Source of the DNA: a virus
DNA length: 50,052 nucleotides
Direction: 5' to 3' (one strand)
IMG/VR virus record: IMGVR_UViG_3300048903_000141
Span: 1-50,052 of that record
The notes beneath the pieces were generated by a model. The model was not told the origin of the DNA and searched no databases. It saw only the letters and a list, made by a program, of their open reading frames with translations. The position numbers and the translations under genes are program-made. Below, one piece after another: positions 1-50,052 of this stretch. Numbering within the stretch: position 1 is the stretch's first letter; the number at the start of each line of letters is the position of its first letter.

Positions 1-220
1 GGGTGTTGTCGCCAATGCTGGTGTTGTCGCCAATGCTGGTGTTGTCGCCAATGCTGGTGTTGTCGCCAATGCTGGTGTTGTAGCCAATGCGGGTGTTGTC
101 GCCAATGCTGGCTGTGGGGTGAATATAAATTTTGCGCTTTGCCAACTCCTCCTGGCAAGTATCGAAATCAAACGGCATCCAGCCTTGTCCGTCAACGAAT
201 AAATAAATGTGCTTTTTCAT
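1..220 (-). CDS. Hexapeptide-repeat protein, partial (runs off left edge)
   Basis: The start ATG is at 220 and the frame stays open to the window edge, so the C-terminus is missing. About 36 ordinary residues (MKKHIYLFVDGQGW...) are followed by six-residue units of the type SIGDNT, one reading RIGYNT. Such units form left-handed beta-helices in the bacterial transferase hexapeptide family. The repeat is near-perfect at DNA level (18-bp units), which is unusual for old protein repeats and suggests recent expansion or slippage. Function is not evident. An acyltransferase-like enzyme or a beta-helical structural protein would both fit. The leader upstream of the start is A-rich and has no Shine-Dalgarno. 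Confidence 0.75.
   Translation of the reverse strand, partial: MKKHIYLFVDGQGWMPFDFDTCQEELAKRKIYIHPTASIGDNTRIGYNTSIGDNTSIGDNTSIGDNTSIGDNT
2..109. repeat. 18-bp tandem repeat, six units
   Basis: Six head-to-tail copies of ggtgttgtcgccaatgct occur from position 2. Five are identical and the fifth unit carries two substitutions. They encode the SIGDNT hexapeptides of the partial gene on the minus strand and probably continue beyond the window. Confidence 0.9.
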
Positions 221-259
221 TTTATGTGTGTTGTTTTTTTGATTTAAATTATTGAAAAA

Positions 260-502
260 TTATTGTTGGTATTTCTGGTAAATGAAAAAGCGTTGGCCCA
301 CAACCTCCGTTGTGACATTGGCAAAGGTGTCTCCAAATACCTCTTTGACCTTAACCAATGATTTCTCATGATCTGCTGGGCTTTGCTTCATGCCCATAAG
401 GTGCCGCACCTCCCATTTCAGGTTGTCCCCCTCTGTTGTTATTGTTATCAATGAGGCCGGGAAAAGTTTGCGTAATCCGTTTTTGAATTTTGTAATGTCC
501 AT
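260..502 (-). CDS. Hypothetical protein, 80 aa
   Basis: Small basic protein beginning MDITKFKNGLRKLF, with no membrane segment, Cys cluster or recognisable domain. A Val/Lys-rich helix lies near the middle (about residues 47-56) and the end is aromatic (RFFIYQKY). It starts 4 nt downstream of the stop of the preceding gene (507-896), so the two are probably co-transcribed. I do not recognise the family. Confidence 0.6.
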   Translation of the reverse strand: MDITKFKNGLRKLFPASLITITTEGDNLKWEVRHLMGMKQSPADHEKSLVKVKEVFGDTFANVTTEVVGQRFFIYQKYQQ

Positions 503-506
503 AAAG

Positions 507-896
507 TTATTTTTCTGATATTATTAATTGTGGTGCCGTTAACTGCAACGTGATCTCATCACGCCGTTTTTCAATGTTAGTAATTTGTTCATTCATTCCC
601 GCCGTTACTTTGCAAATTGCCTCCTTAAATGCTTTCTGGGCATTGTCCACTCCCACAAAGTAATTGGGCCGGCTTACCTCCCCATCATAATCAACATTCA
701 CACTTTCGATCCTGTTGCCTATATGTCCACGATCATTAAACCCTAACTCAACGCCCCACGTTGAGAACTTAATGGAATTGTAATGCACCTCCAACACTCT
801 GGGGTTTTTATCAACGTCAACAAGCTCAAAAAGACGCATTGGCATAAACCCTTTGCGGAACTCCGCTAACTGCTGTATTGAAACATTTTTATTCAT
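507..896 (-). CDS. Hypothetical protein, 129 aa
   Basis: The chosen ATG at 896 (MNKNVSIQQLAEF) overlaps the last 8 nt of the upstream gene and is preceded by GGAGG, one of the few good Shine-Dalgarno sequences in the window. The frame is open further upstream but that part only shadows the neighbour. The protein is soluble, with an alpha/beta N-terminal part and a helical, probably coiled-coil C-terminus (about residues 85-115, MNEQITNIEKRRDEI). No family recognised. Confidence 0.65.
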   Translation of the reverse strand: MNKNVSIQQLAEFRKGFMPMRLFELVDVDKNPRVLEVHYNSIKFSTWGVELGFNDRGHIGNRIESVNVDYDGEVSRPNYFVGVDNAQKAFKEAICKVTAGMNEQITNIEKRRDEITLQLTAPQLIISEK

Positions 897-2010
897 TTGC
901 CCCTCCTTCTGTTTTGGCCATAAACTCCGGCAAGTCGTGGCCGGTTTCGGCCTTGTAAGCCTCATTTTGATTCCGGTGAGCCTGGGCAATACCTGCTGGG
1001 CTGGCCCCCTCCAATTTGTTCTCAATGGCTGGGCCTGCCTGCAAGTCCTCATTGAGCCCGTGGCACCCGTCACTCTCCTCCAGCTCATCCCAACCGCATG
1101 TTGGGCAATGGAGGTATGAACTTAAGCAATAATTGCACGGAGGGTTGTTGAAGCATGTGCAACCCTCACCCTCATAAGCAAAAGCAATTTTGCCGGTGCA
1201 TCCGTCACGGTTACAAATTGCCCCCTCCTCAATGCCCAACGGCTCCCATTTAACCGGAAAACTATAAACCATATTTTCCGTGTTTGCCGGCACCCCTGGT
1301 AGTGGGTCAATCCTTAAATTTTGAAACCGCTTTTGCATTTCCTTATCCTCCGATTGTGCAAATACTTTCCAGGCATCGTTGCCACCCTCTGTGTCAATTG
1401 CCCACTCATTGGCCTTTGGGTATGGCACCGGCTGCAATGTTGATCTCTCTGCCAACCACTCCGGGGAAACGGTCATTGTGTGCGCTCCTGGTTTGCTGGC
1501 CGGAACAATAAACTCCGGGCCTCCATTAATATGAACACCGCCCGGAGGAAATGTTGGCTCCCTTTGAGGCTGTGGTGCCCGCTGCATTGTGTCCAAACGG
1601 GCCAAATCTCCGTCATACGTGAATTTTGTCCAATGGATCAATTTCCAGGTTAAAGAGGTATTGTAATAGGCTAAAAAATCATTCAGCGTTTCAAAGCCAT
1701 CATTGGCGGCAAGCAATAACATTTCCATTACCCCCAGCCTCCGGCCATCAATGAAAATTTCCGGAGTGTTGCCGTTTTCTGGGTACTTAAATGAAACCGT
1801 TTGCACACTTGTGATTACCTGTTTACCTCCCCACCTTTGGGGCTTTCCCGATCTGACACCATACGCGAAATGCACGGTGTCCCCAGCTCTCCATGTGTTC
1901 TTTCTATCCTCTTTGAGAATATGAATTTTTTTGCCGGCCAACACCTTTTCTTTAAAGTGGGTTTTTCGGCCACGCTTTCCGGGAAATACTTTGGGAAATC
2001 CTAATAACAT
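889..2010 (-). CDS. ASCH-like N-terminal domain with C-terminal Cys-rich region, 373 aa
   Basis: The N-terminal ~130 residues (LGFPKVFPGKRGRKTHF, then AGDTVHFAYGVRSGK, IDGRRLGVMEMLLLAANDGF and LIHWTKFTY) match my memory of ASCH-like, PUA-fold, putative RNA-binding domains in Bacteroidetes phages. A Pro-rich linker follows. The C-terminal third has at least eight Cys in a CxxxxC...CTC...CNYC...CPTC pattern, consistent with zinc binding. The last codons overlap the start of the next gene by 8 nt. The assignment rests on motif memory and could be wrong in family name. The two-part layout is visible directly. Confidence 0.6.
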   Translation of the reverse strand: MLLGFPKVFPGKRGRKTHFKEKVLAGKKIHILKEDRKNTWRAGDTVHFAYGVRSGKPQRWGGKQVITSVQTVSFKYPENGNTPEIFIDGRRLGVMEMLLLAANDGFETLNDFLAYYNTSLTWKLIHWTKFTYDGDLARLDTMQRAPQPQREPTFPPGGVHINGGPEFIVPASKPGAHTMTVSPEWLAERSTLQPVPYPKANEWAIDTEGGNDAWKVFAQSEDKEMQKRFQNLRIDPLPGVPANTENMVYSFPVKWEPLGIEEGAICNRDGCTGKIAFAYEGEGCTCFNNPPCNYCLSSYLHCPTCGWDELEESDGCHGLNEDLQAGPAIENKLEGASPAGIAQAHRNQNEAYKAETGHDLPEFMAKTEGGANE

Positions 2011-2043
2011 TGCTTTTTTGATTAATGGTTGTGTGTGAGAAAT

Positions 2044-2241
2044 TTATTCAATTGTGATCTTTACCGATGTTACAAATTGTCTGCCTCCTGCAATTTCTTT
2101 TGATACCATATCTAACCCAGATAGTTTAAAATCATTGCTGGAGCATTTCACGGAAAACTCATTAAGTAGCTTATATATTTTCCCCTCAACTATTCTTTTT
2201 TCCGCTGCAAGCTCTGAGGCTGTTAGTTTTTGCTTTTCCAT
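2044..2241 (-). CDS. Hypothetical protein, 65 aa
   Basis: The chosen start, ATG at 2241 (MEKQKLTASELAAEKRIVEGK), forms a TAATG stop/start overlap with the lipoprotein gene, which argues for translational coupling. A start three codons earlier (2250) is also open. The product has a charged helical first half and a beta-rich second half (RQFVTSVKITIE). No recognised family. Confidence 0.6.
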   Translation of the reverse strand: MEKQKLTASELAAEKRIVEGKIYKLLNEFSVKCSSNDFKLSGLDMVSKEIAGGRQFVTSVKITIE

Positions 2242-2504
2242 TATTTGCAAGTAACGGTTGTTACATACAAAGTATCATTGGCTTTCCAATTCTTGGATTG
2301 CTCTTTTTCGTAGCGGGTAATTTCGCCGGCATCCATATCACATTTGGCCGCGCTGTCTTTCGTGTACGTGCTATTGGGTGAAGCAACGCCGGCATTGATC
2401 CGTGATTTTGATGTTACTGTCTTACAAGTGTAACAATTGGTTGCCTTTTTTGAGCATGAGGCAAGTGACAAACATGCAACGGAAATAATGATGAATTTTT
2501 TCAT
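2241..2504 (-). CDS. Small lipoprotein, 87 aa
   Basis: A short basic N-terminus and hydrophobic stretch lead to a lipobox (LASC, Cys17 the expected lipidated residue) followed by SKK. The mature part has four more Cys, two in a TNCYTCK motif also found at the C-terminus of the structural protein at 39216-40310. It is probably exported and anchored in a host membrane. A role in lysis, exclusion or surface change is possible but not shown. It lies directly behind one of the phased-repeat promoters (-7 box CAAAAGTA on the plus strand at 2521-2528) and is the first gene of that transcript. Confidence 0.75.
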   Translation of the reverse strand: MKKFIIISVACLSLASCSKKATNCYTCKTVTSKSRINAGVASPNSTYTKDSAAKCDMDAGEITRYEKEQSKNWKANDTLYVTTVTCK

Positions 2505-2520
2505 GAGAATTATTTTTTAC

Positions 2521-2573
2521 CAAAAGTAGGAGGTTATTTTGAATTTTGAAACTTTTTTGAAACTTTTTTGAAA
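2521..2573 (-). promoter_or_regulatory. Phased-repeat promoter (site A) of the lipoprotein gene
   Basis: On the minus strand, three TTTC units at an 11-bp period (GTTTCAAAAAA type, 2548-2573) are followed after 19 nt by TACTTTTG, a perfect TAnnTTTG Bacteroidetes -7 box. The ATG lies 17 nt further on. Confidence 0.8.
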
Positions 2574-2593
2574 GTTTGCATTAAATACGGGTA

Positions 2594-2617
2594 CTAAAAA
2601 GGGGGCTAAATGCCCCC
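2594..2617 (-). terminator. Intrinsic terminator of the 728-aa tail gene
   Basis: GGGGGC/GCCCCC stem with a 5-nt loop, followed on the minus strand by TTTTTAG. It lies just after the stop at 2622. Confidence 0.85.
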
Positions 2618-2621
2618 TCTG

Positions 2622-4808
2622 TTATATCCTGAAAATTAGGTCAACCCGCATTATTTGGTCTGTGGGTTTCCATTCGGCCCGCTTGACGCATCCCGTTGCG
2701 GCCAATGCTGTGTTGATATACTCATGCGGGTTGAATGAGGCAACACAACAAAGTTTGAACGGCAACCTCACCTGTCTCTTTATGAACTTCACAGAATCAA
2801 ATGAGGTTGTAACCCCGTTCATTGTGCCGGTGCTGGCATTTCTATCTGACATATAAAAGTTGGCATGGAGCAATGCAAACCCCATAACGTTGTTGTAAAT
2901 GTCCGTTGTGTTGAGAATCGTTGGAGCCGTCACCCCGCCACGCAACCCGCCGCCAATGTCCCGTGTTGCAATGAATGTAAACCCGTCATCCGCAATTACC
3001 CCTTTCTTTACATCGGAGGTCACTTTGTAAGCGTTATTTGTTTTGTTGTCCACTACCTGGGTTTCCGATCCTCCGGAGTTGAGCAAAATGAAATAAACGT
3101 CATTGGTAACTCTTTTCATATCGCGGGAAAATATGTTTTCTTTCTCCTTACGATTTACACAAAATCCGTCATAGGTAATTGGCAGGCCGGCAAAGTCATC
3201 ATTTGGGGTAAACGTTACAATTTCGCGGGCCTCCTGAAATGAAAACATTTCCTTTGCTGGTAAGTTGTCAATGTCATAAGTGTATTGCCTTTTGCCTGCC
3301 AACATTGCGTTTAATGGTGGCACGGAAAGGTCAATTGCGCCTGGGTAAAGGAAATACCCGGAGCTGATATGCTCCAACCGGAAATCATTGCCAAAAATGC
3401 AATACTTCACCTGAAATTGATACCACAACCATTTAAATAACTCCTCCGGTGTATAGGTGCCAACGGTTGCCGGCTCCGTGGCCCAGGGCCGTTTTACATC
3501 TGACTTTTGGAACATCAATATTTGATCCGTGTACGTGGGTTGGCCCGTCACCGGATTTGTGGAGGTTACGGTGTCGGGGTTGATCTGGAAAAATTCACTC
3601 TTAACGGTTAAGCCTGGGCAACAATGGGCCACAGCCTGCACAATTACATCATTGAGCGGTATGCCGTTTGGAATATGCTTTAGGCCATAAACATTTTTCC
3701 ACCCGTCCAACCCGTGCTGATCCTCATTTGGCTCAACAATGTTGGTTGTTTCCCCAATAACGTAATTGGAGTAAATGTAATAAATGTAGTTATCCTCCAA
3801 AGGTATTGACGGAGCTGGAGGCACGGTAAACGGGTGTACTTTCCGTTTTCTGGGCACCATTTTGGGAGGCCGTGCATACTTGTCCGCACCGGCAAATGTT
3901 TCAATGTAAATCCAATCTGGTGTCATTGGTGTGCCTGCCAACACCCATACATACTCACGGCACCATTTGAACCATGCCCAATATGCCATTGTTTCCGCTC
4001 CGCTGCCTGTGTCCTTTTCGCCAATTATATCATACCGGAAAGAGGACAACCGCCAACCAACCGCCGCTGCGTCATAAGCCCCGTTAAAATACGGGTAACT
4101 ATCATGGTAAGGGTTTGACCCCACACTAAGTAATTCATGATAATCAACGGGGTTTCTGGTGCGCTCTGACAAGTCAATGGAGGCAAACAACACGCTCCCA
4201 CTTTCTGGGTTGAATGCGTCACGCTCCTCTCCCTCGCATCCAAACAATGGGAACTCACAACGCCGGTTGGGAAACCATTGGAACGTTTGCGCGGCAAACG
4301 GAAATGAAAAGCCGCTGGCCGGCTCATGGCTCTCCCAATACTCAAACAATGGCACGTAATCATAAAGCTCAACCGGTGTTGGGCCTGCTCCTGCTGCATC
4401 AAAAATATTGAGCTTGTCAACCTTGTACAAATTCAAACATTCGTATGGGTCTGGGCATATTACCGGGAAAGTCACTTGGCATTTGTCCAAATCCCAATGG
4501 CCATCACTCAACCGGATTTTGGTGCCCGGCAAAATCTCAGCTCCACCGCACCCAGGCATGTACATTTTCAAAAGCATTTCCGCACATCTATATCCGTCCG
4601 TTTCCCTCGCATACAACCAATTAAAATCAGCTCCAGCGAAAACCAATGATCCGTCCGCTTTAATGTCATATGCAAACCGTGGGTTGTCATCCTCATTTGA
4701 TAGTGTCCACGATATAACCAAAGAACTCTCATTGAGCGGTGTTGGGTCATATGTCCCGTAACCGTCCAAATCTAGCTGGTAAGTAAGTTTATTAGCTGGC
4801 AGTTTCAT
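2622..4808 (-). CDS. Large tail-tip/baseplate-like structural protein, 728 aa
   Basis: Start MKLPANKLTYQLDLDGYG. The N-terminal part contains a pattern (SLVFAGADFNWLYARE) and the middle a pattern (MFQKSDVKRPWATEPAT, then FRLEHISSGYF) that I associate with a large conserved tail protein of Bacteroidetes siphophages, presumed to sit at the tail tip or baseplate. There are no membrane segments or enzyme motifs. Many aromatics and beta-type sequence fit a virion protein. It is followed in transcription by a terminator and a new promoter, so it ends a transcript. The precise role (hub, spike or receptor-binding) cannot be read from the sequence. Confidence 0.6.
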   Translation of the reverse strand: MKLPANKLTYQLDLDGYGTYDPTPLNESSLVISWTLSNEDDNPRFAYDIKADGSLVFAGADFNWLYARETDGYRCAEMLLKMYMPGCGGAEILPGTKIRLSDGHWDLDKCQVTFPVICPDPYECLNLYKVDKLNIFDAAGAGPTPVELYDYVPLFEYWESHEPASGFSFPFAAQTFQWFPNRRCEFPLFGCEGEERDAFNPESGSVLFASIDLSERTRNPVDYHELLSVGSNPYHDSYPYFNGAYDAAAVGWRLSSFRYDIIGEKDTGSGAETMAYWAWFKWCREYVWVLAGTPMTPDWIYIETFAGADKYARPPKMVPRKRKVHPFTVPPAPSIPLEDNYIYYIYSNYVIGETTNIVEPNEDQHGLDGWKNVYGLKHIPNGIPLNDVIVQAVAHCCPGLTVKSEFFQINPDTVTSTNPVTGQPTYTDQILMFQKSDVKRPWATEPATVGTYTPEELFKWLWYQFQVKYCIFGNDFRLEHISSGYFLYPGAIDLSVPPLNAMLAGKRQYTYDIDNLPAKEMFSFQEAREIVTFTPNDDFAGLPITYDGFCVNRKEKENIFSRDMKRVTNDVYFILLNSGGSETQVVDNKTNNAYKVTSDVKKGVIADDGFTFIATRDIGGGLRGGVTAPTILNTTDIYNNVMGFALLHANFYMSDRNASTGTMNGVTTSFDSVKFIKRQVRLPFKLCCVASFNPHEYINTALAATGCVKRAEWKPTDQIMRVDLIFRI

Positions 4809-4831
4809 AACTCAATTTTTATCAAAGCTAA

Positions 4832-5335
4832 TTAAATTAAATGGCCGCTCTCCTCCGGAACAAATGCAACAAATTGGTTGTGCCTGTCGCTGAAAAGGAG
4901 GCTCACGGAAATGATGTGATAATTTTTAATAAACCAAAGAATTTCCACCTCAAACACCTCCTCCTCACAACTATCAACAACATACCACTTTCCCGTTGCA
5001 AGGTTGCGAATTAAGCCCAGGTAATGCAACGCTCCGGAGGGCCGTGCAAATGAAATCAGGTATGGCACCAATCCTGAATCCATGCCCTCCATCTTGTCAG
5101 AAAAGAAAGATACATTGGCCTTATCAAATCGGTTGCCCACGCGAAACTCCAGCTTTGTGAGGAATAGCGGATAAATTGACAACCCGCCCTCTGATAGCTT
5201 TTTATTCAAATCCACCAAAGCCTCCCCGTCCTCCGTGGGGAGCTTGGCAATAAATTCTTTCTCATTGAATAAGTTGGCAAGAGTGTACGATCCACACCCA
5301 AATTGAGTTGTTTGCCTGAATGGAATTTTTTTCAT
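4832..5335 (-). CDS. Putative papain-fold (C39-like) cysteine peptidase, 167 aa
   Basis: The order Cys14 in QFGCGSYTLANLF, His104 in SGALHYLGLI and Asp121 in WYVVDSC matches the Cys-His-Asp triad of papain-like and bacteriocin-processing C39 peptidases, including the small residue after Cys and the helix it caps. Size is close to an isolated C39 or NlpC-type domain. The gene sits directly upstream (in transcription) of the large tail protein. Tail-associated peptidases of this fold usually cut peptidoglycan crosslinks during entry. An alternative is proteolytic maturation of virion proteins, discussed in the findings. Enzymatic activity is inferred from the triad only. Confidence 0.55.
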   Translation of the reverse strand: MKKIPFRQTTQFGCGSYTLANLFNEKEFIAKLPTEDGEALVDLNKKLSEGGLSIYPLFLTKLEFRVGNRFDKANVSFFSDKMEGMDSGLVPYLISFARPSGALHYLGLIRNLATGKWYVVDSCEEEVFEVEILWFIKNYHIISVSLLFSDRHNQFVAFVPEESGHLI

Positions 5336-5350
5336 GTTGTGCGCTTGCTT

Positions 5351-5569
5351 TTATTGTTTGATTGAAATTACACCTTTGCCCCATTCAACAACCCCGATCT
5401 CCACGGGCACCACTTTCCACCCGTACATCTTTTGAGCATCTGGAAATGTTATTTTCAAACCGGCCACGCTGTTGGCCTTTGCTCCCCTGCTTGACGGAGC
5501 CAATGTTGACAAATCGAAATGCCCCGCTCTGGTCTTAAGGACAAACATTTTTTTAATTACTGTTGCCAT
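5351..5569 (-). CDS. Hypothetical protein, 72 aa
   Basis: Starts MATVIKKMFVLKTRAG at 5569, back-to-back with the plus-strand gene at 5607. Small, basic, beta-rich and without membrane segment. It starts the leftward cluster containing the peptidase and large tail protein. Family not recognised. Confidence 0.6.
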   Translation of the reverse strand: MATVIKKMFVLKTRAGHFDLSTLAPSSRGAKANSVAGLKITFPDAQKMYGWKVVPVEIGVVEWGKGVISIKQ

Positions 5570-5590
5570 AATTTTATTTTTATACTTTTG
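5563..5590 (+). promoter_or_regulatory. Promoter of the plus-strand moron gene
   Basis: TTG at 5563-5565, a 17-nt spacer, then TACTTTTG at 5583-5590, a perfect TAnnTTTG -7 box. The ATG of the only rightward gene follows at 5607. Confidence 0.75.
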
Positions 5591-5606
5591 GTGAAATTAA
5601 TTTTTT

Positions 5607-6038
5607 ATGAAACACTTTTTACTAATCATTCTGGCCTGCGTGGGGTTGACATTCGCCCCGCCCGCCGCACACGCACAAGATTATGTTGTGGGCTCCGCTC
5701 GTGATACAGCGAAACCAAACACAACGAAACGTCAAAAAATTGCCGTTGTCTCTCCTGGGGGCATCACGGTAAGTTACAAATGCACCCAGCTCACCGACAC
5801 AATAACGGGCTATGTTTCCATTTGGGCCTCCCTGAATGATACAACATATTTCCCGTGGCCTGGAGCTGACAGTTTCGCAATTGCCGCTGCAACCAATTTG
5901 GAAAAGGGTTGGTTCCTGCGATCCCCAGACCTTTCAAACCCCGTGAAATGGCTGGAGGTGAGAACCCGGTGCCCTTCAAACACCACCAACGCAACCGGCA
6001 AAGCAAAAGTTGACGCACGATTGCGGGTATATAAATAA
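5607..6038 (+). CDS. Exported protein with signal peptide, plus-strand moron, 143 aa
   Basis: This is the only gene read rightward. The N-terminus is a clear signal peptide (basic MKH, hydrophobic LLIILACVGLTFA, likely cleavage after AHA before QD). The mature part is beta-rich (YVSIWASLNDTTYFPWPG; WLEVRTRCPSNTTNATG) with two Cys that could form a disulfide. It has its own promoter (TACTTTTG at 5583-5590) and its own terminator (6061-6093), so it is an independent unit against the flow of the phage genes. That is the hallmark of a moron. The product should reach the periplasm or outer membrane. Superinfection exclusion is a reasonable guess, and a virion-like beta domain is an alternative. 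Confidence 0.8.
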   Translation: MKHFLLIILACVGLTFAPPAAHAQDYVVGSARDTAKPNTTKRQKIAVVSPGGITVSYKCTQLTDTITGYVSIWASLNDTTYFPWPGADSFAIAAATNLEKGWFLRSPDLSNPVKWLEVRTRCPSNTTNATGKAKVDARLRVYK

Positions 6039-6060
6039 CCAAAGAGCGTTAAAACAAACA

Positions 6061-6093
6061 ATCCGTGGCCCTCCAAAGCCACGGATTTTTTTG
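6061..6093 (+). terminator. Terminator of the plus-strand gene
   Basis: ATCCGTGGC/GCCACGGAT stem with an 8-nt loop, followed by seven T on the plus strand. It lies 23 nt after the stop. Confidence 0.9.
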
Positions 6094-6118
6094 TGTTGTT
6101 TCTTATCCTGCATAGCCT

Positions 6119-6679
6119 TTATTTTATCTCATGAGCAACCCCGGCACCGATCAATGACGGCATTAAAGAGTGCCCACAATCATATGAATTTGCCATCAAA
6201 TGGTTGATACAACCAACGCTGTTAATATCATGTGCCGCCGTCATCAACTCACCGTCCTTATAAATATTGAAACCCAACTTTATTGCATCAATTACAAATT
6301 CATAATCATTATACGGGTTGTTTATTTTTACGGTGGCAAAGCTGGGGTAAAAATTACCTTTCGCATCCTTTTCTCCCTCAACCTCCGTATTCACTTGCCA
6401 AAACTTATTGTTGTTGTTCCCAGATTGAAAGGCAATTGGGCACATGATTTTGGCAATGGCAATTGCATCAACGTCCGACATATCATAAAGCCTCCGGAGG
6501 AGCAATTTGCATTCATATTCGTATGTCCAAAGGTTTGGTGCGATCTCCAAACAAACCTGTTTGCTCCACGGGGTATTTCCTTTCACGCCCGTGTACAATG
6601 TGGGCTTGCCTTTATACATCACCTTTGACCCGATGTATGCACCGTAAATTTTTAATAATATTTCGTTGGTTAAGTCCAT
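6119..6679 (-). CDS. Hypothetical protein, 186 aa
   Basis: Begins MDLTNEILLKIYGAYIGSKV, a layout (short helix, then KVMYKGKPTLYTGV strand) that I recall from several Bacteroidetes phage hypothetical proteins. The middle has an Asn-rich loop (SGNNNNKFW) and the end an ALDINSV-like region. No catalytic motif. It starts 3 nt after the stop of the 57-aa gene and is the last gene of this leftward cluster, facing the moron's terminator. Confidence 0.65.
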   Translation of the reverse strand: MDLTNEILLKIYGAYIGSKVMYKGKPTLYTGVKGNTPWSKQVCLEIAPNLWTYEYECKLLLRRLYDMSDVDAIAIAKIMCPIAFQSGNNNNKFWQVNTEVEGEKDAKGNFYPSFATVKINNPYNDYEFVIDAIKLGFNIYKDGELMTAAHDINSVGCINHLMANSYDCGHSLMPSLIGAGVAHEIK

Positions 6680-6682
6680 GAT

Positions 6683-6856
6683 TTATTGTTTTGTTGCCTG
6701 ATAATTTTTTTCATTCTGTATTCTCTCCAGCAATGCCCGCCTTTGTTTTATCAGCTTCATATGCTCCTCAAAAGGCATGTGGGCATACATGGTTGATTCC
6801 AGCATTTTCAACTCACATTTGAGCCGTTGCAATTGCGTCAATGGTAACTGTATCAT
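6683..6856 (-). CDS. Small coiled-coil protein, 57 aa
   Basis: A short ORF with ATG at 6854-6856 and TAA at 6683-6685. Its ATG overlaps the TGA of the upstream gene as ATGA, and its stop is 3 nt before the next start, so it fills its slot exactly. The sequence (MIQLPLTQLQRLKCELKML... then HMKLIKQRRALLERIQNE) has leucine and hydrophobic heptads in two blocks and looks fully helical. Family unknown. The tiling makes it a convincing gene despite its length. Confidence 0.7.
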   Translation of the reverse strand: MIQLPLTQLQRLKCELKMLESTMYAHMPFEEHMKLIKQRRALLERIQNEKNYQATKQ

Positions 6857-7209
6857 GGATTTTGCTTTTTATGGTGAATTACAAAACATCTTCTTTTTGG
6901 GCACCATTCGCTCTTTGCAACCTCGCGGTTTTTCTCAGCAATATAAATGCCCTCCGATCCCTTAAGCCGGAGAAATGAGGGCTCTTTGATTGAGCTTTCA
7001 TTTCTCTTTTTCGGTGGCTTCTTACTGAGCTTTACCACCTCCTCATGGCCGGTAACTTGGCTCCGGCCATTGCGCCGGTTGGGGTGAGTGTATGGTGTCA
7101 CCCGCTTTATGAGCTTTGCCCGGCCCTCTGCCTGGGCCTCCATTTCATATTGGATTTCGCGCCGGGTAATAATGTAACGCTCTCCCGGCTTACGCTTTTT
7201 AACTCCCAT
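6853..7209 (-). CDS. Basic hypothetical protein, 118 aa
   Basis: The chosen start, ATG at 7209 (MGVKKRKPGERYIITRRE), overlaps the end of the previous gene by 11 nt within ACAACTGAAAATG, a start context seen again at other genes here. Starts at 7248 and 7263 are open but would mean a long overlap. The protein is very rich in Lys and Arg (RRNGRSQ, KKPPKKRNE) and has a Cys/His-containing end (WCPKRRCFVIHH). It may bind nucleic acid. Not recognised. Confidence 0.6.
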   Translation of the reverse strand: MGVKKRKPGERYIITRREIQYEMEAQAEGRAKLIKRVTPYTHPNRRNGRSQVTGHEEVVKLSKKPPKKRNESSIKEPSFLRLKGSEGIYIAEKNREVAKSEWCPKRRCFVIHHKKQNP

Positions 7210-7426
7210 TTTCAGTTGTGTTTGCTGTTTTACAATCTGGGTTTTCATACTGCCAAACCCCATTTACAAAATGCTCTGATATTGTCCCCGTTCTCAACAT
7301 GCCTCCATTGTACAATATTCGCTTTCGCCGTTTAATGCCGCATTTGCCGCACACCTCCACAATGTTTTGCTCCTCCTCATCCCATTTGGTGCCCCAGGTA
7401 TGCCGGGCCGCGCCGGTCTTACTCAT
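7199..7426 (-). CDS. Small zinc-ribbon-like protein, 75 aa
   Basis: Begins MSKTGAARHTWGTKW and contains VCGKCGIKRRKR, one CxxC knuckle followed by a basic patch, plus a later single Cys (NPDCK) and a His. It overlaps both neighbours by 8-11 nt. It is probably a small metal- and nucleic-acid-binding accessory protein, by inference only. Confidence 0.65.
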   Translation of the reverse strand: MSKTGAARHTWGTKWDEEEQNIVEVCGKCGIKRRKRILYNGGMLRTGTISEHFVNGVWQYENPDCKTANTTENGS

Positions 7427-7670
7427 TGCCGCCTCCGTTCATTTTCTGGGCAACTAGCACCATTGCCTTTAATTGTCTCTGTGTTTGCTCATCCAGCGGC
7501 ACCGGGTACGCAATGGCAAACCCCTTGCCCTTAAAGCTAATTAGCTCACAAGATTCAAAGGCCAAAAACTGGCTCTCCGGGTGTTTGGCAACTGCTGCTG
7601 CCAATGCCTCCTTTTCGTCTGAGGCTTCAATGTCATGAAAGATTGAAAAATGTACACGGTAAACTGGCAT
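7419..7670 (-). CDS. Hypothetical protein, 83 aa
   Basis: Begins MPVYRVHFSIFHDIEASDEKEALAAAVAKHP. The beta-strand, EAxDEKEAL helix and strand order resembles the small DpdA/PCF-type alpha-beta proteins that occur in many phages, without a definite match. Acidic N-terminal half, helical C-terminus ending MNGGGNE. Overlaps the next start by 8 nt. Confidence 0.6.
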   Translation of the reverse strand: MPVYRVHFSIFHDIEASDEKEALAAAVAKHPESQFLAFESCELISFKGKGFAIAYPVPLDEQTQRQLKAMVLVAQKMNGGGNE

Positions 7671-7692
7671 AAAGTTGTTTTTTGGGTTAATG

Positions 7693-8118
7693 TTATGATT
7701 TTTGATTCCTGTTTTTATTTAGCATTTTAGAACGCTCTTTGTTACCCCTTATTGATCCGGATATAATTTTTCTGTTTTTCTCTGCCTTGCTCTCCATCCA
7801 AAGAAAATTTCTTTGTTTGAAATCTAAATTTTTATACGTCTTATCCCTTTCAATTATATCAAATAGAGCTTGCCCAATCATTCTAACCTGACCACCATCC
7901 AATAATTTCCCCGGCTTTTCAATTTCTCTTTCCGGATTGATACACAAATATTCTTTGACCTCCTCATTAAAATCAATCTGGGCACAATGGTAATAAACCC
8001 ATAAAAGGTATTTGTGTTTCTGCAAATTGATAAGTTCTATTACTGACAAATCAGCGTGAATGCCGAATTTCAATACACTTTTTAGCGTCAATTTTCTTAA
8101 TAAGTGCGTCCCGTTCAT
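7693..8118 (-). CDS. Hypothetical protein, 141 aa
   Basis: Begins MNGTHLLRKLTLKSVLKFGIHADLSVIELINLQKHKYLLWVYY. The composition is helical and basic, with a strongly charged C-terminal tail (GNKERSKMLNKNRNQKS). The phrase GKYADLTVxxLLxxxKxxLxWxYY is, from memory, typical of a Bacteroidetes phage family of unknown function. Codon composition is slightly more AT-rich than its neighbours. Confidence 0.65.
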   Translation of the reverse strand: MNGTHLLRKLTLKSVLKFGIHADLSVIELINLQKHKYLLWVYYHCAQIDFNEEVKEYLCINPEREIEKPGKLLDGGQVRMIGQALFDIIERDKTYKNLDFKQRNFLWMESKAEKNRKIISGSIRGNKERSKMLNKNRNQKS

Positions 8119-8131
8119 GATTTTATGTTAT

Positions 8132-8560
8132 TTAAAAGAGTGATTGTTGGCCGGTCTTTTTGGCCCTGTTTTTCCTGAAATTTTCGCGGTGGTGGTCACG
8201 ATCCCGGTTTAAATGGCACCTCTGACAAAGTGCCCGGAGCCTGTCCAATTTCACCTCATTGTTGCCTTTATCGTTGTCAAGGTGTGCAACTGTCAATACA
8301 ACCTTTATGCGGCCATCACCGGCTCCCCTTGTTTTGTAAAAGCCATATTTATTTTGCTGGCTCAATAACCAATCTGCACAATATTCAAATTCCGCTCCCT
8401 CCCCTCTAATAATCATTGCATGATTTTTCACCCCGCACTCCTCACAACACGCATGCACCTTGATCTTTTTACCGTCCTTAACTTCACCGGCCCGTTGCAT
8501 GACAGCGGGCCGGATTTCTGTTTTCCAATTTGGCGGGTAATCATTGTAATTGATAGGCAT
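8132..8560 (-). CDS. HNH endonuclease, 142 aa
   Basis: The HNH core is clear: TVAHLDNDKGNN (His93, Asn100/101), then LRALCQRCHLNRD (Cys112, Cys115, His116). CEEC around residues 39-42 supplies the other half of the structural zinc site. Such proteins are metal-dependent nickases or nucleases, used by phages in homing, recombination or packaging. It sits among replication genes, immediately after the DnaA-like gene with only one base between stop and start. Confidence 0.85.
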   Translation of the reverse strand: MPINYNDYPPNWKTEIRPAVMQRAGEVKDGKKIKVHACCEECGVKNHAMIIRGEGAEFEYCADWLLSQQNKYGFYKTRGAGDGRIKVVLTVAHLDNDKGNNEVKLDRLRALCQRCHLNRDRDHHRENFRKNRAKKTGQQSLF

Positions 8561-8561
8561 G

Positions 8562-8936
8562 TTAATTGAGCTGGTATGGTTTACGATCCCAATGCATCAC
8601 CGATTTATATAAACGCATCACGCCCGGCATTTTCTTAATGTCATCCTCCAGTTTGTTCATTGCGTTGCCAATTGTGGTGTGGTCGTATTCGTGGCCACCC
8701 AGCATTGCGCCAACCTCTTTTTGAGAAAAGCCATAAGACAGCATTACTTTCCAGAATACCCAGCGGGCAAACTTCAAATCCTCGCGTTTGCTTTTGATCT
8801 GCAATGATTCAATGGGGATTTTAAGGAACATGCATATTTCCCTGATAACGTCCGCAACAACACCTCTCCCACCGTCTGAAATTGTCGGTGTGTGCCAATC
8901 AATGTTGGGTATTGGTATTTGATAACTGTATTGCAT
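8562..8936 (-). CDS. DnaA domain-IV-like DNA-binding protein, 124 aa
   Basis: Residues ~50-105 (REDLKFARWVFWKVMLSYGFSQKEVGAMLGGHEYDHTTIGNAMNKLED) match the C-terminal helix-turn-helix of DnaA, in which the GGRDHTTV signature contacts the DnaA box. Here it reads GGHEYDHTTI, with a two-residue insertion. There is no AAA+ domain, so this is a stand-alone origin- or operator-binding domain. Roles could include phage origin recognition or competition with host DnaA. Confidence 0.75.
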   Translation of the reverse strand: MQYSYQIPIPNIDWHTPTISDGGRGVVADVIREICMFLKIPIESLQIKSKREDLKFARWVFWKVMLSYGFSQKEVGAMLGGHEYDHTTIGNAMNKLEDDIKKMPGVMRLYKSVMHWDRKPYQLN

Positions 8937-8939
8937 GGC

Positions 8940-9422
8940 TTATTTCTTTTTAGGCTTGAAATTTTCTGATTCAATCGGGTTGTAATGGATTCCCTGCATG
9001 AATGCCTCCAACCTCTCATTTGCCTGGGCTGCTGTGATGTGGTCATGTTGCAAAAGAAAAATCAAATATGCCGCGCATGCCTGAGCCCCGTTGCGGTATG
9101 CCTTTGAGCTGTCGGGGAAATGGAGGAGATAATGCAACATATTCCGGTTGGCTGTCCACTCCTGATTGTCGGGCATATCTGGCTTTACAAAATACCCGCC
9201 AATCATAATGCAAATCTCCTCCTTTGTCCACGCTGGAATTGCTGGCTCCTGGTCAAAATACTCCCCGGCAAACTCCCATTGCTCAACCTCTCCGTTGCCA
9301 CCCTCTGGCACCCCCGTTTGAAGTTCAAAACAAAAAAATGCGGCTGGCATAATGCCCAGCTCAATGAGTTGTTGCGCCTGCTCTGAGGTGCAAACGAATA
9401 ATGCGGAATCAATTTTTTTCAT
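8940..9422 (-). CDS. Hypothetical protein, 160 aa, paralogue of 21732-22112
   Basis: Begins MKKIDSALFVCTSEQAQQLIELGIMPAAFFCFEL. The TxEQAxxLxxxGIxxxxxFxxE start, the middle AWTKEEICIMIGG block and the terminal QANERLEAF block line up with the 126-aa protein at 21732-22112. The two therefore seem to belong to one family. I have seen such proteins in Bacteroidetes phages without a function. It overlaps the upstream gene by 14 nt at a NTTET-encoding end. Confidence 0.65.
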   Translation of the reverse strand: MKKIDSALFVCTSEQAQQLIELGIMPAAFFCFELQTGVPEGGNGEVEQWEFAGEYFDQEPAIPAWTKEEICIMIGGYFVKPDMPDNQEWTANRNMLHYLLHFPDSSKAYRNGAQACAAYLIFLLQHDHITAAQANERLEAFMQGIHYNPIESENFKPKKK

Positions 9423-9675
9423 CAGTTTCAGTTGTGTTTATCTGTGATTCAATATTTTTTTTCACTTCATAAAGCCTCATGTAAAGCAATACCCAATTGC
9501 GGTTGTCAACATCAATTATTTTTAGGCCGTTAACATTGCGATCAACATACAATTTGAGGTTGTTGGCAAACACTCCGGGCCGCAACTGCATGGTGAGCGG
9601 TAATTGCCGGCCCTCAAACCACTCACACATTGCTTTGCCTTTCTGCTTTCTCTCAATCCGTTGCTCTGGGCTCAT
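9409..9675 (-). CDS. Hypothetical protein, 88 aa
   Basis: Begins MSPEQRIERKQKGKAMCEWF. A basic N-terminal helix is followed by an alpha-beta part (LKLYVDRNVNGLKIIDVDNRNW). The ATG overlaps the upstream TGA as ATGA, which indicates coupling with the RNase H-fold gene. No recognised family. Confidence 0.6.
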   Translation of the reverse strand: MSPEQRIERKQKGKAMCEWFEGRQLPLTMQLRPGVFANNLKLYVDRNVNGLKIIDVDNRNWVLLYMRLYEVKKNIESQINTTETDEKN

Positions 9676-10124
9676 TTTACTAACTCTTTCACTTTATGCA
9701 ATTCTGCCTTTGCCATTGCATTGAGGTTTATTAATATGGTTCCGTTTCTATTGCCGGAATACCCAGATTTGATTTTTACAAACGTCATTTTCTCTAATGA
9801 CTTGAATTTGGCTTTTAGCTCATGCCAATAAGTGGCCATGCCCTCACAACCCTTTTCATATTTGAACGTCTCCAGCAAGTCAACAACCTTTCCCGAATCG
9901 GTCACAATTATGATCTCTGTAACGTGATCCTTTGCCACGTAGCGACTGAGGAAATAAAGAGCATTAAGGAATGCGGAGCAATCAGCGGAGGCCCATGTGT
10001 TCACCTTCTTTTTGAATGGCCGGGCCTTTTTGTCCTCCTCTCCCTCTGTTGATAGCATATAGGCATAAGCCCCGGTTTTTTCGGAAAGGTCAACCGCCGC
10101 TTTTGCATAAACTGTTACAACCAT
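9672..10124 (-). CDS. Degenerate RNase H-fold protein, 150 aa
   Basis: The order of elements fits RNase HI: a first strand MVVTVYAKAAVDLSEKTGAYAYML, a helix ADCSAFLNALYFLSRYV, a strand with IIIVTDSGKVVDLL (Asp76 at the place of the third catalytic Asp) and a final SGYSGNRNGT...NAMAKAEL resembling the KGHxGNxxNxxADxLA end. The first Asp, the Glu of the helix and the last Asp are not present, so hydrolysis is unlikely. It may bind RNA/DNA hybrids without cutting. Start overlaps the small membrane-protein ORF by 10 nt. Confidence 0.6.
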   Translation of the reverse strand: MVVTVYAKAAVDLSEKTGAYAYMLSTEGEEDKKARPFKKKVNTWASADCSAFLNALYFLSRYVAKDHVTEIIIVTDSGKVVDLLETFKYEKGCEGMATYWHELKAKFKSLEKMTFVKIKSGYSGNRNGTILINLNAMAKAELHKVKELVK

Positions 10125-10222
10125 AAACGGAAAATAATTGCTGGTAATGTCAATAATACCGATCCTATGAAAAGAACCGCCATGCCCTTAAAAAACAAGT
10201 CTTGAAAATATTGGTTGTTCAT
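10115..10222 (-). CDS. Small single-pass membrane protein, 35 aa
   Basis: ATG at 10222, TAA at 10115-10117. The product begins MNNQYFQDLFFKGMAVL and contains one hydrophobic segment (about residues 14-31, rich in V, L, I, F) ending in RLWL. The stop overlaps the next start by 10 nt, as is usual in this genome. No Shine-Dalgarno. The terminator just upstream leaves little room for a promoter. Real gene probable but not certain. Confidence 0.5.
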   Translation of the reverse strand: MNNQYFQDLFFKGMAVLFIGSVLLTLPAIIFRLWL

Positions 10223-10240
10223 ACAATCGGTTTTTCACCT

Positions 10241-10270
10241 AAAAACCCCGCATCCTTTTGGAGTGCGGGG
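10241..10270 (-). terminator. Intrinsic terminator after the 98-aa gene
   Basis: CCCCGCA/TGCGGGG stem (10246-10252 with 10264-10270) followed on the minus strand by TTTTTAGG. Confidence 0.85.
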
Positions 10271-10290
10271 TGTATATTGGTTTAATTCGA

Positions 10291-10587
10291 TCAATCCATT
10301 TCGTGCAATTTTCTCATTGCCTCCGGTGTTGTTGGTGTGTCCACAAATAAAACATTGCTTGGCAAAGCCTCGCGCACAACCCCGTCACTCCCCTCAATAA
10401 TTCCAATTGAATAACTGGCAACGGTGTCTCCAACCTCCTCTGTGGAATAACCCCATGTATGGAAATATCCGGGTATCAAATCAGAATAACAATTTGTACC
10501 CTCAACCCATTTGGAATAATCGGTGCCGCCTCCCTCTTTTTGTGGCCTTACTCCAGGTATAAAATATTTAAACATTACCTTTCTCAT
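10291..10587 (-). CDS. Hypothetical protein, 98 aa, single-gene transcript
   Basis: Begins MRKVMFKYFIPGVRPQKEGG (a start at the fifth codon is also possible). It contains tyrosine- and glycine-rich strands and a Ser/Val end with TPTTPEAMRKLHEMD. It lies alone between a phased-repeat promoter and a strong terminator, so it is probably made as a monocistronic message with its own control. Function unknown. Confidence 0.65.
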   Translation of the reverse strand: MRKVMFKYFIPGVRPQKEGGGTDYSKWVEGTNCYSDLIPGYFHTWGYSTEEVGDTVASYSIGIIEGSDGVVREALPSNVLFVDTPTTPEAMRKLHEMD

Positions 10588-10610
10588 TGCGTTGATTTTT
10601 TATGTTGGAT

Positions 10611-10663
10611 CAAAAGTAAATATACATTCCGAAAAATGAAACTTTTTTGAAACTTTTTTGAAA
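10611..10663 (-). promoter_or_regulatory. Phased-repeat promoter (site B)
   Basis: Three TTTC units at 10638, 10649 and 10660 (period 11) precede, after 19 nt, TACTTTTG (10611-10618 on the plus strand as CAAAAGTA), a perfect TAnnTTTG box. It drives the 98-aa gene. Confidence 0.8.
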
Positions 10664-10672
10664 TTTATTTTT

Positions 10673-10840
10673 CTAAAGAGTGCAAAAGAAATACAAGATT
10701 ATGAGCCCGGCCAACGCCTTTGCAATGATCTCTCCTAACCGTTCCCATTTGGCCCGCCTCATGCTCCGGTGGTACGCTCTTTCACTCTCCCCGTAATACT
10801 TCATACGGGCCTTACGGTTTAACCTCCTTTTGTGTGTCAT
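10673..10840 (-). CDS. Small basic membrane protein, 55 aa
   Basis: ATG at 10840 and TAG at 10673-10675. Begins MTHKRRLNRKARMKYYGESER, strongly basic, and ends with a hydrophobic segment (about residues 38-54, IIAKALAGLIILYFFC). It overlaps the end of the HNH/NinG-like gene by 29 nt. A start at codon 13 (10804), 17 nt after AGGAGG, would avoid much of the overlap. A C-terminally anchored membrane protein is the visible feature. Function unknown. Confidence 0.55.
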   Translation of the reverse strand: MTHKRRLNRKARMKYYGESERAYHRSMRRAKWERLGEIIAKALAGLIILYFFCTL

Positions 10841-11330
10841 CTGGTAAAAAGTAATGTGGCAAGCGGTTAAGCTCTGCCGGGGTTAGTAAATGAATAAATT
10901 GAGCAACACGCGCTTTCATTATGGGCAAAGACTTCATTTTTAAAATGTAGCTCTCCCCCTGGTTGTCCATGTTGGTGTGAATGTCTGGGTGCAAAAATAT
11001 CCGGTTCAATGGGTGCGTGGCCACGGAGGGAAAACCGAAATCAGGCCGTTTTGGGAGTATGTGAGCAATGCATGCTTTCCGCATCCACAACGGAGACTTT
11101 GGCAACGGTTGGCCGCTCTCCTCACAAGTGGCCGGCATTGTCAATATCTGGTTGGCAAAGTACACGTTTAGCTCTTTGCCCCTTTCCTGCTTCGCTTTGG
11201 CCTTTGGCTTGGTGGAATTAATTTTTTCCCTGTGGAGCCAATAATGCCGTTGACAACGCCCAGCAACAAGCGGTTTTGGTTCGCTGTCCTCTGGGCAATC
11301 GGTGCATTGGCCAATCTTTGGTTTTATCAT
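10812..11330 (-). CDS. NinG/HNH-like zinc protein, 172 aa
   Basis: The N-terminus has a zinc pair (CTDCPEDSEPKPLVAGRCQRHYW), a basic stretch KPKAKAKQERGKE, and then an HNH-like core (KACIAHILPKRPDFGFPSVATHPLNRIFL followed by DIHTNMDNQ). It resembles phage NinG-type or HNH recombination nucleases, which assist in processing branched DNA. It lies 3 nt after the DnaQ-like exonuclease gene, which fits a replication or recombination role. Catalytic activity is inferred. Confidence 0.6.
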   Translation of the reverse strand: MIKPKIGQCTDCPEDSEPKPLVAGRCQRHYWLHREKINSTKPKAKAKQERGKELNVYFANQILTMPATCEESGQPLPKSPLWMRKACIAHILPKRPDFGFPSVATHPLNRIFLHPDIHTNMDNQGESYILKMKSLPIMKARVAQFIHLLTPAELNRLPHYFLPDDTQKEVKP

Positions 11331-11333
11331 AGC

Positions 11334-12098
11334 TTAAAACAGTTTTTTACCAAATAAAAGCTCTCTCACAACGTTCTTTGTGTCCGTGGGGAAATCTTGG
11401 TTGAGCATCCATTGCCCAAAACCGGGCTCCTCTGTAACCAACTTATTCTTTGCCTTTCCGAAAGAATAAACGGGCTCATTTTTCTCATTCAATATAATCT
11501 TTCCGGAAATATCCAATGCCCGCACCCCGTCCATGCAATACAAATCCAACTCCTCATCTGTGAGGTTTTGCAAATGCTCATACCGTCTAATCTGGGCCTC
11601 CAGTATCTTGCAGGCTGCAATGGTATCGTTGCCGGCATCGTGGGATCCCTCCATCTTTTCCCCTGTGTAAAACTTCAACGCGCTTGCCAAATCTCTCTTT
11701 TCCTCAATGCGGAAAATGCGGAGGGTATCAAATATTTTCACTTCCTTATCCGGCCATACATAGCCATAACGGGCAAACTCCTCTGACAACAACGGCACAT
11801 CAAAGTCTCTCACATTATGCCCGGCCACGTTGCAGCCCTGGAAAAACTCAAATGCCGCCTTTGCAAATTGTTTGAATGTCGGCCTATCCTTCACCATATC
11901 CGTGGTAATGCCATGCACCGCTGTTGCAGCCTCCGGAATGGGCATTGCTGGGTTAATGAGCATGCATTTCATTATTGCGTCATTGCTGGGTGCATACAAC
12001 GATTTCTTTTTATACGCCGCCAACTGCACCATGCGGTCTTTGGTTGTGCTGGTGCCTGTGGTTTCGGTGTCAAAAAATATTACTGGCTTTTGATCCAC
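11334..12098 (-). CDS. DnaQ-like DEDDh 3'-5' exonuclease, 254 aa
   Basis: All exonuclease motifs are present: FFDTETTG (Asp10, Glu12; ExoI), AGHNVRDFDVPLL (Asp98/100; ExoII) and SHDAGNDTIAA (His153, Asp158; ExoIII, DEDDh type). The ~80 C-terminal residues (EPVYSFGKAKNKLV...) match the tail of bacterial DnaQ-like exonucleases. No polymerase is fused or adjacent. It may proofread, trim recombination ends, or degrade host nucleic acid. Confidence 0.9.
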   Translation of the reverse strand: MDQKPVIFFDTETTGTSTTKDRMVQLAAYKKKSLYAPSNDAIMKCMLINPAMPIPEAATAVHGITTDMVKDRPTFKQFAKAAFEFFQGCNVAGHNVRDFDVPLLSEEFARYGYVWPDKEVKIFDTLRIFRIEEKRDLASALKFYTGEKMEGSHDAGNDTIAACKILEAQIRRYEHLQNLTDEELDLYCMDGVRALDISGKIILNEKNEPVYSFGKAKNKLVTEEPGFGQWMLNQDFPTDTKNVVRELLFGKKLF

Positions 12099-12112
12099 TT
12101 GCTGTAATTTTT

Positions 12113-12139
12113 AAAGGGTGGCCCACTTAAGAGCCACCC
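12113..12139 (-). terminator. Probable terminator after the 289-aa gene
   Basis: GGGTGGC/GCCACCC stem (12116-12122 with 12133-12139) with a 10-nt loop, followed on the minus strand by TTTAAAAATT. The T-run is weak. Confidence 0.6.
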
Positions 12140-12151
12140 CAGGTTGATAAA

Positions 12152-13021
12152 TTAATTTTGTTGTTCGCTTTCGTCTTTGTTCTTGCCCTTAAGCCTGTCA
12201 ACCACTCCTTTGGCCTCACCTTTTGGTTGCTGCCATTTGCCCTTTACATTGACCATTGTACGAATCGCGGAAATATCCACGGTGCCATATTTCGCTAACA
12301 ATTGGGCATCTGTCATTTTCTCCCAACCGTCCTCATCATGTGTAAAGTTGTTCAACGTGGTTTGATCTGTTGGTGCCCACGGCTGGTTTTTCCCCTCCGC
12401 TTGTGGCTCTGGTTTTATGTCATCCAAATTGAGCGGAAACACGTTGCCCGGAGATTGTGGCAATTCTTCATTGCTGGCATGGTTGTCACTCTCTCCAATA
12501 ACCTGGGCCCCCTCAACCGCCTCATTGCCTGTTTGCTCTTTGGTGATCTCCATTACAACCTGGGCTGTCTCCAACGGCAAATCTGCCAATGCTTCATTTG
12601 TCGATTGCAGGAACAATTGGCCCTGTTTCTCATCTGGTAAAAGTTCGCGGCTGTCAACAAGCTCTCCAAACCGATCATAAAACATCATGCGGCCCTGCTG
12701 CTGGTTCGCTATGCCGTAAAGGTAGCCGGATATTGGTTGTTTGCGGCTCTGTATGCGGCCCAACCTTTCTTTCATACGCTCCTCAACTCCGGCAATTTTC
12801 TTTTTGTAATCCTTCACTAAGTTGGCCAACGCCTCCTCCAAATTTGCCTTTTCAACGGCATCATTGATATAGCGTGATTTTTCGTTGTCCACCTCTGAAT
12901 CTGTGAGGCTTCGGGAATAATTGCGCATTTCTTTTTTCGCGCATTGATTTGATAAAACCGTTTCCCTCTCCTTTGCGTTCATTTCTGGGTAAAGGAAAAA
13001 CATTGTGTTGTTGCTTGACAT
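12152..13021 (-). CDS. Hypothetical acidic protein, 289 aa
   Basis: The N-terminal half is helical and charged (EKANLEEALANLVKDYKKKIAGVEERMKERLGRIQSRKQP, a likely coiled coil) and carries a short GYLYGIANQQQGRMMFYDRFGELV beta part. The second half is acidic, Pro/Gln-rich and probably disordered, ending in a basic GVVDRLKGKNKDESE. The layout (coiled coil, small domain, acidic tail) suggests a protein-binding partner in replication. It lies between two terminators, downstream of the coiled-coil repeat protein. Family not recognised. Confidence 0.6.
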   Translation of the reverse strand: MSSNNTMFFLYPEMNAKERETVLSNQCAKKEMRNYSRSLTDSEVDNEKSRYINDAVEKANLEEALANLVKDYKKKIAGVEERMKERLGRIQSRKQPISGYLYGIANQQQGRMMFYDRFGELVDSRELLPDEKQGQLFLQSTNEALADLPLETAQVVMEITKEQTGNEAVEGAQVIGESDNHASNEELPQSPGNVFPLNLDDIKPEPQAEGKNQPWAPTDQTTLNNFTHDEDGWEKMTDAQLLAKYGTVDISAIRTMVNVKGKWQQPKGEAKGVVDRLKGKNKDESEQQN

Positions 13022-13042
13022 TCTGGTGTCTTTTTTATTGTG

Positions 13043-13076
13043 AAAAAAATGCTCCCCGGCACCATTACCGGGGAGC
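13043..13076 (-). terminator. Strong terminator after the coiled-coil repeat gene
   Basis: GCTCCCCGG/CCGGGGAGC stem (13051-13059 with 13068-13076), then ATTTTTTTC on the minus strand. Confidence 0.9.
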
Positions 13077-13090
13077 GTGTGATTACTTTT

Positions 13091-15142
13091 TTATGCCAAC
13101 TGCATCTGCTGAATAATGGCCTCAGATTCATGAATGATTGCCTCTAAAGCCACGGCAAAATGCTCCAATGTCTCTTTGAGCTTCGGATTCTCAACACCGG
13201 GAACATTAACGGCTTTGAGGGCTGCAAAGTAATTGGCAACTTTCTCCAGCTCTGGTTTTGCGGCTTCTTTTTCTGCTGCAATTCTTTTTTCCTCCTGCTC
13301 TGCCAAATCTTTGAAGTGTTCAATTTGTCCAACCGCCTCTGAATAAATCCCATCCCATGCGGTGGCATCCATACCGTTCAACCTCCTCAAATCAATGCAA
13401 TAATCCTTGTCATTGTAGAACACAAATACACCCTCTTTTTTCATGCCCAGGTTAATGAGTGCGTCAACGCGATCATTGTATGTTTGTTCCGTTTCGGCCT
13501 CTAATGCTTCAATTTTTTCTTTTTCGGCCTTAACCTCTGCCAACAATTGCTCCCATTGCGCCTCATCATGGGTATGAATGGCCGCAATATCAATGAACAA
13601 TGTTGCATCATATACAAACCTAAGAGCCTCCGATTTTAACCCCAAATCAATGCATTGTTGTGTGCGGGCATCGGTGCGGGCAATGCTCTTATTGATCTTA
13701 TCCGTGTTGTCCGCTATCGTTTGCAATATCTGATCCCAACCGGCCTCATCCTTTGCAAAATCCTCCAGCGTCACCCGTGCAATGAGCATGCCGGCCTTTT
13801 CGCTGGAATATGTGCCGTTATCGTGCTGAGTAAATCCACGGTTCAAAAGATAGCCGTGACGGAATGTAAATTGTTGCTGGAGCTTTTGCGCTGCTGCAAC
13901 TGCATCTGTCACAATTTGCAACTCAATATTCCAACCGGCCTCCGTGGTGTCTTTTATGGTTCTATCCAAAACCTCAATTGGATCAACCGGCAACCACTTG
14001 TTTATTGGGAAACTAAATTTGTCATCACCCTCAAACCTTACCAGACCCAGACGGCCCAACGCTTGCTCCCTTATCAGGATCATTTGCGCCATTGCCTGTT
14101 GTTTCTTTTCCTCTGCGTCTGCATTTTCCTTTGCGGTTTTTACCACGAAAGAAACATTTTTGATAAGCTCACCAAAGGCTCCGTTGTCCAAAACCTCCAT
14201 TTGCTCTTTTGTAATTGCCTGCTCCGTGTACTTATTTTTGAAAGAGTAAGCGGTTGTTGCAGGATCATAAGTTAAACCGGCATTGACTGCCATTTGTTCA
14301 CGCATCTGCAACTTTTCGCGCCTCATATCCTCCTTTTCTTTTTCCAACCTGTCGGCCTCATCCTTTTGCTTTTTTTGCTGCTCCTCCAGCTCACGTTGCT
14401 TTGCGGCCAACTCCTCCTGCTCCTTTTGCTTTCTTTCATCCTCCAAACGCTGGGCCTCCAAACGCTCCTGCTCCTGCTTATCTAACCTCTGCTTTTCCAA
14501 CTTCACTTTTTCAATGAAAAAATCAAATTCCGTTGGTGTCATTGCCTTAATGCTGGCAATGTCCATGCTCATGGTGTCACCGATCACGTAAAACGATCCA
14601 TTAAAGCCCATGCCCGCCGCTTGCAGGCTGTCAACGCGCTCATTCAACACACGGGCCTTTTCTTTCTCAACGCGCTCTTTCTCCTCATCCTCCCATTTTT
14701 TCCATTGCTCCAACTGCTTACCCGTTGGCTCCTCTATCTGGGCAATAATAGCTCCATACTCCTTTGCCTTTGCATTAATGTTCTTTTGTGTGGCAACAAA
14801 TGGAGCCACCAATTCAACACGCTTTTTTTCCAACGCAATGCGGCTTTTTTGGGCAAATTTATTTCCCTCCAACACCAATGCATAATTTTCTTTATCCTCA
14901 AAACTAGCAATGGTAATGCCGGCATATTTCTCTTTGGCTGCATTCAAATTCACAATGTTCACATCTAGTTTTGCAATTTCCTGGGCACTCAACTTTTCAG
15001 CGTCAAGCGGAATTGATTTGCCCGTGTCCTGTCCTGGTTCAATGGTTTCTGCCTCCACCGTAAAAGGGGTTGCATTTACGTTTTCTGTTGTGGCGTTTTC
15101 GCCTCCGGTTGTTACCGTGTCTTTTACTTCATGCGTCTGCAT
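13091..15142 (-). CDS. Long coiled-coil protein with repeated ~50-residue modules, 683 aa
   Basis: The start at 15142 (MQTHEVKDTVTTGGEN) follows a phased-repeat element. The upstream 40 open codons run through that element and were excluded. After a DUF1351-like helical region (KLDVNIVNLNAAKEKY) comes a very long E/K/Q/R coiled coil (about residues 160-330). A loosely repeated module recurs about five times: R..xLxxxGMxxx..FxY...xxIDIxxIxxMxxxxWxxxLxxV (near residues 180, 320, 395, 500 and 560). Part of it may be a rod. The first part resembles phage proteins encoded near recombinases. Exact role unknown. Confidence 0.65.
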   Translation of the reverse strand: MQTHEVKDTVTTGGENATTENVNATPFTVEAETIEPGQDTGKSIPLDAEKLSAQEIAKLDVNIVNLNAAKEKYAGITIASFEDKENYALVLEGNKFAQKSRIALEKKRVELVAPFVATQKNINAKAKEYGAIIAQIEEPTGKQLEQWKKWEDEEKERVEKEKARVLNERVDSLQAAGMGFNGSFYVIGDTMSMDIASIKAMTPTEFDFFIEKVKLEKQRLDKQEQERLEAQRLEDERKQKEQEELAAKQRELEEQQKKQKDEADRLEKEKEDMRREKLQMREQMAVNAGLTYDPATTAYSFKNKYTEQAITKEQMEVLDNGAFGELIKNVSFVVKTAKENADAEEKKQQAMAQMILIREQALGRLGLVRFEGDDKFSFPINKWLPVDPIEVLDRTIKDTTEAGWNIELQIVTDAVAAAQKLQQQFTFRHGYLLNRGFTQHDNGTYSSEKAGMLIARVTLEDFAKDEAGWDQILQTIADNTDKINKSIARTDARTQQCIDLGLKSEALRFVYDATLFIDIAAIHTHDEAQWEQLLAEVKAEKEKIEALEAETEQTYNDRVDALINLGMKKEGVFVFYNDKDYCIDLRRLNGMDATAWDGIYSEAVGQIEHFKDLAEQEEKRIAAEKEAAKPELEKVANYFAALKAVNVPGVENPKLKETLEHFAVALEAIIHESEAIIQQMQLA

Positions 15143-15167
15143 TGTGTGTTGATTTTTAATGATTAAT

Positions 15168-15219
15168 GATAAGAATGTAAAACTATATTTTTTGAAACAA
15201 TTTTGAAACTTTTTTGAAA
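15168..15219 (-). promoter_or_regulatory. Phased-repeat element (site C), weak -7
   Basis: TTTC units at 15194, 15205 and 15216 (period 11), the middle A-tract interrupted. The only -7 candidate is TACATTCT, a poor match, so promoter strength is doubtful although the element is intact. Confidence 0.6.
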
Positions 15220-15660
15220 TTATTTTTTCAAACCGGGCTCCATTATTACAACCCCATAACATGCCAACATCAATTGTTTTTTCATTTGGTACGTGGGGAG
15301 CCTTGCAGTAAATTGGCTTTTATAGTCGATTACTTGAAAATTGCCGTTCCAATCCAGCGTGACGAAATCCGCAACGTATTCTCTCACATACACGTCTCCG
15401 GCATAAAGTTTAAACCTCACCTGTCTTTTGATCTCACGAAACTCCCCGTTGTTCATGCGGGCCTTTAGGTCTAACCAATAATACCCCTCCCCCTCAGATT
15501 GAAAATTAATGTTGTCGATCACAACCCACTTATTGCGGTATTTGTTGGGCTTTTTTTTCTTTTTGGCTTTCTCCAAAGCCTGCTCCGGGGTGAGCTGCTT
15601 AATTACTGACTTTGGGTTTTTATGCTCCTGAAATATTTCAGCTAATGTTTTGAGTTTCAT
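15220..15660 (-). CDS. DUF1064 / PD-(D/E)XK nuclease-like protein, 146 aa
   Basis: KYRNKWVVIDNINFQSEGEGYYWLDLKA, then REIKRQVRFKL, YVADFVTLDWNGNFQVIDYKS and TYQMKKQLM follow the DUF1064 pattern. Glu56/58, Asp98, Asp112 and Lys114 fit the D-(E/D)-x-K active site of the PD-(D/E)XK superfamily. Family members are thought to act as branched-DNA or structure-specific nucleases in phage replication modules. Start overlaps the upstream gene by 23 nt in a TTENE-encoding end (ACAACCGAAAATG). Confidence 0.8.
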   Translation of the reverse strand: MKLKTLAEIFQEHKNPKSVIKQLTPEQALEKAKKKKKPNKYRNKWVVIDNINFQSEGEGYYWLDLKARMNNGEFREIKRQVRFKLYAGDVYVREYVADFVTLDWNGNFQVIDYKSQFTARLPTYQMKKQLMLACYGVVIMEPGLKK

Positions 15661-16501
15661 TTTCGGTTGTGGCTTTGATATGTTTTAAATAATATTCTAT
15701 CATTTGGGAGCTGGGGGCATAACCGGCCATTGCATCCCGCTCAATGAGTTCAATGATCTGGTTGTTTTTGGCAACTGTGTTTTTCTGCACCCGCTGCTCC
15801 CTCTCCAGCTTTTCAGCGTTGGCAATGTTATCTGCCCATTCCTGTGTGAACCTCTTTATTTCCTGCATGGCCTTATCCCCTGCCTCATGATCTTTTGGCC
15901 CCAGGCCGGCCACCTTTGCCTCAAACTGTGCTTTGCGCTCTGTCTCCTGCAATAACTTGAATGCCCGCATTCTTTTCCGCAAATACTCCTGGTGCATGCT
16001 GGCAATCACTTCAATGTCTACATGATCCAACACCTCTCCGATTTGAGCCCGCTTGCCCAATGTGAACATAATAACAAAGTCCTCCAACGTGAAATCCCTG
16101 CACTCATCCAAAAGGTACATTGCACATTCTATAACCTGATCCTCATTCATGTTCCGCACTACATTGAAAGAGCGGCAAAAGTTGGTTATGAGCATTACAA
16201 GCAACGTTTGCACCTCTGTTTTGCCCATTTCTGGCACCATGTTCTTTATGAGCGGGTATTGCCTCAATTCAGCAAATGCAATGTTGCCTTGTGGCATTAA
16301 TTCCATTGCCCGGCCCGCCAACTGCAACTTTGCAAAGGAGCGTTTGGCCTCATCTGGTTTCCCCTCCTTATCAACCACCTCCAGACCCAGAATTGATTGC
16401 ACTAAGTTTTGCGAATGCTGAATGTGCGGAGATAGGTTGTTGGCCTTTGAGGTTGTTTGGAGTTCCGTTGCCGTGCTGGGTGGTTCGTTTTTCTGCTGCA
16501 T
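15638..16501 (-). CDS. Helical protein in replication module, 287 aa
   Basis: The first ~40 residues are low-complexity. A helical domain with LLVMLITNFCRSFNVVRNMNEDQVIECAMYLLDECRDFTLEDFVIMF follows, then a charged helical C-terminus. The middle block is familiar to me from proteins next to initiator genes in Bacteroidetes phages, possibly filling the helicase-loader slot. That is position-based inference. The ATG at 16501 lies 131 nt inside the upstream gene. No later ATG comes before residue 67, so the overlap is probably real. Confidence 0.6.
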   Translation of the reverse strand: MQQKNEPPSTATELQTTSKANNLSPHIQHSQNLVQSILGLEVVDKEGKPDEAKRSFAKLQLAGRAMELMPQGNIAFAELRQYPLIKNMVPEMGKTEVQTLLVMLITNFCRSFNVVRNMNEDQVIECAMYLLDECRDFTLEDFVIMFTLGKRAQIGEVLDHVDIEVIASMHQEYLRKRMRAFKLLQETERKAQFEAKVAGLGPKDHEAGDKAMQEIKRFTQEWADNIANAEKLEREQRVQKNTVAKNNQIIELIERDAMAGYAPSSQMIEYYLKHIKATTENETQNIS

Positions 16502-17369
16502 CTGCTATTATTTTGTCAAACTGATTAACCAGGTTAGAAAGTAAAAAGTTGTTGTGAATCCATTCAATGTTGAATGCGTGTTGCAGGAAATGTAAAAGGG
16601 TGTCAGTTGCGTTTTTCTCATCCCACGGCCCCAGCTCCGGTTTTGTCTCCCTCCGCTTGTCGGCCCGCTTTTTCAATCGCTCAACGATCTCTTTTAATTG
16701 CTTGCCGTGTTGCCCCTCAAACGTTGGCTCCTCTCCCTTTTTCTCCAGATAGAATTTAAACCATACATCAACCAACGCTTGCCAATGCTCCGTTACCTTT
16801 TCTTTTTTCGCGGCACTTTTTTTCTTTTGGGAGGAGGAGCCGGTGCCCGGTTGATCTGCTGGCAAATTTTCCGGGGTGGCGTGAGCCACAATATTTTTTT
16901 GATTTGGTAAATTATTTTGTTTATTATCTGGTATAGTGTTGCCCGTCTGGGCAAATGGAGTGCCCGTTTGGGCAAATGCATTTTCCATAATCTGCTGGGC
17001 CTCAATTATAGCCGTGGCCCCTTTGGTGTTGCTCGTTTCGCCCAAATGGGCAAATGGGCCTGTGAGCCACTTTGCGGGGTCTTTGAACGTGTACCAACTT
17101 GTACGATCAAACCCGGTTTTGTTGAAGCAATCAACCTCCAACACCTCTCTCTCTATAAGGCTGTCTAATATCCTCCGCACCTGTTTCCGGCTCCAGTAAG
17201 GAAATATTTTGGTGAGTGCGTCAACGGTGTTGTAAGTCCAAAATTTACCGTTCTGGAGATTTTTTTTGTTTGCTGCATTCCTGATAATCCAGTATTGAAA
17301 ATTTGCAATCATGATTGCCTCATCAACCCCGTACTCCATTGCAACCTCAATGTTGAAAAAATGGTACAT
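16371..17369 (-). CDS. Replication-initiator-like winged-helix protein, 332 aa
   Basis: Residues 1-110 (MYHFFNIEVAMEYGVDEAIMIANFQYWI..., FPYWSRKQVRRILDSLIEREVLEV, WYTF) have the pattern of the helix-turn-helix initiator or primosome protein common in phages. A disordered Gln/Asn/Ser and KKKSAAKKEK linker follows, then a second helical domain (ALVDVWFKFYLEKKGEEPTFEGQHGKQLKEIVERLKKRA; FLQHAFNIEWIHNNFLLSNLVNQFDKII) like DnaD-type C-termini. It likely binds the origin and recruits helicase. The Gly/Ser tail overlaps the next gene's start by 131 nt. Confidence 0.7.
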   Translation of the reverse strand: MYHFFNIEVAMEYGVDEAIMIANFQYWIIRNAANKKNLQNGKFWTYNTVDALTKIFPYWSRKQVRRILDSLIEREVLEVDCFNKTGFDRTSWYTFKDPAKWLTGPFAHLGETSNTKGATAIIEAQQIMENAFAQTGTPFAQTGNTIPDNKQNNLPNQKNIVAHATPENLPADQPGTGSSSQKKKSAAKKEKVTEHWQALVDVWFKFYLEKKGEEPTFEGQHGKQLKEIVERLKKRADKRRETKPELGPWDEKNATDTLLHFLQHAFNIEWIHNNFLLSNLVNQFDKIIADAAEKRTTQHGNGTPNNLKGQQPISAHSAFAKLSAINSGSGGG

Positions 17370-17379
17370 AAAAAGGCGT

Positions 17380-18561
17380 TTAACGGTTAACTAATATCCT
17401 CAATCCCTCCGGTCCTGTAACCCGGCTTAATGCCACATATTGTTGCCCAGGCTGGAAACATGGCCGCGAAAGGTCAACCGTTACTTTGTCGAATGTTAAA
17501 CCCTGTGATTTGTGAATGGTAAGAGCATAGGCAAGCCGGAATGGATATTGAATAATGCTGCCAATCTCCTGCATTTCCAATTTGTCTTTGCCGGGGTTGT
17601 ACACGTATTCCTTTTTAACGAATTGGTGCCTATCCAATGCATAATCTACTCCGGCCACCTTAATGAAAAAATTGCCGTTCTCTCCAACAACAAACTCTCC
17701 TAAAGTTCCATTTACCAAAGGGTTGTTTTTTGAGTTGGCCAAATACATGATTTTGCAACCGTGCTTTACTCTTATAGTTGATTCCACGTTGAACTCATCG
17801 GCCTTTGCATTCCCCTCCACCTGGGCCGTAAATTCAAATATCTCTCCGGGCTGCTCTCTTAATCCCCGGTCATTGTAGGCTTTCACCGTTTCGTTGTAAG
17901 GGGCTAAAATGATCCCGTGGGCCTCTGGGTGCAAAAACCGCTTAAAGTATTCATGTTTCCCTCCCTCCCTTATGATGTTGAGGTGTTCCACAAACTCCTC
18001 ATTGCTTTGCCTCATTACTTCGTCCAATTCGATCTCAACAACGTTGAGCTTTGGATATATCCCCGCATTAAAAAATTCGTCACCGGAATAGGTTTGATAC
18101 ATTACACTCCGGAAATTATCACCAATGATTGCTGGCAACTGCTTCAAATCCCCAATGAAAATAATTTGCTTTTCCATCAACCCATCTTTCACTCCGTTTT
18201 TCATGAGCGTCCAATGTATGCAATCCAGCAAATCAGGCCGGAGCATTGAAATTTCATCAACAAATATTGTATCAACGCGCTTATACAATTTCCGCTTTTC
18301 TGATCCCACTTTCTGGGCTCCCTTATACGTGCATACCTCATACGGATCAACGCGAAACATGGAGTGAATGGTTTGCCCGCCAATGTTGTTTGCAGCAACT
18401 CCGGTTGGGGCCACGGCAATTACCTCTTTGCCCAGGGCTTTCAAATCGTTTATTGCTTTGCGGGTAATGTAGGATTTGCCGGTGCCGGCCTTTCCTGATA
18501 GATAGGCATTTTTTCCGGCCAATACAGCCTCTAAAAATGCATCTTGTTTTGGAGTGTTCAT
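17380..18561 (-). CDS. PIF1/RecD-like SF1B helicase, 393 aa
   Basis: Helicase motifs in order: Walker A SGKAGTGKS (23-30), motif Ia VAPTGVAANNIGGQTIHSMF, Walker B IFVDEISMLRPDLLD, motif III FIGDLKQLPAI, and C-terminal YALTIHKSQGLTFDKV and QQYVALSRVTGPEGL. It is a 5'-3' translocating helicase of the PIF1 group and probably serves replication or recombination. The ATG at 18561 gives the conserved NTPKQ N-terminus. An in-frame ATG at 18609 lies inside a leader hairpin. Confidence 0.9.
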   Translation of the reverse strand: MNTPKQDAFLEAVLAGKNAYLSGKAGTGKSYITRKAINDLKALGKEVIAVAPTGVAANNIGGQTIHSMFRVDPYEVCTYKGAQKVGSEKRKLYKRVDTIFVDEISMLRPDLLDCIHWTLMKNGVKDGLMEKQIIFIGDLKQLPAIIGDNFRSVMYQTYSGDEFFNAGIYPKLNVVEIELDEVMRQSNEEFVEHLNIIREGGKHEYFKRFLHPEAHGIILAPYNETVKAYNDRGLREQPGEIFEFTAQVEGNAKADEFNVESTIRVKHGCKIMYLANSKNNPLVNGTLGEFVVGENGNFFIKVAGVDYALDRHQFVKKEYVYNPGKDKLEMQEIGSIIQYPFRLAYALTIHKSQGLTFDKVTVDLSRPCFQPGQQYVALSRVTGPEGLRILVNR

Positions 18562-18574
18562 TTGGGTTAAAAAA

Positions 18575-18626
18575 GAAACCGTTTCCCCCGTCAAGCCGTG
18601 CCGGGCCATCAGGGAAAAACGGTTTC
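18575..18626 (-). promoter_or_regulatory. Attenuator-like leader hairpin before the helicase
   Basis: GAAACCG/CGGTTTC arms (18575-18581 with 18620-18626), extended by CCC/GGG, followed on the minus strand by TTTTTT 14 nt before the helicase ATG. It has the form of an intrinsic terminator lying between a candidate promoter (18640-18685) and the gene it would serve. Confidence 0.5.
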
Positions 18627-18639
18627 CAAATGAGTTGTG

Positions 18640-18685
18640 TGTGAATAGTAAAAATCATTCCCGGCACGAAACTTTTTTTACTCTC
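18640..18685 (-). promoter_or_regulatory. Candidate promoter of the helicase operon
   Basis: A single AAAAAAAGTTTC followed after 17 nt by TACTATTC on the minus strand. It resembles the phased-repeat promoters but has one unit only and an imperfect -7. Confidence 0.4.
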
Positions 18686-18774
18686 CTTTGTGGGTGTGAA
18701 ATAACTACATGATTTTCAATTATGCAAGCATCTTGAAAAATTTATTTTCCCAATGTGTGGAATTTGTGGAAAAT

Positions 18775-18804
18775 AAAAAAGGCCGGGGTGATTTCTCCCC
18801 GGCC
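18775..18804 (-). terminator. Terminator after the YqaJ gene
   Basis: GGCCGGGG/CCCCGGCC stem (18781-18788 with 18797-18804), then TTTTTTATTTT on the minus strand. Confidence 0.9.
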
Positions 18805-18828
18805 CTTTGCCCTATTTTTTAAAGCTCA

Positions 18829-19836
18829 TCACCCTTTCAACCTCACAGAAAAACGCCGTGGATCACCGGCCCATGACACATAACCGTCTTTGCCGAAATC
18901 CATTTTTGAGTTGTTGGCAAGTATGCGTTTAAGCTCATTGGAATTGCGCCGCATTTTCTCCTCCAACACTTTCATTTCCTCCTGCTGGGCCTTGTAGTCA
19001 CGCGCCAACAATAAAGCGTCATTGGTGCCTGGGATCACCCCAACCTCTGCCATGCTCTTTTTGAACTTGTCACGCATGAAACGCTCATATGCCTCCGATC
19101 CGTCCGGCTCCGGCTCCAGCATATCCAATTTCGCTTGCAGCTCATTGGCGTATCTCATGTTAAAATTGCGGGCCGCTTCAAATTTCTGGGTGGCAATCAT
19201 GCGGCCCTCCTTCACGGTGTCCCAGAAATGTTTGGTGCGCTCAATGATAACGGTTTCAATTGCCTCTCTGACTTCAAACGGGTACACCTGGAAATCCCGG
19301 CCATCCTTAAGCACGGCAAGCTCTCCAAACTCAAACTCACACACTAACATCTGATCCGCTAACTGAACAACGTGAGACATTGGAATGCCGGCCTCCCACT
19401 TGTCGGCCTCATAGCCATTAATTGTTTTGATCTCCAACGCTCCCTCTTTGCCGTTGATCTTGTTTATTTTCCTATCCAGCGAAACAAAGAGCCACGGGTA
19501 TTTTGGATTTTGAATGTAGCCGTTAACACGTTGGCACTTTCTTACAATCTTGCCGGCCCTGTAATTGGCAATTACGCTCTCCGGGGAGCCGTCCCAATAC
19601 TGCCAAAGGTCGGCCACCTTTTCCTCATCGTAATGGCCCATAAATTGGGAAATACTTTCAACGGAGTAAACGGGCTCTGGGTCTAACTTTTCATGCCAAA
19701 GCTCACACGCTGATTTGTAGGGATTCAGGCCCAACACCGTGCCCACCTCTGAGGCTCCAATGCCATCTTTGCGGAATCGCAACCATTTATCCTTGTCCCA
19801 ATCCTTTGTGCTGGTAAAAATGAGTTCTTTGTTCAT
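18829..19836 (-). CDS. YqaJ-family viral recombination exonuclease, 335 aa
   Basis: RFRKDGIGASEVGTVLGLNPYKSACELWHEKL is the YqaJ signature start. Catalytic residues of the lambda-exonuclease-type fold follow: Asp121 in FVSLDRKI, and Glu135 and Lys137 in ALEIKT, then HVVQLADQMLV. The enzyme would resect DNA ends 5'-3' to give single strands for the annealase RecT encoded nearby (20175-21065). A helical C-terminus (~210-335) is longer than the minimal domain. The ATG overlaps the TGA of the 91-aa gene (ATGA). Confidence 0.9.
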   Translation of the reverse strand: MNKELIFTSTKDWDKDKWLRFRKDGIGASEVGTVLGLNPYKSACELWHEKLDPEPVYSVESISQFMGHYDEEKVADLWQYWDGSPESVIANYRAGKIVRKCQRVNGYIQNPKYPWLFVSLDRKINKINGKEGALEIKTINGYEADKWEAGIPMSHVVQLADQMLVCEFEFGELAVLKDGRDFQVYPFEVREAIETVIIERTKHFWDTVKEGRMIATQKFEAARNFNMRYANELQAKLDMLEPEPDGSEAYERFMRDKFKKSMAEVGVIPGTNDALLLARDYKAQQEEMKVLEEKMRRNSNELKRILANNSKMDFGKDGYVSWAGDPRRFSVRLKG

Positions 19837-20108
19837 ACACCGGCAAGTTGAGGTTTTTGAAATGCATATTGGCTCCGGCTGTTGTGCAACTCAATCTGGT
19901 AATTATACCCGTATTGTGTGCATGCCTTGCTCAACCTTTCGTGGAAATCGTGAGCGTTGAGGCTGGAGTGGTCAATGTTCTCTGCAATGGTTTCAAACTC
20001 TCTCCGGTGCCGGTTGATCTCCGTTGATACCTGAGCCAATGCGTTAAGCTGGTCGGCCTGCAATATCCTAATGCATGCCGCAATTGTTCTTTCTTTTGGT
20101 GTGTTCAT
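19833..20108 (-). CDS. Hypothetical protein between recT and the exonuclease, 91 aa
   Basis: Begins MNTPKERTIAACIRILQADQLNALAQVSTEINRHRREFETIAE. All-helical, with a polar, His-rich second half. Its stop overlaps the exonuclease start as ATGA, so it belongs to the recombination cassette. A terminator separates it from recT. Not recognised. Confidence 0.6.
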   Translation of the reverse strand: MNTPKERTIAACIRILQADQLNALAQVSTEINRHRREFETIAENIDHSSLNAHDFHERLSKACTQYGYNYQIELHNSRSQYAFQKPQLAGV

Positions 20109-20124
20109 ATTGTTTTTTTGATTT

Positions 20125-20153
20125 AAAAAAAGGCCGGAGGAGTTGCCCCGGCC
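20125..20153 (-). terminator. Terminator after recT
   Basis: GGCCGG/CCGGCC stem (20132-20137 with 20148-20153) followed by TTTTTTTAAATC on the minus strand. The next gene starts only 17 nt downstream with no visible promoter, so some readthrough is needed. Confidence 0.8.
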
Positions 20154-20174
20154 CTTATAGTTGTGAATAAAAAA

Positions 20175-21065
20175 TTACCTCTTTTTGCCGCCTTTCTGCA
20201 ACAATAGCTCCTCCGCTGCGTTTGCTGCTTTGTTGGCCCTCTCTTTGGTGTCAACCTTTACAGGATCACCAATGTTCCCTGTTGGGTTGTCTGGGTATTC
20301 AAATTTGCCATTATCCATAATCACCGATTGATCCGCTTGGATTGCAGCGGCAATTGGCAACATGGTTTCAACGGTCATTGGAGCATAATTGTTCAATAGC
20401 TCCTTTAGTACGGTTTTCCGGTACATTGCAGGCCGTTCCAAATCCCAGCCACTCCCCTTTGTGTTGAAAGTCTTTGAGTATTTTTGGCCGTGTGCATCCA
20501 GCTCCGCAATTGTCCTATAAACACTTTTCTCAAATCCACTAAGGAGTTTAAAATATGAGACATACCCAATTGGCTGCAACACCTTTCTCTTTTCCTCATC
20601 TTGCTCCCAATTAAACGTGCAATCACCGCTCAACCTGTCACGGTTCACCAATTCCCCCTCCATCACATCAGACACGTTTATGGTTTTGAATTGACCGGAA
20701 CGGAGGCCCAATTGCAACAACCCGCGCCAATCCACGTTGAATTGGGCATAAATAACACCTGTCTTTTCGTCTGGGTATGCTGAAATGTGAGCATAACGGA
20801 GGTTATTGTTCAACGGCAAATCCAGTATTGCGGCCATTTCTGCCGCTTTCAATAGGCTTTGCGGCTCCGCTCTCCACAAGTCCCTGTTGGCATCCACTAT
20901 TTGCAATACGGAGGCAATAAAGGCTAGGTACCTGGGGCCAACAATATCTTTGAAATGGTTAATTATCTGCTCCCCTTTAAAAAGCTCCTTTATCAAAGAG
21001 GCATCCATTACCACGGGTTGTTGTGGTGTCTGGGGTTTTTGATTTGTTTTTTTGCGCTGTTGCAT
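20175..21065 (-). CDS. recT: RecT single-strand annealing protein, 296 aa
   Basis: Typical RecT pattern: LAFIASVLQIVDANRDLWRAEPQSLLKAAEMAAILDLPLN, YAQFNVDWRGLLQLGLRSGQF, IGYVSYFKLLSGFEKSVY and GSGWDLERPAMYRKTVLKELL. It binds single-stranded DNA and anneals complementary strands, working with the YqaJ exonuclease downstream. The N-terminal MQQRKKTNQKPQTPQQP is disordered and the C-terminus is a Lys/Ala-rich tail. Length is usual for the family. Confidence 0.93.
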   Translation of the reverse strand: MQQRKKTNQKPQTPQQPVVMDASLIKELFKGEQIINHFKDIVGPRYLAFIASVLQIVDANRDLWRAEPQSLLKAAEMAAILDLPLNNNLRYAHISAYPDEKTGVIYAQFNVDWRGLLQLGLRSGQFKTINVSDVMEGELVNRDRLSGDCTFNWEQDEEKRKVLQPIGYVSYFKLLSGFEKSVYRTIAELDAHGQKYSKTFNTKGSGWDLERPAMYRKTVLKELLNNYAPMTVETMLPIAAAIQADQSVIMDNGKFEYPDNPTGNIGDPVKVDTKERANKAANAAEELLLQKGGKKR

Positions 21066-21090
21066 GTGATTATGTGAAATTAATGAGTGA

Positions 21091-21375
21091 CTATGATTTT
21101 ACAGCGTTGAGCAACTTCACTCCGGCACCGTTTTCTTTCTCATACCGCTTTGCAAAAAAGTTTGTAATCTGGCTCTCCAACTTGTCATTGTTGATATGGC
21201 CATATTTCAACGCCCGGTCAATAATTGGCCGGCTCAATCCGGTTTTCTGCATTAGTTTCTCAGCGTCTTTTTTGCGCTTCATAAACTGCCATGCGTCAAA
21301 CACATCTTGACTTATATTTAAGGGGTAACGCTCTTTCATTGATAGCTTTTCCCCGCTGGTTGCTGTATCTTTCAT
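21091..21375 (-). CDS. HTH-like regulator candidate, 94 aa
   Basis: The chosen ATG is at 21375 (MKDTATSGEKLSMKERYPL), with a GTG two codons earlier also open. Residues ~40-75 (AEKLMQKTGLSRPIIDRALKYGHINNDKLESQITNFFAKR) look like a Cro/CI-type helix-turn-helix followed by a helix. It could be a small DNA-binding regulator. A phased-repeat element lies only ~25 nt upstream, which raises the possibility that it controls its own expression. Confidence 0.55.
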   Translation of the reverse strand: MKDTATSGEKLSMKERYPLNISQDVFDAWQFMKRKKDAEKLMQKTGLSRPIIDRALKYGHINNDKLESQITNFFAKRYEKENGAGVKLLNAVKS

Positions 21376-21399
21376 AGCCACAATATTAAAATCTTTTTT

Positions 21400-21426
21400 G
21401 AAACTTTTCTAAAACTTTTATGAAAC
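21400..21426 (-). promoter_or_regulatory. Phased-repeat element (site D), near the HTH gene start
   Basis: Units at 21400, 21411 (first base altered) and 21422, period 11. The spacing to the ATG at 21375 leaves room only for TAATATTG as a -7, at 11 nt, so it may be an operator rather than a promoter. Confidence 0.5.
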
Positions 21427-21722
21427 TAACAAATGTAAAATCCCAGCTCTTTCAACTTTTTGTATTGCTTTTGCGTTAGCTTAATACTTAGCGAACTTTC
21501 ACATGAATCACCAACTAAAAATGTAAGTGTTGGCGGGAAAACGGTGCGCTTACCCGGTTTATGAGCCCTATGAACCGCCACAAAAACCTCTTTGGGATTT
21601 TCGCGCCACTTCACTTTGTTTATTAACGGCTCCAGCTTCTTTACTGGCTTTTGCTTTTCTATTTGCTTGATCTCCCCCCTCGCTGACTGCAAAAGAGCCT
21701 CATCATTTGTTGTTTCTGCCAT
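21426..21722 (-). CDS. Hypothetical protein, 98 aa
   Basis: Begins MAETTNDEALLQSARGEIKQIEKQKPVKKLEPLINKVKWRENPKEVFVAVHRAHK. The N-terminal helix is basic. The C-terminus is a beta part with VGDSCESSLSIKLTQKQYKKLKELGF. The last codons run into repeat element D. Function unknown. Confidence 0.6.
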   Translation of the reverse strand: MAETTNDEALLQSARGEIKQIEKQKPVKKLEPLINKVKWRENPKEVFVAVHRAHKPGKRTVFPPTLTFLVGDSCESSLSIKLTQKQYKKLKELGFYIC

Positions 21723-21731
21723 GATCTCAGA

Positions 21732-22112
21732 TTAAGAATTAAGAAACAGTTTGTTGCAAGCATTCACGTTCAAAAACTTTGCCTTTATCAAATTAATGAG
21801 GCAATTTGCTTTGTGTTGCGCTGGGTGTGTGATTTCATCACCTTTCAATTGCACCTGGAGGTGTGCTAACATAATGCCTAATTCAGATTCAGTAAATGCG
21901 GCAAATGTTTGTCTCTTTGAGAAATCGTAAACCCTCCAGTTGATTGAATGGCGCACCTCTACACCATGCCCCGCTCCCATTATTTGCACCGATTGCTCCC
22001 CGCTTTTCTTTTGTACCTCAATAGTCCATTGAAAGAGGCTTTTTTGAGCAATGCCCATGCTTTTGAGTTCTATTGCTTGCTCCAGCGTACACACTTGGTT
22101 TTCTAAGTTCAT
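21732..22112 (-). CDS. Hypothetical protein, 126 aa, paralogue of 8940-9422
   Basis: Begins MNLENQVCTLEQAIELKSMGIAQKSLFQWTIE. The TxEQAxELxxMGI start, aromatic strand, TESELGIMLAHL block and terminal LINLIKAKFLNVNACNKLF align with the 160-aa protein at 8940-9422. The middle section differs. Function unknown. The repetition of the family inside one genome may mean distinct partners. Confidence 0.65.
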   Translation of the reverse strand: MNLENQVCTLEQAIELKSMGIAQKSLFQWTIEVQKKSGEQSVQIMGAGHGVEVRHSINWRVYDFSKRQTFAAFTESELGIMLAHLQVQLKGDEITHPAQHKANCLINLIKAKFLNVNACNKLFLNS

Positions 22113-22120
22113 ATTGAAAA

Positions 22121-22151
22121 ATTGAGGGGCCGGAGAATCACCACCGGCCCC
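22121..22151 (-). terminator. Terminator after the DUF932 gene
   Basis: GGGGCCGG/CCGGCCCC stem (22126-22133 with 22144-22151), followed on the minus strand by TCAATTTTTC. Confidence 0.75.
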
Positions 22152-22160
22152 GGTTAAGAG

Positions 22161-23243
22161 TTAGTTTTTAAAGGTCTTATCAAACTTTTTGATTTTGGGC
22201 AACAACTCATATGCTCCTTTTTCAACGTCAAATTGGGCATCTGCGTTCATACCCTGGGCCGCTCTGGTAACGGCATGAAAAACTCCGCTGGCTGTGCTGT
22301 CTCCGTCCTCAACAAAGTATTTCAGCACGTCACGCTTGAATGCCTCCGCAATCTCCAGCTCATGGCATACGTGTTGCACGGTATCAATTGGGTTTTCCAA
22401 TTTGATCTCATGAGCGTGGGAGATATTGGCAACCATTTTGCCAACGTAATCTGGGGAAAGGAAATGCCGCACGGCATCCTGTGTTTGATTAAGAATCAAC
22501 CGCATGTTGGCCTGCTGGGTGCGCTCACTCCAAACAATATCTCCCTCATTCATCTTTTGGCCCAAATGCACACGCCTATATGAATCCGTACCAATGAGCC
22601 CGTTGTTGCACTTTATTATAACCGCTCTGGGCCTGATCTCAAAGGAGCCGCAACCAACCTCAGAATTGCAAATGATAAGCCCCGACATAACGCCATTGCC
22701 TGCTCCGGTGCCGGTGTCCCTCAAATAGTCTTTCAACAACTGCTGGGCCTCCACTTCAACCTCTGGGCAAGTTATATGCAAATACATACGCTTTTCAGAA
22801 ACGGTTGCTTTTTCAACACGCACTTTCACACCCATATCTTTGATTGCACGGAGGGCCGTGTTGAGAACGTCAAAATTATCAATGATGTTGAAACCATCGG
22901 AAAGGAATGCACGGGCCACCGCTACCTCACCGCCCTCAAAACCAAACATGCGGAGCAAGTATTTTGCCTCTTTGTCCTTTGCCAACCACATATTGATATT
23001 ATGGTTTAAAAGTTCCGGGTTTTCGCTCAACATGCGATCATAATACTTTTTTGGAATGTTGAGCTTTGTTGCAATTTGGCCGTGGCAATACTCCGTTGGA
23101 GCGTACCCGGTGAGGCCACCACGCACCCACAATTTGCCGTCTCCGTAAACAAGGCCGGAGCCGCTTACAATGGTGTCACGCTTCAATTTGCTCTGGGCCT
23201 CCAAAGTGGCCACTAATTGCTCCAATTGGTTTGTTGCTGTCAT
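22161..23243 (-). CDS. DUF932-family protein, 360 aa
   Basis: The start at 23243 (MTATNQLEQLVATLEAQSK) follows a strong phased-repeat promoter. The frame is open through that promoter but those codons are not expected to be translated. Internal markers: YAPTEYCHGQIATKLNIPKKYYDRM, FLSDGFNIIDNFDVLNTALRAI, GLIICNSEVGCGSFEIRPRAVIIKCNNGLI and HLGQKMNEGDIVWSERTQQANM. These fit DUF932, a family common in phages and mobile elements near recombination genes and of unknown role. First gene after promoter E, so probably strongly expressed. Confidence 0.85.
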   Translation of the reverse strand: MTATNQLEQLVATLEAQSKLKRDTIVSGSGLVYGDGKLWVRGGLTGYAPTEYCHGQIATKLNIPKKYYDRMLSENPELLNHNINMWLAKDKEAKYLLRMFGFEGGEVAVARAFLSDGFNIIDNFDVLNTALRAIKDMGVKVRVEKATVSEKRMYLHITCPEVEVEAQQLLKDYLRDTGTGAGNGVMSGLIICNSEVGCGSFEIRPRAVIIKCNNGLIGTDSYRRVHLGQKMNEGDIVWSERTQQANMRLILNQTQDAVRHFLSPDYVGKMVANISHAHEIKLENPIDTVQHVCHELEIAEAFKRDVLKYFVEDGDSTASGVFHAVTRAAQGMNADAQFDVEKGAYELLPKIKKFDKTFKN

Positions 23244-23274
23244 AAAAAATTTGTTGTTTTTGGTTAACGATACC

Positions 23275-23328
23275 CAAAGGTAAAAGGTTATTTTCAATTT
23301 TTGAAACTTTTTTGAAACTTTTTTGAAA
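23275..23328 (-). promoter_or_regulatory. Phased-repeat promoter (site E) of the DUF932 gene
   Basis: Three units at 23303, 23314 and 23325, then after 20 nt TACCTTTG on the minus strand (23275-23282), a perfect TAnnTTTG box. Confidence 0.85.
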
Positions 23329-23383
23329 TAAAAATATTGAATTAACACCTCAAAACCTTTACTGTGTTGCTTTTTGTGCAAAT

Positions 23384-23412
23384 AAAAAAACCGGAGCATT
23401 TGCCCCGGTTTT
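23384..23412 (-). terminator. Terminator after the 200-aa tail-type gene
   Basis: CCGG(AG)/(CC)CCGG stem with a short loop, followed by TTTTTTTATTTG on the minus strand. AAACCGG/CCGGTTT makes it nearly symmetric. Confidence 0.85.
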
Positions 23413-23431
23413 ATATAAAAATGATCTGTTT

Positions 23432-24034
23432 TTATCTGGAGGAGATAATAAAATAATTCTCTCCATCACATTGAAATATTGCGGCCTCATTCTTTGCTGC
23501 AATGCTATAATGTGCGGTTGCCTCTGTTGTCCCTCCTGGTGTTTGAACTTGTACGCTGTTGGCGCTGGCATCAATCTTTTTCACATTGAATTTCTTACCT
23601 GTGATTGTTGGGAGGTTAATTACTACGGTTCCCGCGCTGGCATCAACCAATATTAACTCATCTGCCTCCGTTGCATTGTAAGGGCTTTGATTTACTAATA
23701 CAGTCCCAGGCATTCCACCACCTCCAGACCCAGAGGCAACCGCCGCTGCATGCCATGCCATAAACTCCTCCGCGCTGGGGCTGTCATCATTATTTAAACT
23801 GATAGATTTAGGTGCAATGAAATTGAGAAAATGTTTTGGCCTGTTGCTGCCTGTGTTTATGATCTCCAAACAAACTTTTGGGCTATCCTCTGCCCCCTCC
23901 TCATCCTTTCCGGAAATAGTTTGCGCCAATAATCCAGATGCAGCCATTTGCAAAAATGGTGTGCCGTTCCTTTCAGATGTCATTGAAATAACACCACCAG
24001 AAGTATATAAAAATGTACTTATTACAGTAGCCAT
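23432..24034 (-). CDS. Tail-fibre/appendage-type structural protein, 200 aa
   Basis: The C-terminal half (NQSPYNATEADELILVDASAGTVVINLPTITGKKFNVKKIDASANSVQVQTPGG) matches a small beta domain that recurs in phage tail fibres and host-attachment proteins, with the VDxSxGxVxINLPT and xxKKIDxSANxV motifs. A Gly/Ser hinge (ASGSGGGGMPG) precedes it. The N-terminus (MATVISTFLYTSGGVISMT) is a different beta part. Exposure on the virion is likely. Its own terminator follows, and the gene sits apart from the structural block. Confidence 0.6.
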   Translation of the reverse strand: MATVISTFLYTSGGVISMTSERNGTPFLQMAASGLLAQTISGKDEEGAEDSPKVCLEIINTGSNRPKHFLNFIAPKSISLNNDDSPSAEEFMAWHAAAVASGSGGGGMPGTVLVNQSPYNATEADELILVDASAGTVVINLPTITGKKFNVKKIDASANSVQVQTPGGTTEATAHYSIAAKNEAAIFQCDGENYFIISSR

Positions 24035-24055
24035 AAAAAAGAGTTTCCGTAAAGA

Positions 24056-24082
24056 TAAAAAAACCGCTCAATGTGAGCGGCT
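24056..24082 (-). terminator. Terminator after the methyltransferase gene, overlapping the next promoter
   Basis: CCGCTCA/TGAGCGG stem (24064-24070 with 24074-24080) followed on the minus strand by TTTTTTTATCTTTA. The last eight bases look like a -7 box for the 200-aa gene. Confidence 0.8.
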
Positions 24083-24086
24083 TAAT

Positions 24087-25922
24087 TTATGCGGCATGCA
24101 ACTTTTGAATTTCGTTGTGAATGGCAATGCACCAACACGTTACCTGATTTGGTTCAACGCTGTTGCCTATGTGCTTTTTCTGCTCCTCCTGCGATCCGGC
24201 CAACACGTAGTCATTTGGAAATCCCTGTATTCTTAATAGCTCATCAACTCTCAACATTCTCATTTTTATGTCAATGATCCCATACATGGCCATGAACTGT
24301 TTGAGCATTACAACGGCTTTGCTGTCTGTTTCAAATATCCTTATGGCAAACTTTCCCTCCTCCACCATTACCAGGTAAAGCGGGGCTTTGTGCTGGCTGG
24401 CAACAATGGTTGGGCATGCCTCGCCAATATCATGCGTATGGCCACCATGAGACGGGTTGAGAATGTAAGGCCAATGCCGGCTGGCTGTTATCGCTGGCAA
24501 TGGCTCGTCTCCGCTGCTGGGAACGTTGGTGAAATTGGTACTATCAATAAATGAAAATTGGCCCTGTTTTGCAGTTAGCAATGCACTTTTAGGTGTATTC
24601 AAAATAGTTCCCAACGGCTCCTGCAAAGAGGAGTTATTATGCGGGCCGCTGTAATATTTATCAATAAACTGAGTGTTGATAATGTAAACGCTATCATTGC
24701 AAGGTAGCGTTGGCCCTGGGTTGTGCAATGAGTGCGTGTTGTCTCCGTTGCCGTGGTATGTGCCCAGAAATTGAATTTGATTTATTGAAAACCTGTTTTC
24801 CGTTGGAATGGTTGACAATGGGCCGTTGACGCTAATATTACGGCTTTCCGGGTTGCCTGAATAGTATTTGCTAATAAATGCACTCTCTGTTTCCGCTGGC
24901 TCCTCCGCTGTTGCTTTTTTGCTTTTCCTCCGGCCCGGTTTGAGCTTGCAATGTGTCTCAACCATTTCTGGGTAATTGGCCCGCACAAATGCCTCAAAAC
25001 GCTCACGGCCACCGGCAATATGCTTAATGCACCCCTCATAGTACCGGATCATTGAATTATCTCCAATGTCTTTGCGCTGCCTCTTTGGAATGGTCATATT
25101 CTGGGAACGGTGGAAAATGCTGATTCCCTCATCTTTCAAATCCAATTTTTCTTTTACTGCATTCCATTTCTTAAGCCCGTTTGCCCCGGTTTTGTGGTGC
25201 GTCTTTGCCGGCCATGCATTTGGCAGGCCGGGCCGCTTGAAGCAACCAAACAACCGGAGCCGTGACGTATATGCACCATAATCCGCTGCGTTCATTCGCT
25301 CCCATTCCATTTCATACCCCTCTGACATTACGGCCTCATTGAACTCACGGAAATATTCACCTTTCCTTTCTGGTATGGGCTCAACGCCAAAAATTCTCTC
25401 TTTGTGTTTATTGAGGATCACACACAAATCCCAAACCTCCCCGCCATACTCATTGTGCCAAACGCGCTCCGTCCTTATCCGGGTTGGCCCCAGAAACTCA
25501 AACTCCACCACGTTCTCAATTTTCACGTAATCGGTTTGCAGCTCCTTCACGTAACGCTCATAAAATACTTGGTAAAGTGTGCGGCTCTTTTCCTCTTTGG
25601 CCCTACCGCCCGCCGCTTTGCTCACCCCCTGGCACTCCAGCGATCCCCACAATACCGTTTTGGCCCGTGGGTACATCTTTTTATATTTCTCCAATATTGC
25701 TTTGAGCGGTGCAAGGTCTAACACTCTAATGTCCTCCTCAAAGTGGTGCGTGTCTGGGTGGTTGCACTTGTGGCTCAAAATGGCCGTGTGGTCATGATTC
25801 ACGCATGCGATCACTAACGCAATGCCTTTGGTCATAACAAAGCCGGTGGAAACTCCACCGGCACCACAAAACAAATCAATTACTAAAAATGTCGGCTCTG
25901 TAAAAATGTTCGGCATCAACAT
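24087..25922 (-). CDS. C5 cytosine methyltransferase-like protein, 611 aa
   Basis: Motif I VIDLFCGAGGVSTGF (FCGAGG 18-23) and motif VI IENVVEF (136-138) are plain. Motif IV reads GSLECQGVSKAAGG: Cys97, the nucleophile, is kept but the usual Pro is Glu. The final RIQGFPNDYVLAGSQEEQKKHIGNSVEPNQV equals motifs IX-X. Between them, residues ~360-530 carry repeated units (KYYSGN...PLSTIPT, GNGDNTHSLHNPGPTLP, KYYSGPHNNSSLQEPLGTI). The protein probably methylates phage DNA against host restriction. The altered motif IV makes activity and chemistry uncertain. Confidence 0.85.
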   Translation of the reverse strand: MLMPNIFTEPTFLVIDLFCGAGGVSTGFVMTKGIALVIACVNHDHTAILSHKCNHPDTHHFEEDIRVLDLAPLKAILEKYKKMYPRAKTVLWGSLECQGVSKAAGGRAKEEKSRTLYQVFYERYVKELQTDYVKIENVVEFEFLGPTRIRTERVWHNEYGGEVWDLCVILNKHKERIFGVEPIPERKGEYFREFNEAVMSEGYEMEWERMNAADYGAYTSRLRLFGCFKRPGLPNAWPAKTHHKTGANGLKKWNAVKEKLDLKDEGISIFHRSQNMTIPKRQRKDIGDNSMIRYYEGCIKHIAGGRERFEAFVRANYPEMVETHCKLKPGRRKSKKATAEEPAETESAFISKYYSGNPESRNISVNGPLSTIPTENRFSINQIQFLGTYHGNGDNTHSLHNPGPTLPCNDSVYIINTQFIDKYYSGPHNNSSLQEPLGTILNTPKSALLTAKQGQFSFIDSTNFTNVPSSGDEPLPAITASRHWPYILNPSHGGHTHDIGEACPTIVASQHKAPLYLVMVEEGKFAIRIFETDSKAVVMLKQFMAMYGIIDIKMRMLRVDELLRIQGFPNDYVLAGSQEEQKKHIGNSVEPNQVTCWCIAIHNEIQKLHAA

Positions 25923-26103
25923 AAAATCTTTCTCTTTTTTATAGTTTAAAAATTGTGTGGCTCCTGTGCGTGGCTTCGGGCCGGAGCATGTGGTGCATTT
26001 TCTGCACCACTTGCGGAGGCCCGAATGTCTTAAGACTAACAGACGGTAATAAAAAAATTGCGGGCCGTGTGCGGAGCTATTTTTTTATTTCTGTCTGTGC
26101 CTT
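25923..26103. other. Structured intergenic region with two long hairpins
   Basis: No ORF is visible in these 181 nt. Hairpin 1 (25975-26025): TTCGGGCC/GGCCCGAA outer stem, a GGA/GGA internal loop, then an inner GCA/TGC and GTGGTGCA/TGCACCAC stem closed by TTTTC. Hairpin 2 (26039-26098): ACAGAC/GTCTGT, then AATAAAAAAAT/ATTTTTTTATT around a 20-nt GC-rich loop. The loop of hairpin 2 contains CGGGCC, which repeats the left arm of hairpin 1 and could pair with its right arm. It may be a non-coding RNA, a leader switch for the methyltransferase, or a DNA site such as an origin. Confidence 0.7.
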
Positions 26104-26400
26104 TTAATCGTGACGGTGTGAGTTTTTGAAAATAAGTGAAAGTGAAAAAGAGCATGGGCAAAAATCCAAATTGTCCATGTCATTAAAGAGCTTGTTGAGC
26201 TGGGTTGCCTCCTCCGCTGTGAATAGTGGGGTAAAAGTATTTGTTGGCTCATTTGCTCCCAATGGCAAGTGGCTGGCATAATCTCCAACCTCGTGGGCAT
26301 CCTCCTCCGGGTGGTACAACTCAGCGTTGTTATAAAGGTCTGTAATGAGATGTTTGGCCTGCTCAATGGTGGCAATGCTTTCTGGGAGTTGTGTTTTCAT
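26104..26400 (-). CDS. Hypothetical protein, 98 aa
   Basis: Begins MKTQLPESIATIEQAKHLITDLYNNAELYHPEEDAHEVGDY. Acidic N-terminal two thirds, then a hydrophobic and Cys-containing end (DFCPCSFSLSLIF). The start context ACAACTGAAAATG is the same as at other genes in this window. The end runs up to the structured region. Not recognised. Confidence 0.6.
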   Translation of the reverse strand: MKTQLPESIATIEQAKHLITDLYNNAELYHPEEDAHEVGDYASHLPLGANEPTNTFTPLFTAEEATQLNKLFNDMDNLDFCPCSFSLSLIFKNSHRHD

Positions 26401-26421
26401 TTTCAGTTGTTGTTGCCGCTT

Positions 26422-26625
26422 TTATATCGCATGGTTTCTAAATGTCCGGTAATGGTTGTGTGTTGGCTCAATCTCCTCCGGATATGCGTCCGTTATGGCC
26501 TCAGATAACTTTGGGTTTTTCTTTAGAAATTTCAACCTTGCCTCAATTGGGGTTTGTGCCTTTACCAGCTGCATTGCAAGGCCCAGCGATCCGGCATAAT
26601 AGACTGCAAAGAGTTTCTTTTTCAT
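26422..26625 (-). CDS. Hypothetical protein, 67 aa
   Basis: The ATG at 26625 (MKKKLFAVYYAGSLGLAMQLVKAQTPIEARLKFLKKNPKLSEAI) is chosen because the upstream part of the frame shadows a hairpin and the next gene. It resembles a small alpha-beta phage protein (YYAGSLxxAxxLVKAxTPxxARxxAL pattern) that I have met in Bacteroidetes phages. Function unknown. Confidence 0.6.
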   Translation of the reverse strand: MKKKLFAVYYAGSLGLAMQLVKAQTPIEARLKFLKKNPKLSEAITDAYPEEIEPTHNHYRTFRNHAI

Positions 26626-26645
26626 GTGTTGCTTTTTACCGACAA

Positions 26646-26671
26646 ATCCCGCCCAATTTACTGGAGCGGGT
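26646..26671 (-). terminator. Weak hairpin between small genes
   Basis: CCCGC/GCGGG arms (26648-26670) in the gap after the 51-aa gene. There is no good T-run, so terminator function is doubtful. Confidence 0.35.
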
Positions 26672-26692
26672 TGCCTATGATCTTTTAAAAAC

Positions 26693-26848
26693 TTATGCAA
26701 GTGGCGGGGCTGTAAATCTGCACCTTTCAAGCCCAACACGGATTTGATAATTTAGAACAACACGCCATTGTCCCTTGTAACTAAACATATATTTTCCTGC
26801 TTTAATTCCGCTGGCAACTCCTTCTGAAACCTTTTTGTAAATAGTCAT
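26693..26848 (-). CDS. Hypothetical protein, 51 aa, first gene behind promoter F
   Basis: The ATG at 26848 (MTIYKKVSEGVASGIKAGKYMFSYKGQWRVVL) is the first start after a phased-repeat promoter with a perfect -7 box. The upstream open codons run into the promoter and are excluded. Small, basic, beta-rich. Family unknown. Confidence 0.6.
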   Translation of the reverse strand: MTIYKKVSEGVASGIKAGKYMFSYKGQWRVVLNYQIRVGLERCRFTAPPLA

Positions 26849-26877
26849 TGTTTTTGTTTTTTGGATTAACGATAAAT

Positions 26878-26930
26878 CAAAGGTAAACAACGTTTTTCAT
26901 TTTTGAAACTTTTTTGAAACAAAATTGAAA
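26878..26930 (-). promoter_or_regulatory. Phased-repeat promoter (site F)
   Basis: Units at 26905, 26916 and 26927, followed after 19 nt by TACCTTTG (26878-26885), a perfect TAnnTTTG. Upstream, a CTGTAAAGG-like block is shared with site E (CAGTAAAGG). The rest of the 203-nt gap 26849-27051 holds this promoter and one terminator. Confidence 0.85.
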
Positions 26931-26995
26931 CACAATTTTTTAAAATCCTTTACAGTATTGGTTTTGTTAATGAAAATATTTTTTGACTAAAATGC

Positions 26996-27024
26996 AAAAA
27001 CCCAGCTAAAAAGCCGGGTTTTTT
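26996..27024 (-). terminator. Terminator after the endolysin gene
   Basis: CCCxGCT/AGCxGGG stem near 27001-27018 with a short A-rich loop, followed by TTTTTGC on the minus strand. Confidence 0.85.
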
Positions 27025-27051
27025 ATCATTAATCAAAAAAACAACTGATCC

Positions 27052-27642
27052 CTATGCCGTGGTGTTGGTGGCCTCATTGTAATGGGTGGCCAACCGCACA
27101 TCATAATTATTTTGCTGGTAATTTTTGCCGTTGTAATAGTAAGCAAAGGTTTTCCAATCGTGTGTGCGCAATGCATCGGTGAGCCTTACGGATTTCTTTA
27201 TGAACCGCACACCCAACTCCACTTGGTTGGCCTCGCTCACCTTCGCAAAGTCAACCATTGCTCCCACGCTGTCAAAACCCAAATCTTTGTAATGGAATCC
27301 CATTACCTGCATCATGCCCCAGCTAGTGGCCTGCATTGCTGCATCTTTGTCTTTGCCAAAGGCATCATTGAACGCTTTCCACTCTCCGGGCTGTTTCTCC
27401 ACTTTGTTCTCCTCCCAAACGCCGTGCCCGCTGAATCCGTCAAGTGCATCAATTTTCCGATACCATGCCGGCTCAAATTGGATCAATATTTTTCCGGTTT
27501 CGGTATCAAAGCCCCGGCCCGATCCCTCCACCATGATAACGGCACGTAATGCGGCATATTCAAAGCCGTGCGCCCTGGCAATTTCAATGATCTGTTGTTG
27601 GGTAATCAATTTACCCTGCAATGATGTGTGCATGTTACTCAT
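27052..27642 (-). CDS. Endolysin, N-acetylmuramidase (DUF3380 type), 196 aa
   Basis: LRAVIMVEGSGRGFD (Glu39, expected catalytic residue), ILIQFEPAWYRK, ATSWGMMQVMGFHYKDLGF and YYYNGKNYQQNNYDVRLA match the N-acetylmuramidase fold used by phage endolysins. It would cut glycan strands of the host wall. There is no signal peptide, so release depends on a holin. The adjacent upstream membrane-protein genes fit that. Start overlaps the spanin-like gene by 8 nt. It is the last gene of the lysis group and is followed by a terminator. Confidence 0.9.
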   Translation of the reverse strand: MSNMHTSLQGKLITQQQIIEIARAHGFEYAALRAVIMVEGSGRGFDTETGKILIQFEPAWYRKIDALDGFSGHGVWEENKVEKQPGEWKAFNDAFGKDKDAAMQATSWGMMQVMGFHYKDLGFDSVGAMVDFAKVSEANQVELGVRFIKKSVRLTDALRTHDWKTFAYYYNGKNYQQNNYDVRLATHYNEATNTTA

Positions 27643-28312
27643 TTTTTAAAGCGGTTAAATCAATAATTGTTGCATTTGGGTTTTTGCTGGTAATGTCAAC
27701 GTACCCAATTTTTTTGCCGTAACGAATGAAAAGGAAACGGTGTTTGCGCCTCCAGTACCCAACCCACTCAACCGGCACGTTGACATTGTAAGCAACGGTT
27801 GCTTTGGATTTGGCCAAACAGGAATCAATGGCACCTGTTTCCGGATTGCGGCATGTGTCCATGTGCGGCAAATCAACCCAGGCTTTAACGAAAGTGAATG
27901 TGTCGGCCCATTCAAAGTATTGGCCTTTCCAGCCAATGGGCAACCCGGCAACGGTATCATGTAGCGTTATATACTTCACCTCCGTTTGGCCCCCTCCAGA
28001 CACGCCAATGTTTGCTTTGACGTAATCCCGCAATTGTTTCCGGGCAATGTCCCTCAACTTACAAACGCTATCCATTTGGGCTTTGGTGAAAACGTCCGTG
28101 TTGCGGGCCGCGCCCTCCTCAACTTTCTTTGTGAGGTGTTTTTGGCCGTTGTGATCCGTCCACCGCTTGCCGGTGTCCTGGGCCGCTCCTGCAATGGCCT
28201 TTATTTCATTCAAATCTTTGCGGGCCGTGCATCCGCTCTTTTGGCTCCAGAAAAGGAAAAATGCCGCAACTAATGCGGCAATTCCAAAAATTGTTTTAAA
28301 CGTGTTTGGCAT
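27635..28312 (-). CDS. Membrane-anchored spanin-like protein, 225 aa
   Basis: The N-terminus has one membrane segment (FKTIFGIAALVAAFFLFWS, residues 5-23), then a long periplasmic-type helical part with charged residues and a beta C-terminus (YGKKIGYVDITSKNPNATIIDLTAL). The HDTVAGLP phrase resembles Rz-like proteins of Bacteroidetes phages. Position between a holin-like gene and the endolysin supports a role in disrupting the outer membrane. No separate outer-membrane lipoprotein partner is embedded in it, as far as I can see. Confidence 0.45.
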   Translation of the reverse strand: MPNTFKTIFGIAALVAAFFLFWSQKSGCTARKDLNEIKAIAGAAQDTGKRWTDHNGQKHLTKKVEEGAARNTDVFTKAQMDSVCKLRDIARKQLRDYVKANIGVSGGGQTEVKYITLHDTVAGLPIGWKGQYFEWADTFTFVKAWVDLPHMDTCRNPETGAIDSCLAKSKATVAYNVNVPVEWVGYWRRKHRFLFIRYGKKIGYVDITSKNPNATIIDLTALKNE

Positions 28313-28313
28313 G

Positions 28314-28733
28314 TTATTGTGGATTTTCAGTTAACAATGGTTGCGGCTCATTTTGGGCCTGCTCTTTGGCCGGTTGCGGCTCCGGTGTGGTGTTACCTCC
28401 TCCTAAGATACCGGCCCGGATTTTGGCAACGTTATTGGCCAACAACCCCAGCTTTTCCACGCTGGTTATTTTGAGGGCCAAAACTATAAAGAGGAGGTTG
28501 GCCAATACCAAAAACATAATGAGGTAAGTGAATATTGTTGCCCCCTCCGGCTTGCACTTCACCAATTGGTAAGTGATCCACATGCCGGCCACCTCCACAA
28601 CAACGGTTAATGTTGCGATCCCCCACGCCATGTTTCTTTTTATCGAAACTTCGCCGTTGGGCTCTGAGTTCATTTTTTTGAAAAAGGCCCAGATTGCATT
28701 GATTGCTCTGCTAAGAAAGTTTTTCTTTTCCAT
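28314..28733 (-). CDS. Holin-like two-span membrane protein, 139 aa
   Basis: After a basic N-terminus (MEKKNFLSRAINAIWAFFKKM) come two hydrophobic segments, about residues 36-57 (AWGIATLTVVVEVAGMWITYQLV) and 66-89 (IFTYLIMFLVLANLLFIVLAL), then a Pro/Gln-rich cytoplasmic tail. Two spans followed by a soluble tail, 2 nt upstream of the spanin-like gene, fit a class II holin or regulator. No sequence family is certain. Confidence 0.5.
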   Translation of the reverse strand: MEKKNFLSRAINAIWAFFKKMNSEPNGEVSIKRNMAWGIATLTVVVEVAGMWITYQLVKCKPEGATIFTYLIMFLVLANLLFIVLALKITSVEKLGLLANNVAKIRAGILGGGNTTPEPQPAKEQAQNEPQPLLTENPQ

Positions 28734-29016
28734 CGTCTGTTGTTGTGGTTTTTGATTTTTTAATTCTTACCCCGCGCTCTGGGTTCTTTCGCTTTGGCAT
28801 CTTTGGCCGGTAACGGCTCCGGAAATTGTTGATATAAAGCACAATCCACAACGTTGCATAGTTCTTTTGCAAAGTCTTGTATTGATTTAAAAATGCCATT
28901 ATTGTGGTGAGCCCTGCGACAAAGGCCAACAACATCTTGACAATTAAAAACCCCTTTACTAGCCACATGCCGGCATTGAGAATATACATGAGTATCAAAT
29001 TTTCCCGGTGATCCAT
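28711..29016 (-). CDS. Membrane protein at the head of the lysis cluster, 101 aa
   Basis: The chosen ATG is at 29016 (MDHRENLILMYILNAGMW), with alternatives at 29043 and 29079. A broad hydrophobic region (residues 8-45) could hold one or two spans and is followed by a basic tail (RPKMPKRKNPERGVRIKKSK). Its end overlaps the holin-like start by 23 nt. A TACTTTCA box near 29065 may be its promoter. Second holin or antiholin is possible. Confidence 0.5.
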   Translation of the reverse strand: MDHRENLILMYILNAGMWLVKGFLIVKMLLAFVAGLTTIMAFLNQYKTLQKNYATLWIVLYINNFRSRYRPKMPKRKNPERGVRIKKSKTTTTDDGKEKLS

Positions 29017-29082
29017 CTGAAAGTTGTTAGTTAACGCCCTCATTTGCAAAGTGTTAATGGCTGTGAAAGTAATACACAATTT

Positions 29083-30999
29083 TTATAAAGAGAAAAATGC
29101 AACTAGGTTGCTCATTACTGCATCCTCCTCAATCGTGGACAATGAACCGTCATAAATCACAATTGCCGCAACATCTGCATCCAATGCGTATGTGCCCTCT
29201 GGCCTTGCACCCACAACCAACTGGTAATTTCCTAACCCATTTGTGTTATTTGAATTGTTTGTACCAGGCAACGGGGCTCCAGACGCGCCCAAATTATCTC
29301 TAATTATGATCTCATTTGTTGATGCGATCTTATCAATTTTTGACAGGTAAACTTTCTTTGAACTTGCCACAGTTGGCAACCATGTTGTGACAAATCCAAC
29401 GTTTCCTTTTAACCTTGTGTAAAATCTCTCCGCTATTGCTCCGCTTGGGCCTTGCAAATTCTGCTCAAATCCATCTGTAAGCAATCCGTAAAATGCATTA
29501 CCATAGGTTAATATTGTGCCAATACCCGGTGCCCCTGGCCACCTTAAAACAACAAATATTTGAGCCTTTGACGCTGGCCACAATGCGCCGCTTACTGCAG
29601 CACTAAGGCTTGCCAATGTTCTGTAAATACCGTGTGAGGGGCTTGTTGCGCTGGGGCTTGGCGGGAATCGTATTGCGGCCTGCACACCAAATTGAGCTGG
29701 CACATATTGCGCTGCATTACCAGACACCAGCGGCAAATGGTTTCCATTTCCTGAAATGTCCTGAATTGCCGTTATGTCCAATCCGGCCCGCGTCAACAAT
29801 GAAACGTGCCCGAAATACCCGGCAACTAATTTGCTATCATATGGCAATGACGGTGCCGGAGCGTCTAATGTATCTGTGTCTATGCTAGACGGGTCGCTAG
29901 GATATCCTGCGCATACATTCCAAACCGTAATTGTGTAATGCGTTGTTGGAATCAAATCATTTATAATAACTGACATATCACCAGTTGCAATGATTCCAGA
30001 GTCATAGCCATCCGATCCGGTAACCTGATATTGGTAAACTCCGGTTAACATATCATCTCCCCAGCTAAACGTTATTGAGGTTGGTGTTACGTCATCAAAT
30101 CCCAAATTAATTACCGGGCTGCATGCTAACTCATCTGTATCAAATTCAACCGTTGACCATTCGCCAATTGCTCCGTTTGAACACACAGCCCTCACCGTAA
30201 TTGTGTAATGCGTTCCCTCTGTCAAAACAGGGGCCGTTGCAATTGCCACCAAATGGGTTGTGACAATTCCGGAATCATACCCATCTGATCCGGTAATCTG
30301 GTATTGGTAAAAGTCTGCACCAGGTATTAAATCCCATTCAAATGTTACTTGGTAATATCCCGCATCGGTAACGGCCAAACCCTCTATTGCTCCGCACGAT
30401 CCGGAAATGTCATTGAAAATTGGAGAAATGCATTTATCCTCAGTCCGCAAATTGTTCCAATCCAATGTGGCTTGGTAAGTCATTATTTCACCTTGACCAC
30501 GCAACAACACCATATCAGCATTAAACAAGGTCACAATACCATCATTGCCGCCAAACATGAACCCGCCCATTGTTTCATACCACACCCGGAAATGCTTACC
30601 CAATCCCAGGCTCATGATAAACTCATGGTTAGTTTGGTTAACGTCATCAATGGTTGCATGGATAACGTGATCTTTTCGCACCGTCACCTTTCTCCCTCCG
30701 GAGATAACGGCCCGCTTTGCTGTTGGTGCCGGCTTGTCACCGATTACCCACAAAGTGCGTATGGCATCAATTGCCGTTCCCGTCTGGGTTAAACGAAAAC
30801 TCCACTCCGCACCATTTGACCAATCAACAAACGGCATTGCACCAACCCGTGCAATAAAAATCCTCCTTATTTCGGAGGCTCTAATGTCTGGGGCACAGAA
30901 ATTAAAATCAGTTTGTGGCAATGATTCAGAATTGCAAACCGGGCTCCCAAATAGGTGCAAAAAATGCTTTGCTGCTGACTGAGAAATGAGCTTTATCAT
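29083..30999 (-). CDS. Tail-tube paralogue fused to two FN3 domains and a lectin-like domain, 638 aa
   Basis: Residues 1-~195 align along their length with the 297-aa protein at 31073-31966 (shared VIGDKPAP, ISGGRK, RKDH.IxATxD, FRVWYETMGGFMFGG). Two fibronectin-III domains follow (~197-385), each containing YQYQxTGSDGYDSGI and THYTITV, with long identical DNA stretches pointing to recent duplication. Residues ~385-638 (DISGNGNHLPL... VGARPEGTYALDADVAAIVIYDGSLS) look like a LamG/ConA lectin fold. It could be a minor tail-tube subunit that displays adhesins. The N-terminus carries a weak form of the shared virion leader (KHFLHLFG). Confidence 0.75.
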   Translation of the reverse strand: MIKLISQSAAKHFLHLFGSPVCNSESLPQTDFNFCAPDIRASEIRRIFIARVGAMPFVDWSNGAEWSFRLTQTGTAIDAIRTLWVIGDKPAPTAKRAVISGGRKVTVRKDHVIHATIDDVNQTNHEFIMSLGLGKHFRVWYETMGGFMFGGNDGIVTLFNADMVLLRGQGEIMTYQATLDWNNLRTEDKCISPIFNDISGSCGAIEGLAVTDAGYYQVTFEWDLIPGADFYQYQITGSDGYDSGIVTTHLVAIATAPVLTEGTHYTITVRAVCSNGAIGEWSTVEFDTDELACSPVINLGFDDVTPTSITFSWGDDMLTGVYQYQVTGSDGYDSGIIATGDMSVIINDLIPTTHYTITVWNVCAGYPSDPSSIDTDTLDAPAPSLPYDSKLVAGYFGHVSLLTRAGLDITAIQDISGNGNHLPLVSGNAAQYVPAQFGVQAAIRFPPSPSATSPSHGIYRTLASLSAAVSGALWPASKAQIFVVLRWPGAPGIGTILTYGNAFYGLLTDGFEQNLQGPSGAIAERFYTRLKGNVGFVTTWLPTVASSKKVYLSKIDKIASTNEIIIRDNLGASGAPLPGTNNSNNTNGLGNYQLVVGARPEGTYALDADVAAIVIYDGSLSTIEEDAVMSNLVAFFSL

Positions 31000-31012
31000 A
31001 AAAAATTTATTT

Positions 31013-31045
31013 GAAAAAAGGGGCTGTAATTTTCATTACAACCCC
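31013..31045 (-). terminator. Terminator after the tail-tube gene
   Basis: GGGGxTGTAAT/ATTACAxCCCC stem (31020-31030 with 31035-31045), then TTTTTTCAAAT on the minus strand. Confidence 0.9.
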
Positions 31046-31072
31046 TCAATAATAGTAAAAATATACGGTCAA

Positions 31073-31966
31073 TTATGCAAACAATACGTCACCGCTTGCA
31101 ATTGTGCCGGAGTGTGAAACGCCCAGCGCATCCGTAAACCTGAAAGGCATACCCAGGAAGTCAGCAAACATATTGCACGTTAATTTCAACACACCACCAA
31201 CTTTAATTGTCATGACAATGCCGCCCGTGTCAATAAGCGGGTTGATGTCGGTGTATTCAAATTTAGCCACCGCATTTGTTCCACCGGCCAATGCGAAGTC
31301 ACAAGCACCTTGTGTTGGCGTTGCGTCATCTGCAAACGTAACCATTGTATCAAATGAAGTTGTGCCCAGGAGCGTTTGACCAAATATTGGTGACGTGCAA
31401 CGTTGCTCAGTTGTCGGAGAAACCCATGTTATGACGTAAGCATAAGACATTGTTTCACCATTACCCCGTGGCAACACCATATCACCAGATATTTCAATTG
31501 CAATACCTGAGTTGCCGCCAAACATAAAGCCTCCAGCGGTTTCATACCACATTTTGAAACGCTTGCCGGATTCAACGGCCTGCAAAAATGCGTGGTTTGC
31601 GTCTGTCACCTCATCAACCGTTGCGTTGATAGTGTGATCTTTCCGGGTGTTGTGCTTACGGCCTCCGGAAATGTCTTTTTTGGTGGTGTTGGGTGCGGGC
31701 TTATCTCCTATAACGGTAAGGCAACGGATTGCATCAATGTCCGTTTCCGTTTCGCTCACGCGCTGCTCCCACTCCTCTGCTTGCTCCCAATCGTCGAAAT
31801 CAGCGGCTCCAACTTTGGCCAAAAATATGCGGGTGATCTCTGACAACTTCACCTCCGGATCACAGAAATCAAAATCAACTGGAGGCAACGTTTCAGCCGC
31901 ACACGAAGGGGTGCCGCCAATATGCACATACCTCCGGTTTACAAAAGCTAAAAATGTACGTTTCAT
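31073..31966 (-). CDS. Major tail-tube-like protein, 297 aa
   Basis: Starts MKRTFLAFVNRRYVHIGG, the shared leader, then a beta-rich domain (SEITRIFLAKVGAADFDDWEQ... IRCLTVIGDKPAP..., KMWYETAGGFMFGG) shared with the 638-aa neighbour. The C-terminal ~100 residues are a separate small beta domain (LAGGTNAVAKFEYTDINPL). Size and position behind the tape measure and distal-tail genes fit a tail-tube or adjacent tail protein. The gene order is unusual, since tube genes normally precede the tape measure, so the name is provisional. Confidence 0.6.
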   Translation of the reverse strand: MKRTFLAFVNRRYVHIGGTPSCAAETLPPVDFDFCDPEVKLSEITRIFLAKVGAADFDDWEQAEEWEQRVSETETDIDAIRCLTVIGDKPAPNTTKKDISGGRKHNTRKDHTINATVDEVTDANHAFLQAVESGKRFKMWYETAGGFMFGGNSGIAIEISGDMVLPRGNGETMSYAYVITWVSPTTEQRCTSPIFGQTLLGTTSFDTMVTFADDATPTQGACDFALAGGTNAVAKFEYTDINPLIDTGGIVMTIKVGGVLKLTCNMFADFLGMPFRFTDALGVSHSGTIASGDVLFA

Positions 31967-31997
31967 AAAAAAATTTTATTGGGTTAACTCAATGCTG

Positions 31998-32005
31998 TAA
32001 ATGTA
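31998..32005 (-). promoter_or_regulatory. -7 box of the tail-tube gene
   Basis: TACATTTA on the minus strand, one mismatch from TAnnTTTG, about 32 nt before the ATG. The -33 region is only TTTTA, so the promoter is moderate at best. Confidence 0.5.
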
Positions 32006-32038
32006 ATCTGTTTTTCCTAATAACTAAAATGCGGGGCA

Positions 32039-33310
32039 TTAACAACTTGGAGACGGTGTACTCAATGCACTCTCCACGGTTGTATCAAAAGAGAATGTTG
32101 AATATGTCACCTTAAATTGAGTTGCACCAACACCACCGGGGATTGAACCGCTCCAACCGGTAACGCTGATAATTTCGGCTCTGGGGATATAGGAAACACG
32201 CAACACCCACGCCCCGGCCCCGGTCTTACTCCATAACCTTGCAAAATACCCTGCTGTAAATCCGGTTGTGAGCTTAGCGGTTACGCCTCCGGAGGGCTCA
32301 CAATATGTTGTCACCAATGTTTGGCCTCCACCGCTTGGCGGGTCTACTGGTGCCGGCTCATCCATTGCTTGCTCACATGACGTTGTGGCCAAAAGGCTCA
32401 TTTGCTCAAATGTTACTGTTACTTGGGAATATGCTTCATCGCTTGTTCCGTCATGTGTAACATCAATATTTTTTAACTCACCTCTCCTTAATGCTCGATC
32501 CGTTATTAACTCTTTATAATCATGTATCTGCATTACATACAACGCAACCTTTATAAAATCAGGCACCAAAGCCGACAATTTATATTTTATCGCGGCCTTT
32601 TGAAAAGTTGGGATTAACTCATTATTACCATCTCTCTCTCCCTCAATTTCCACCTCTGGCTCACTTGCTGTAATGAATGAATCTAAGTATAAAAGATTAT
32701 AAAAAGAACCATCACCAGGATAATGAAGTGGTGACAAATCGGAATTGTGATACCATTTAAATATCACCGCCTCACAATTCAAATCCGATTCACCCCATCC
32801 AAAACGTTTCTCCGGAACCCTAAAAATTTCGCTTGTAAAGTACCCATTGAATGGAGCCGCTGGGCTAATGCCATCAACTGGCACAATCCCCAAAACCGGA
32901 TCAACGATACCTTGCGTAAATTTCATTTCCATATAGTACAAACCAGGCTCCAAATCAATGGCCGCTGTAATCCCTGCATTGGTGGCATTTTTAAACATGA
33001 AATAATCTTTCCCGTCCAATGTGCCCCACTCCAAATATGTGGGTGATAAAAATGAACTGAGGTCAACTGCCACCGCGTCCTCAAATCCATCCAAATAATC
33101 CTGCATTGTGGCATCCTCACATGCCTTTTTTATTTTCCAATGCACCGGCACCTCTGAGGTTGGTTGCTTGAAAAACTGGAAAGGCAAGATACCGTTGTAA
33201 GGTGCCAATTGCGCAAAAACCATGTCTTTGGAGACATGGTTGCGCAAACGATCCTGTTGAAAAATTCGTGGATACCACGGTAACGAATTTGGTAAATTAT
33301 TGAATAACAT
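32039..33310 (-). CDS. Distal-tail-like structural protein, 423 aa
   Basis: Begins MLFNNLPNSLPWYPRIFQQDRLRNH. The first ~300 residues are beta-rich (LPFQFFKQPTSEVPVHWKIKKA; GLYYMEMKFTQGI; GYFTSEIFRVPEKRFG), as in proteins that follow the tape measure in Bacteroidetes siphophages. A Pro/Gly linker (DEPAPVDPPSGGG) leads to a small C-terminal beta domain rich in Thr and Gly. It lies 5 nt after the tape-measure stop. It would be expected at the tail tip, but the role is inferred from order. Confidence 0.6.
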   Translation of the reverse strand: MLFNNLPNSLPWYPRIFQQDRLRNHVSKDMVFAQLAPYNGILPFQFFKQPTSEVPVHWKIKKACEDATMQDYLDGFEDAVAVDLSSFLSPTYLEWGTLDGKDYFMFKNATNAGITAAIDLEPGLYYMEMKFTQGIVDPVLGIVPVDGISPAAPFNGYFTSEIFRVPEKRFGWGESDLNCEAVIFKWYHNSDLSPLHYPGDGSFYNLLYLDSFITASEPEVEIEGERDGNNELIPTFQKAAIKYKLSALVPDFIKVALYVMQIHDYKELITDRALRRGELKNIDVTHDGTSDEAYSQVTVTFEQMSLLATTSCEQAMDEPAPVDPPSGGGQTLVTTYCEPSGGVTAKLTTGFTAGYFARLWSKTGAGAWVLRVSYIPRAEIISVTGWSGSIPGGVGATQFKVTYSTFSFDTTVESALSTPSPSC

Positions 33311-33315
33311 AACGG

Positions 33316-36300
33316 TTAGTTTTTACGGATTTTAATTTTCTTTTTTCCTTTAATAACAACATCAAAGCCGTTTTCCTCATACTTAATTTCACGCTGCTCA
33401 TTCTGCCTCACCAAAGTTTGTATGCCCTTATCAATGCTGGCAAGCTCCATTGGCTTTTCGCTATGGCTGGAATGGATTACGGTATTATTGATAAATGCCG
33501 TATGTTCCCGGCCCTCCTTAATAGCTCCTGCCAATTCCTCATCTAGAGCCATGTGAACACCCAAACCGCTCAACATACTACGCATTTCACGGTCTGACAT
33601 TGATTCAATTTTGTTGTTGTTGATAACCTCCAGCAACGGCATAAATTTCTCCGTCTGTCTCTTTGCGGTCACAAACTCACCCTCCTCCAGCTCCATCACA
33701 CCGGCATTGCGATCCGGGGAGAAATATTTTTGCCCGCCCTCTGCGTGTGACTTACCCCCGATCATACCACCATCACCAAATTGTTGAGGTTGTATTGCCT
33801 CATATGTCTGGGCCTTTGAAATAACAAATGCCGTCAACATTGCAGTAATTGCAGCAATGGCCACCGGCACCGCAAACGGCCCTCCAATGGCTGTTGCTTG
33901 CAACATAATGTTGGTTGACGCTGTAATGAGGTTTGCAGCCTGCAACGCTGTCTGTGCGTCTGCCTGTGCCTTTTGGCTTTTCTGCAACTCCTGCTGGTAT
34001 GCCTCCTGTTGTTTCAAATCCTCCTGCCTTGATTGCTCTTTGGCGTTCATTTGATCCAATATCCCCTGTATATTGGAGGCATAACCGGCATCACGCAACG
34101 CAATCTCAGCTTGCAAACGGCTCCGCAAATCGTCCAATTCTTGGTTGTCCTGGTCAATTGCCGCTTGCTTGGCATCAATCATTTTTTGGTAACGATCCTG
34201 AACCAATTTGCTGTAACTGTCCACCGCTTGCCCTATGGAGTTGAACATGCTGGAGACTTGTTGCGTTGCAAAATCCAGCTCCTTTTGGCTGGCACCCGGC
34301 AATAATAAGCTCATCACCGTTTGCGGAGGAGTATTGCCAACGGCCTGTTGCAATCCCTGCTTTGCAGCATTCACCCGCGCCTCTGCATTTGCCAATTCCT
34401 GCTCCGTGGCTGCATCACCGGATTTTTTCAGTAAATCCAATTGTTTCTGGGCCGCGCTCAACTCCTCCTTAAGAATTTCAATGTTCTTAAGTGCAATGAT
34501 CCGGTTGCTCTGGGTGGCATACAACTTATTTTCATTGATTAAGTTGACGTTTTTTTGTTTCTCCAGCTCAATTTGTTTCAACCCCTGCTCCTTTTCCACC
34601 TGGAGGCTGTCATGTTCCAATTGGAGCATTACAGCATTAATTGCTTTCTCCTGATTCTCTTTGGTGAGGTTCTTTGCGGAAATTGCATTTATCTCTGCCT
34701 CTGCTGCCAATCGTAGCTGCTCCAATCGCTTTTCCGTGCTGTCTTTCTCCAATGCAAGCAACTGTTGCTGTATTTCGTAATCAAATGCAATTTGCTGGGC
34801 ACGGTACTTTTTCCGCACCTCCTCCGCTGCAATCTCTCCCTCCTCTGTTACCTGGGCTTTGAGGGCATTGATTGTTTTGCCTTGCTGTTGCTCCAGCGCA
34901 ATTTGTTGGTTCAATCCCTCAATGCGTAATGCAATCACATCTTTGTCCGCTTCACCGGCAACGCTCAACTCAATCTGGGCCTCTTTGCGCTGCTCCTGCA
35001 AGTTTCTCAACCGGGCTCCGTGTTCCTGATCTAGTGCCGCAATCTTGTCTGCAACTCCCTTTTTAATGGTGGCAATCTCTTTATCTTGCCCGTCCTTCAT
35101 TTCTGCAATTTTGGAGGCTTGAATGTCATTAGCATATGCACGGGTTTGTTGCAAAATGGCCCGCTCCGCTTCACCGTTGGCAAAACGTTGTTTCAACGTG
35201 TCCAATTGCAGCTTTGCCAATTCCTCTTTCTTTTCCCGCTCCATCTTTATGCGATCCACATTTATTTGGGTTGCAGCGTTCAAACTGTCTTTCTCCAATT
35301 TGTCTATGCGATCCAGTATTTTTTGCCGGGTTTCTGCATAATTTTTATCATTGGTGTCTAGTGCCAACGCCGTGCGGTATGCGTCCTCTATGGCCAATTT
35401 ATTATCCGAAATCTGAGCGTTTAACCTGTCAATTCCTATTTGTGTCAAAACTGACTGATTCCGTTTGAGTGCGTTGGCCTCTGCCTCCTTTACTTTCAAC
35501 CGCCTGTCAGTAATGGCAATGTCCTCCTCCAAAAACTTTTGCTGGGCCTCCAACAACCTGTTTGCCTCCTCAGTTGACAACCCCACCTCCTTTTGCGCCT
35601 GGGCAAATTGATATAATGCAATTGCCGCAACCGCCAACACCGCAATGATTGCCGTGAGCGGGTTGGCAAGTAATGCCGCTGTCCAACTTTCCGTGGCCAC
35701 GGTTGCCGCTTCAACTGCAACCGTGTTTGCTTCGGTAACTACTGTTGCAACTTCATTTGTGGTTGTGGCAACCGCTTGCGCCTCCGTCTCCGCTACCGTG
35801 GCCGCTGTCTCCTCCGTAATGGCCGTTGTGTGAGCTTGCCGTGCGTATGTTTGGAGGTAAACGGACAATGCGGAATCTTTGTTGAGAACGTTGGCCACCT
35901 CCTGAATACCTTGTAAAATGGCCATTGCGCCCTGCACCTTTTGAATGGCCTTTGCTGCCTCCTCACTTTGCTCACCAAAAGCCGCCAATGCACCTTGACC
36001 AATAGCGAATGCACCGGCCAATCCCCGCACCGCTGTAATACCCGCATCCAATCCTTTGGTGTCCGATGCTAACCGGGCAATGCGTTGTGAGGTGTCCCCC
36101 AACTGATCCTGCAACTCACCGGCCCTTTGTGACAGCTCAATGAATTGCTCCGTGTTGCCTTGCCCGGCCAACTCCATTGCCGCCAATTCCATACGCATTT
36201 CACGCAACTGCGTCCGCAAACTTTTCACCCGTGGCTCTGCCTGATCCGGCACCGGATCAACCTTTGGTATTTTTGAAAGGTCTGCAACAACCTCTGTTGC

Positions 36301-36843
36301 ATCCTCCATGAGAACATTTAAAAATTTGTCGGCCTCCTGAATTTGTTTGCTCAATGTGGCAAACGCCGGTGTGCCCTGGCTCAATCCGGCCAACTGTTTC
36401 TTTGCCGTCTCCAGAATAAGGGCAAATCCCTCCGTTTGGGTTTTGGCTCCTTTGAGCTGGTTGGTTAAAAGGTCAATTGAACTTTTATCAATATTGAAAC
36501 GGAAATCAACCGGCTTTCCTATGGCATCACGCATTTTTGCAACGAATGATCCCAATTTTTCAGTAATGCCGTTGGTGTTGATCTTATCCGGTGAAAATGC
36601 CTTTTCCAAATCGGTGCCGGCCTGCTTCGCGGCTGTCTGGAGCTTTTGCGCTGCCTCTGCACCTTGTCCCAACTTGGCGTTGAGGGCATCACTATTTTTT
36701 GCAGCTTGCCCCAATGCATCACTCATTTGGGTTGTGGCCTGCTTTGCAGCCGTGGTAACACCGGCCAATCCCTCCTCAATTTCCGTGAACCCGGTTAAAA
36801 TCCCTCTGGTGTCAATCCCCAATGGGAGCATGAAATTTTCCAT
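33316..36843 (-). CDS. Tape measure protein, 1175 aa
   Basis: Very long helical protein with an Ala/Gln/Lys-rich coiled-coil body, a hydrophobic section near residues 390-410 (LLANPLTAIIAVLAVAAIALYQFA) and another near 995-1020, as in siphovirus tape measures. It fixes tail length during assembly and may form a membrane channel at entry. The C-terminus (HAEGGQKYFSPDRNAGVMELEEGEFVTAKRQTEKF) is a segment I recall from Bacteroidetes tape measures. It lies directly after the frameshifted chaperone pair, the classical order. Confidence 0.92.
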   Translation of the reverse strand: MENFMLPLGIDTRGILTGFTEIEEGLAGVTTAAKQATTQMSDALGQAAKNSDALNAKLGQGAEAAQKLQTAAKQAGTDLEKAFSPDKINTNGITEKLGSFVAKMRDAIGKPVDFRFNIDKSSIDLLTNQLKGAKTQTEGFALILETAKKQLAGLSQGTPAFATLSKQIQEADKFLNVLMEDATEVVADLSKIPKVDPVPDQAEPRVKSLRTQLREMRMELAAMELAGQGNTEQFIELSQRAGELQDQLGDTSQRIARLASDTKGLDAGITAVRGLAGAFAIGQGALAAFGEQSEEAAKAIQKVQGAMAILQGIQEVANVLNKDSALSVYLQTYARQAHTTAITEETAATVAETEAQAVATTTNEVATVVTEANTVAVEAATVATESWTAALLANPLTAIIAVLAVAAIALYQFAQAQKEVGLSTEEANRLLEAQQKFLEEDIAITDRRLKVKEAEANALKRNQSVLTQIGIDRLNAQISDNKLAIEDAYRTALALDTNDKNYAETRQKILDRIDKLEKDSLNAATQINVDRIKMEREKKEELAKLQLDTLKQRFANGEAERAILQQTRAYANDIQASKIAEMKDGQDKEIATIKKGVADKIAALDQEHGARLRNLQEQRKEAQIELSVAGEADKDVIALRIEGLNQQIALEQQQGKTINALKAQVTEEGEIAAEEVRKKYRAQQIAFDYEIQQQLLALEKDSTEKRLEQLRLAAEAEINAISAKNLTKENQEKAINAVMLQLEHDSLQVEKEQGLKQIELEKQKNVNLINENKLYATQSNRIIALKNIEILKEELSAAQKQLDLLKKSGDAATEQELANAEARVNAAKQGLQQAVGNTPPQTVMSLLLPGASQKELDFATQQVSSMFNSIGQAVDSYSKLVQDRYQKMIDAKQAAIDQDNQELDDLRSRLQAEIALRDAGYASNIQGILDQMNAKEQSRQEDLKQQEAYQQELQKSQKAQADAQTALQAANLITASTNIMLQATAIGGPFAVPVAIAAITAMLTAFVISKAQTYEAIQPQQFGDGGMIGGKSHAEGGQKYFSPDRNAGVMELEEGEFVTAKRQTEKFMPLLEVINNNKIESMSDREMRSMLSGLGVHMALDEELAGAIKEGREHTAFINNTVIHSSHSEKPMELASIDKGIQTLVRQNEQREIKYEENGFDVVIKGKKKIKIRKN

Positions 36844-36864
36844 AGCTAAAACAATTGTGTGTCA

Positions 36865-36905
36865 TAAAGATATAAAAATATAAAAGCCCCAATGGTTGGG
36901 GCTTT
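36865..36905 (-). promoter_or_regulatory. Promoter of the tape measure, overlapping a terminator
   Basis: TATCTTTA (36865-36872) preceded after 17 nt by TTG, which lies in the terminator arm TTGGGGCTTT. The terminator (AAAGCCCCAA/TTGGGGCTTT, 36883-36905) ends the chaperone transcript. Confidence 0.6.
36883..36905 (-). terminator. Terminator after the tail chaperone genes
   Basis: Ten-base perfect stem AAAGCCCCAA/TTGGGGCTTT with a 3-nt loop, followed by TATATTTTTATA. Confidence 0.9.
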
Positions 36906-36907
36906 TA

Positions 36908-37129
36908 CTAACTCTTATTGTTGCGTGATCTGTTGCGGGCATTCTCATCTTTGATCCGTTGCAACCACAAATCATAAATGCCCCAGAAATCCAAAACGTC
37001 TAATGCAATTATGCGGTTATACTCATCAATTGAACCGTTGGCCATTTTAAACCACAACTCAACCCAGCTCTTTTTGATCTTTTTTAATTCTGCTTCGGGG
37101 TGGAGGGGCTTGTTGTCTGCTCCGGCCAA
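36908..37129 (-). CDS. Tail assembly chaperone T part, made by -1 frameshift, 73 codons
   Basis: This frame has no ATG. Its first possible start is TTG at 37129, immediately after the slippery heptamer GGGAAAT at 37129-37135. It encodes a helical, tryptophan-rich segment (KKIKKSWVELWFKMANGSIDEYNRIIALDVLDFWGIYDLW). As in lambda G/GT, it is expected as the C-terminal extension of the upstream 200-aa protein. The GT form would recruit tape measure and tube subunits. Independent translation is unlikely. Confidence 0.8.
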   Translation of the reverse strand: MAGADNKPLHPEAELKKIKKSWVELWFKMANGSIDEYNRIIALDVLDFWGIYDLWLQRIKDENARNRSRNNKS

Positions 37130-37686
37130 TTTCCCCGTGGGCTCATTTCTAAGGCTGCGTTGATTACGGTTTGGGCCACCTCCATTTTTTCCAAAATGTT
37201 TTGGGTAAAGCTGGTATAGAGTTCGGTGAATCCAGGTACTATAATCAACGCAATAGCGAAAAAATCATGAGTATCTATGCCGGCCCTTTTCCAATCCTCC
37301 AATTTCTGCACCACCGTATCATTTCCCCATTGCGTCCTATCCTCTTCTTTCGTGTTCACGCATAGGGTGCAAATTTTGAGCATGGTTGGCTCTTTCTCTT
37401 TGAGCTTCACCATATGATTCAAAAGTTTGTCCGCATGCACCGCTGCGTCCGCAAACCTTACTTTGTTGAGCAATTCCCGCTGGGTAATCATGGCCTCATA
37501 AATTTGCTCTAAGGTCATACCCATTTGCAACTCCCTCTGGAGAATCACAAACTCACAGTAACGGCCAATTGGCAAACGTGTCTCCAGATAGTACGTTTTC
37601 CCGTTGGCCTCAAATTGGCCTGCTTTAAAGTCTATCCGCTTAAGGGCTCCCAGGCTGTCCCAATTGCTGGTGTCAATTTTCTGCAT
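37084..37686 (-). CDS. Tail assembly chaperone G part, 200 aa
   Basis: Begins MQKIDTSNWDSLGALKRIDFKAGQF. Helical protein (ILQRELQMGMTLEQIYEAMITQRELL..., AEALHADKLL-like region) with a Pro/Ser/Thr-rich end. It stands two genes before the tape measure and overlaps the T frame by 46 nt, as tail chaperones do. The zero frame reads CGG GGA AAT at the slip site and continues 16 more codons to TAA. Product ratio between G and GT would be set by the frameshift. Confidence 0.8.
   Translation of the reverse strand: MQKIDTSNWDSLGALKRIDFKAGQFEANGKTYYLETRLPIGRYCEFVILQRELQMGMTLEQIYEAMITQRELLNKVRFADAAVHADKLLNHMVKLKEKEPTMLKICTLCVNTKEEDRTQWGNDTVVQKLEDWKRAGIDTHDFFAIALIIVPGFTELYTSFTQNILEKMEVAQTVINAALEMSPRGNWPEQTTSPSTPKQN
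37129..37135 (-). promoter_or_regulatory. Programmed -1 ribosomal frameshift site
   Basis: GGGAAAT in the X_XXY_YYZ register of the zero frame (G GGA AAT). It differs by one base from the lambda G/GT heptamer GGGAAAG. A slip here joins the 200-aa and 73-codon frames. Confidence 0.8.
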
Positions 37687-38029
37687 CGTTTTTTCGTTGT
37701 ATTTGATTAATGATAAATGAAATTATGACGGTAAAAATAATAGCTGATCCAATGGTGAGCAAGTGGCAAAGGAGATTGTAATGCCGCCAATGGTACCTGA
37801 TATAAAGCCACAACGCCAATTGCCCGGCAAAACATTTCTCACAGCCCCAAATGGGCCGGTAAAACCACCGCTCCACCTCAACGTTGTTCACAACCTTAAT
37901 CCCTACCTTTTGACCGATTACAAACCACCAATTGGCCACGCGCTCATTGGGGAGGATCACCAACAACACCGTTGAGAATATTGAGCAACAAAGGCCCAGA
38001 TAAAGGGCCAAATTAAAGTTGTGAATCAT
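37673..38029 (-). CDS. Integral membrane protein with CxxC, 118 aa
   Basis: Hydrophobic segments near residues 5-26 (FNLALYLGLCCSIFSTVLLVIL) and 85-108 (LLCHLLTIGSAIIFTVIISFII). A polar stretch between them contains WGCEKCFAGQLALW, a motif like that of DUF1360-type membrane proteins. It sits between tail genes with ATGA overlap upstream and 14-nt overlap downstream. A membrane protein in a structural cluster is odd, and its role is unknown. Confidence 0.6.
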   Translation of the reverse strand: MIHNFNLALYLGLCCSIFSTVLLVILPNERVANWWFVIGQKVGIKVVNNVEVERWFYRPIWGCEKCFAGQLALWLYIRYHWRHYNLLCHLLTIGSAIIFTVIISFIINQIQRKNDAEN

Positions 38030-38649
38030 TGTACAAAGTTGAGTTGTTTAAAACAGGTTTGAGACACCCAAAATTTACATTGCAAGTCAAGGGCAAAATA
38101 TTCATATGGGGGCCGGAGATATTGCAATTCTGCCTCATCGTAATTGTAACGGGAAAATATATTGGCATCTTGTATTGGCACCCCTGCAAGCGTCACAAAC
38201 AACCGGGAAATGCCAATTGTTGAGTTGATCCCCGTGCCCTTTACCAAACGGGCCACGATCTCAGAAATAAAGTTGGCCGTTACCTCCTCATATTTCGGCA
38301 TATCTCCCTCCAGAATCTTTTGCCGGTTCACCCAGCAAACCAGACGTAACCGGGACACCACCGCCAATTGGCCGGCCTTTACTTTCGCGCCGGTGTCTGG
38401 AGTGGTTCCAAAGTCCTCAAAGTAAAGTATGCCTTTCTTTGTGCCATCTGGCACCAACGCCCGCTCTCCCATGCCGTCCTCAATATCATAGGACACCGGC
38501 AATTTCTTTTGGATTTTCTGGGCCTGCTGATCCGTTCCGGCCTCTGCATACCTTGTATCAATGACGGGTTGGGCAAGCCCTGCAACCGTGTGCAAAAAGG
38601 GCAAATCAACCAACATGCCCTTTAAAATGTTTGATAGTTCCTTTACCAT
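38026..38649 (-). CDS. Tail completion/terminator-like protein, 207 aa
   Basis: Begins MVKELSNILKGMLVDLPFLHTVAGLAQPVIDTRY. An alpha-beta protein with DFGTTPDTGAKVKAGQLAVVSRLRLVCWVNR and YFALDLQCKFWVSQTCF, consistent with a tail-terminator or connector protein between the head and the tail chaperone genes. Assignment is by order and general appearance only. Confidence 0.5.
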   Translation of the reverse strand: MVKELSNILKGMLVDLPFLHTVAGLAQPVIDTRYAEAGTDQQAQKIQKKLPVSYDIEDGMGERALVPDGTKKGILYFEDFGTTPDTGAKVKAGQLAVVSRLRLVCWVNRQKILEGDMPKYEEVTANFISEIVARLVKGTGINSTIGISRLFVTLAGVPIQDANIFSRYNYDEAELQYLRPPYEYFALDLQCKFWVSQTCFKQLNFVQ

Positions 38650-38652
38650 ATA

Positions 38653-39216
38653 CTAAAAACCGTTGTTTTTAAAGATAAGTTGGATTTGCTCCAACATTAC
38701 CTGAGTTAAAATTTTGATCTCCTCCGGCCCCAATGACTTGCCCAGGTAATCCCCGTACCTGTCACGGTTCCAATTCATCTTGTTAACAACCTCCGCTGAA
38801 TTGCCACCCAGCGGGCAAACAATTTGCCCCTCTCCTTTGTAGTATGGAGTTTGCGGCCCCATTCCGGCCCACATCTTATTGGTAAACCCCAGGTCAACAT
38901 GATCTGTTGGCAAACCCTCCGCTCTCCGGAGGTCGGCCCACGTCATGCCGGTTTCCTCTCCGTCCTTCGCGGCCTCATCCTTTTTTTTGACGCTCTCAAT
39001 GTATGCGGCACCGGCATTGCTCTTTTCCTTGCCGTCAAAAAACCACGCTGGCAACTTGTTACCAGAATACATTGCGCCAAAGCCTTGTTGCCTAATTTTC
39101 CGCTCAATGAGGGCTTTGGCCGTTATCGTGTTCAAACGGGAAAGGTCAGGCAAGGAATTTAATATTTCCTGCCTGACCTTTTGCAACCGCCTCTGTAAAT
39201 CGTTGAGGTCTGCCAT
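38653..39216 (-). CDS. Head-tail connector/virion morphogenesis-type protein, 187 aa
   Basis: Begins MADLNDLQRRLQKVRQEILNSLPDLSRLNTITAKALIERKI. Helical N-terminus, then a loop region (YSGNKLPAWFFDG) and the segment HVDLGFTNKMWAGMGP, which resembles HK97-gp10 or Mu-type morphogenesis proteins (RTGxLxxS is replaced). The end is helical (GPEEIKILTQVMLEQIQ). The stop/start junction with the next gene shares one base. Confidence 0.5.
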   Translation of the reverse strand: MADLNDLQRRLQKVRQEILNSLPDLSRLNTITAKALIERKIRQQGFGAMYSGNKLPAWFFDGKEKSNAGAAYIESVKKKDEAAKDGEETGMTWADLRRAEGLPTDHVDLGFTNKMWAGMGPQTPYYKGEGQIVCPLGGNSAEVVNKMNWNRDRYGDYLGKSLGPEEIKILTQVMLEQIQLIFKNNGF

Positions 39217-40310
39217 TAGCTGTAAATTGTACCTTTTACAATCTTATCCTCTTTGCAAGTGTAACAATTGGTTTCTCCCAATGTGAGGTTGTTGGCAATG
39301 GCTGTAATACGATCCTCATATTCTTTCCGGAAATGGTTGCGCTTGCCCCATAGGTACTCACGATTTTGCAAGTTCACCCGGTTAACCTGGGCACCCTTAA
39401 AAATGTACTCAATCCAAAGCTCCCCGGCCTTGTATCTGGTGGCCCACGCCATCATTTGTTGTATGGCCTCCTGTTTGTCGTATTCGCGGCACACAACGGT
39501 GTCTGTGTCGCAACCAACCTCCATTGAAACGGAAAAGCCATGCCCCCTTTCGTCTGCTGTAACGTTGTGTAAACGCTGGGTGTCGCTGAATGCAACGCCT
39601 TTGTAAGTCATGTATGCATTTAACGCTCTGGTTAAATCCCGCCCGTTGCATGAGCCGCACCGGATATTGTTATTTTTCGGCATCAACCCTCCGGCCTCAT
39701 TGCGATCATAGAAAATCCAGTATTCCAGCGGGTGGCCGTCCTCCTCCATTGGTAAGGTAATGCCGCCCTCCGGCATGGTGGCGTTTGTCCACGATCCGGC
39801 AACGGTTGTGATCTCCAGCGTGTGCAATGGCTCATCAACGAAACTCATATCTTTTGCATACACCTTATGAATGTACACATTGAACGTTGCGGCACCATTG
39901 AGACAAAGGGAAATTGCATTGATTTTGATATTGCCGGCAATGGCCTCGATCATGCGGTATCTTTGGCCCTGATATTGTCCGCTTGTGTGCAATACCCCAG
40001 ACACGGAGCGTTGCCCCACTTGCCCGTTGAACTTAATTTTTGCAGGCTGGAAACGGCTATTGATTGCCAAAAGTAAATCCGCTTTCAGGCTCTTTTGGGC
40101 CTCCGTTTTCGCGTCCAATGCTGACTGCAACGCAAACTCCATTGATTCCTGTGTATCTATGGCCATAAGGTCAATGCCGCCCGGCAATGCATCCATAAAC
40201 AAGTCAGAATTGGAAACGGCAATTGCGGCTTGCATTTCCTCACTTAGCTCATTGTAGAATGGAATGGAGGCGTTGTTGGTAACGCCAATAATATCTGTAA
40301 TGCAGTCCAT
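39216..40310 (-). CDS. Virion-type protein after the major capsid gene, 364 aa
   Basis: The ATG at 40310 (MDCITDIIGVTNNASIPFYNELSEEMQ) is chosen because the upstream part of the frame is the terminator and promoter. The middle is beta-rich with an unusual RCGSCNGRDLTRALNAYMTYKG and the end has TNCYTCKED, so there are at least two Cys pairs. Order suggests a connector, decoration or head-closure protein. The TNCYTCK motif and 18 underlying bases are shared with the lipoprotein gene at 2241-2504. Function unproven. Confidence 0.55.
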   Translation of the reverse strand: MDCITDIIGVTNNASIPFYNELSEEMQAAIAVSNSDLFMDALPGGIDLMAIDTQESMEFALQSALDAKTEAQKSLKADLLLAINSRFQPAKIKFNGQVGQRSVSGVLHTSGQYQGQRYRMIEAIAGNIKINAISLCLNGAATFNVYIHKVYAKDMSFVDEPLHTLEITTVAGSWTNATMPEGGITLPMEEDGHPLEYWIFYDRNEAGGLMPKNNNIRCGSCNGRDLTRALNAYMTYKGVAFSDTQRLHNVTADERGHGFSVSMEVGCDTDTVVCREYDKQEAIQQMMAWATRYKAGELWIEYIFKGAQVNRVNLQNREYLWGKRNHFRKEYEDRITAIANNLTLGETNCYTCKEDKIVKGTIYS

Positions 40311-40328
40311 AATGGTTAAATGTTTTCT

Positions 40329-40360
40329 CAAATGTATAATAAAAAACCCGGCACCGCAAA
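40329..40360 (-). promoter_or_regulatory. Promoter nested in a terminator loop
   Basis: TACATTTG (40329-40336) is a perfect -7 box. Exactly 20 nt upstream, TTTG (40357-40360) forms the -33 and lies in the 6-nt loop of the terminator at 40347-40368. Confidence 0.8.
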
Positions 40361-40372
40361 GTGCCGGGCTTT
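40341..40372 (-). terminator. Terminator after the major capsid gene
   Basis: CCCGGCAC/GTGCCGGG stem (40347-40354 with 40361-40368), then TTTTTTATTATA on the minus strand. It encloses the -33 element of the next promoter in its loop. Confidence 0.9.
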
Positions 40373-40393
40373 CCCCTAAATTCACAAAGGTTC

Positions 40394-41500
40394 TTATGCT
40401 GTTACCTTGTAACCATAAATACCTGTTGGCGTGTACTCCGTGCCGTCAATTGTTTGAGGGCATGGTGTTGGGTTCAGGAATATACCTCCACGGGTAATAA
40501 ACCTCCAGGTGTGTATATCACGGCCCGCATTACAGCTCATTGTGTAAATGACATCGTAATAAACGCCGGGGAGAATGTTGGATTTGTAGCGGAAACGGGT
40601 TTGGTTGATCTTACCGCGCTTTTCCACCGGGGCATCCGTGTAACGTGTGTACGTGTTCATTGAAACCGCATTGCGATCCACTAAGAACATATTTTCAGCA
40701 ACACCGGCTCCGGTAAAGTTCCACATATCGAAATTCAAATCAATTTTCGATTTGCGGAGGTCGTTGCCCTTGCCGTCAAGGTTTCCACCGTCTAATCCTG
40801 CGTTCATCCACTCCTCAAAGAAAGTGCCATCCTCCAGGTAAAAACCACTTTCGGCCATGTTAAGCTGCATTTGCTTAATGAGGTTGGCAACCATACCCAT
40901 TTTGTAAGACGCTGCCGGGATCAAAGAGCGGGTATTGGCCGCATCCCACGTAAATGGTGAGGAGCGGTTGGCAATAACCGGAATGTTTGGCCCCATGTTG
41001 GCTTTGTAATATGCAATGATCTGGCGTGTCCACCATTCGCTCAACTGCTTATCAGCTTTGAGGAAACCGTGTGCCACTTGCTCCACGCGCTCATACATGT
41101 TTGTACGAATTTTTTCATCATCAACCGAAAAGTCAAACTTTTGGCTCATGGTCATTTCATACTCCTTGCTGTCGCTCTCCAGCTCTGGGCCTTCGATGTC
41201 GCAAACGTCCGTTGTCTGGTCGAAATCGTCCGTGTCCAAACCGCACGATTTTATCCAGGTAAGGTTTACAATGTTGTCTTTGTCTGGGTTGTTAAGCTCC
41301 TGCACACGGGCCGTTTGCTTTTCCAGTTGAGTAATTGCAGCGTCACAATGGGGTTTGATGTCATCGGTAAATTTACCCTCTGCCCATTTCTCCTCTGCTT
41401 TCAATTTGTACTCCAGAATTTCCGACTCATCGAAATCTCCAGCGGCACCGGCTACGTGTACATATCTCCGGTTAACGAAAGGCAAAAAAAGTTTTTTCAT
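40394..41500 (-). CDS. Major capsid protein, 368 aa
   Basis: Position after a scaffold-like gene and size fit a major capsid protein. The sequence shows capsid-like parts: KEYEMTMSQKFDFSVDDEKIRTNMYERVEQVAHGFLKADKQL, a linking PFTWDAANTRSLI, and a C-terminal beta part (LPGVYYDVIYTMSCNAGRDIHTWRFITRGG). It starts with MKKLFLPFVNRRYVHVAG, the clearest copy of the shared leader, followed by acidic helices that could be a delta domain. I cannot show whether the leader is cleaved. Confidence 0.75.
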   Translation of the reverse strand: MKKLFLPFVNRRYVHVAGAAGDFDESEILEYKLKAEEKWAEGKFTDDIKPHCDAAITQLEKQTARVQELNNPDKDNIVNLTWIKSCGLDTDDFDQTTDVCDIEGPELESDSKEYEMTMSQKFDFSVDDEKIRTNMYERVEQVAHGFLKADKQLSEWWTRQIIAYYKANMGPNIPVIANRSSPFTWDAANTRSLIPAASYKMGMVANLIKQMQLNMAESGFYLEDGTFFEEWMNAGLDGGNLDGKGNDLRKSKIDLNFDMWNFTGAGVAENMFLVDRNAVSMNTYTRYTDAPVEKRGKINQTRFRYKSNILPGVYYDVIYTMSCNAGRDIHTWRFITRGGIFLNPTPCPQTIDGTEYTPTGIYGYKVTA

Positions 41501-41541
41501 AAAAAAGTTGTGTGTTAAAAATTGGGTTAAAAAATGGCTCC

Positions 41542-42525
41542 TTACTTTTTGCCGTTTTCGCTTCGGTAAGTGTCCATTACAACACGCTTTTGTTCAGGCT
41601 TTAAATCTCCCCTGTCCATTATCGCGGCCAATTCTGTTGCGTTCTTTGGTTTCGTTACTCCAGCCGGATAAGCCGCGCCGCCGCCTGCTCCTCCTTTGCT
41701 TTTGTCTGCACCGCCTGCTCCTCCTGGGTTTGCACCGCCGTTGTTAGCGGCAAAATCAAAATGAGTTGTGGCGATTGCTTTAACGTGTTCCGCAAAATCC
41801 AACGTGTGACCGTGTTGATCTTGTTGTAATGCACCGTCCTTTGACACTAAAATTTTTCCGTCTTTCTCCTCATAGTCGAAACCAGAAAGTGAATTGAGGA
41901 AAGTCTTTTTTTGCGTCTCCGCTACTGTGGCATTTGTTGAAAAAACCGGGTTCAGGCCGGTGAGCAATGTCATTGCGCTCTCTCCAACTTTGCTGAATGT
42001 TGAGGCTTTGGCATGCTCCGTTTTAATTTGGGTCACTTCGTCCGTGTGGGCCTTTTTAGCGTCTGCCACTTGCTTTTTCCAAATGGCCTCCTGCTGCTGA
42101 AAGAAAGAGGATTTTTTAATGTCCTCATCATTTTTTGCGGCACCTTCACCGGCCTTTTTGCTTATGATTTCGTCCATAAGCTCAATGCCGATTTTGTCAG
42201 ATTCAACCCCGTAATGCTCCTTTAATTCTTTTTCGCGCTGTGTAAGCCCTTCGGATTTCCCTTTGTTTTCACCCTCTTTGAGCTTGCCTTTGGCCGCTTC
42301 AATTTGGATTTTTTTGACCCTTTCCACATCATGAGCTTTTACAGCATCAATTGCGGCTTGTGCCGTGGTTCCGTCCTTTAGAATTTCGGAGATTGTATTT
42401 GCATCCAGCTTATAGACTGTGGATAAAAGTCCGGTAAGAATCTCCGTGCTATCGGGTGCGCCCCCGTCACCAAAAACGTGTGTGAATCTTGATGAAGCAA
42501 AGAGTAATTTGGCCGTGTATTTCAT
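41542..42525 (-). CDS. Scaffold-like protein, 327 aa
   Basis: Highly charged, helical middle (VKAHDVERVKKIQIEAAKGKLKEGENKGKSEGLTQREKELKEHYG; QQEAIWKKQVADAKKAHTDEVTQIKTEHAK), a Gly/Ala-rich linker (NNGGANPGGAGGADKSKGG) and a short basic C-terminus (KPEQKRVVMDTYR). These traits and the position before the capsid gene match scaffolding proteins. The N-terminus carries the leader in a divergent form (LLFASSRFTHVFG). The promoter is unusually close to the ATG. Confidence 0.7.
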   Translation of the reverse strand: MKYTAKLLFASSRFTHVFGDGGAPDSTEILTGLLSTVYKLDANTISEILKDGTTAQAAIDAVKAHDVERVKKIQIEAAKGKLKEGENKGKSEGLTQREKELKEHYGVESDKIGIELMDEIISKKAGEGAAKNDEDIKKSSFFQQQEAIWKKQVADAKKAHTDEVTQIKTEHAKASTFSKVGESAMTLLTGLNPVFSTNATVAETQKKTFLNSLSGFDYEEKDGKILVSKDGALQQDQHGHTLDFAEHVKAIATTHFDFAANNGGANPGGAGGADKSKGGAGGGAAYPAGVTKPKNATELAAIMDRGDLKPEQKRVVMDTYRSENGKK

Positions 42526-42527
42526 AA

Positions 42528-42535
42528 CAAAAGTA
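42528..42535 (-). promoter_or_regulatory. -7 box touching the start codon of the scaffold-like gene
   Basis: TACTTTTG on the minus strand, a perfect TAnnTTTG, only two bases before the ATG at 42525, with a TTTC -33 candidate 20 nt upstream. The mRNA would be nearly or fully leaderless. Confidence 0.6.
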
Positions 42536-42590
42536 TTTTGTTGTGTTGAAAAAATGAAAAAAAGTTTTTTTGATGTTGGTATGCCGGGAA

Positions 42591-43388
42591 TTATTTGCCC
42601 GCTGGTTTGCCGTTGTTGGCTTTGCCGTTAGGCTTTGCCGGTGTCTTTTTAGTTGATCCGTTTGCCGCTGGAGCTGCTGGTGCCGCTGCTGTTTGCTTTG
42701 CCGCCTTTGCCTCTGGCATTTCCTTTGCGATCTCAACCCAGCCGGATTTGTTGTTGCCCAACGTCACCCATGTTTGCCTGGAGAAAGTGCGGAATTGCGG
42801 TTGCTTATGGCCTTTGAGTTGGCGTTTCGCGTCCACGTAATCCGGGCCGTGCAATGCCACCTTTGCCTCATGATCTGCCAACGCTTGCTCCTCTGCACTC
42901 AGCGGTGCCGGTTTGTTGCGGTCTGCAATGATCTCCTCCGCACGGGCAATTGTGCGCTTTGCTGGCTCCAGCAAGTGCGGGTTGTTGGCCAACTGAATTG
43001 CACCGTTCTCAATGTCCTCCTCACTTGGAGTTGGGATTGTGGTTGCTGGCTCCGTAACCTCCGGCTCCGGTGTTTCCTCTTTCACAACTGGCTCCTCTGG
43101 TGCGGGTGTAACAACTGGCTCTGGAGTTGTCACCGCTGGCTCAACCGGAGCGGGTGTTTGGCCGTCACCGTTTTGTTGCTCTGGAGCTGGTGTTGCTCCG
43201 TCTCCCTCCTTCGGGCCTTTGTCGGCATCTGCTTCACCGTCCTCTCCCTGGTCTTTGTCCTTATCCTTTTGCTCCTCCTGCTCCTTTTTTTCCTGCTGGG
43301 ATTTCTGGAGGGCTTTTGCGGCATCGTCTACATTACCGGCAACGTGTGAAAACCTCCGGTTGGTAAACGGTAAAAAAATCTTTTTCAT
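42591..43388 (-). CDS. Tagged virion-type protein with Lys/Ala/Pro tail, 265 aa
   Basis: Starts MKKIFLPFTNRRFSHVAG, a clear copy of the leader. A long low-complexity part follows: first K/Q/E/D-rich, then P/E/V/T-rich (residues ~65-125). A small folded piece (HGPDYVDAKRQLKGHKQPQFRTFSRQTWVTLG) then leads to a histone-H1-like basic tail (KKTPAKPNGKANNGKPAGK). It lies between the MuF-like and scaffold genes. An internal head protein that binds DNA is one possibility, by inference from composition and position. Confidence 0.6.
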   Translation of the reverse strand: MKKIFLPFTNRRFSHVAGNVDDAAKALQKSQQEKKEQEEQKDKDKDQGEDGEADADKGPKEGDGATPAPEQQNGDGQTPAPVEPAVTTPEPVVTPAPEEPVVKEETPEPEVTEPATTIPTPSEEDIENGAIQLANNPHLLEPAKRTIARAEEIIADRNKPAPLSAEEQALADHEAKVALHGPDYVDAKRQLKGHKQPQFRTFSRQTWVTLGNNKSGWVEIAKEMPEAKAAKQTAAAPAAPAANGSTKKTPAKPNGKANNGKPAGK

Positions 43389-43412
43389 AAAACAATGATT
43401 TTTAGTTGGCTC

Positions 43413-43444
43413 TAAAGGTAGTAGAAACTTTTTTGAAACACAAA
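43413..43444 (-). promoter_or_regulatory. Phased-repeat promoter (site G), two units
   Basis: Units at 43424 and 43435. TTTG at 43441-43444 precedes TACCTTTA (43413-43420) by 20 nt. The TTTG is also the end of the preceding terminator's T-run. Confidence 0.7.
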
Positions 43445-43473
43445 GCCCCGGAGCTGTTATGCTCTGGGGCTTT
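43441..43473 (-). terminator. Terminator after the MuF-like gene
   Basis: AAAGCCCCxGAGC/GCTCxGGGGCTTT stem (43442-43473), ending on the minus strand in GGGGCTTTG, the TTTG doubling as the next -33. Confidence 0.85.
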
Positions 43474-43518
43474 GCTGTTGGCTATGCATTACCAATCCGT
43501 GCAAAACAAAGATATGCT

Positions 43519-44415
43519 TTATGCCGCAATTGCCAAATCAGGCCGCATAATCACCGCCACGGTGTACGGAATCCAATTTAAATGATGTCGGCAACCAAAG
43601 CCTCCCAAATCTGTAAACGGGTTGTAATTGGGTTGCTTTGCCTCCTTCGGATCAAATGCCGCTATCTCCTCACGGGTGAACACTTTGCCGTTGCGCTCAA
43701 TGCAAAACTTTCTGGAGGTCTTTATTAAACCACCCTCATAAATGGCATAGTTCAATTTCAGCTTGTCCGCATACACTTGTGCCGCCGCCCGGTCAACCTG
43801 TGAATAAGTATCATAAACAAAGTTGCGGTAATACTTTTGGAGGAGGCCCGCCGTTTGCTGGTTGCCCTCAATGAATTGCTTTACCTCTGCTCTCATTGCG
43901 TCATGGCCCTGCTGTCCCACAACGGCCCGCAATGCCAAATTTTTCAAATCATTCAACACTTTTGTGTCTGATACCGTTTTTTGCAAATAGCCGTTACCCT
44001 CCAAAGCTCCGTTACCTTTCAGGCCCAGCCATGATTGCATGAACTCTTTCACCGTGGCATTTATTGGGATCAACACGGCCTTAGTGTTGAAGCCCTGGTA
44101 ATACTTGCCGTTGAAATCCAATATTGATTTCACACCGTCAACCATTGTTTTGGCGATCTCCACACCGTCCGTTTTCACGTACTGAGTAAATATTGTGTCA
44201 ACCGTGGCCAACAACCGCTTGTTGCGTAACGTGTCCTTTATGCGGCCATCCTCTGCCACGTCCAATTTGTTCACAAAGTCATTGAGGAAACGGTTGAGCA
44301 ACTTTTGCTGGGCCGCTGTAACTGTTTTCTCCAGCTCTGCCAATAGCTCATCAACCAATTTTGTGCGGTTGCCCGCTGCCTTTCGGATTAACTTTTGTAA
44401 CTCCTTACCGTCCAT
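43519..44415 (-). CDS. MuF-like minor head protein, 298 aa
   Basis: A helical protein whose end reads KTSRKFCIERNGKVFTREEIAAFDPKEAKQPNY followed by GGFGCRHHLNWIPY. This is the Cys-x-x-Arg ... GCRHxLxW pattern of SPP1 gp7/MuF-type minor head proteins. These sit near the portal and are injected or needed for head assembly. Gene order (portal, MuF, scaffold, capsid) is the classical one. No toxin domain is fused. Confidence 0.75.
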   Translation of the reverse strand: MDGKELQKLIRKAAGNRTKLVDELLAELEKTVTAAQQKLLNRFLNDFVNKLDVAEDGRIKDTLRNKRLLATVDTIFTQYVKTDGVEIAKTMVDGVKSILDFNGKYYQGFNTKAVLIPINATVKEFMQSWLGLKGNGALEGNGYLQKTVSDTKVLNDLKNLALRAVVGQQGHDAMRAEVKQFIEGNQQTAGLLQKYYRNFVYDTYSQVDRAAAQVYADKLKLNYAIYEGGLIKTSRKFCIERNGKVFTREEIAAFDPKEAKQPNYNPFTDLGGFGCRHHLNWIPYTVAVIMRPDLAIAA

Positions 44416-44427
44416 TGATACATAATT

Positions 44428-44458
44428 TAAGCCCGGAAATTGTACATATTTCCGGGCT
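44428..44458 (-). terminator. Hairpin after the portal gene
   Basis: Perfect 10-bp stem GCCCGGAAAT/ATTTCCGGGC (44431-44440 with 44448-44457). The following TTAAATTATG is T-poor, so it may stall or process RNA rather than terminate. Confidence 0.6.
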
Positions 44459-44472
44459 GTTTACTGTAAAGA

Positions 44473-46473
44473 TTAATTGTTTTGCGGGTTGGGCTCTGCT
44501 GCTGGTTGAGGTTCCGGTGCGGGGTTGCCGTCTCCTCCGTTGCCATCACCGCCCGCTGGTGGAGTGTCACCCATGCCGTTGTTGCCCAGGTTCAACGCCA
44601 ATGCATTGTCCTCTGCAATGTCATCCCGGTACGCCTGCACCATTTCATCAACCAACGGCACTTGCTGGTCATATGACAGCATCCAAAAGCCTGGGTTGTC
44701 CAAATCCAGCTCAGAAAATATTGATTCAAAGTTGGCATACAACACTTTTGTGTCCGTGGAAACGTATGAGCTTGCCATGTTCATGGCAATAACGTCTGGG
44801 CTTTGGCCATTGAATGGGAAAAACTTGTGCTTAACCTCATACATGAGTTGGGCAATTTCGTCTCCATCGTTGACAATGGCCGCAATGTCTTTGTTGATCT
44901 GGTCAATGAGGAATGATGGAGCCCCAGACGCATTTGCCAATTGTAAGTCTGCCAACAACTCATCAATGGTTTTCATTTTAAAGTCCGTGGGGAATATGCA
45001 AATAATTTTGGGGTCTGCACTCTCCGGTGTTCCCGCGATCCGGCCAAACGTGTAAATAATATCTATCCACACATCACTGTATTTTTCGGAGAAAGGAAAG
45101 AGTGCATCATATGTACCCTGCATATTGTTCCGTACCTCCGTTGCTGTAATTGGGCTTTGGCCTGATCCAGACACCGGAGACGCGCCCGCGCTGGTCTTTG
45201 TCTGCTGGCTCTCACCAAACACCGCTGCCTTTGTCTCAATCTTAAGATATTCAACAAAGGCTTTTTGGAATGTGAGCAAATCAACCGGAGGTGATTTATA
45301 CACCAACGTTTTGTCCAAATCCAATATTTCATTGTTAGGGGTGCCGGTGTCAGGCATTGGGAAATACAACGCATCCTGTGCCGTGGTGTGTACCTTAAAG
45401 CCCACACCCTTGCAGGCACCGCACACTTTACCATCCAACCCTTTGCCCAGATTGCATTTTCTGGTTGATCCGTCAACAACCTCTCCTGGGCACCGCTGCA
45501 CATACTGCATTTTCTGGGGGAATGCGTGGAGCGACATTGTTAAATCCATTTCGCTTACTGTCTTAATGGATTTCATGAGGTACGGCATTGCATCGTGCCA
45601 ACCGTTCACGCACGTTTCCCCGTCCGTCTCAACGTCCGAAACATAGCCCACACGGAAACATGGAGCAAAGCCCAACTTTGGATCAAATACCCGTTGGATA
45701 TAGTAAGTTTTATTTTGCGCCTGGTATAACTCCTCTCCGGGCTGGAGCTGGTAATTAATGGCTTTCAAATACTCTTTGTCCACTTGCTCCCATTGCACGG
45801 TGTAATCCTCATCATACAACGTAAACTTGTCCCCGGTGGTTGGATCATACAGCCCAGCGGCCCGCGCCTCCGCAATGGGTTGTTTCTTTGCTTTCTGGAG
45901 CTTGTTAAACGTAATGTCATTATGCACCCACAACCAACGGGTTTCCTCATTCTCAACATTCCAATTCCATGCGTCACAGCTTGGCACCTCAAAAGGCCGT
46001 GGTGTCACTACCTGGGCCGCGCTGTTTGGTGTGTCCCATTCGATCACCACCCACGCATTGGGGTCTGTAAATTGCAAAATAGGGTAACGGGTTTTCAACC
46101 AATAATCCAACCCTTTATTGTTGCTCCGCTTACGGCCATAAAAGGACATACGCATTTTTTGCACGATCTCATTGCGGGTTGCGGTGCCAAAGTCAAATGA
46201 CTTTTTCACGTTGTTGTTGCGCAATGCCTTGTTGAATGGCTTCATGAGGGCCGCACATACAGACGGTGTAATGGAAATGGTTAAGTCCACGCGCTGTTGA
46301 AATGCTTCCTCATCCTCTCTCCGCACAAAGCGTTTCAAAAGAAACTCCGCATTTTCTCCGGTCACCAATGCCCGGTACACGTTGCGGAACTCAACGGCCC
46401 GCTCATAATAGCAATGCTGCTCTCTGGTATTTACAAATTGTTGTCCTAATGCAATTGCCTCATTCAGTTCCAT
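44473..46473 (-). CDS. Portal protein with zinc-binding insert, 666 aa
   Basis: Size, position after terminase and gp6-like features (AALMKPFNKALRNN; WWVIEWDTPN-like NAWVVIEWDT; SMSLHAFPQKMQYVQRCPGEVV; GESQQTKTSAGASPVSGSG) fit a siphovirus portal, the dodecameric channel for DNA entry and exit. Residues ~327-358 hold CPG...KCNLGKGLDGKVCGACKGVGF, four Cys in a DnaJ-like zinc pattern that I do not expect in portals. The C-terminus is Gly/Asn/Pro-rich. Confidence 0.8.
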   Translation of the reverse strand: MELNEAIALGQQFVNTREQHCYYERAVEFRNVYRALVTGENAEFLLKRFVRREDEEAFQQRVDLTISITPSVCAALMKPFNKALRNNNVKKSFDFGTATRNEIVQKMRMSFYGRKRSNNKGLDYWLKTRYPILQFTDPNAWVVIEWDTPNSAAQVVTPRPFEVPSCDAWNWNVENEETRWLWVHNDITFNKLQKAKKQPIAEARAAGLYDPTTGDKFTLYDEDYTVQWEQVDKEYLKAINYQLQPGEELYQAQNKTYYIQRVFDPKLGFAPCFRVGYVSDVETDGETCVNGWHDAMPYLMKSIKTVSEMDLTMSLHAFPQKMQYVQRCPGEVVDGSTRKCNLGKGLDGKVCGACKGVGFKVHTTAQDALYFPMPDTGTPNNEILDLDKTLVYKSPPVDLLTFQKAFVEYLKIETKAAVFGESQQTKTSAGASPVSGSGQSPITATEVRNNMQGTYDALFPFSEKYSDVWIDIIYTFGRIAGTPESADPKIICIFPTDFKMKTIDELLADLQLANASGAPSFLIDQINKDIAAIVNDGDEIAQLMYEVKHKFFPFNGQSPDVIAMNMASSYVSTDTKVLYANFESIFSELDLDNPGFWMLSYDQQVPLVDEMVQAYRDDIAEDNALALNLGNNGMGDTPPAGGDGNGGDGNPAPEPQPAAEPNPQNN

Positions 46474-46494
46474 AATGGCTCATTTTGATAGTGG

Positions 46495-46530
46495 TAAAGG
46501 TAATAGGGATTTTTAATAAATGAAAAGGCC
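46495..46530 (-). promoter_or_regulatory. Promoter of the portal gene
   Basis: TACCTTTA (46495-46502) with TTTTC 19 nt upstream. The -33 region falls in the T-run of the terminator at 46527-46546. Confidence 0.6.
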
Positions 46531-46546
46531 CGTGAGAACACGGGCC
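46521..46546 (-). terminator. Terminator after the 194-aa gene
   Basis: GGCCCGTG/CACGGGCC stem (46527-46534 with 46539-46546), then TTTTCATTTATT on the minus strand. Confidence 0.85.
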
Positions 46547-46576
46547 ACCACTTGTTGAAAACAATATGAAGCATCT

Positions 46577-47161
46577 TTATTGCACCGGCTCCGGCTTACG
46601 GTAATACTCATAAACCTTATCAACCTGAAATTTGTCTTTTATCCTGTATTCCGGATCAACGTTGTGCAACAATGAGGTGTGGGTGACATCAATGTAAAAG
46701 TGCTTTGGCGTAAATGGGAAATTGACGAATTGGCGGGAATGAACCACCGTGCCGTTTGGCCCCTTCACCGATCCCGTGAACGTGCGCCCGCTTTTCTCTT
46801 TGAACACAATTGCATCTAGGTAATAAGCCGGCCCATTCTCTCCAACCTTGAAAAGTTGCGGGCACCGCTTGTTTTGAAATAGCTGCTCCGGGTTGTCTGT
46901 AACCTCAACCCACTCCTCCGGTGTGCCCTCAATTGGGCAAATGGCTTTGTAGGTAAAGAGCTGTTTGATTGCGCCGGTAATAACGGCAATGGCTGCTTTG
47001 GCATGCTCCTCATTGTCCACGGTCAACCCAAACTTTTCTGCAAGGGCCAAAATTTCCGGAATGAATGGAGCAATAATTGGTTGGTGATCCGGCCCAACGT
47101 TGGCCGCTGCCTGCATCAGAATTTCAAACTCTGTTTTTGCAAAATCGTGTGTATTTGTCAT
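46577..47161 (-). CDS. Hypothetical protein between terminase and portal, 194 aa
   Basis: Begins MTNTHDFAKTEFEILMQAAANVGPDHQPIIAPFIPEILAL. A helical N-terminus (~75 residues) precedes a beta domain (CPQLFKVGENGPAYYLDAIVFKEKSGRTFTGSVKGPNGTVVHSRQFV). I recall similar proteins in the same slot of Bacteroidetes phages, without function. A packaging accessory role is possible from position. Confidence 0.65.
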   Translation of the reverse strand: MTNTHDFAKTEFEILMQAAANVGPDHQPIIAPFIPEILALAEKFGLTVDNEEHAKAAIAVITGAIKQLFTYKAICPIEGTPEEWVEVTDNPEQLFQNKRCPQLFKVGENGPAYYLDAIVFKEKSGRTFTGSVKGPNGTVVHSRQFVNFPFTPKHFYIDVTHTSLLHNVDPEYRIKDKFQVDKVYEYYRKPEPVQ

Positions 47162-47211
47162 GCTGCTTTATATCGGTTTGCCTTTACACCGTAAGGTTTT
47201 TGTTTTTCTGA

Positions 47212-47325
47212 TTAATTGAGAACCGCATAAAACCAAATGGCACTTTTTCGACAATCAAACGGCTCTCCCATTGTGTCAATATTAAGCCTTTGCCAATTTA
47301 GCGGTATGTATTTAAAGTAAGTCAT
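47212..47325 (-). CDS. Possible small protein, 37 aa
   Basis: ATG at 47325, TAA at 47212-47214, product beginning MTYFKYIPLNWQRLNIDTMGE. It sits in the 177-nt gap between terminase and the 194-aa gene, 13 nt after the terminase stop, with AAGGGC before the ATG and a TATCTTTA box just upstream. Length is the only reason for doubt. No recognisable domain. Confidence 0.35.
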   Translation of the reverse strand: MTYFKYIPLNWQRLNIDTMGEPFDCRKSAIWFYAVLN

Positions 47326-47338
47326 GCCCTTAAAGATA

Positions 47339-49000
47339 CTATTCTTTCATGTAATCCTTTGCCTGCTCACATACAAGATACTCCATTGCGTCCGCACAAT
47401 GGCCCAGCTTTTGGAACTTAATGCCGTTTGCGTCCTCCTCCTCCTCTTTGTATTTGCCACCGTCTGGGCCTTGCAACAAGTATTCACAATCACGTATGAG
47501 GTTGGGGCAACTCTTTTCATCAATCTCAATTTCCACCTCCGGCAAACGGCCCGCAAATACTTTATCCACAAAATCCCGCCTTTTCCGCACTTGAATGTTT
47601 TGCCGTTTCGCCCGGAGCCAACCGGCACCCGTATAAACTTTATTGCCATTGCTCCATGTGTTCTCAATGATCTTGTAGTTTGTAAGCGATCCCAACCCCT
47701 CAATGCGGGCATGGCCGGAGGCATCACCGTTCACAAAGATGTCCACACCGTAATGGCCGTAATCCTGGGCCACAACCTCCGCTGTTTGCTCCGTGGTGTT
47801 GTCTGGGTGCGGCATGCATATCTCCCTAAAGAATGAGAACCGCAACACGGTTATTTTCTCCAGCCCTTCCGCTGGCTCATCATACTTTTTGCGAATGTAT
47901 TTAGGATCACCCGTTGGTGGTTCAATCCAGCGTGTGACATATCCCACATGGGCCAAAAGGCACGTTACGTATGGAGCGGCATTGAAGTCCCAGCCGGTGG
48001 CAATGGATTTTGTTTTGTCGAATGGTACCGGCTTAACGATTGTAAAGCGGCTAAAGCTGGGGAAAAACTCCCCGCCATTGCGCCCGAAAGGATAACCGAA
48101 AATGAATTTGAGCATTTCAGATTTCGACATACGCGCCCGCCTGTCAGAAATAAAGCCCGGTTTCAAATTATGCTCATTCCAGTATGCTGAATAAATGCAC
48201 ACCATTGTTTCCGTTACCTCCTGCGTTTCCTCATTCACCGTTGGTATGAGCTTGCAAAAAAAGTCATCCTTTGCCGTGATCCGTTCCCTGATTTCCTTTT
48301 CATAGGGAGCAATGCCCAACAACTCAATGAGCCATTCCACATTGCCCTCTGCTGGAGACGTGTGTATGTAGCACGGAGCCCAGGCAACAAACCCTTGACG
48401 CTTGGCAACATCAAATGGCAACTCCGGAGCCCAGATAATTTTGTATGTCTCCTTATGAAACCAAAGGCCAATTTGACGGAGACGGCCCAGAATAACCGTT
48501 GTCAATGCCTCCTTTTTGGTGTCCTTCGTTTCGTCAAGGTGAGCCCATGCGAACTCCTTACCGTCATGGCTCTTATAGTTGTCCAACGATCCCATGAACA
48601 CCACGGCACCATTGCGAAAGGAAATGATGTTGTTGTAAGTTTTGAAACGGAATTTGGAGCGTTTCCAGCCCTTCACGTTGGGAGGCTTCACACCCACCAC
48701 ATATTGGCCGTGGGGCCGCTCATTCTTTTCATACTCCACCATGCCAAACACGCTCTCCAGCGTCCCAAATACTGAGGTGAGGGTGGAGGAGCTTAATTGC
48801 TCATACGTGTTTGCGCCAATGAATCCTTTAGCCTCCGGGAATTGCGTTACCATGATACCAACAACCAGACCGATCACAAGCGTTTTCCCTGCCCCTTGCC
48901 CAGCAATGTTTGCAATGATTGACGTGCGGGCCTGCATCACCTCGTTTTGCGGCTCCGATAACTCCACATTAATTTGTTTGACGTTTGGTTGTACTGCCAT
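47339..49000 (-). CDS. Terminase large subunit, 553 aa
   Basis: The ATG at 49000 (MAVQPNVKQINVELSEPQ) is chosen over the longer frame because it places the adenine-binding Q and Walker A (GQGAGKT, 34-40) at the usual distance. Walker B is AWAHLDE (151-157). The nuclease domain shows SIATGWDFNAAPYVTCLLAHV, DIFVNGDASGHARIEG and a last acidic residue in DCEYLLQ. The motor packages DNA into the prohead through the portal. The start overlaps the Cys-rich gene by 32 nt. Confidence 0.92.
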   Translation of the reverse strand: MAVQPNVKQINVELSEPQNEVMQARTSIIANIAGQGAGKTLVIGLVVGIMVTQFPEAKGFIGANTYEQLSSSTLTSVFGTLESVFGMVEYEKNERPHGQYVVGVKPPNVKGWKRSKFRFKTYNNIISFRNGAVVFMGSLDNYKSHDGKEFAWAHLDETKDTKKEALTTVILGRLRQIGLWFHKETYKIIWAPELPFDVAKRQGFVAWAPCYIHTSPAEGNVEWLIELLGIAPYEKEIRERITAKDDFFCKLIPTVNEETQEVTETMVCIYSAYWNEHNLKPGFISDRRARMSKSEMLKFIFGYPFGRNGGEFFPSFSRFTIVKPVPFDKTKSIATGWDFNAAPYVTCLLAHVGYVTRWIEPPTGDPKYIRKKYDEPAEGLEKITVLRFSFFREICMPHPDNTTEQTAEVVAQDYGHYGVDIFVNGDASGHARIEGLGSLTNYKIIENTWSNGNKVYTGAGWLRAKRQNIQVRKRRDFVDKVFAGRLPEVEIEIDEKSCPNLIRDCEYLLQGPDGGKYKEEEEDANGIKFQKLGHCADAMEYLVCEQAKDYMKE

Positions 49001-49337
49001 TGGAAACAATCTTTGATAAAAAATATTCTTGGTTAAACCTATGCTGTAAGCTCTTAACAATGCGGCTCCATTGAACACGGTGCCGGCTGCACATATAGAA
49101 ATGGTTTGATGCATCGAACCAACCACCGCTCCACCACTCACCATGTTTGCCCCGGCCCTCCCTTATGTTCTTTCGGTGCCAATAGTAAAAGGGATCATTT
49201 GCATAATCCCTCACCGTGCAACCTCCCTTACAAAAGGGCACAACGCATTTCCATTTCTTAAGCGTGTATGGCAACAACTCCAAATCACTATCCTTTATGC
49301 CTTGACGGGCCACCGCCTTTTTACACTTATTGCACAT
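48969..49337 (-). CDS. Cys-rich zinc-binding protein before terminase, 122 aa
   Basis: The start at 49337 (MCNKCKKAVARQGIKDSD) overlaps the upstream stop by 11 nt, the usual pattern here. An ATG 15 codons earlier is open too. CxxC at the N-terminus and WKCVVPFCKGGC plus YMCSRH further on give six or more metal ligands. Position directly before terminase suggests a small-subunit or DNA-recognition role, but there is no helix-turn-helix. HNH-like folding is possible. Confidence 0.6.
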   Translation of the reverse strand: MCNKCKKAVARQGIKDSDLELLPYTLKKWKCVVPFCKGGCTVRDYANDPFYYWHRKNIREGRGKHGEWWSGGWFDASNHFYMCSRHRVQWSRIVKSLQHRFNQEYFLSKIVSNGSTTKRQTN

Positions 49338-49992
49338 TGATCTCTGGTTTTTTGTAGTACAATTTCCCGTCTCTGTATTCAACGTTTTTAATCACCCGCC
49401 CGTTGCAGTATTCCACAATGGAGCGTTTGAACCCAGAAAGGGAGCCGTAATGCCGGTATTGAATCTTTTCCCAGGCATCGTTGATTGAAATGCCGGTGTC
49501 CGTCCGTGCATACCGCATCACCGTCTCCGTTAGCTGCTCCACGAAATACCCAAAGGCCGTAATGCGGTCATTCTGTGATCCGGCCACGCTCCTTTTCATG
49601 TACTCCTCCAGCTTTAGTTGGCCGGGCCTCCGGTTCAATACTGGAGCAATCATTTCCCTGATCTCTCCACGGCCTTTGTTGTAACCCAATTGCGGCAACT
49701 CCTTATAGGCCAAAACACCAATGCCCAGGTGACGGCACAATGCGGTCTGGGCTGGGTGCAAATGCCAATACCTTTTCACCGGCACCGCTGCGTAACTGTA
49801 ATGGGCAATACCCCGTGCGCTGTGGGCCTGCCAAATCACATCAAAGTTGAGTGAGCATTTCACCTCCACGGCCAACCGCATTTGGCCCATTACGGCCACA
49901 ATGTCAATGATACCTCCGTGCGGTACCTCTTTGTAAATCTCAAAGCCCTCCAGCCAATCAATGAACTTTTGGGCCAATTGCGCCTCTGTCAT
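49327..49992 (-). CDS. PD-(D/E)XK-type protein with C-terminal helical domain, 221 aa
   Basis: VPHGGIIDIVAVMGQMRLAVEVKCSL has Asp30, Glu43 and Lys45 in the spacing of the PD-(D/E)XK nuclease core, with Glu22 before it. The protein first resembles VRR-NUC/endonuclease-like domains. From ~120 on it has a helical part (EEYMKRSVAGSQNDRITAFGYFVEQLTETVMRYA; ISINDAWEKIQYRHYG). It heads the packaging cluster and lies behind repeat element H. Confidence 0.6.
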   Translation of the reverse strand: MTEAQLAQKFIDWLEGFEIYKEVPHGGIIDIVAVMGQMRLAVEVKCSLNFDVIWQAHSARGIAHYSYAAVPVKRYWHLHPAQTALCRHLGIGVLAYKELPQLGYNKGRGEIREMIAPVLNRRPGQLKLEEYMKRSVAGSQNDRITAFGYFVEQLTETVMRYARTDTGISINDAWEKIQYRHYGSLSGFKRSIVEYCNGRVIKNVEYRDGKLYYKKPEINVQ

Positions 49993-50004
49993 ACGTGCGT
50001 TTTT

Positions 50005-50031
50005 GAAACTTTATTGAAAGAATATTGAAAC
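50005..50031 (-). promoter_or_regulatory. Phased-repeat element (site H)
   Basis: Units at 50005, 50016 and 50027 (period 11) end only 13 nt before the ATG at 49992. No TAnnTTTG fits between, so it may act as an operator or belong to an alternative start. Confidence 0.55.
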
Positions 50032-50052
50032 CAAAGTGCGGTTTGTACACCG

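Follow-up and report, generated by a model that had tools for sequence, protein, structure and literature searches.

Two adjacent hairpins in the non-coding gap ahead of a C5 cytosine DNA methyltransferase (MTase) gene are best read, with a probability of about 40%, as an intercistronic mRNA element of processing or stability that would uncouple MTase expression from that of the genes upstream. The element is real, well bounded and of a familiar kind, and it is not an Rfam family, a canonical terminator, an evident origin or a supported switch. All positions refer to the window, that is, the whole 50,052-base record analysed.

Architecture of the hairpin pair

The elements found in the gap are the following:

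25975..26025, minus strand: hairpin 1, with 8 bp, a 3x3 internal loop, 3 bp, one mismatch, 8 bp and a 5-nt loop (GAAAA on the minus strand)
26027..26036, unstranded: perfect 10-bp palindrome GTCTTAAGAC, in the 13-nt linker between the hairpins
26039..26098, minus strand: hairpin 2, with 6+1+11 pairs as minus-strand RNA (8+11 as plus-strand RNA) and the 20-nt loop AGCUCCGCACACGGCCCGCA

An earlier note on this DNA had placed hairpins at 25975-26025 and 26039-26098, and both were recovered there. Its account of hairpin 1 as an 8-bp outer and an 8-bp inner stem around a GGA/GGA loop is accurate for the outer stem and the loop, but passes over the 3 bp and the mismatch of the inner part. For hairpin 2, its description of about 19 pairs and a 20-nt loop containing CGGGCC proved correct.

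The internal loop of hairpin 1 is symmetric, reading GGA/GGA on the plus strand and UCC/UCC on the minus strand, while its single mismatch is U.U on the former and A.A on the latter; the predicted energies are -33.8 kcal/mol for minus-strand RNA and -35.3 kcal/mol for plus-strand RNA. The stem of hairpin 2 consists of 8 pairs (one of them G.U on the plus strand and an A.C mismatch on the minus strand), one mismatch and 11 pairs, with an A7/T7 tract lying within the stem and a weak 5-bp inner helix inside the 20-nt loop, and its energies are -19.7 kcal/mol (minus) and -23.7 kcal/mol (plus). Each hairpin thus amounts to some 18-19 pairs with internal loops, and neither contains a continuous 20-bp duplex. 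The palindrome of the linker is weak on its own, 54 ten-base palindromes being present in the window.

Every pairing is possible on both strands, with a whole-fold energy of -61.0 kcal/mol for the plus strand versus -55.3 kcal/mol for the minus strand. This slight advantage arises because the A.C mismatch of the minus strand becomes G.U on the plus strand and because the GGA/GGA loop is purine-rich. A single wobble position is not decisive regarding the strand, and a role as plus-strand RNA or single-stranded DNA keeps its place beside the minus-strand one, which is favoured by gene direction.

Rarity of the hairpin pair

When the inverted repeats of the window were ranked by a simple score, the two hairpins came first and joint second. 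Hairpins scoring at least 13 were absent from 20 first-order Markov replicates of the window. Other loci have them singly, at a frequency of ~0.85 per 50 kb in one set (1.47 Mb) and ~1.4 per 50 kb in a further 0.91 Mb. Two such hairpins within 60 nt of each other were not found anywhere in these 1.47 Mb + 0.91 Mb (2.4 Mb) of other sequence. Folding z-scores relative to shuffled sequences were -7.12 for the minus strand and -5.75 for the plus strand. Considering (i) the top ranks, (ii) the Markov null, (iii) the lack of any such pair elsewhere, and (iv) the z-scores, the hairpin pair is not a product of chance.

Gene neighbourhood and probable transcription unit

The features that surround the hairpins are these:

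24061..24083, minus strand: intrinsic terminator that closes the operon immediately behind the MTase gene
24087..25922, minus strand: the gene downstream of the hairpins, for a C5 cytosine DNA methyltransferase of 611 aa (phrog_116, 7e-57; PF00145, 2e-26)
25923..26103, minus strand: 181-nt non-coding gap that separates the 98-aa gene from the MTase gene and holds both hairpins
26104..26400, minus strand: 98-aa gene of no family, the upstream gene, coding-like (codon score 0.175)
26878..26913, minus strand: probable operon promoter AAAAGTTTCAAAAA ... TACCTTTG, with TACCTTTG at 26885, which fits TAnnTTTG
26996..27023, minus strand: intrinsic terminator behind the endolysin gene, which bounds the operon on its upstream side

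In the order of transcription, the endolysin gene and its terminator are followed by an AT-rich spacer that contains a phased GTTTCAAAAAA repeat and TACCTTTG, then by three small genes (~51, 67 and 98 aa), the gap, the MTase gene and the second terminator. TAnnTTTG is the published consensus for the Bacteroidota primary sigma factor (PMC6847099), and no promoter of this kind was detected on either strand, be it in the gap or just ahead of it. Likewise, a scan that finds both bracketing terminators detects no canonical terminator in 25923-26103 on either strand. Since promoter and terminators bracket the segment and none is internal to it, the hairpins most likely lie inside one transcript running from the 98-aa gene to the MTase gene. 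Their position ahead of the methyltransferase in transcription, as the earlier note had it, is supported by this placement and by the co-directional genes.

The same observations bear on whether hairpin 2 might act as an attenuator or weak terminator, halting part of the transcription that arrives from one side or from both and thereby lowering the amount of RNA that extends into the MTase gene. Its situation directly after a stop codon, that of the 98-aa gene 5 nt ahead of it, would suit such a role, and so would the A7/U7 tracts flanking a GC-rich apical region, an arrangement of A-tract, GC-rich part and U-tract shared with intrinsic bidirectional terminators. Unlike in the latter, however, the U-tract lies within the stem, the GC helix at the apex is weak (just 2+3 pairs with an internal loop), and the terminator scan passes it over; hairpin 1, for its part, is not followed by a U-tract. 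Attenuation is consequently considered rather unlikely.

A separate small RNA, either processed from the minus strand or started on its own as a plus-strand antisense transcript of the early operon, would agree with a compact, strongly folded element of ~125 nt and with the slightly better plus-strand fold, in which one mismatch becomes G.U. A weak sigma-70-like match at 25916 on the plus strand could provide its start, although 8 such matches were found versus 7.5 expected, a chance level. The lack of TAnnTTTG within or just before the gap on both strands and of any Rfam match above threshold also argues against a small RNA, which appears quite improbable.

Regarding coding capacity, the gap contains only ORFs of 50 aa or less. 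A 54-codon stop-free frame running through the hairpins into the MTase gene was evaluated as a hidden coding frame and rejected, since a start codon is missing and the codon score of -0.07 falls below the 1st percentile of true coding sequences. The previous statement that no ORF lies in this region therefore holds in substance. In the neighbouring 98-aa gene, the last 25 codons (26104-26180) score as non-coding (-0.24 versus 0.175 for the whole gene), which possibly reflects a frameshift or a recent extension into the hairpin region.

The region of the MTase start codon is A-rich and unpaired in the fold, in line with what is expected for Bacteroidota leaders (PMC6847099), so that the fold contains no built-in translational switch. 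GGCC is not depleted in the window (350 occurrences versus 288 expected), so that it allows no inference on the target site of the MTase.

Complementarity between loop 2 and hairpin 1

As had been pointed out, the CGGGCC of loop 2 is identical with the left arm of hairpin 1; on the minus strand, GGCCCG of loop 2 accordingly matches the 5' arm of hairpin 1 over 6 nt. This match does exist and was the basis for proposing a two-state RNA switch or a kissing complex between loop 2 and the arms of hairpin 1. Nonetheless, with hairpin 1 held fixed, at least 6 complementary bases are found in 20% of shuffled loops and in 26% of GC-matched genomic 20-mers, so the 6-bp match is probably due to chance. 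The loop/arm pairing is also energetically uncompetitive, yielding ~-13.5 kcal/mol as a free duplex against the ~-34 kcal/mol that would be lost from hairpin 1, and neither a ligand nor an expression platform is visible. When the growing minus-strand transcript is folded in nested, pseudoknot-free form, hairpin 2 stays intact at every length; this procedure cannot represent a pseudoknot and leaves room for a short-lived contact during transcription. On these grounds, the kissing structure or fold switch is regarded as highly unlikely.

Search for relatives

None of the 4227 Rfam families matched at or above its gathering score, the best sub-threshold hit being RmaA with 23.1 bits versus the 57 needed. 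The idea that the gap encodes a twin-hairpin phage RNA of a kind not yet described, perhaps a separate small RNA, setting the timing or dose of the MTase in infection of a Bacteroidota host, is put forward as a distinctly speculative one. No homologue of the element was found in phages and plasmids by megablast, blastn and tblastn, and in IMG/VR neither two hairpin patterns nor the MTase, terminase, RecT, endolysin and 98-aa proteins as queries led to a relative carrying it. The relaxed pattern for hairpin 1 matched 107 stretches, none of which (0/107) had the inner stem. Genomes around possible hosts (6 + 296, the latter from one candidate host family) similarly contained no copy, and two weak matches in them correspond to ordinary sequence without a stem, one lying within a dihydroorotase-like ORF.

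Homologues of the MTase were gathered from IMG/VR and, by MTase alignment, from GTDB species genomes. They reach up to 43% identity over most of the protein and share almost no synteny with the window. The 230 nt upstream of 129 homologous MTase loci showed no excess of hairpins over background; the hairpins thus do not represent a leader common to the MTase family.

Palindromic units absent from relatives might also be expected of a mobile-repeat remnant (MITE- or REP-like) with no current function. No further copy of the hairpins was detected, however, in the window, in phages and plasmids or in the 296 genomes of the candidate host family, and this origin is deemed very unlikely.

The phage, its map and the DNA-site alternative

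Practically all genes of the window lie on the minus strand, and they include a RecE/RecT pair, a Dda-like helicase, an O-like replication initiator, an endolysin and a tape-measure protein. Flavobacterium phages are nearest for its terminase and helicase. From its sequence, the window is read as a tailed, poorly known phage of a Bacteroidota host. The region 37084-49144 is interpreted as a very divergent virion module; nine of nine structural-region proteins tested gave no PHROG match, and among six of them also run against Pfam the sole match was a weak one, to terminase, at 47339-49144.

A second record of the same virus, IMGVR_UViG_3300048904_000088 (34,837 bases), is identical with the window over 27252-50052 and 1-9045. 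This identity spans 31.8 kb and stops at window position 27252, leaving the hairpins outside it. The second record joins both ends of the window via ~3 kb absent from it, indicating a circular or circularly permuted map of ~53 kb. An 18-bp tandem repeat, GGTGTTGTCGCCAATGCT, occupies window positions 2-111 and continues at ~25549-25907 of the second record; it probably broke the assembly at that end.

Within the O-like initiator gene, four copies of an iteron-like repeat, built around GCCC(G)T(T/C)TGGGCAAATG, lie at 16936-17057 and constitute a candidate lambda-type origin. They are relevant to a further possibility, namely that the hairpins work as a DNA site, where a protein such as the MTase as autorepressor, or another phage DNA-binding protein, would bind the inverted repeats or GTCTTAAGAC, or where an extruded or single-stranded hairpin would prime replication. 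Perfect dyad symmetry, operative on both strands, and the palindrome between the hairpins fit this explanation, and there are known C5 MTases that bind the DNA upstream of their own genes. On the contrary, the gap has no promoter to control, and related MTases are found without upstream hairpins. The origin hypothesis of the earlier note fares poorly as well: GC skew takes no turn at the hairpins, near 26 kb, and the better origin candidate is provided by the iteron-like repeats at 16936-17057. Altogether, a DNA site seems rather improbable, and an origin at the hairpins unlikely.

The hairpins as a proposed intercistronic mRNA element

Among the roles suggested earlier, that of a structured RNA upstream of the MTase gene in the same unit is the best supported; the leader switch is not supported and the DNA origin is disfavoured. 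The reading of the hairpins as an intercistronic mRNA element is favoured because (i) two inverted repeats that rank among the strongest in the window adjoin in one non-coding gap between co-directional genes, (ii) the fold is far stronger than in shuffled sequences on the transcribed strand (z -7.1), (iii) the positions of promoter and terminators assign both genes to one operon with no internal promoter match or terminator, (iv) the MTase start region is unpaired, as in Bacteroidota leaders (PMC6847099), and (v) a precedent of the same size and type of position exists in T7 R1.1 (PMC6121014). The latter, which RNase III cuts, lies between the T7 early genes 1.0 and 1.1 and forms a 60-nt hairpin interrupted by an internal loop (PMC6121014). 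As at RNase III sites of the T7 type, a hairpin of roughly 20 bp is present here between genes of one transcript, the one-transcript part deriving from promoter and terminator placement.

In this phage, a short early operon, entirely on the minus strand, would run from the promoter at ~26885 through three small genes, the hairpins and the C5 MTase gene to the terminator at 24083-24061. Hairpin 2 would serve as a 3' guard closing the small-gene segment 5 nt after its stop codon, and hairpin 1 as a 5' guard opening the MTase leader ~50 nt before its unstructured, A-rich start region. Most probably the duplexes would be cut by the host RNase III, block exonucleases, or both, cutting in the stems being the likely trigger. 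Both halves of the message would then gain separate stabilities, and the MTase level would be uncoupled from that of the small proteins. We infer transcription of the gap from 26885, the fold of the RNA in the cell and, with moderate-to-low confidence, a function in processing or stabilisation.

Some observations weigh against the mRNA-element reading. The slightly better folding of the plus strand means that the minus strand is not favoured by folding, a continuous 20-bp duplex is lacking, no relative carries the element, and the 129 MTase loci show no hairpin excess.

The resemblance to the T7 early RNase III sites lies in a hairpin with an internal loop that occupies the gap from one early gene to the next on a polycistronic message. 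On the other hand, the hairpins here are in tandem, with a symmetric internal loop, in an unrelated Bacteroidota phage, and their cleavage is hypothetical; sequence similarity is not to be expected. Operators of the gene 43 type, ahead of T4 replication genes, are hairpins in the 5' leader, ~40 nt before the start codon (PMC3014915); they measure 16-18 nt and overlap the ribosome site. They have in common with the present case a leader hairpin (~50 nt before the start here) upstream of an early DNA-modifying or replicating enzyme, but the start region that is overlapped in T4 is free here.

Putative early promoters and biological significance

The promoter ahead of the operon belongs to a family in which 1-3 copies of GTTTCAAAAAA at 11-nt spacing precede TAC(C/T)TTTG, with the following members:

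26878-26930, minus strand: GTTTCAAAAAA repeat with TAC(C/T)TTTG
23275-23330, minus strand: the same
10611-10663, minus strand: the same
2521-2577, minus strand: the same
near 21387-21427 and 15190-15226: related GTTTCAAAAAA arrays

The combined GTTTCAAAAAA/promoter pattern gives 2 exact matches versus 0 expected, and the family is interpreted as putative early promoters. The 11-nt phase suggests a helically phased site for an activator or repressor, or phased A-tracts.

This promoter family may be a more useful lead than the hairpins, a pair that is otherwise an ordinary type of phage element. A brief literature search found no described counterpart in a Bacteroidota phage. If the operon reading is true, the hairpins would act on the early message of a Bacteroidota phage as a point of post-transcriptional control and would show how such a phage separates the dosage of its MTase from that of co-transcribed genes.
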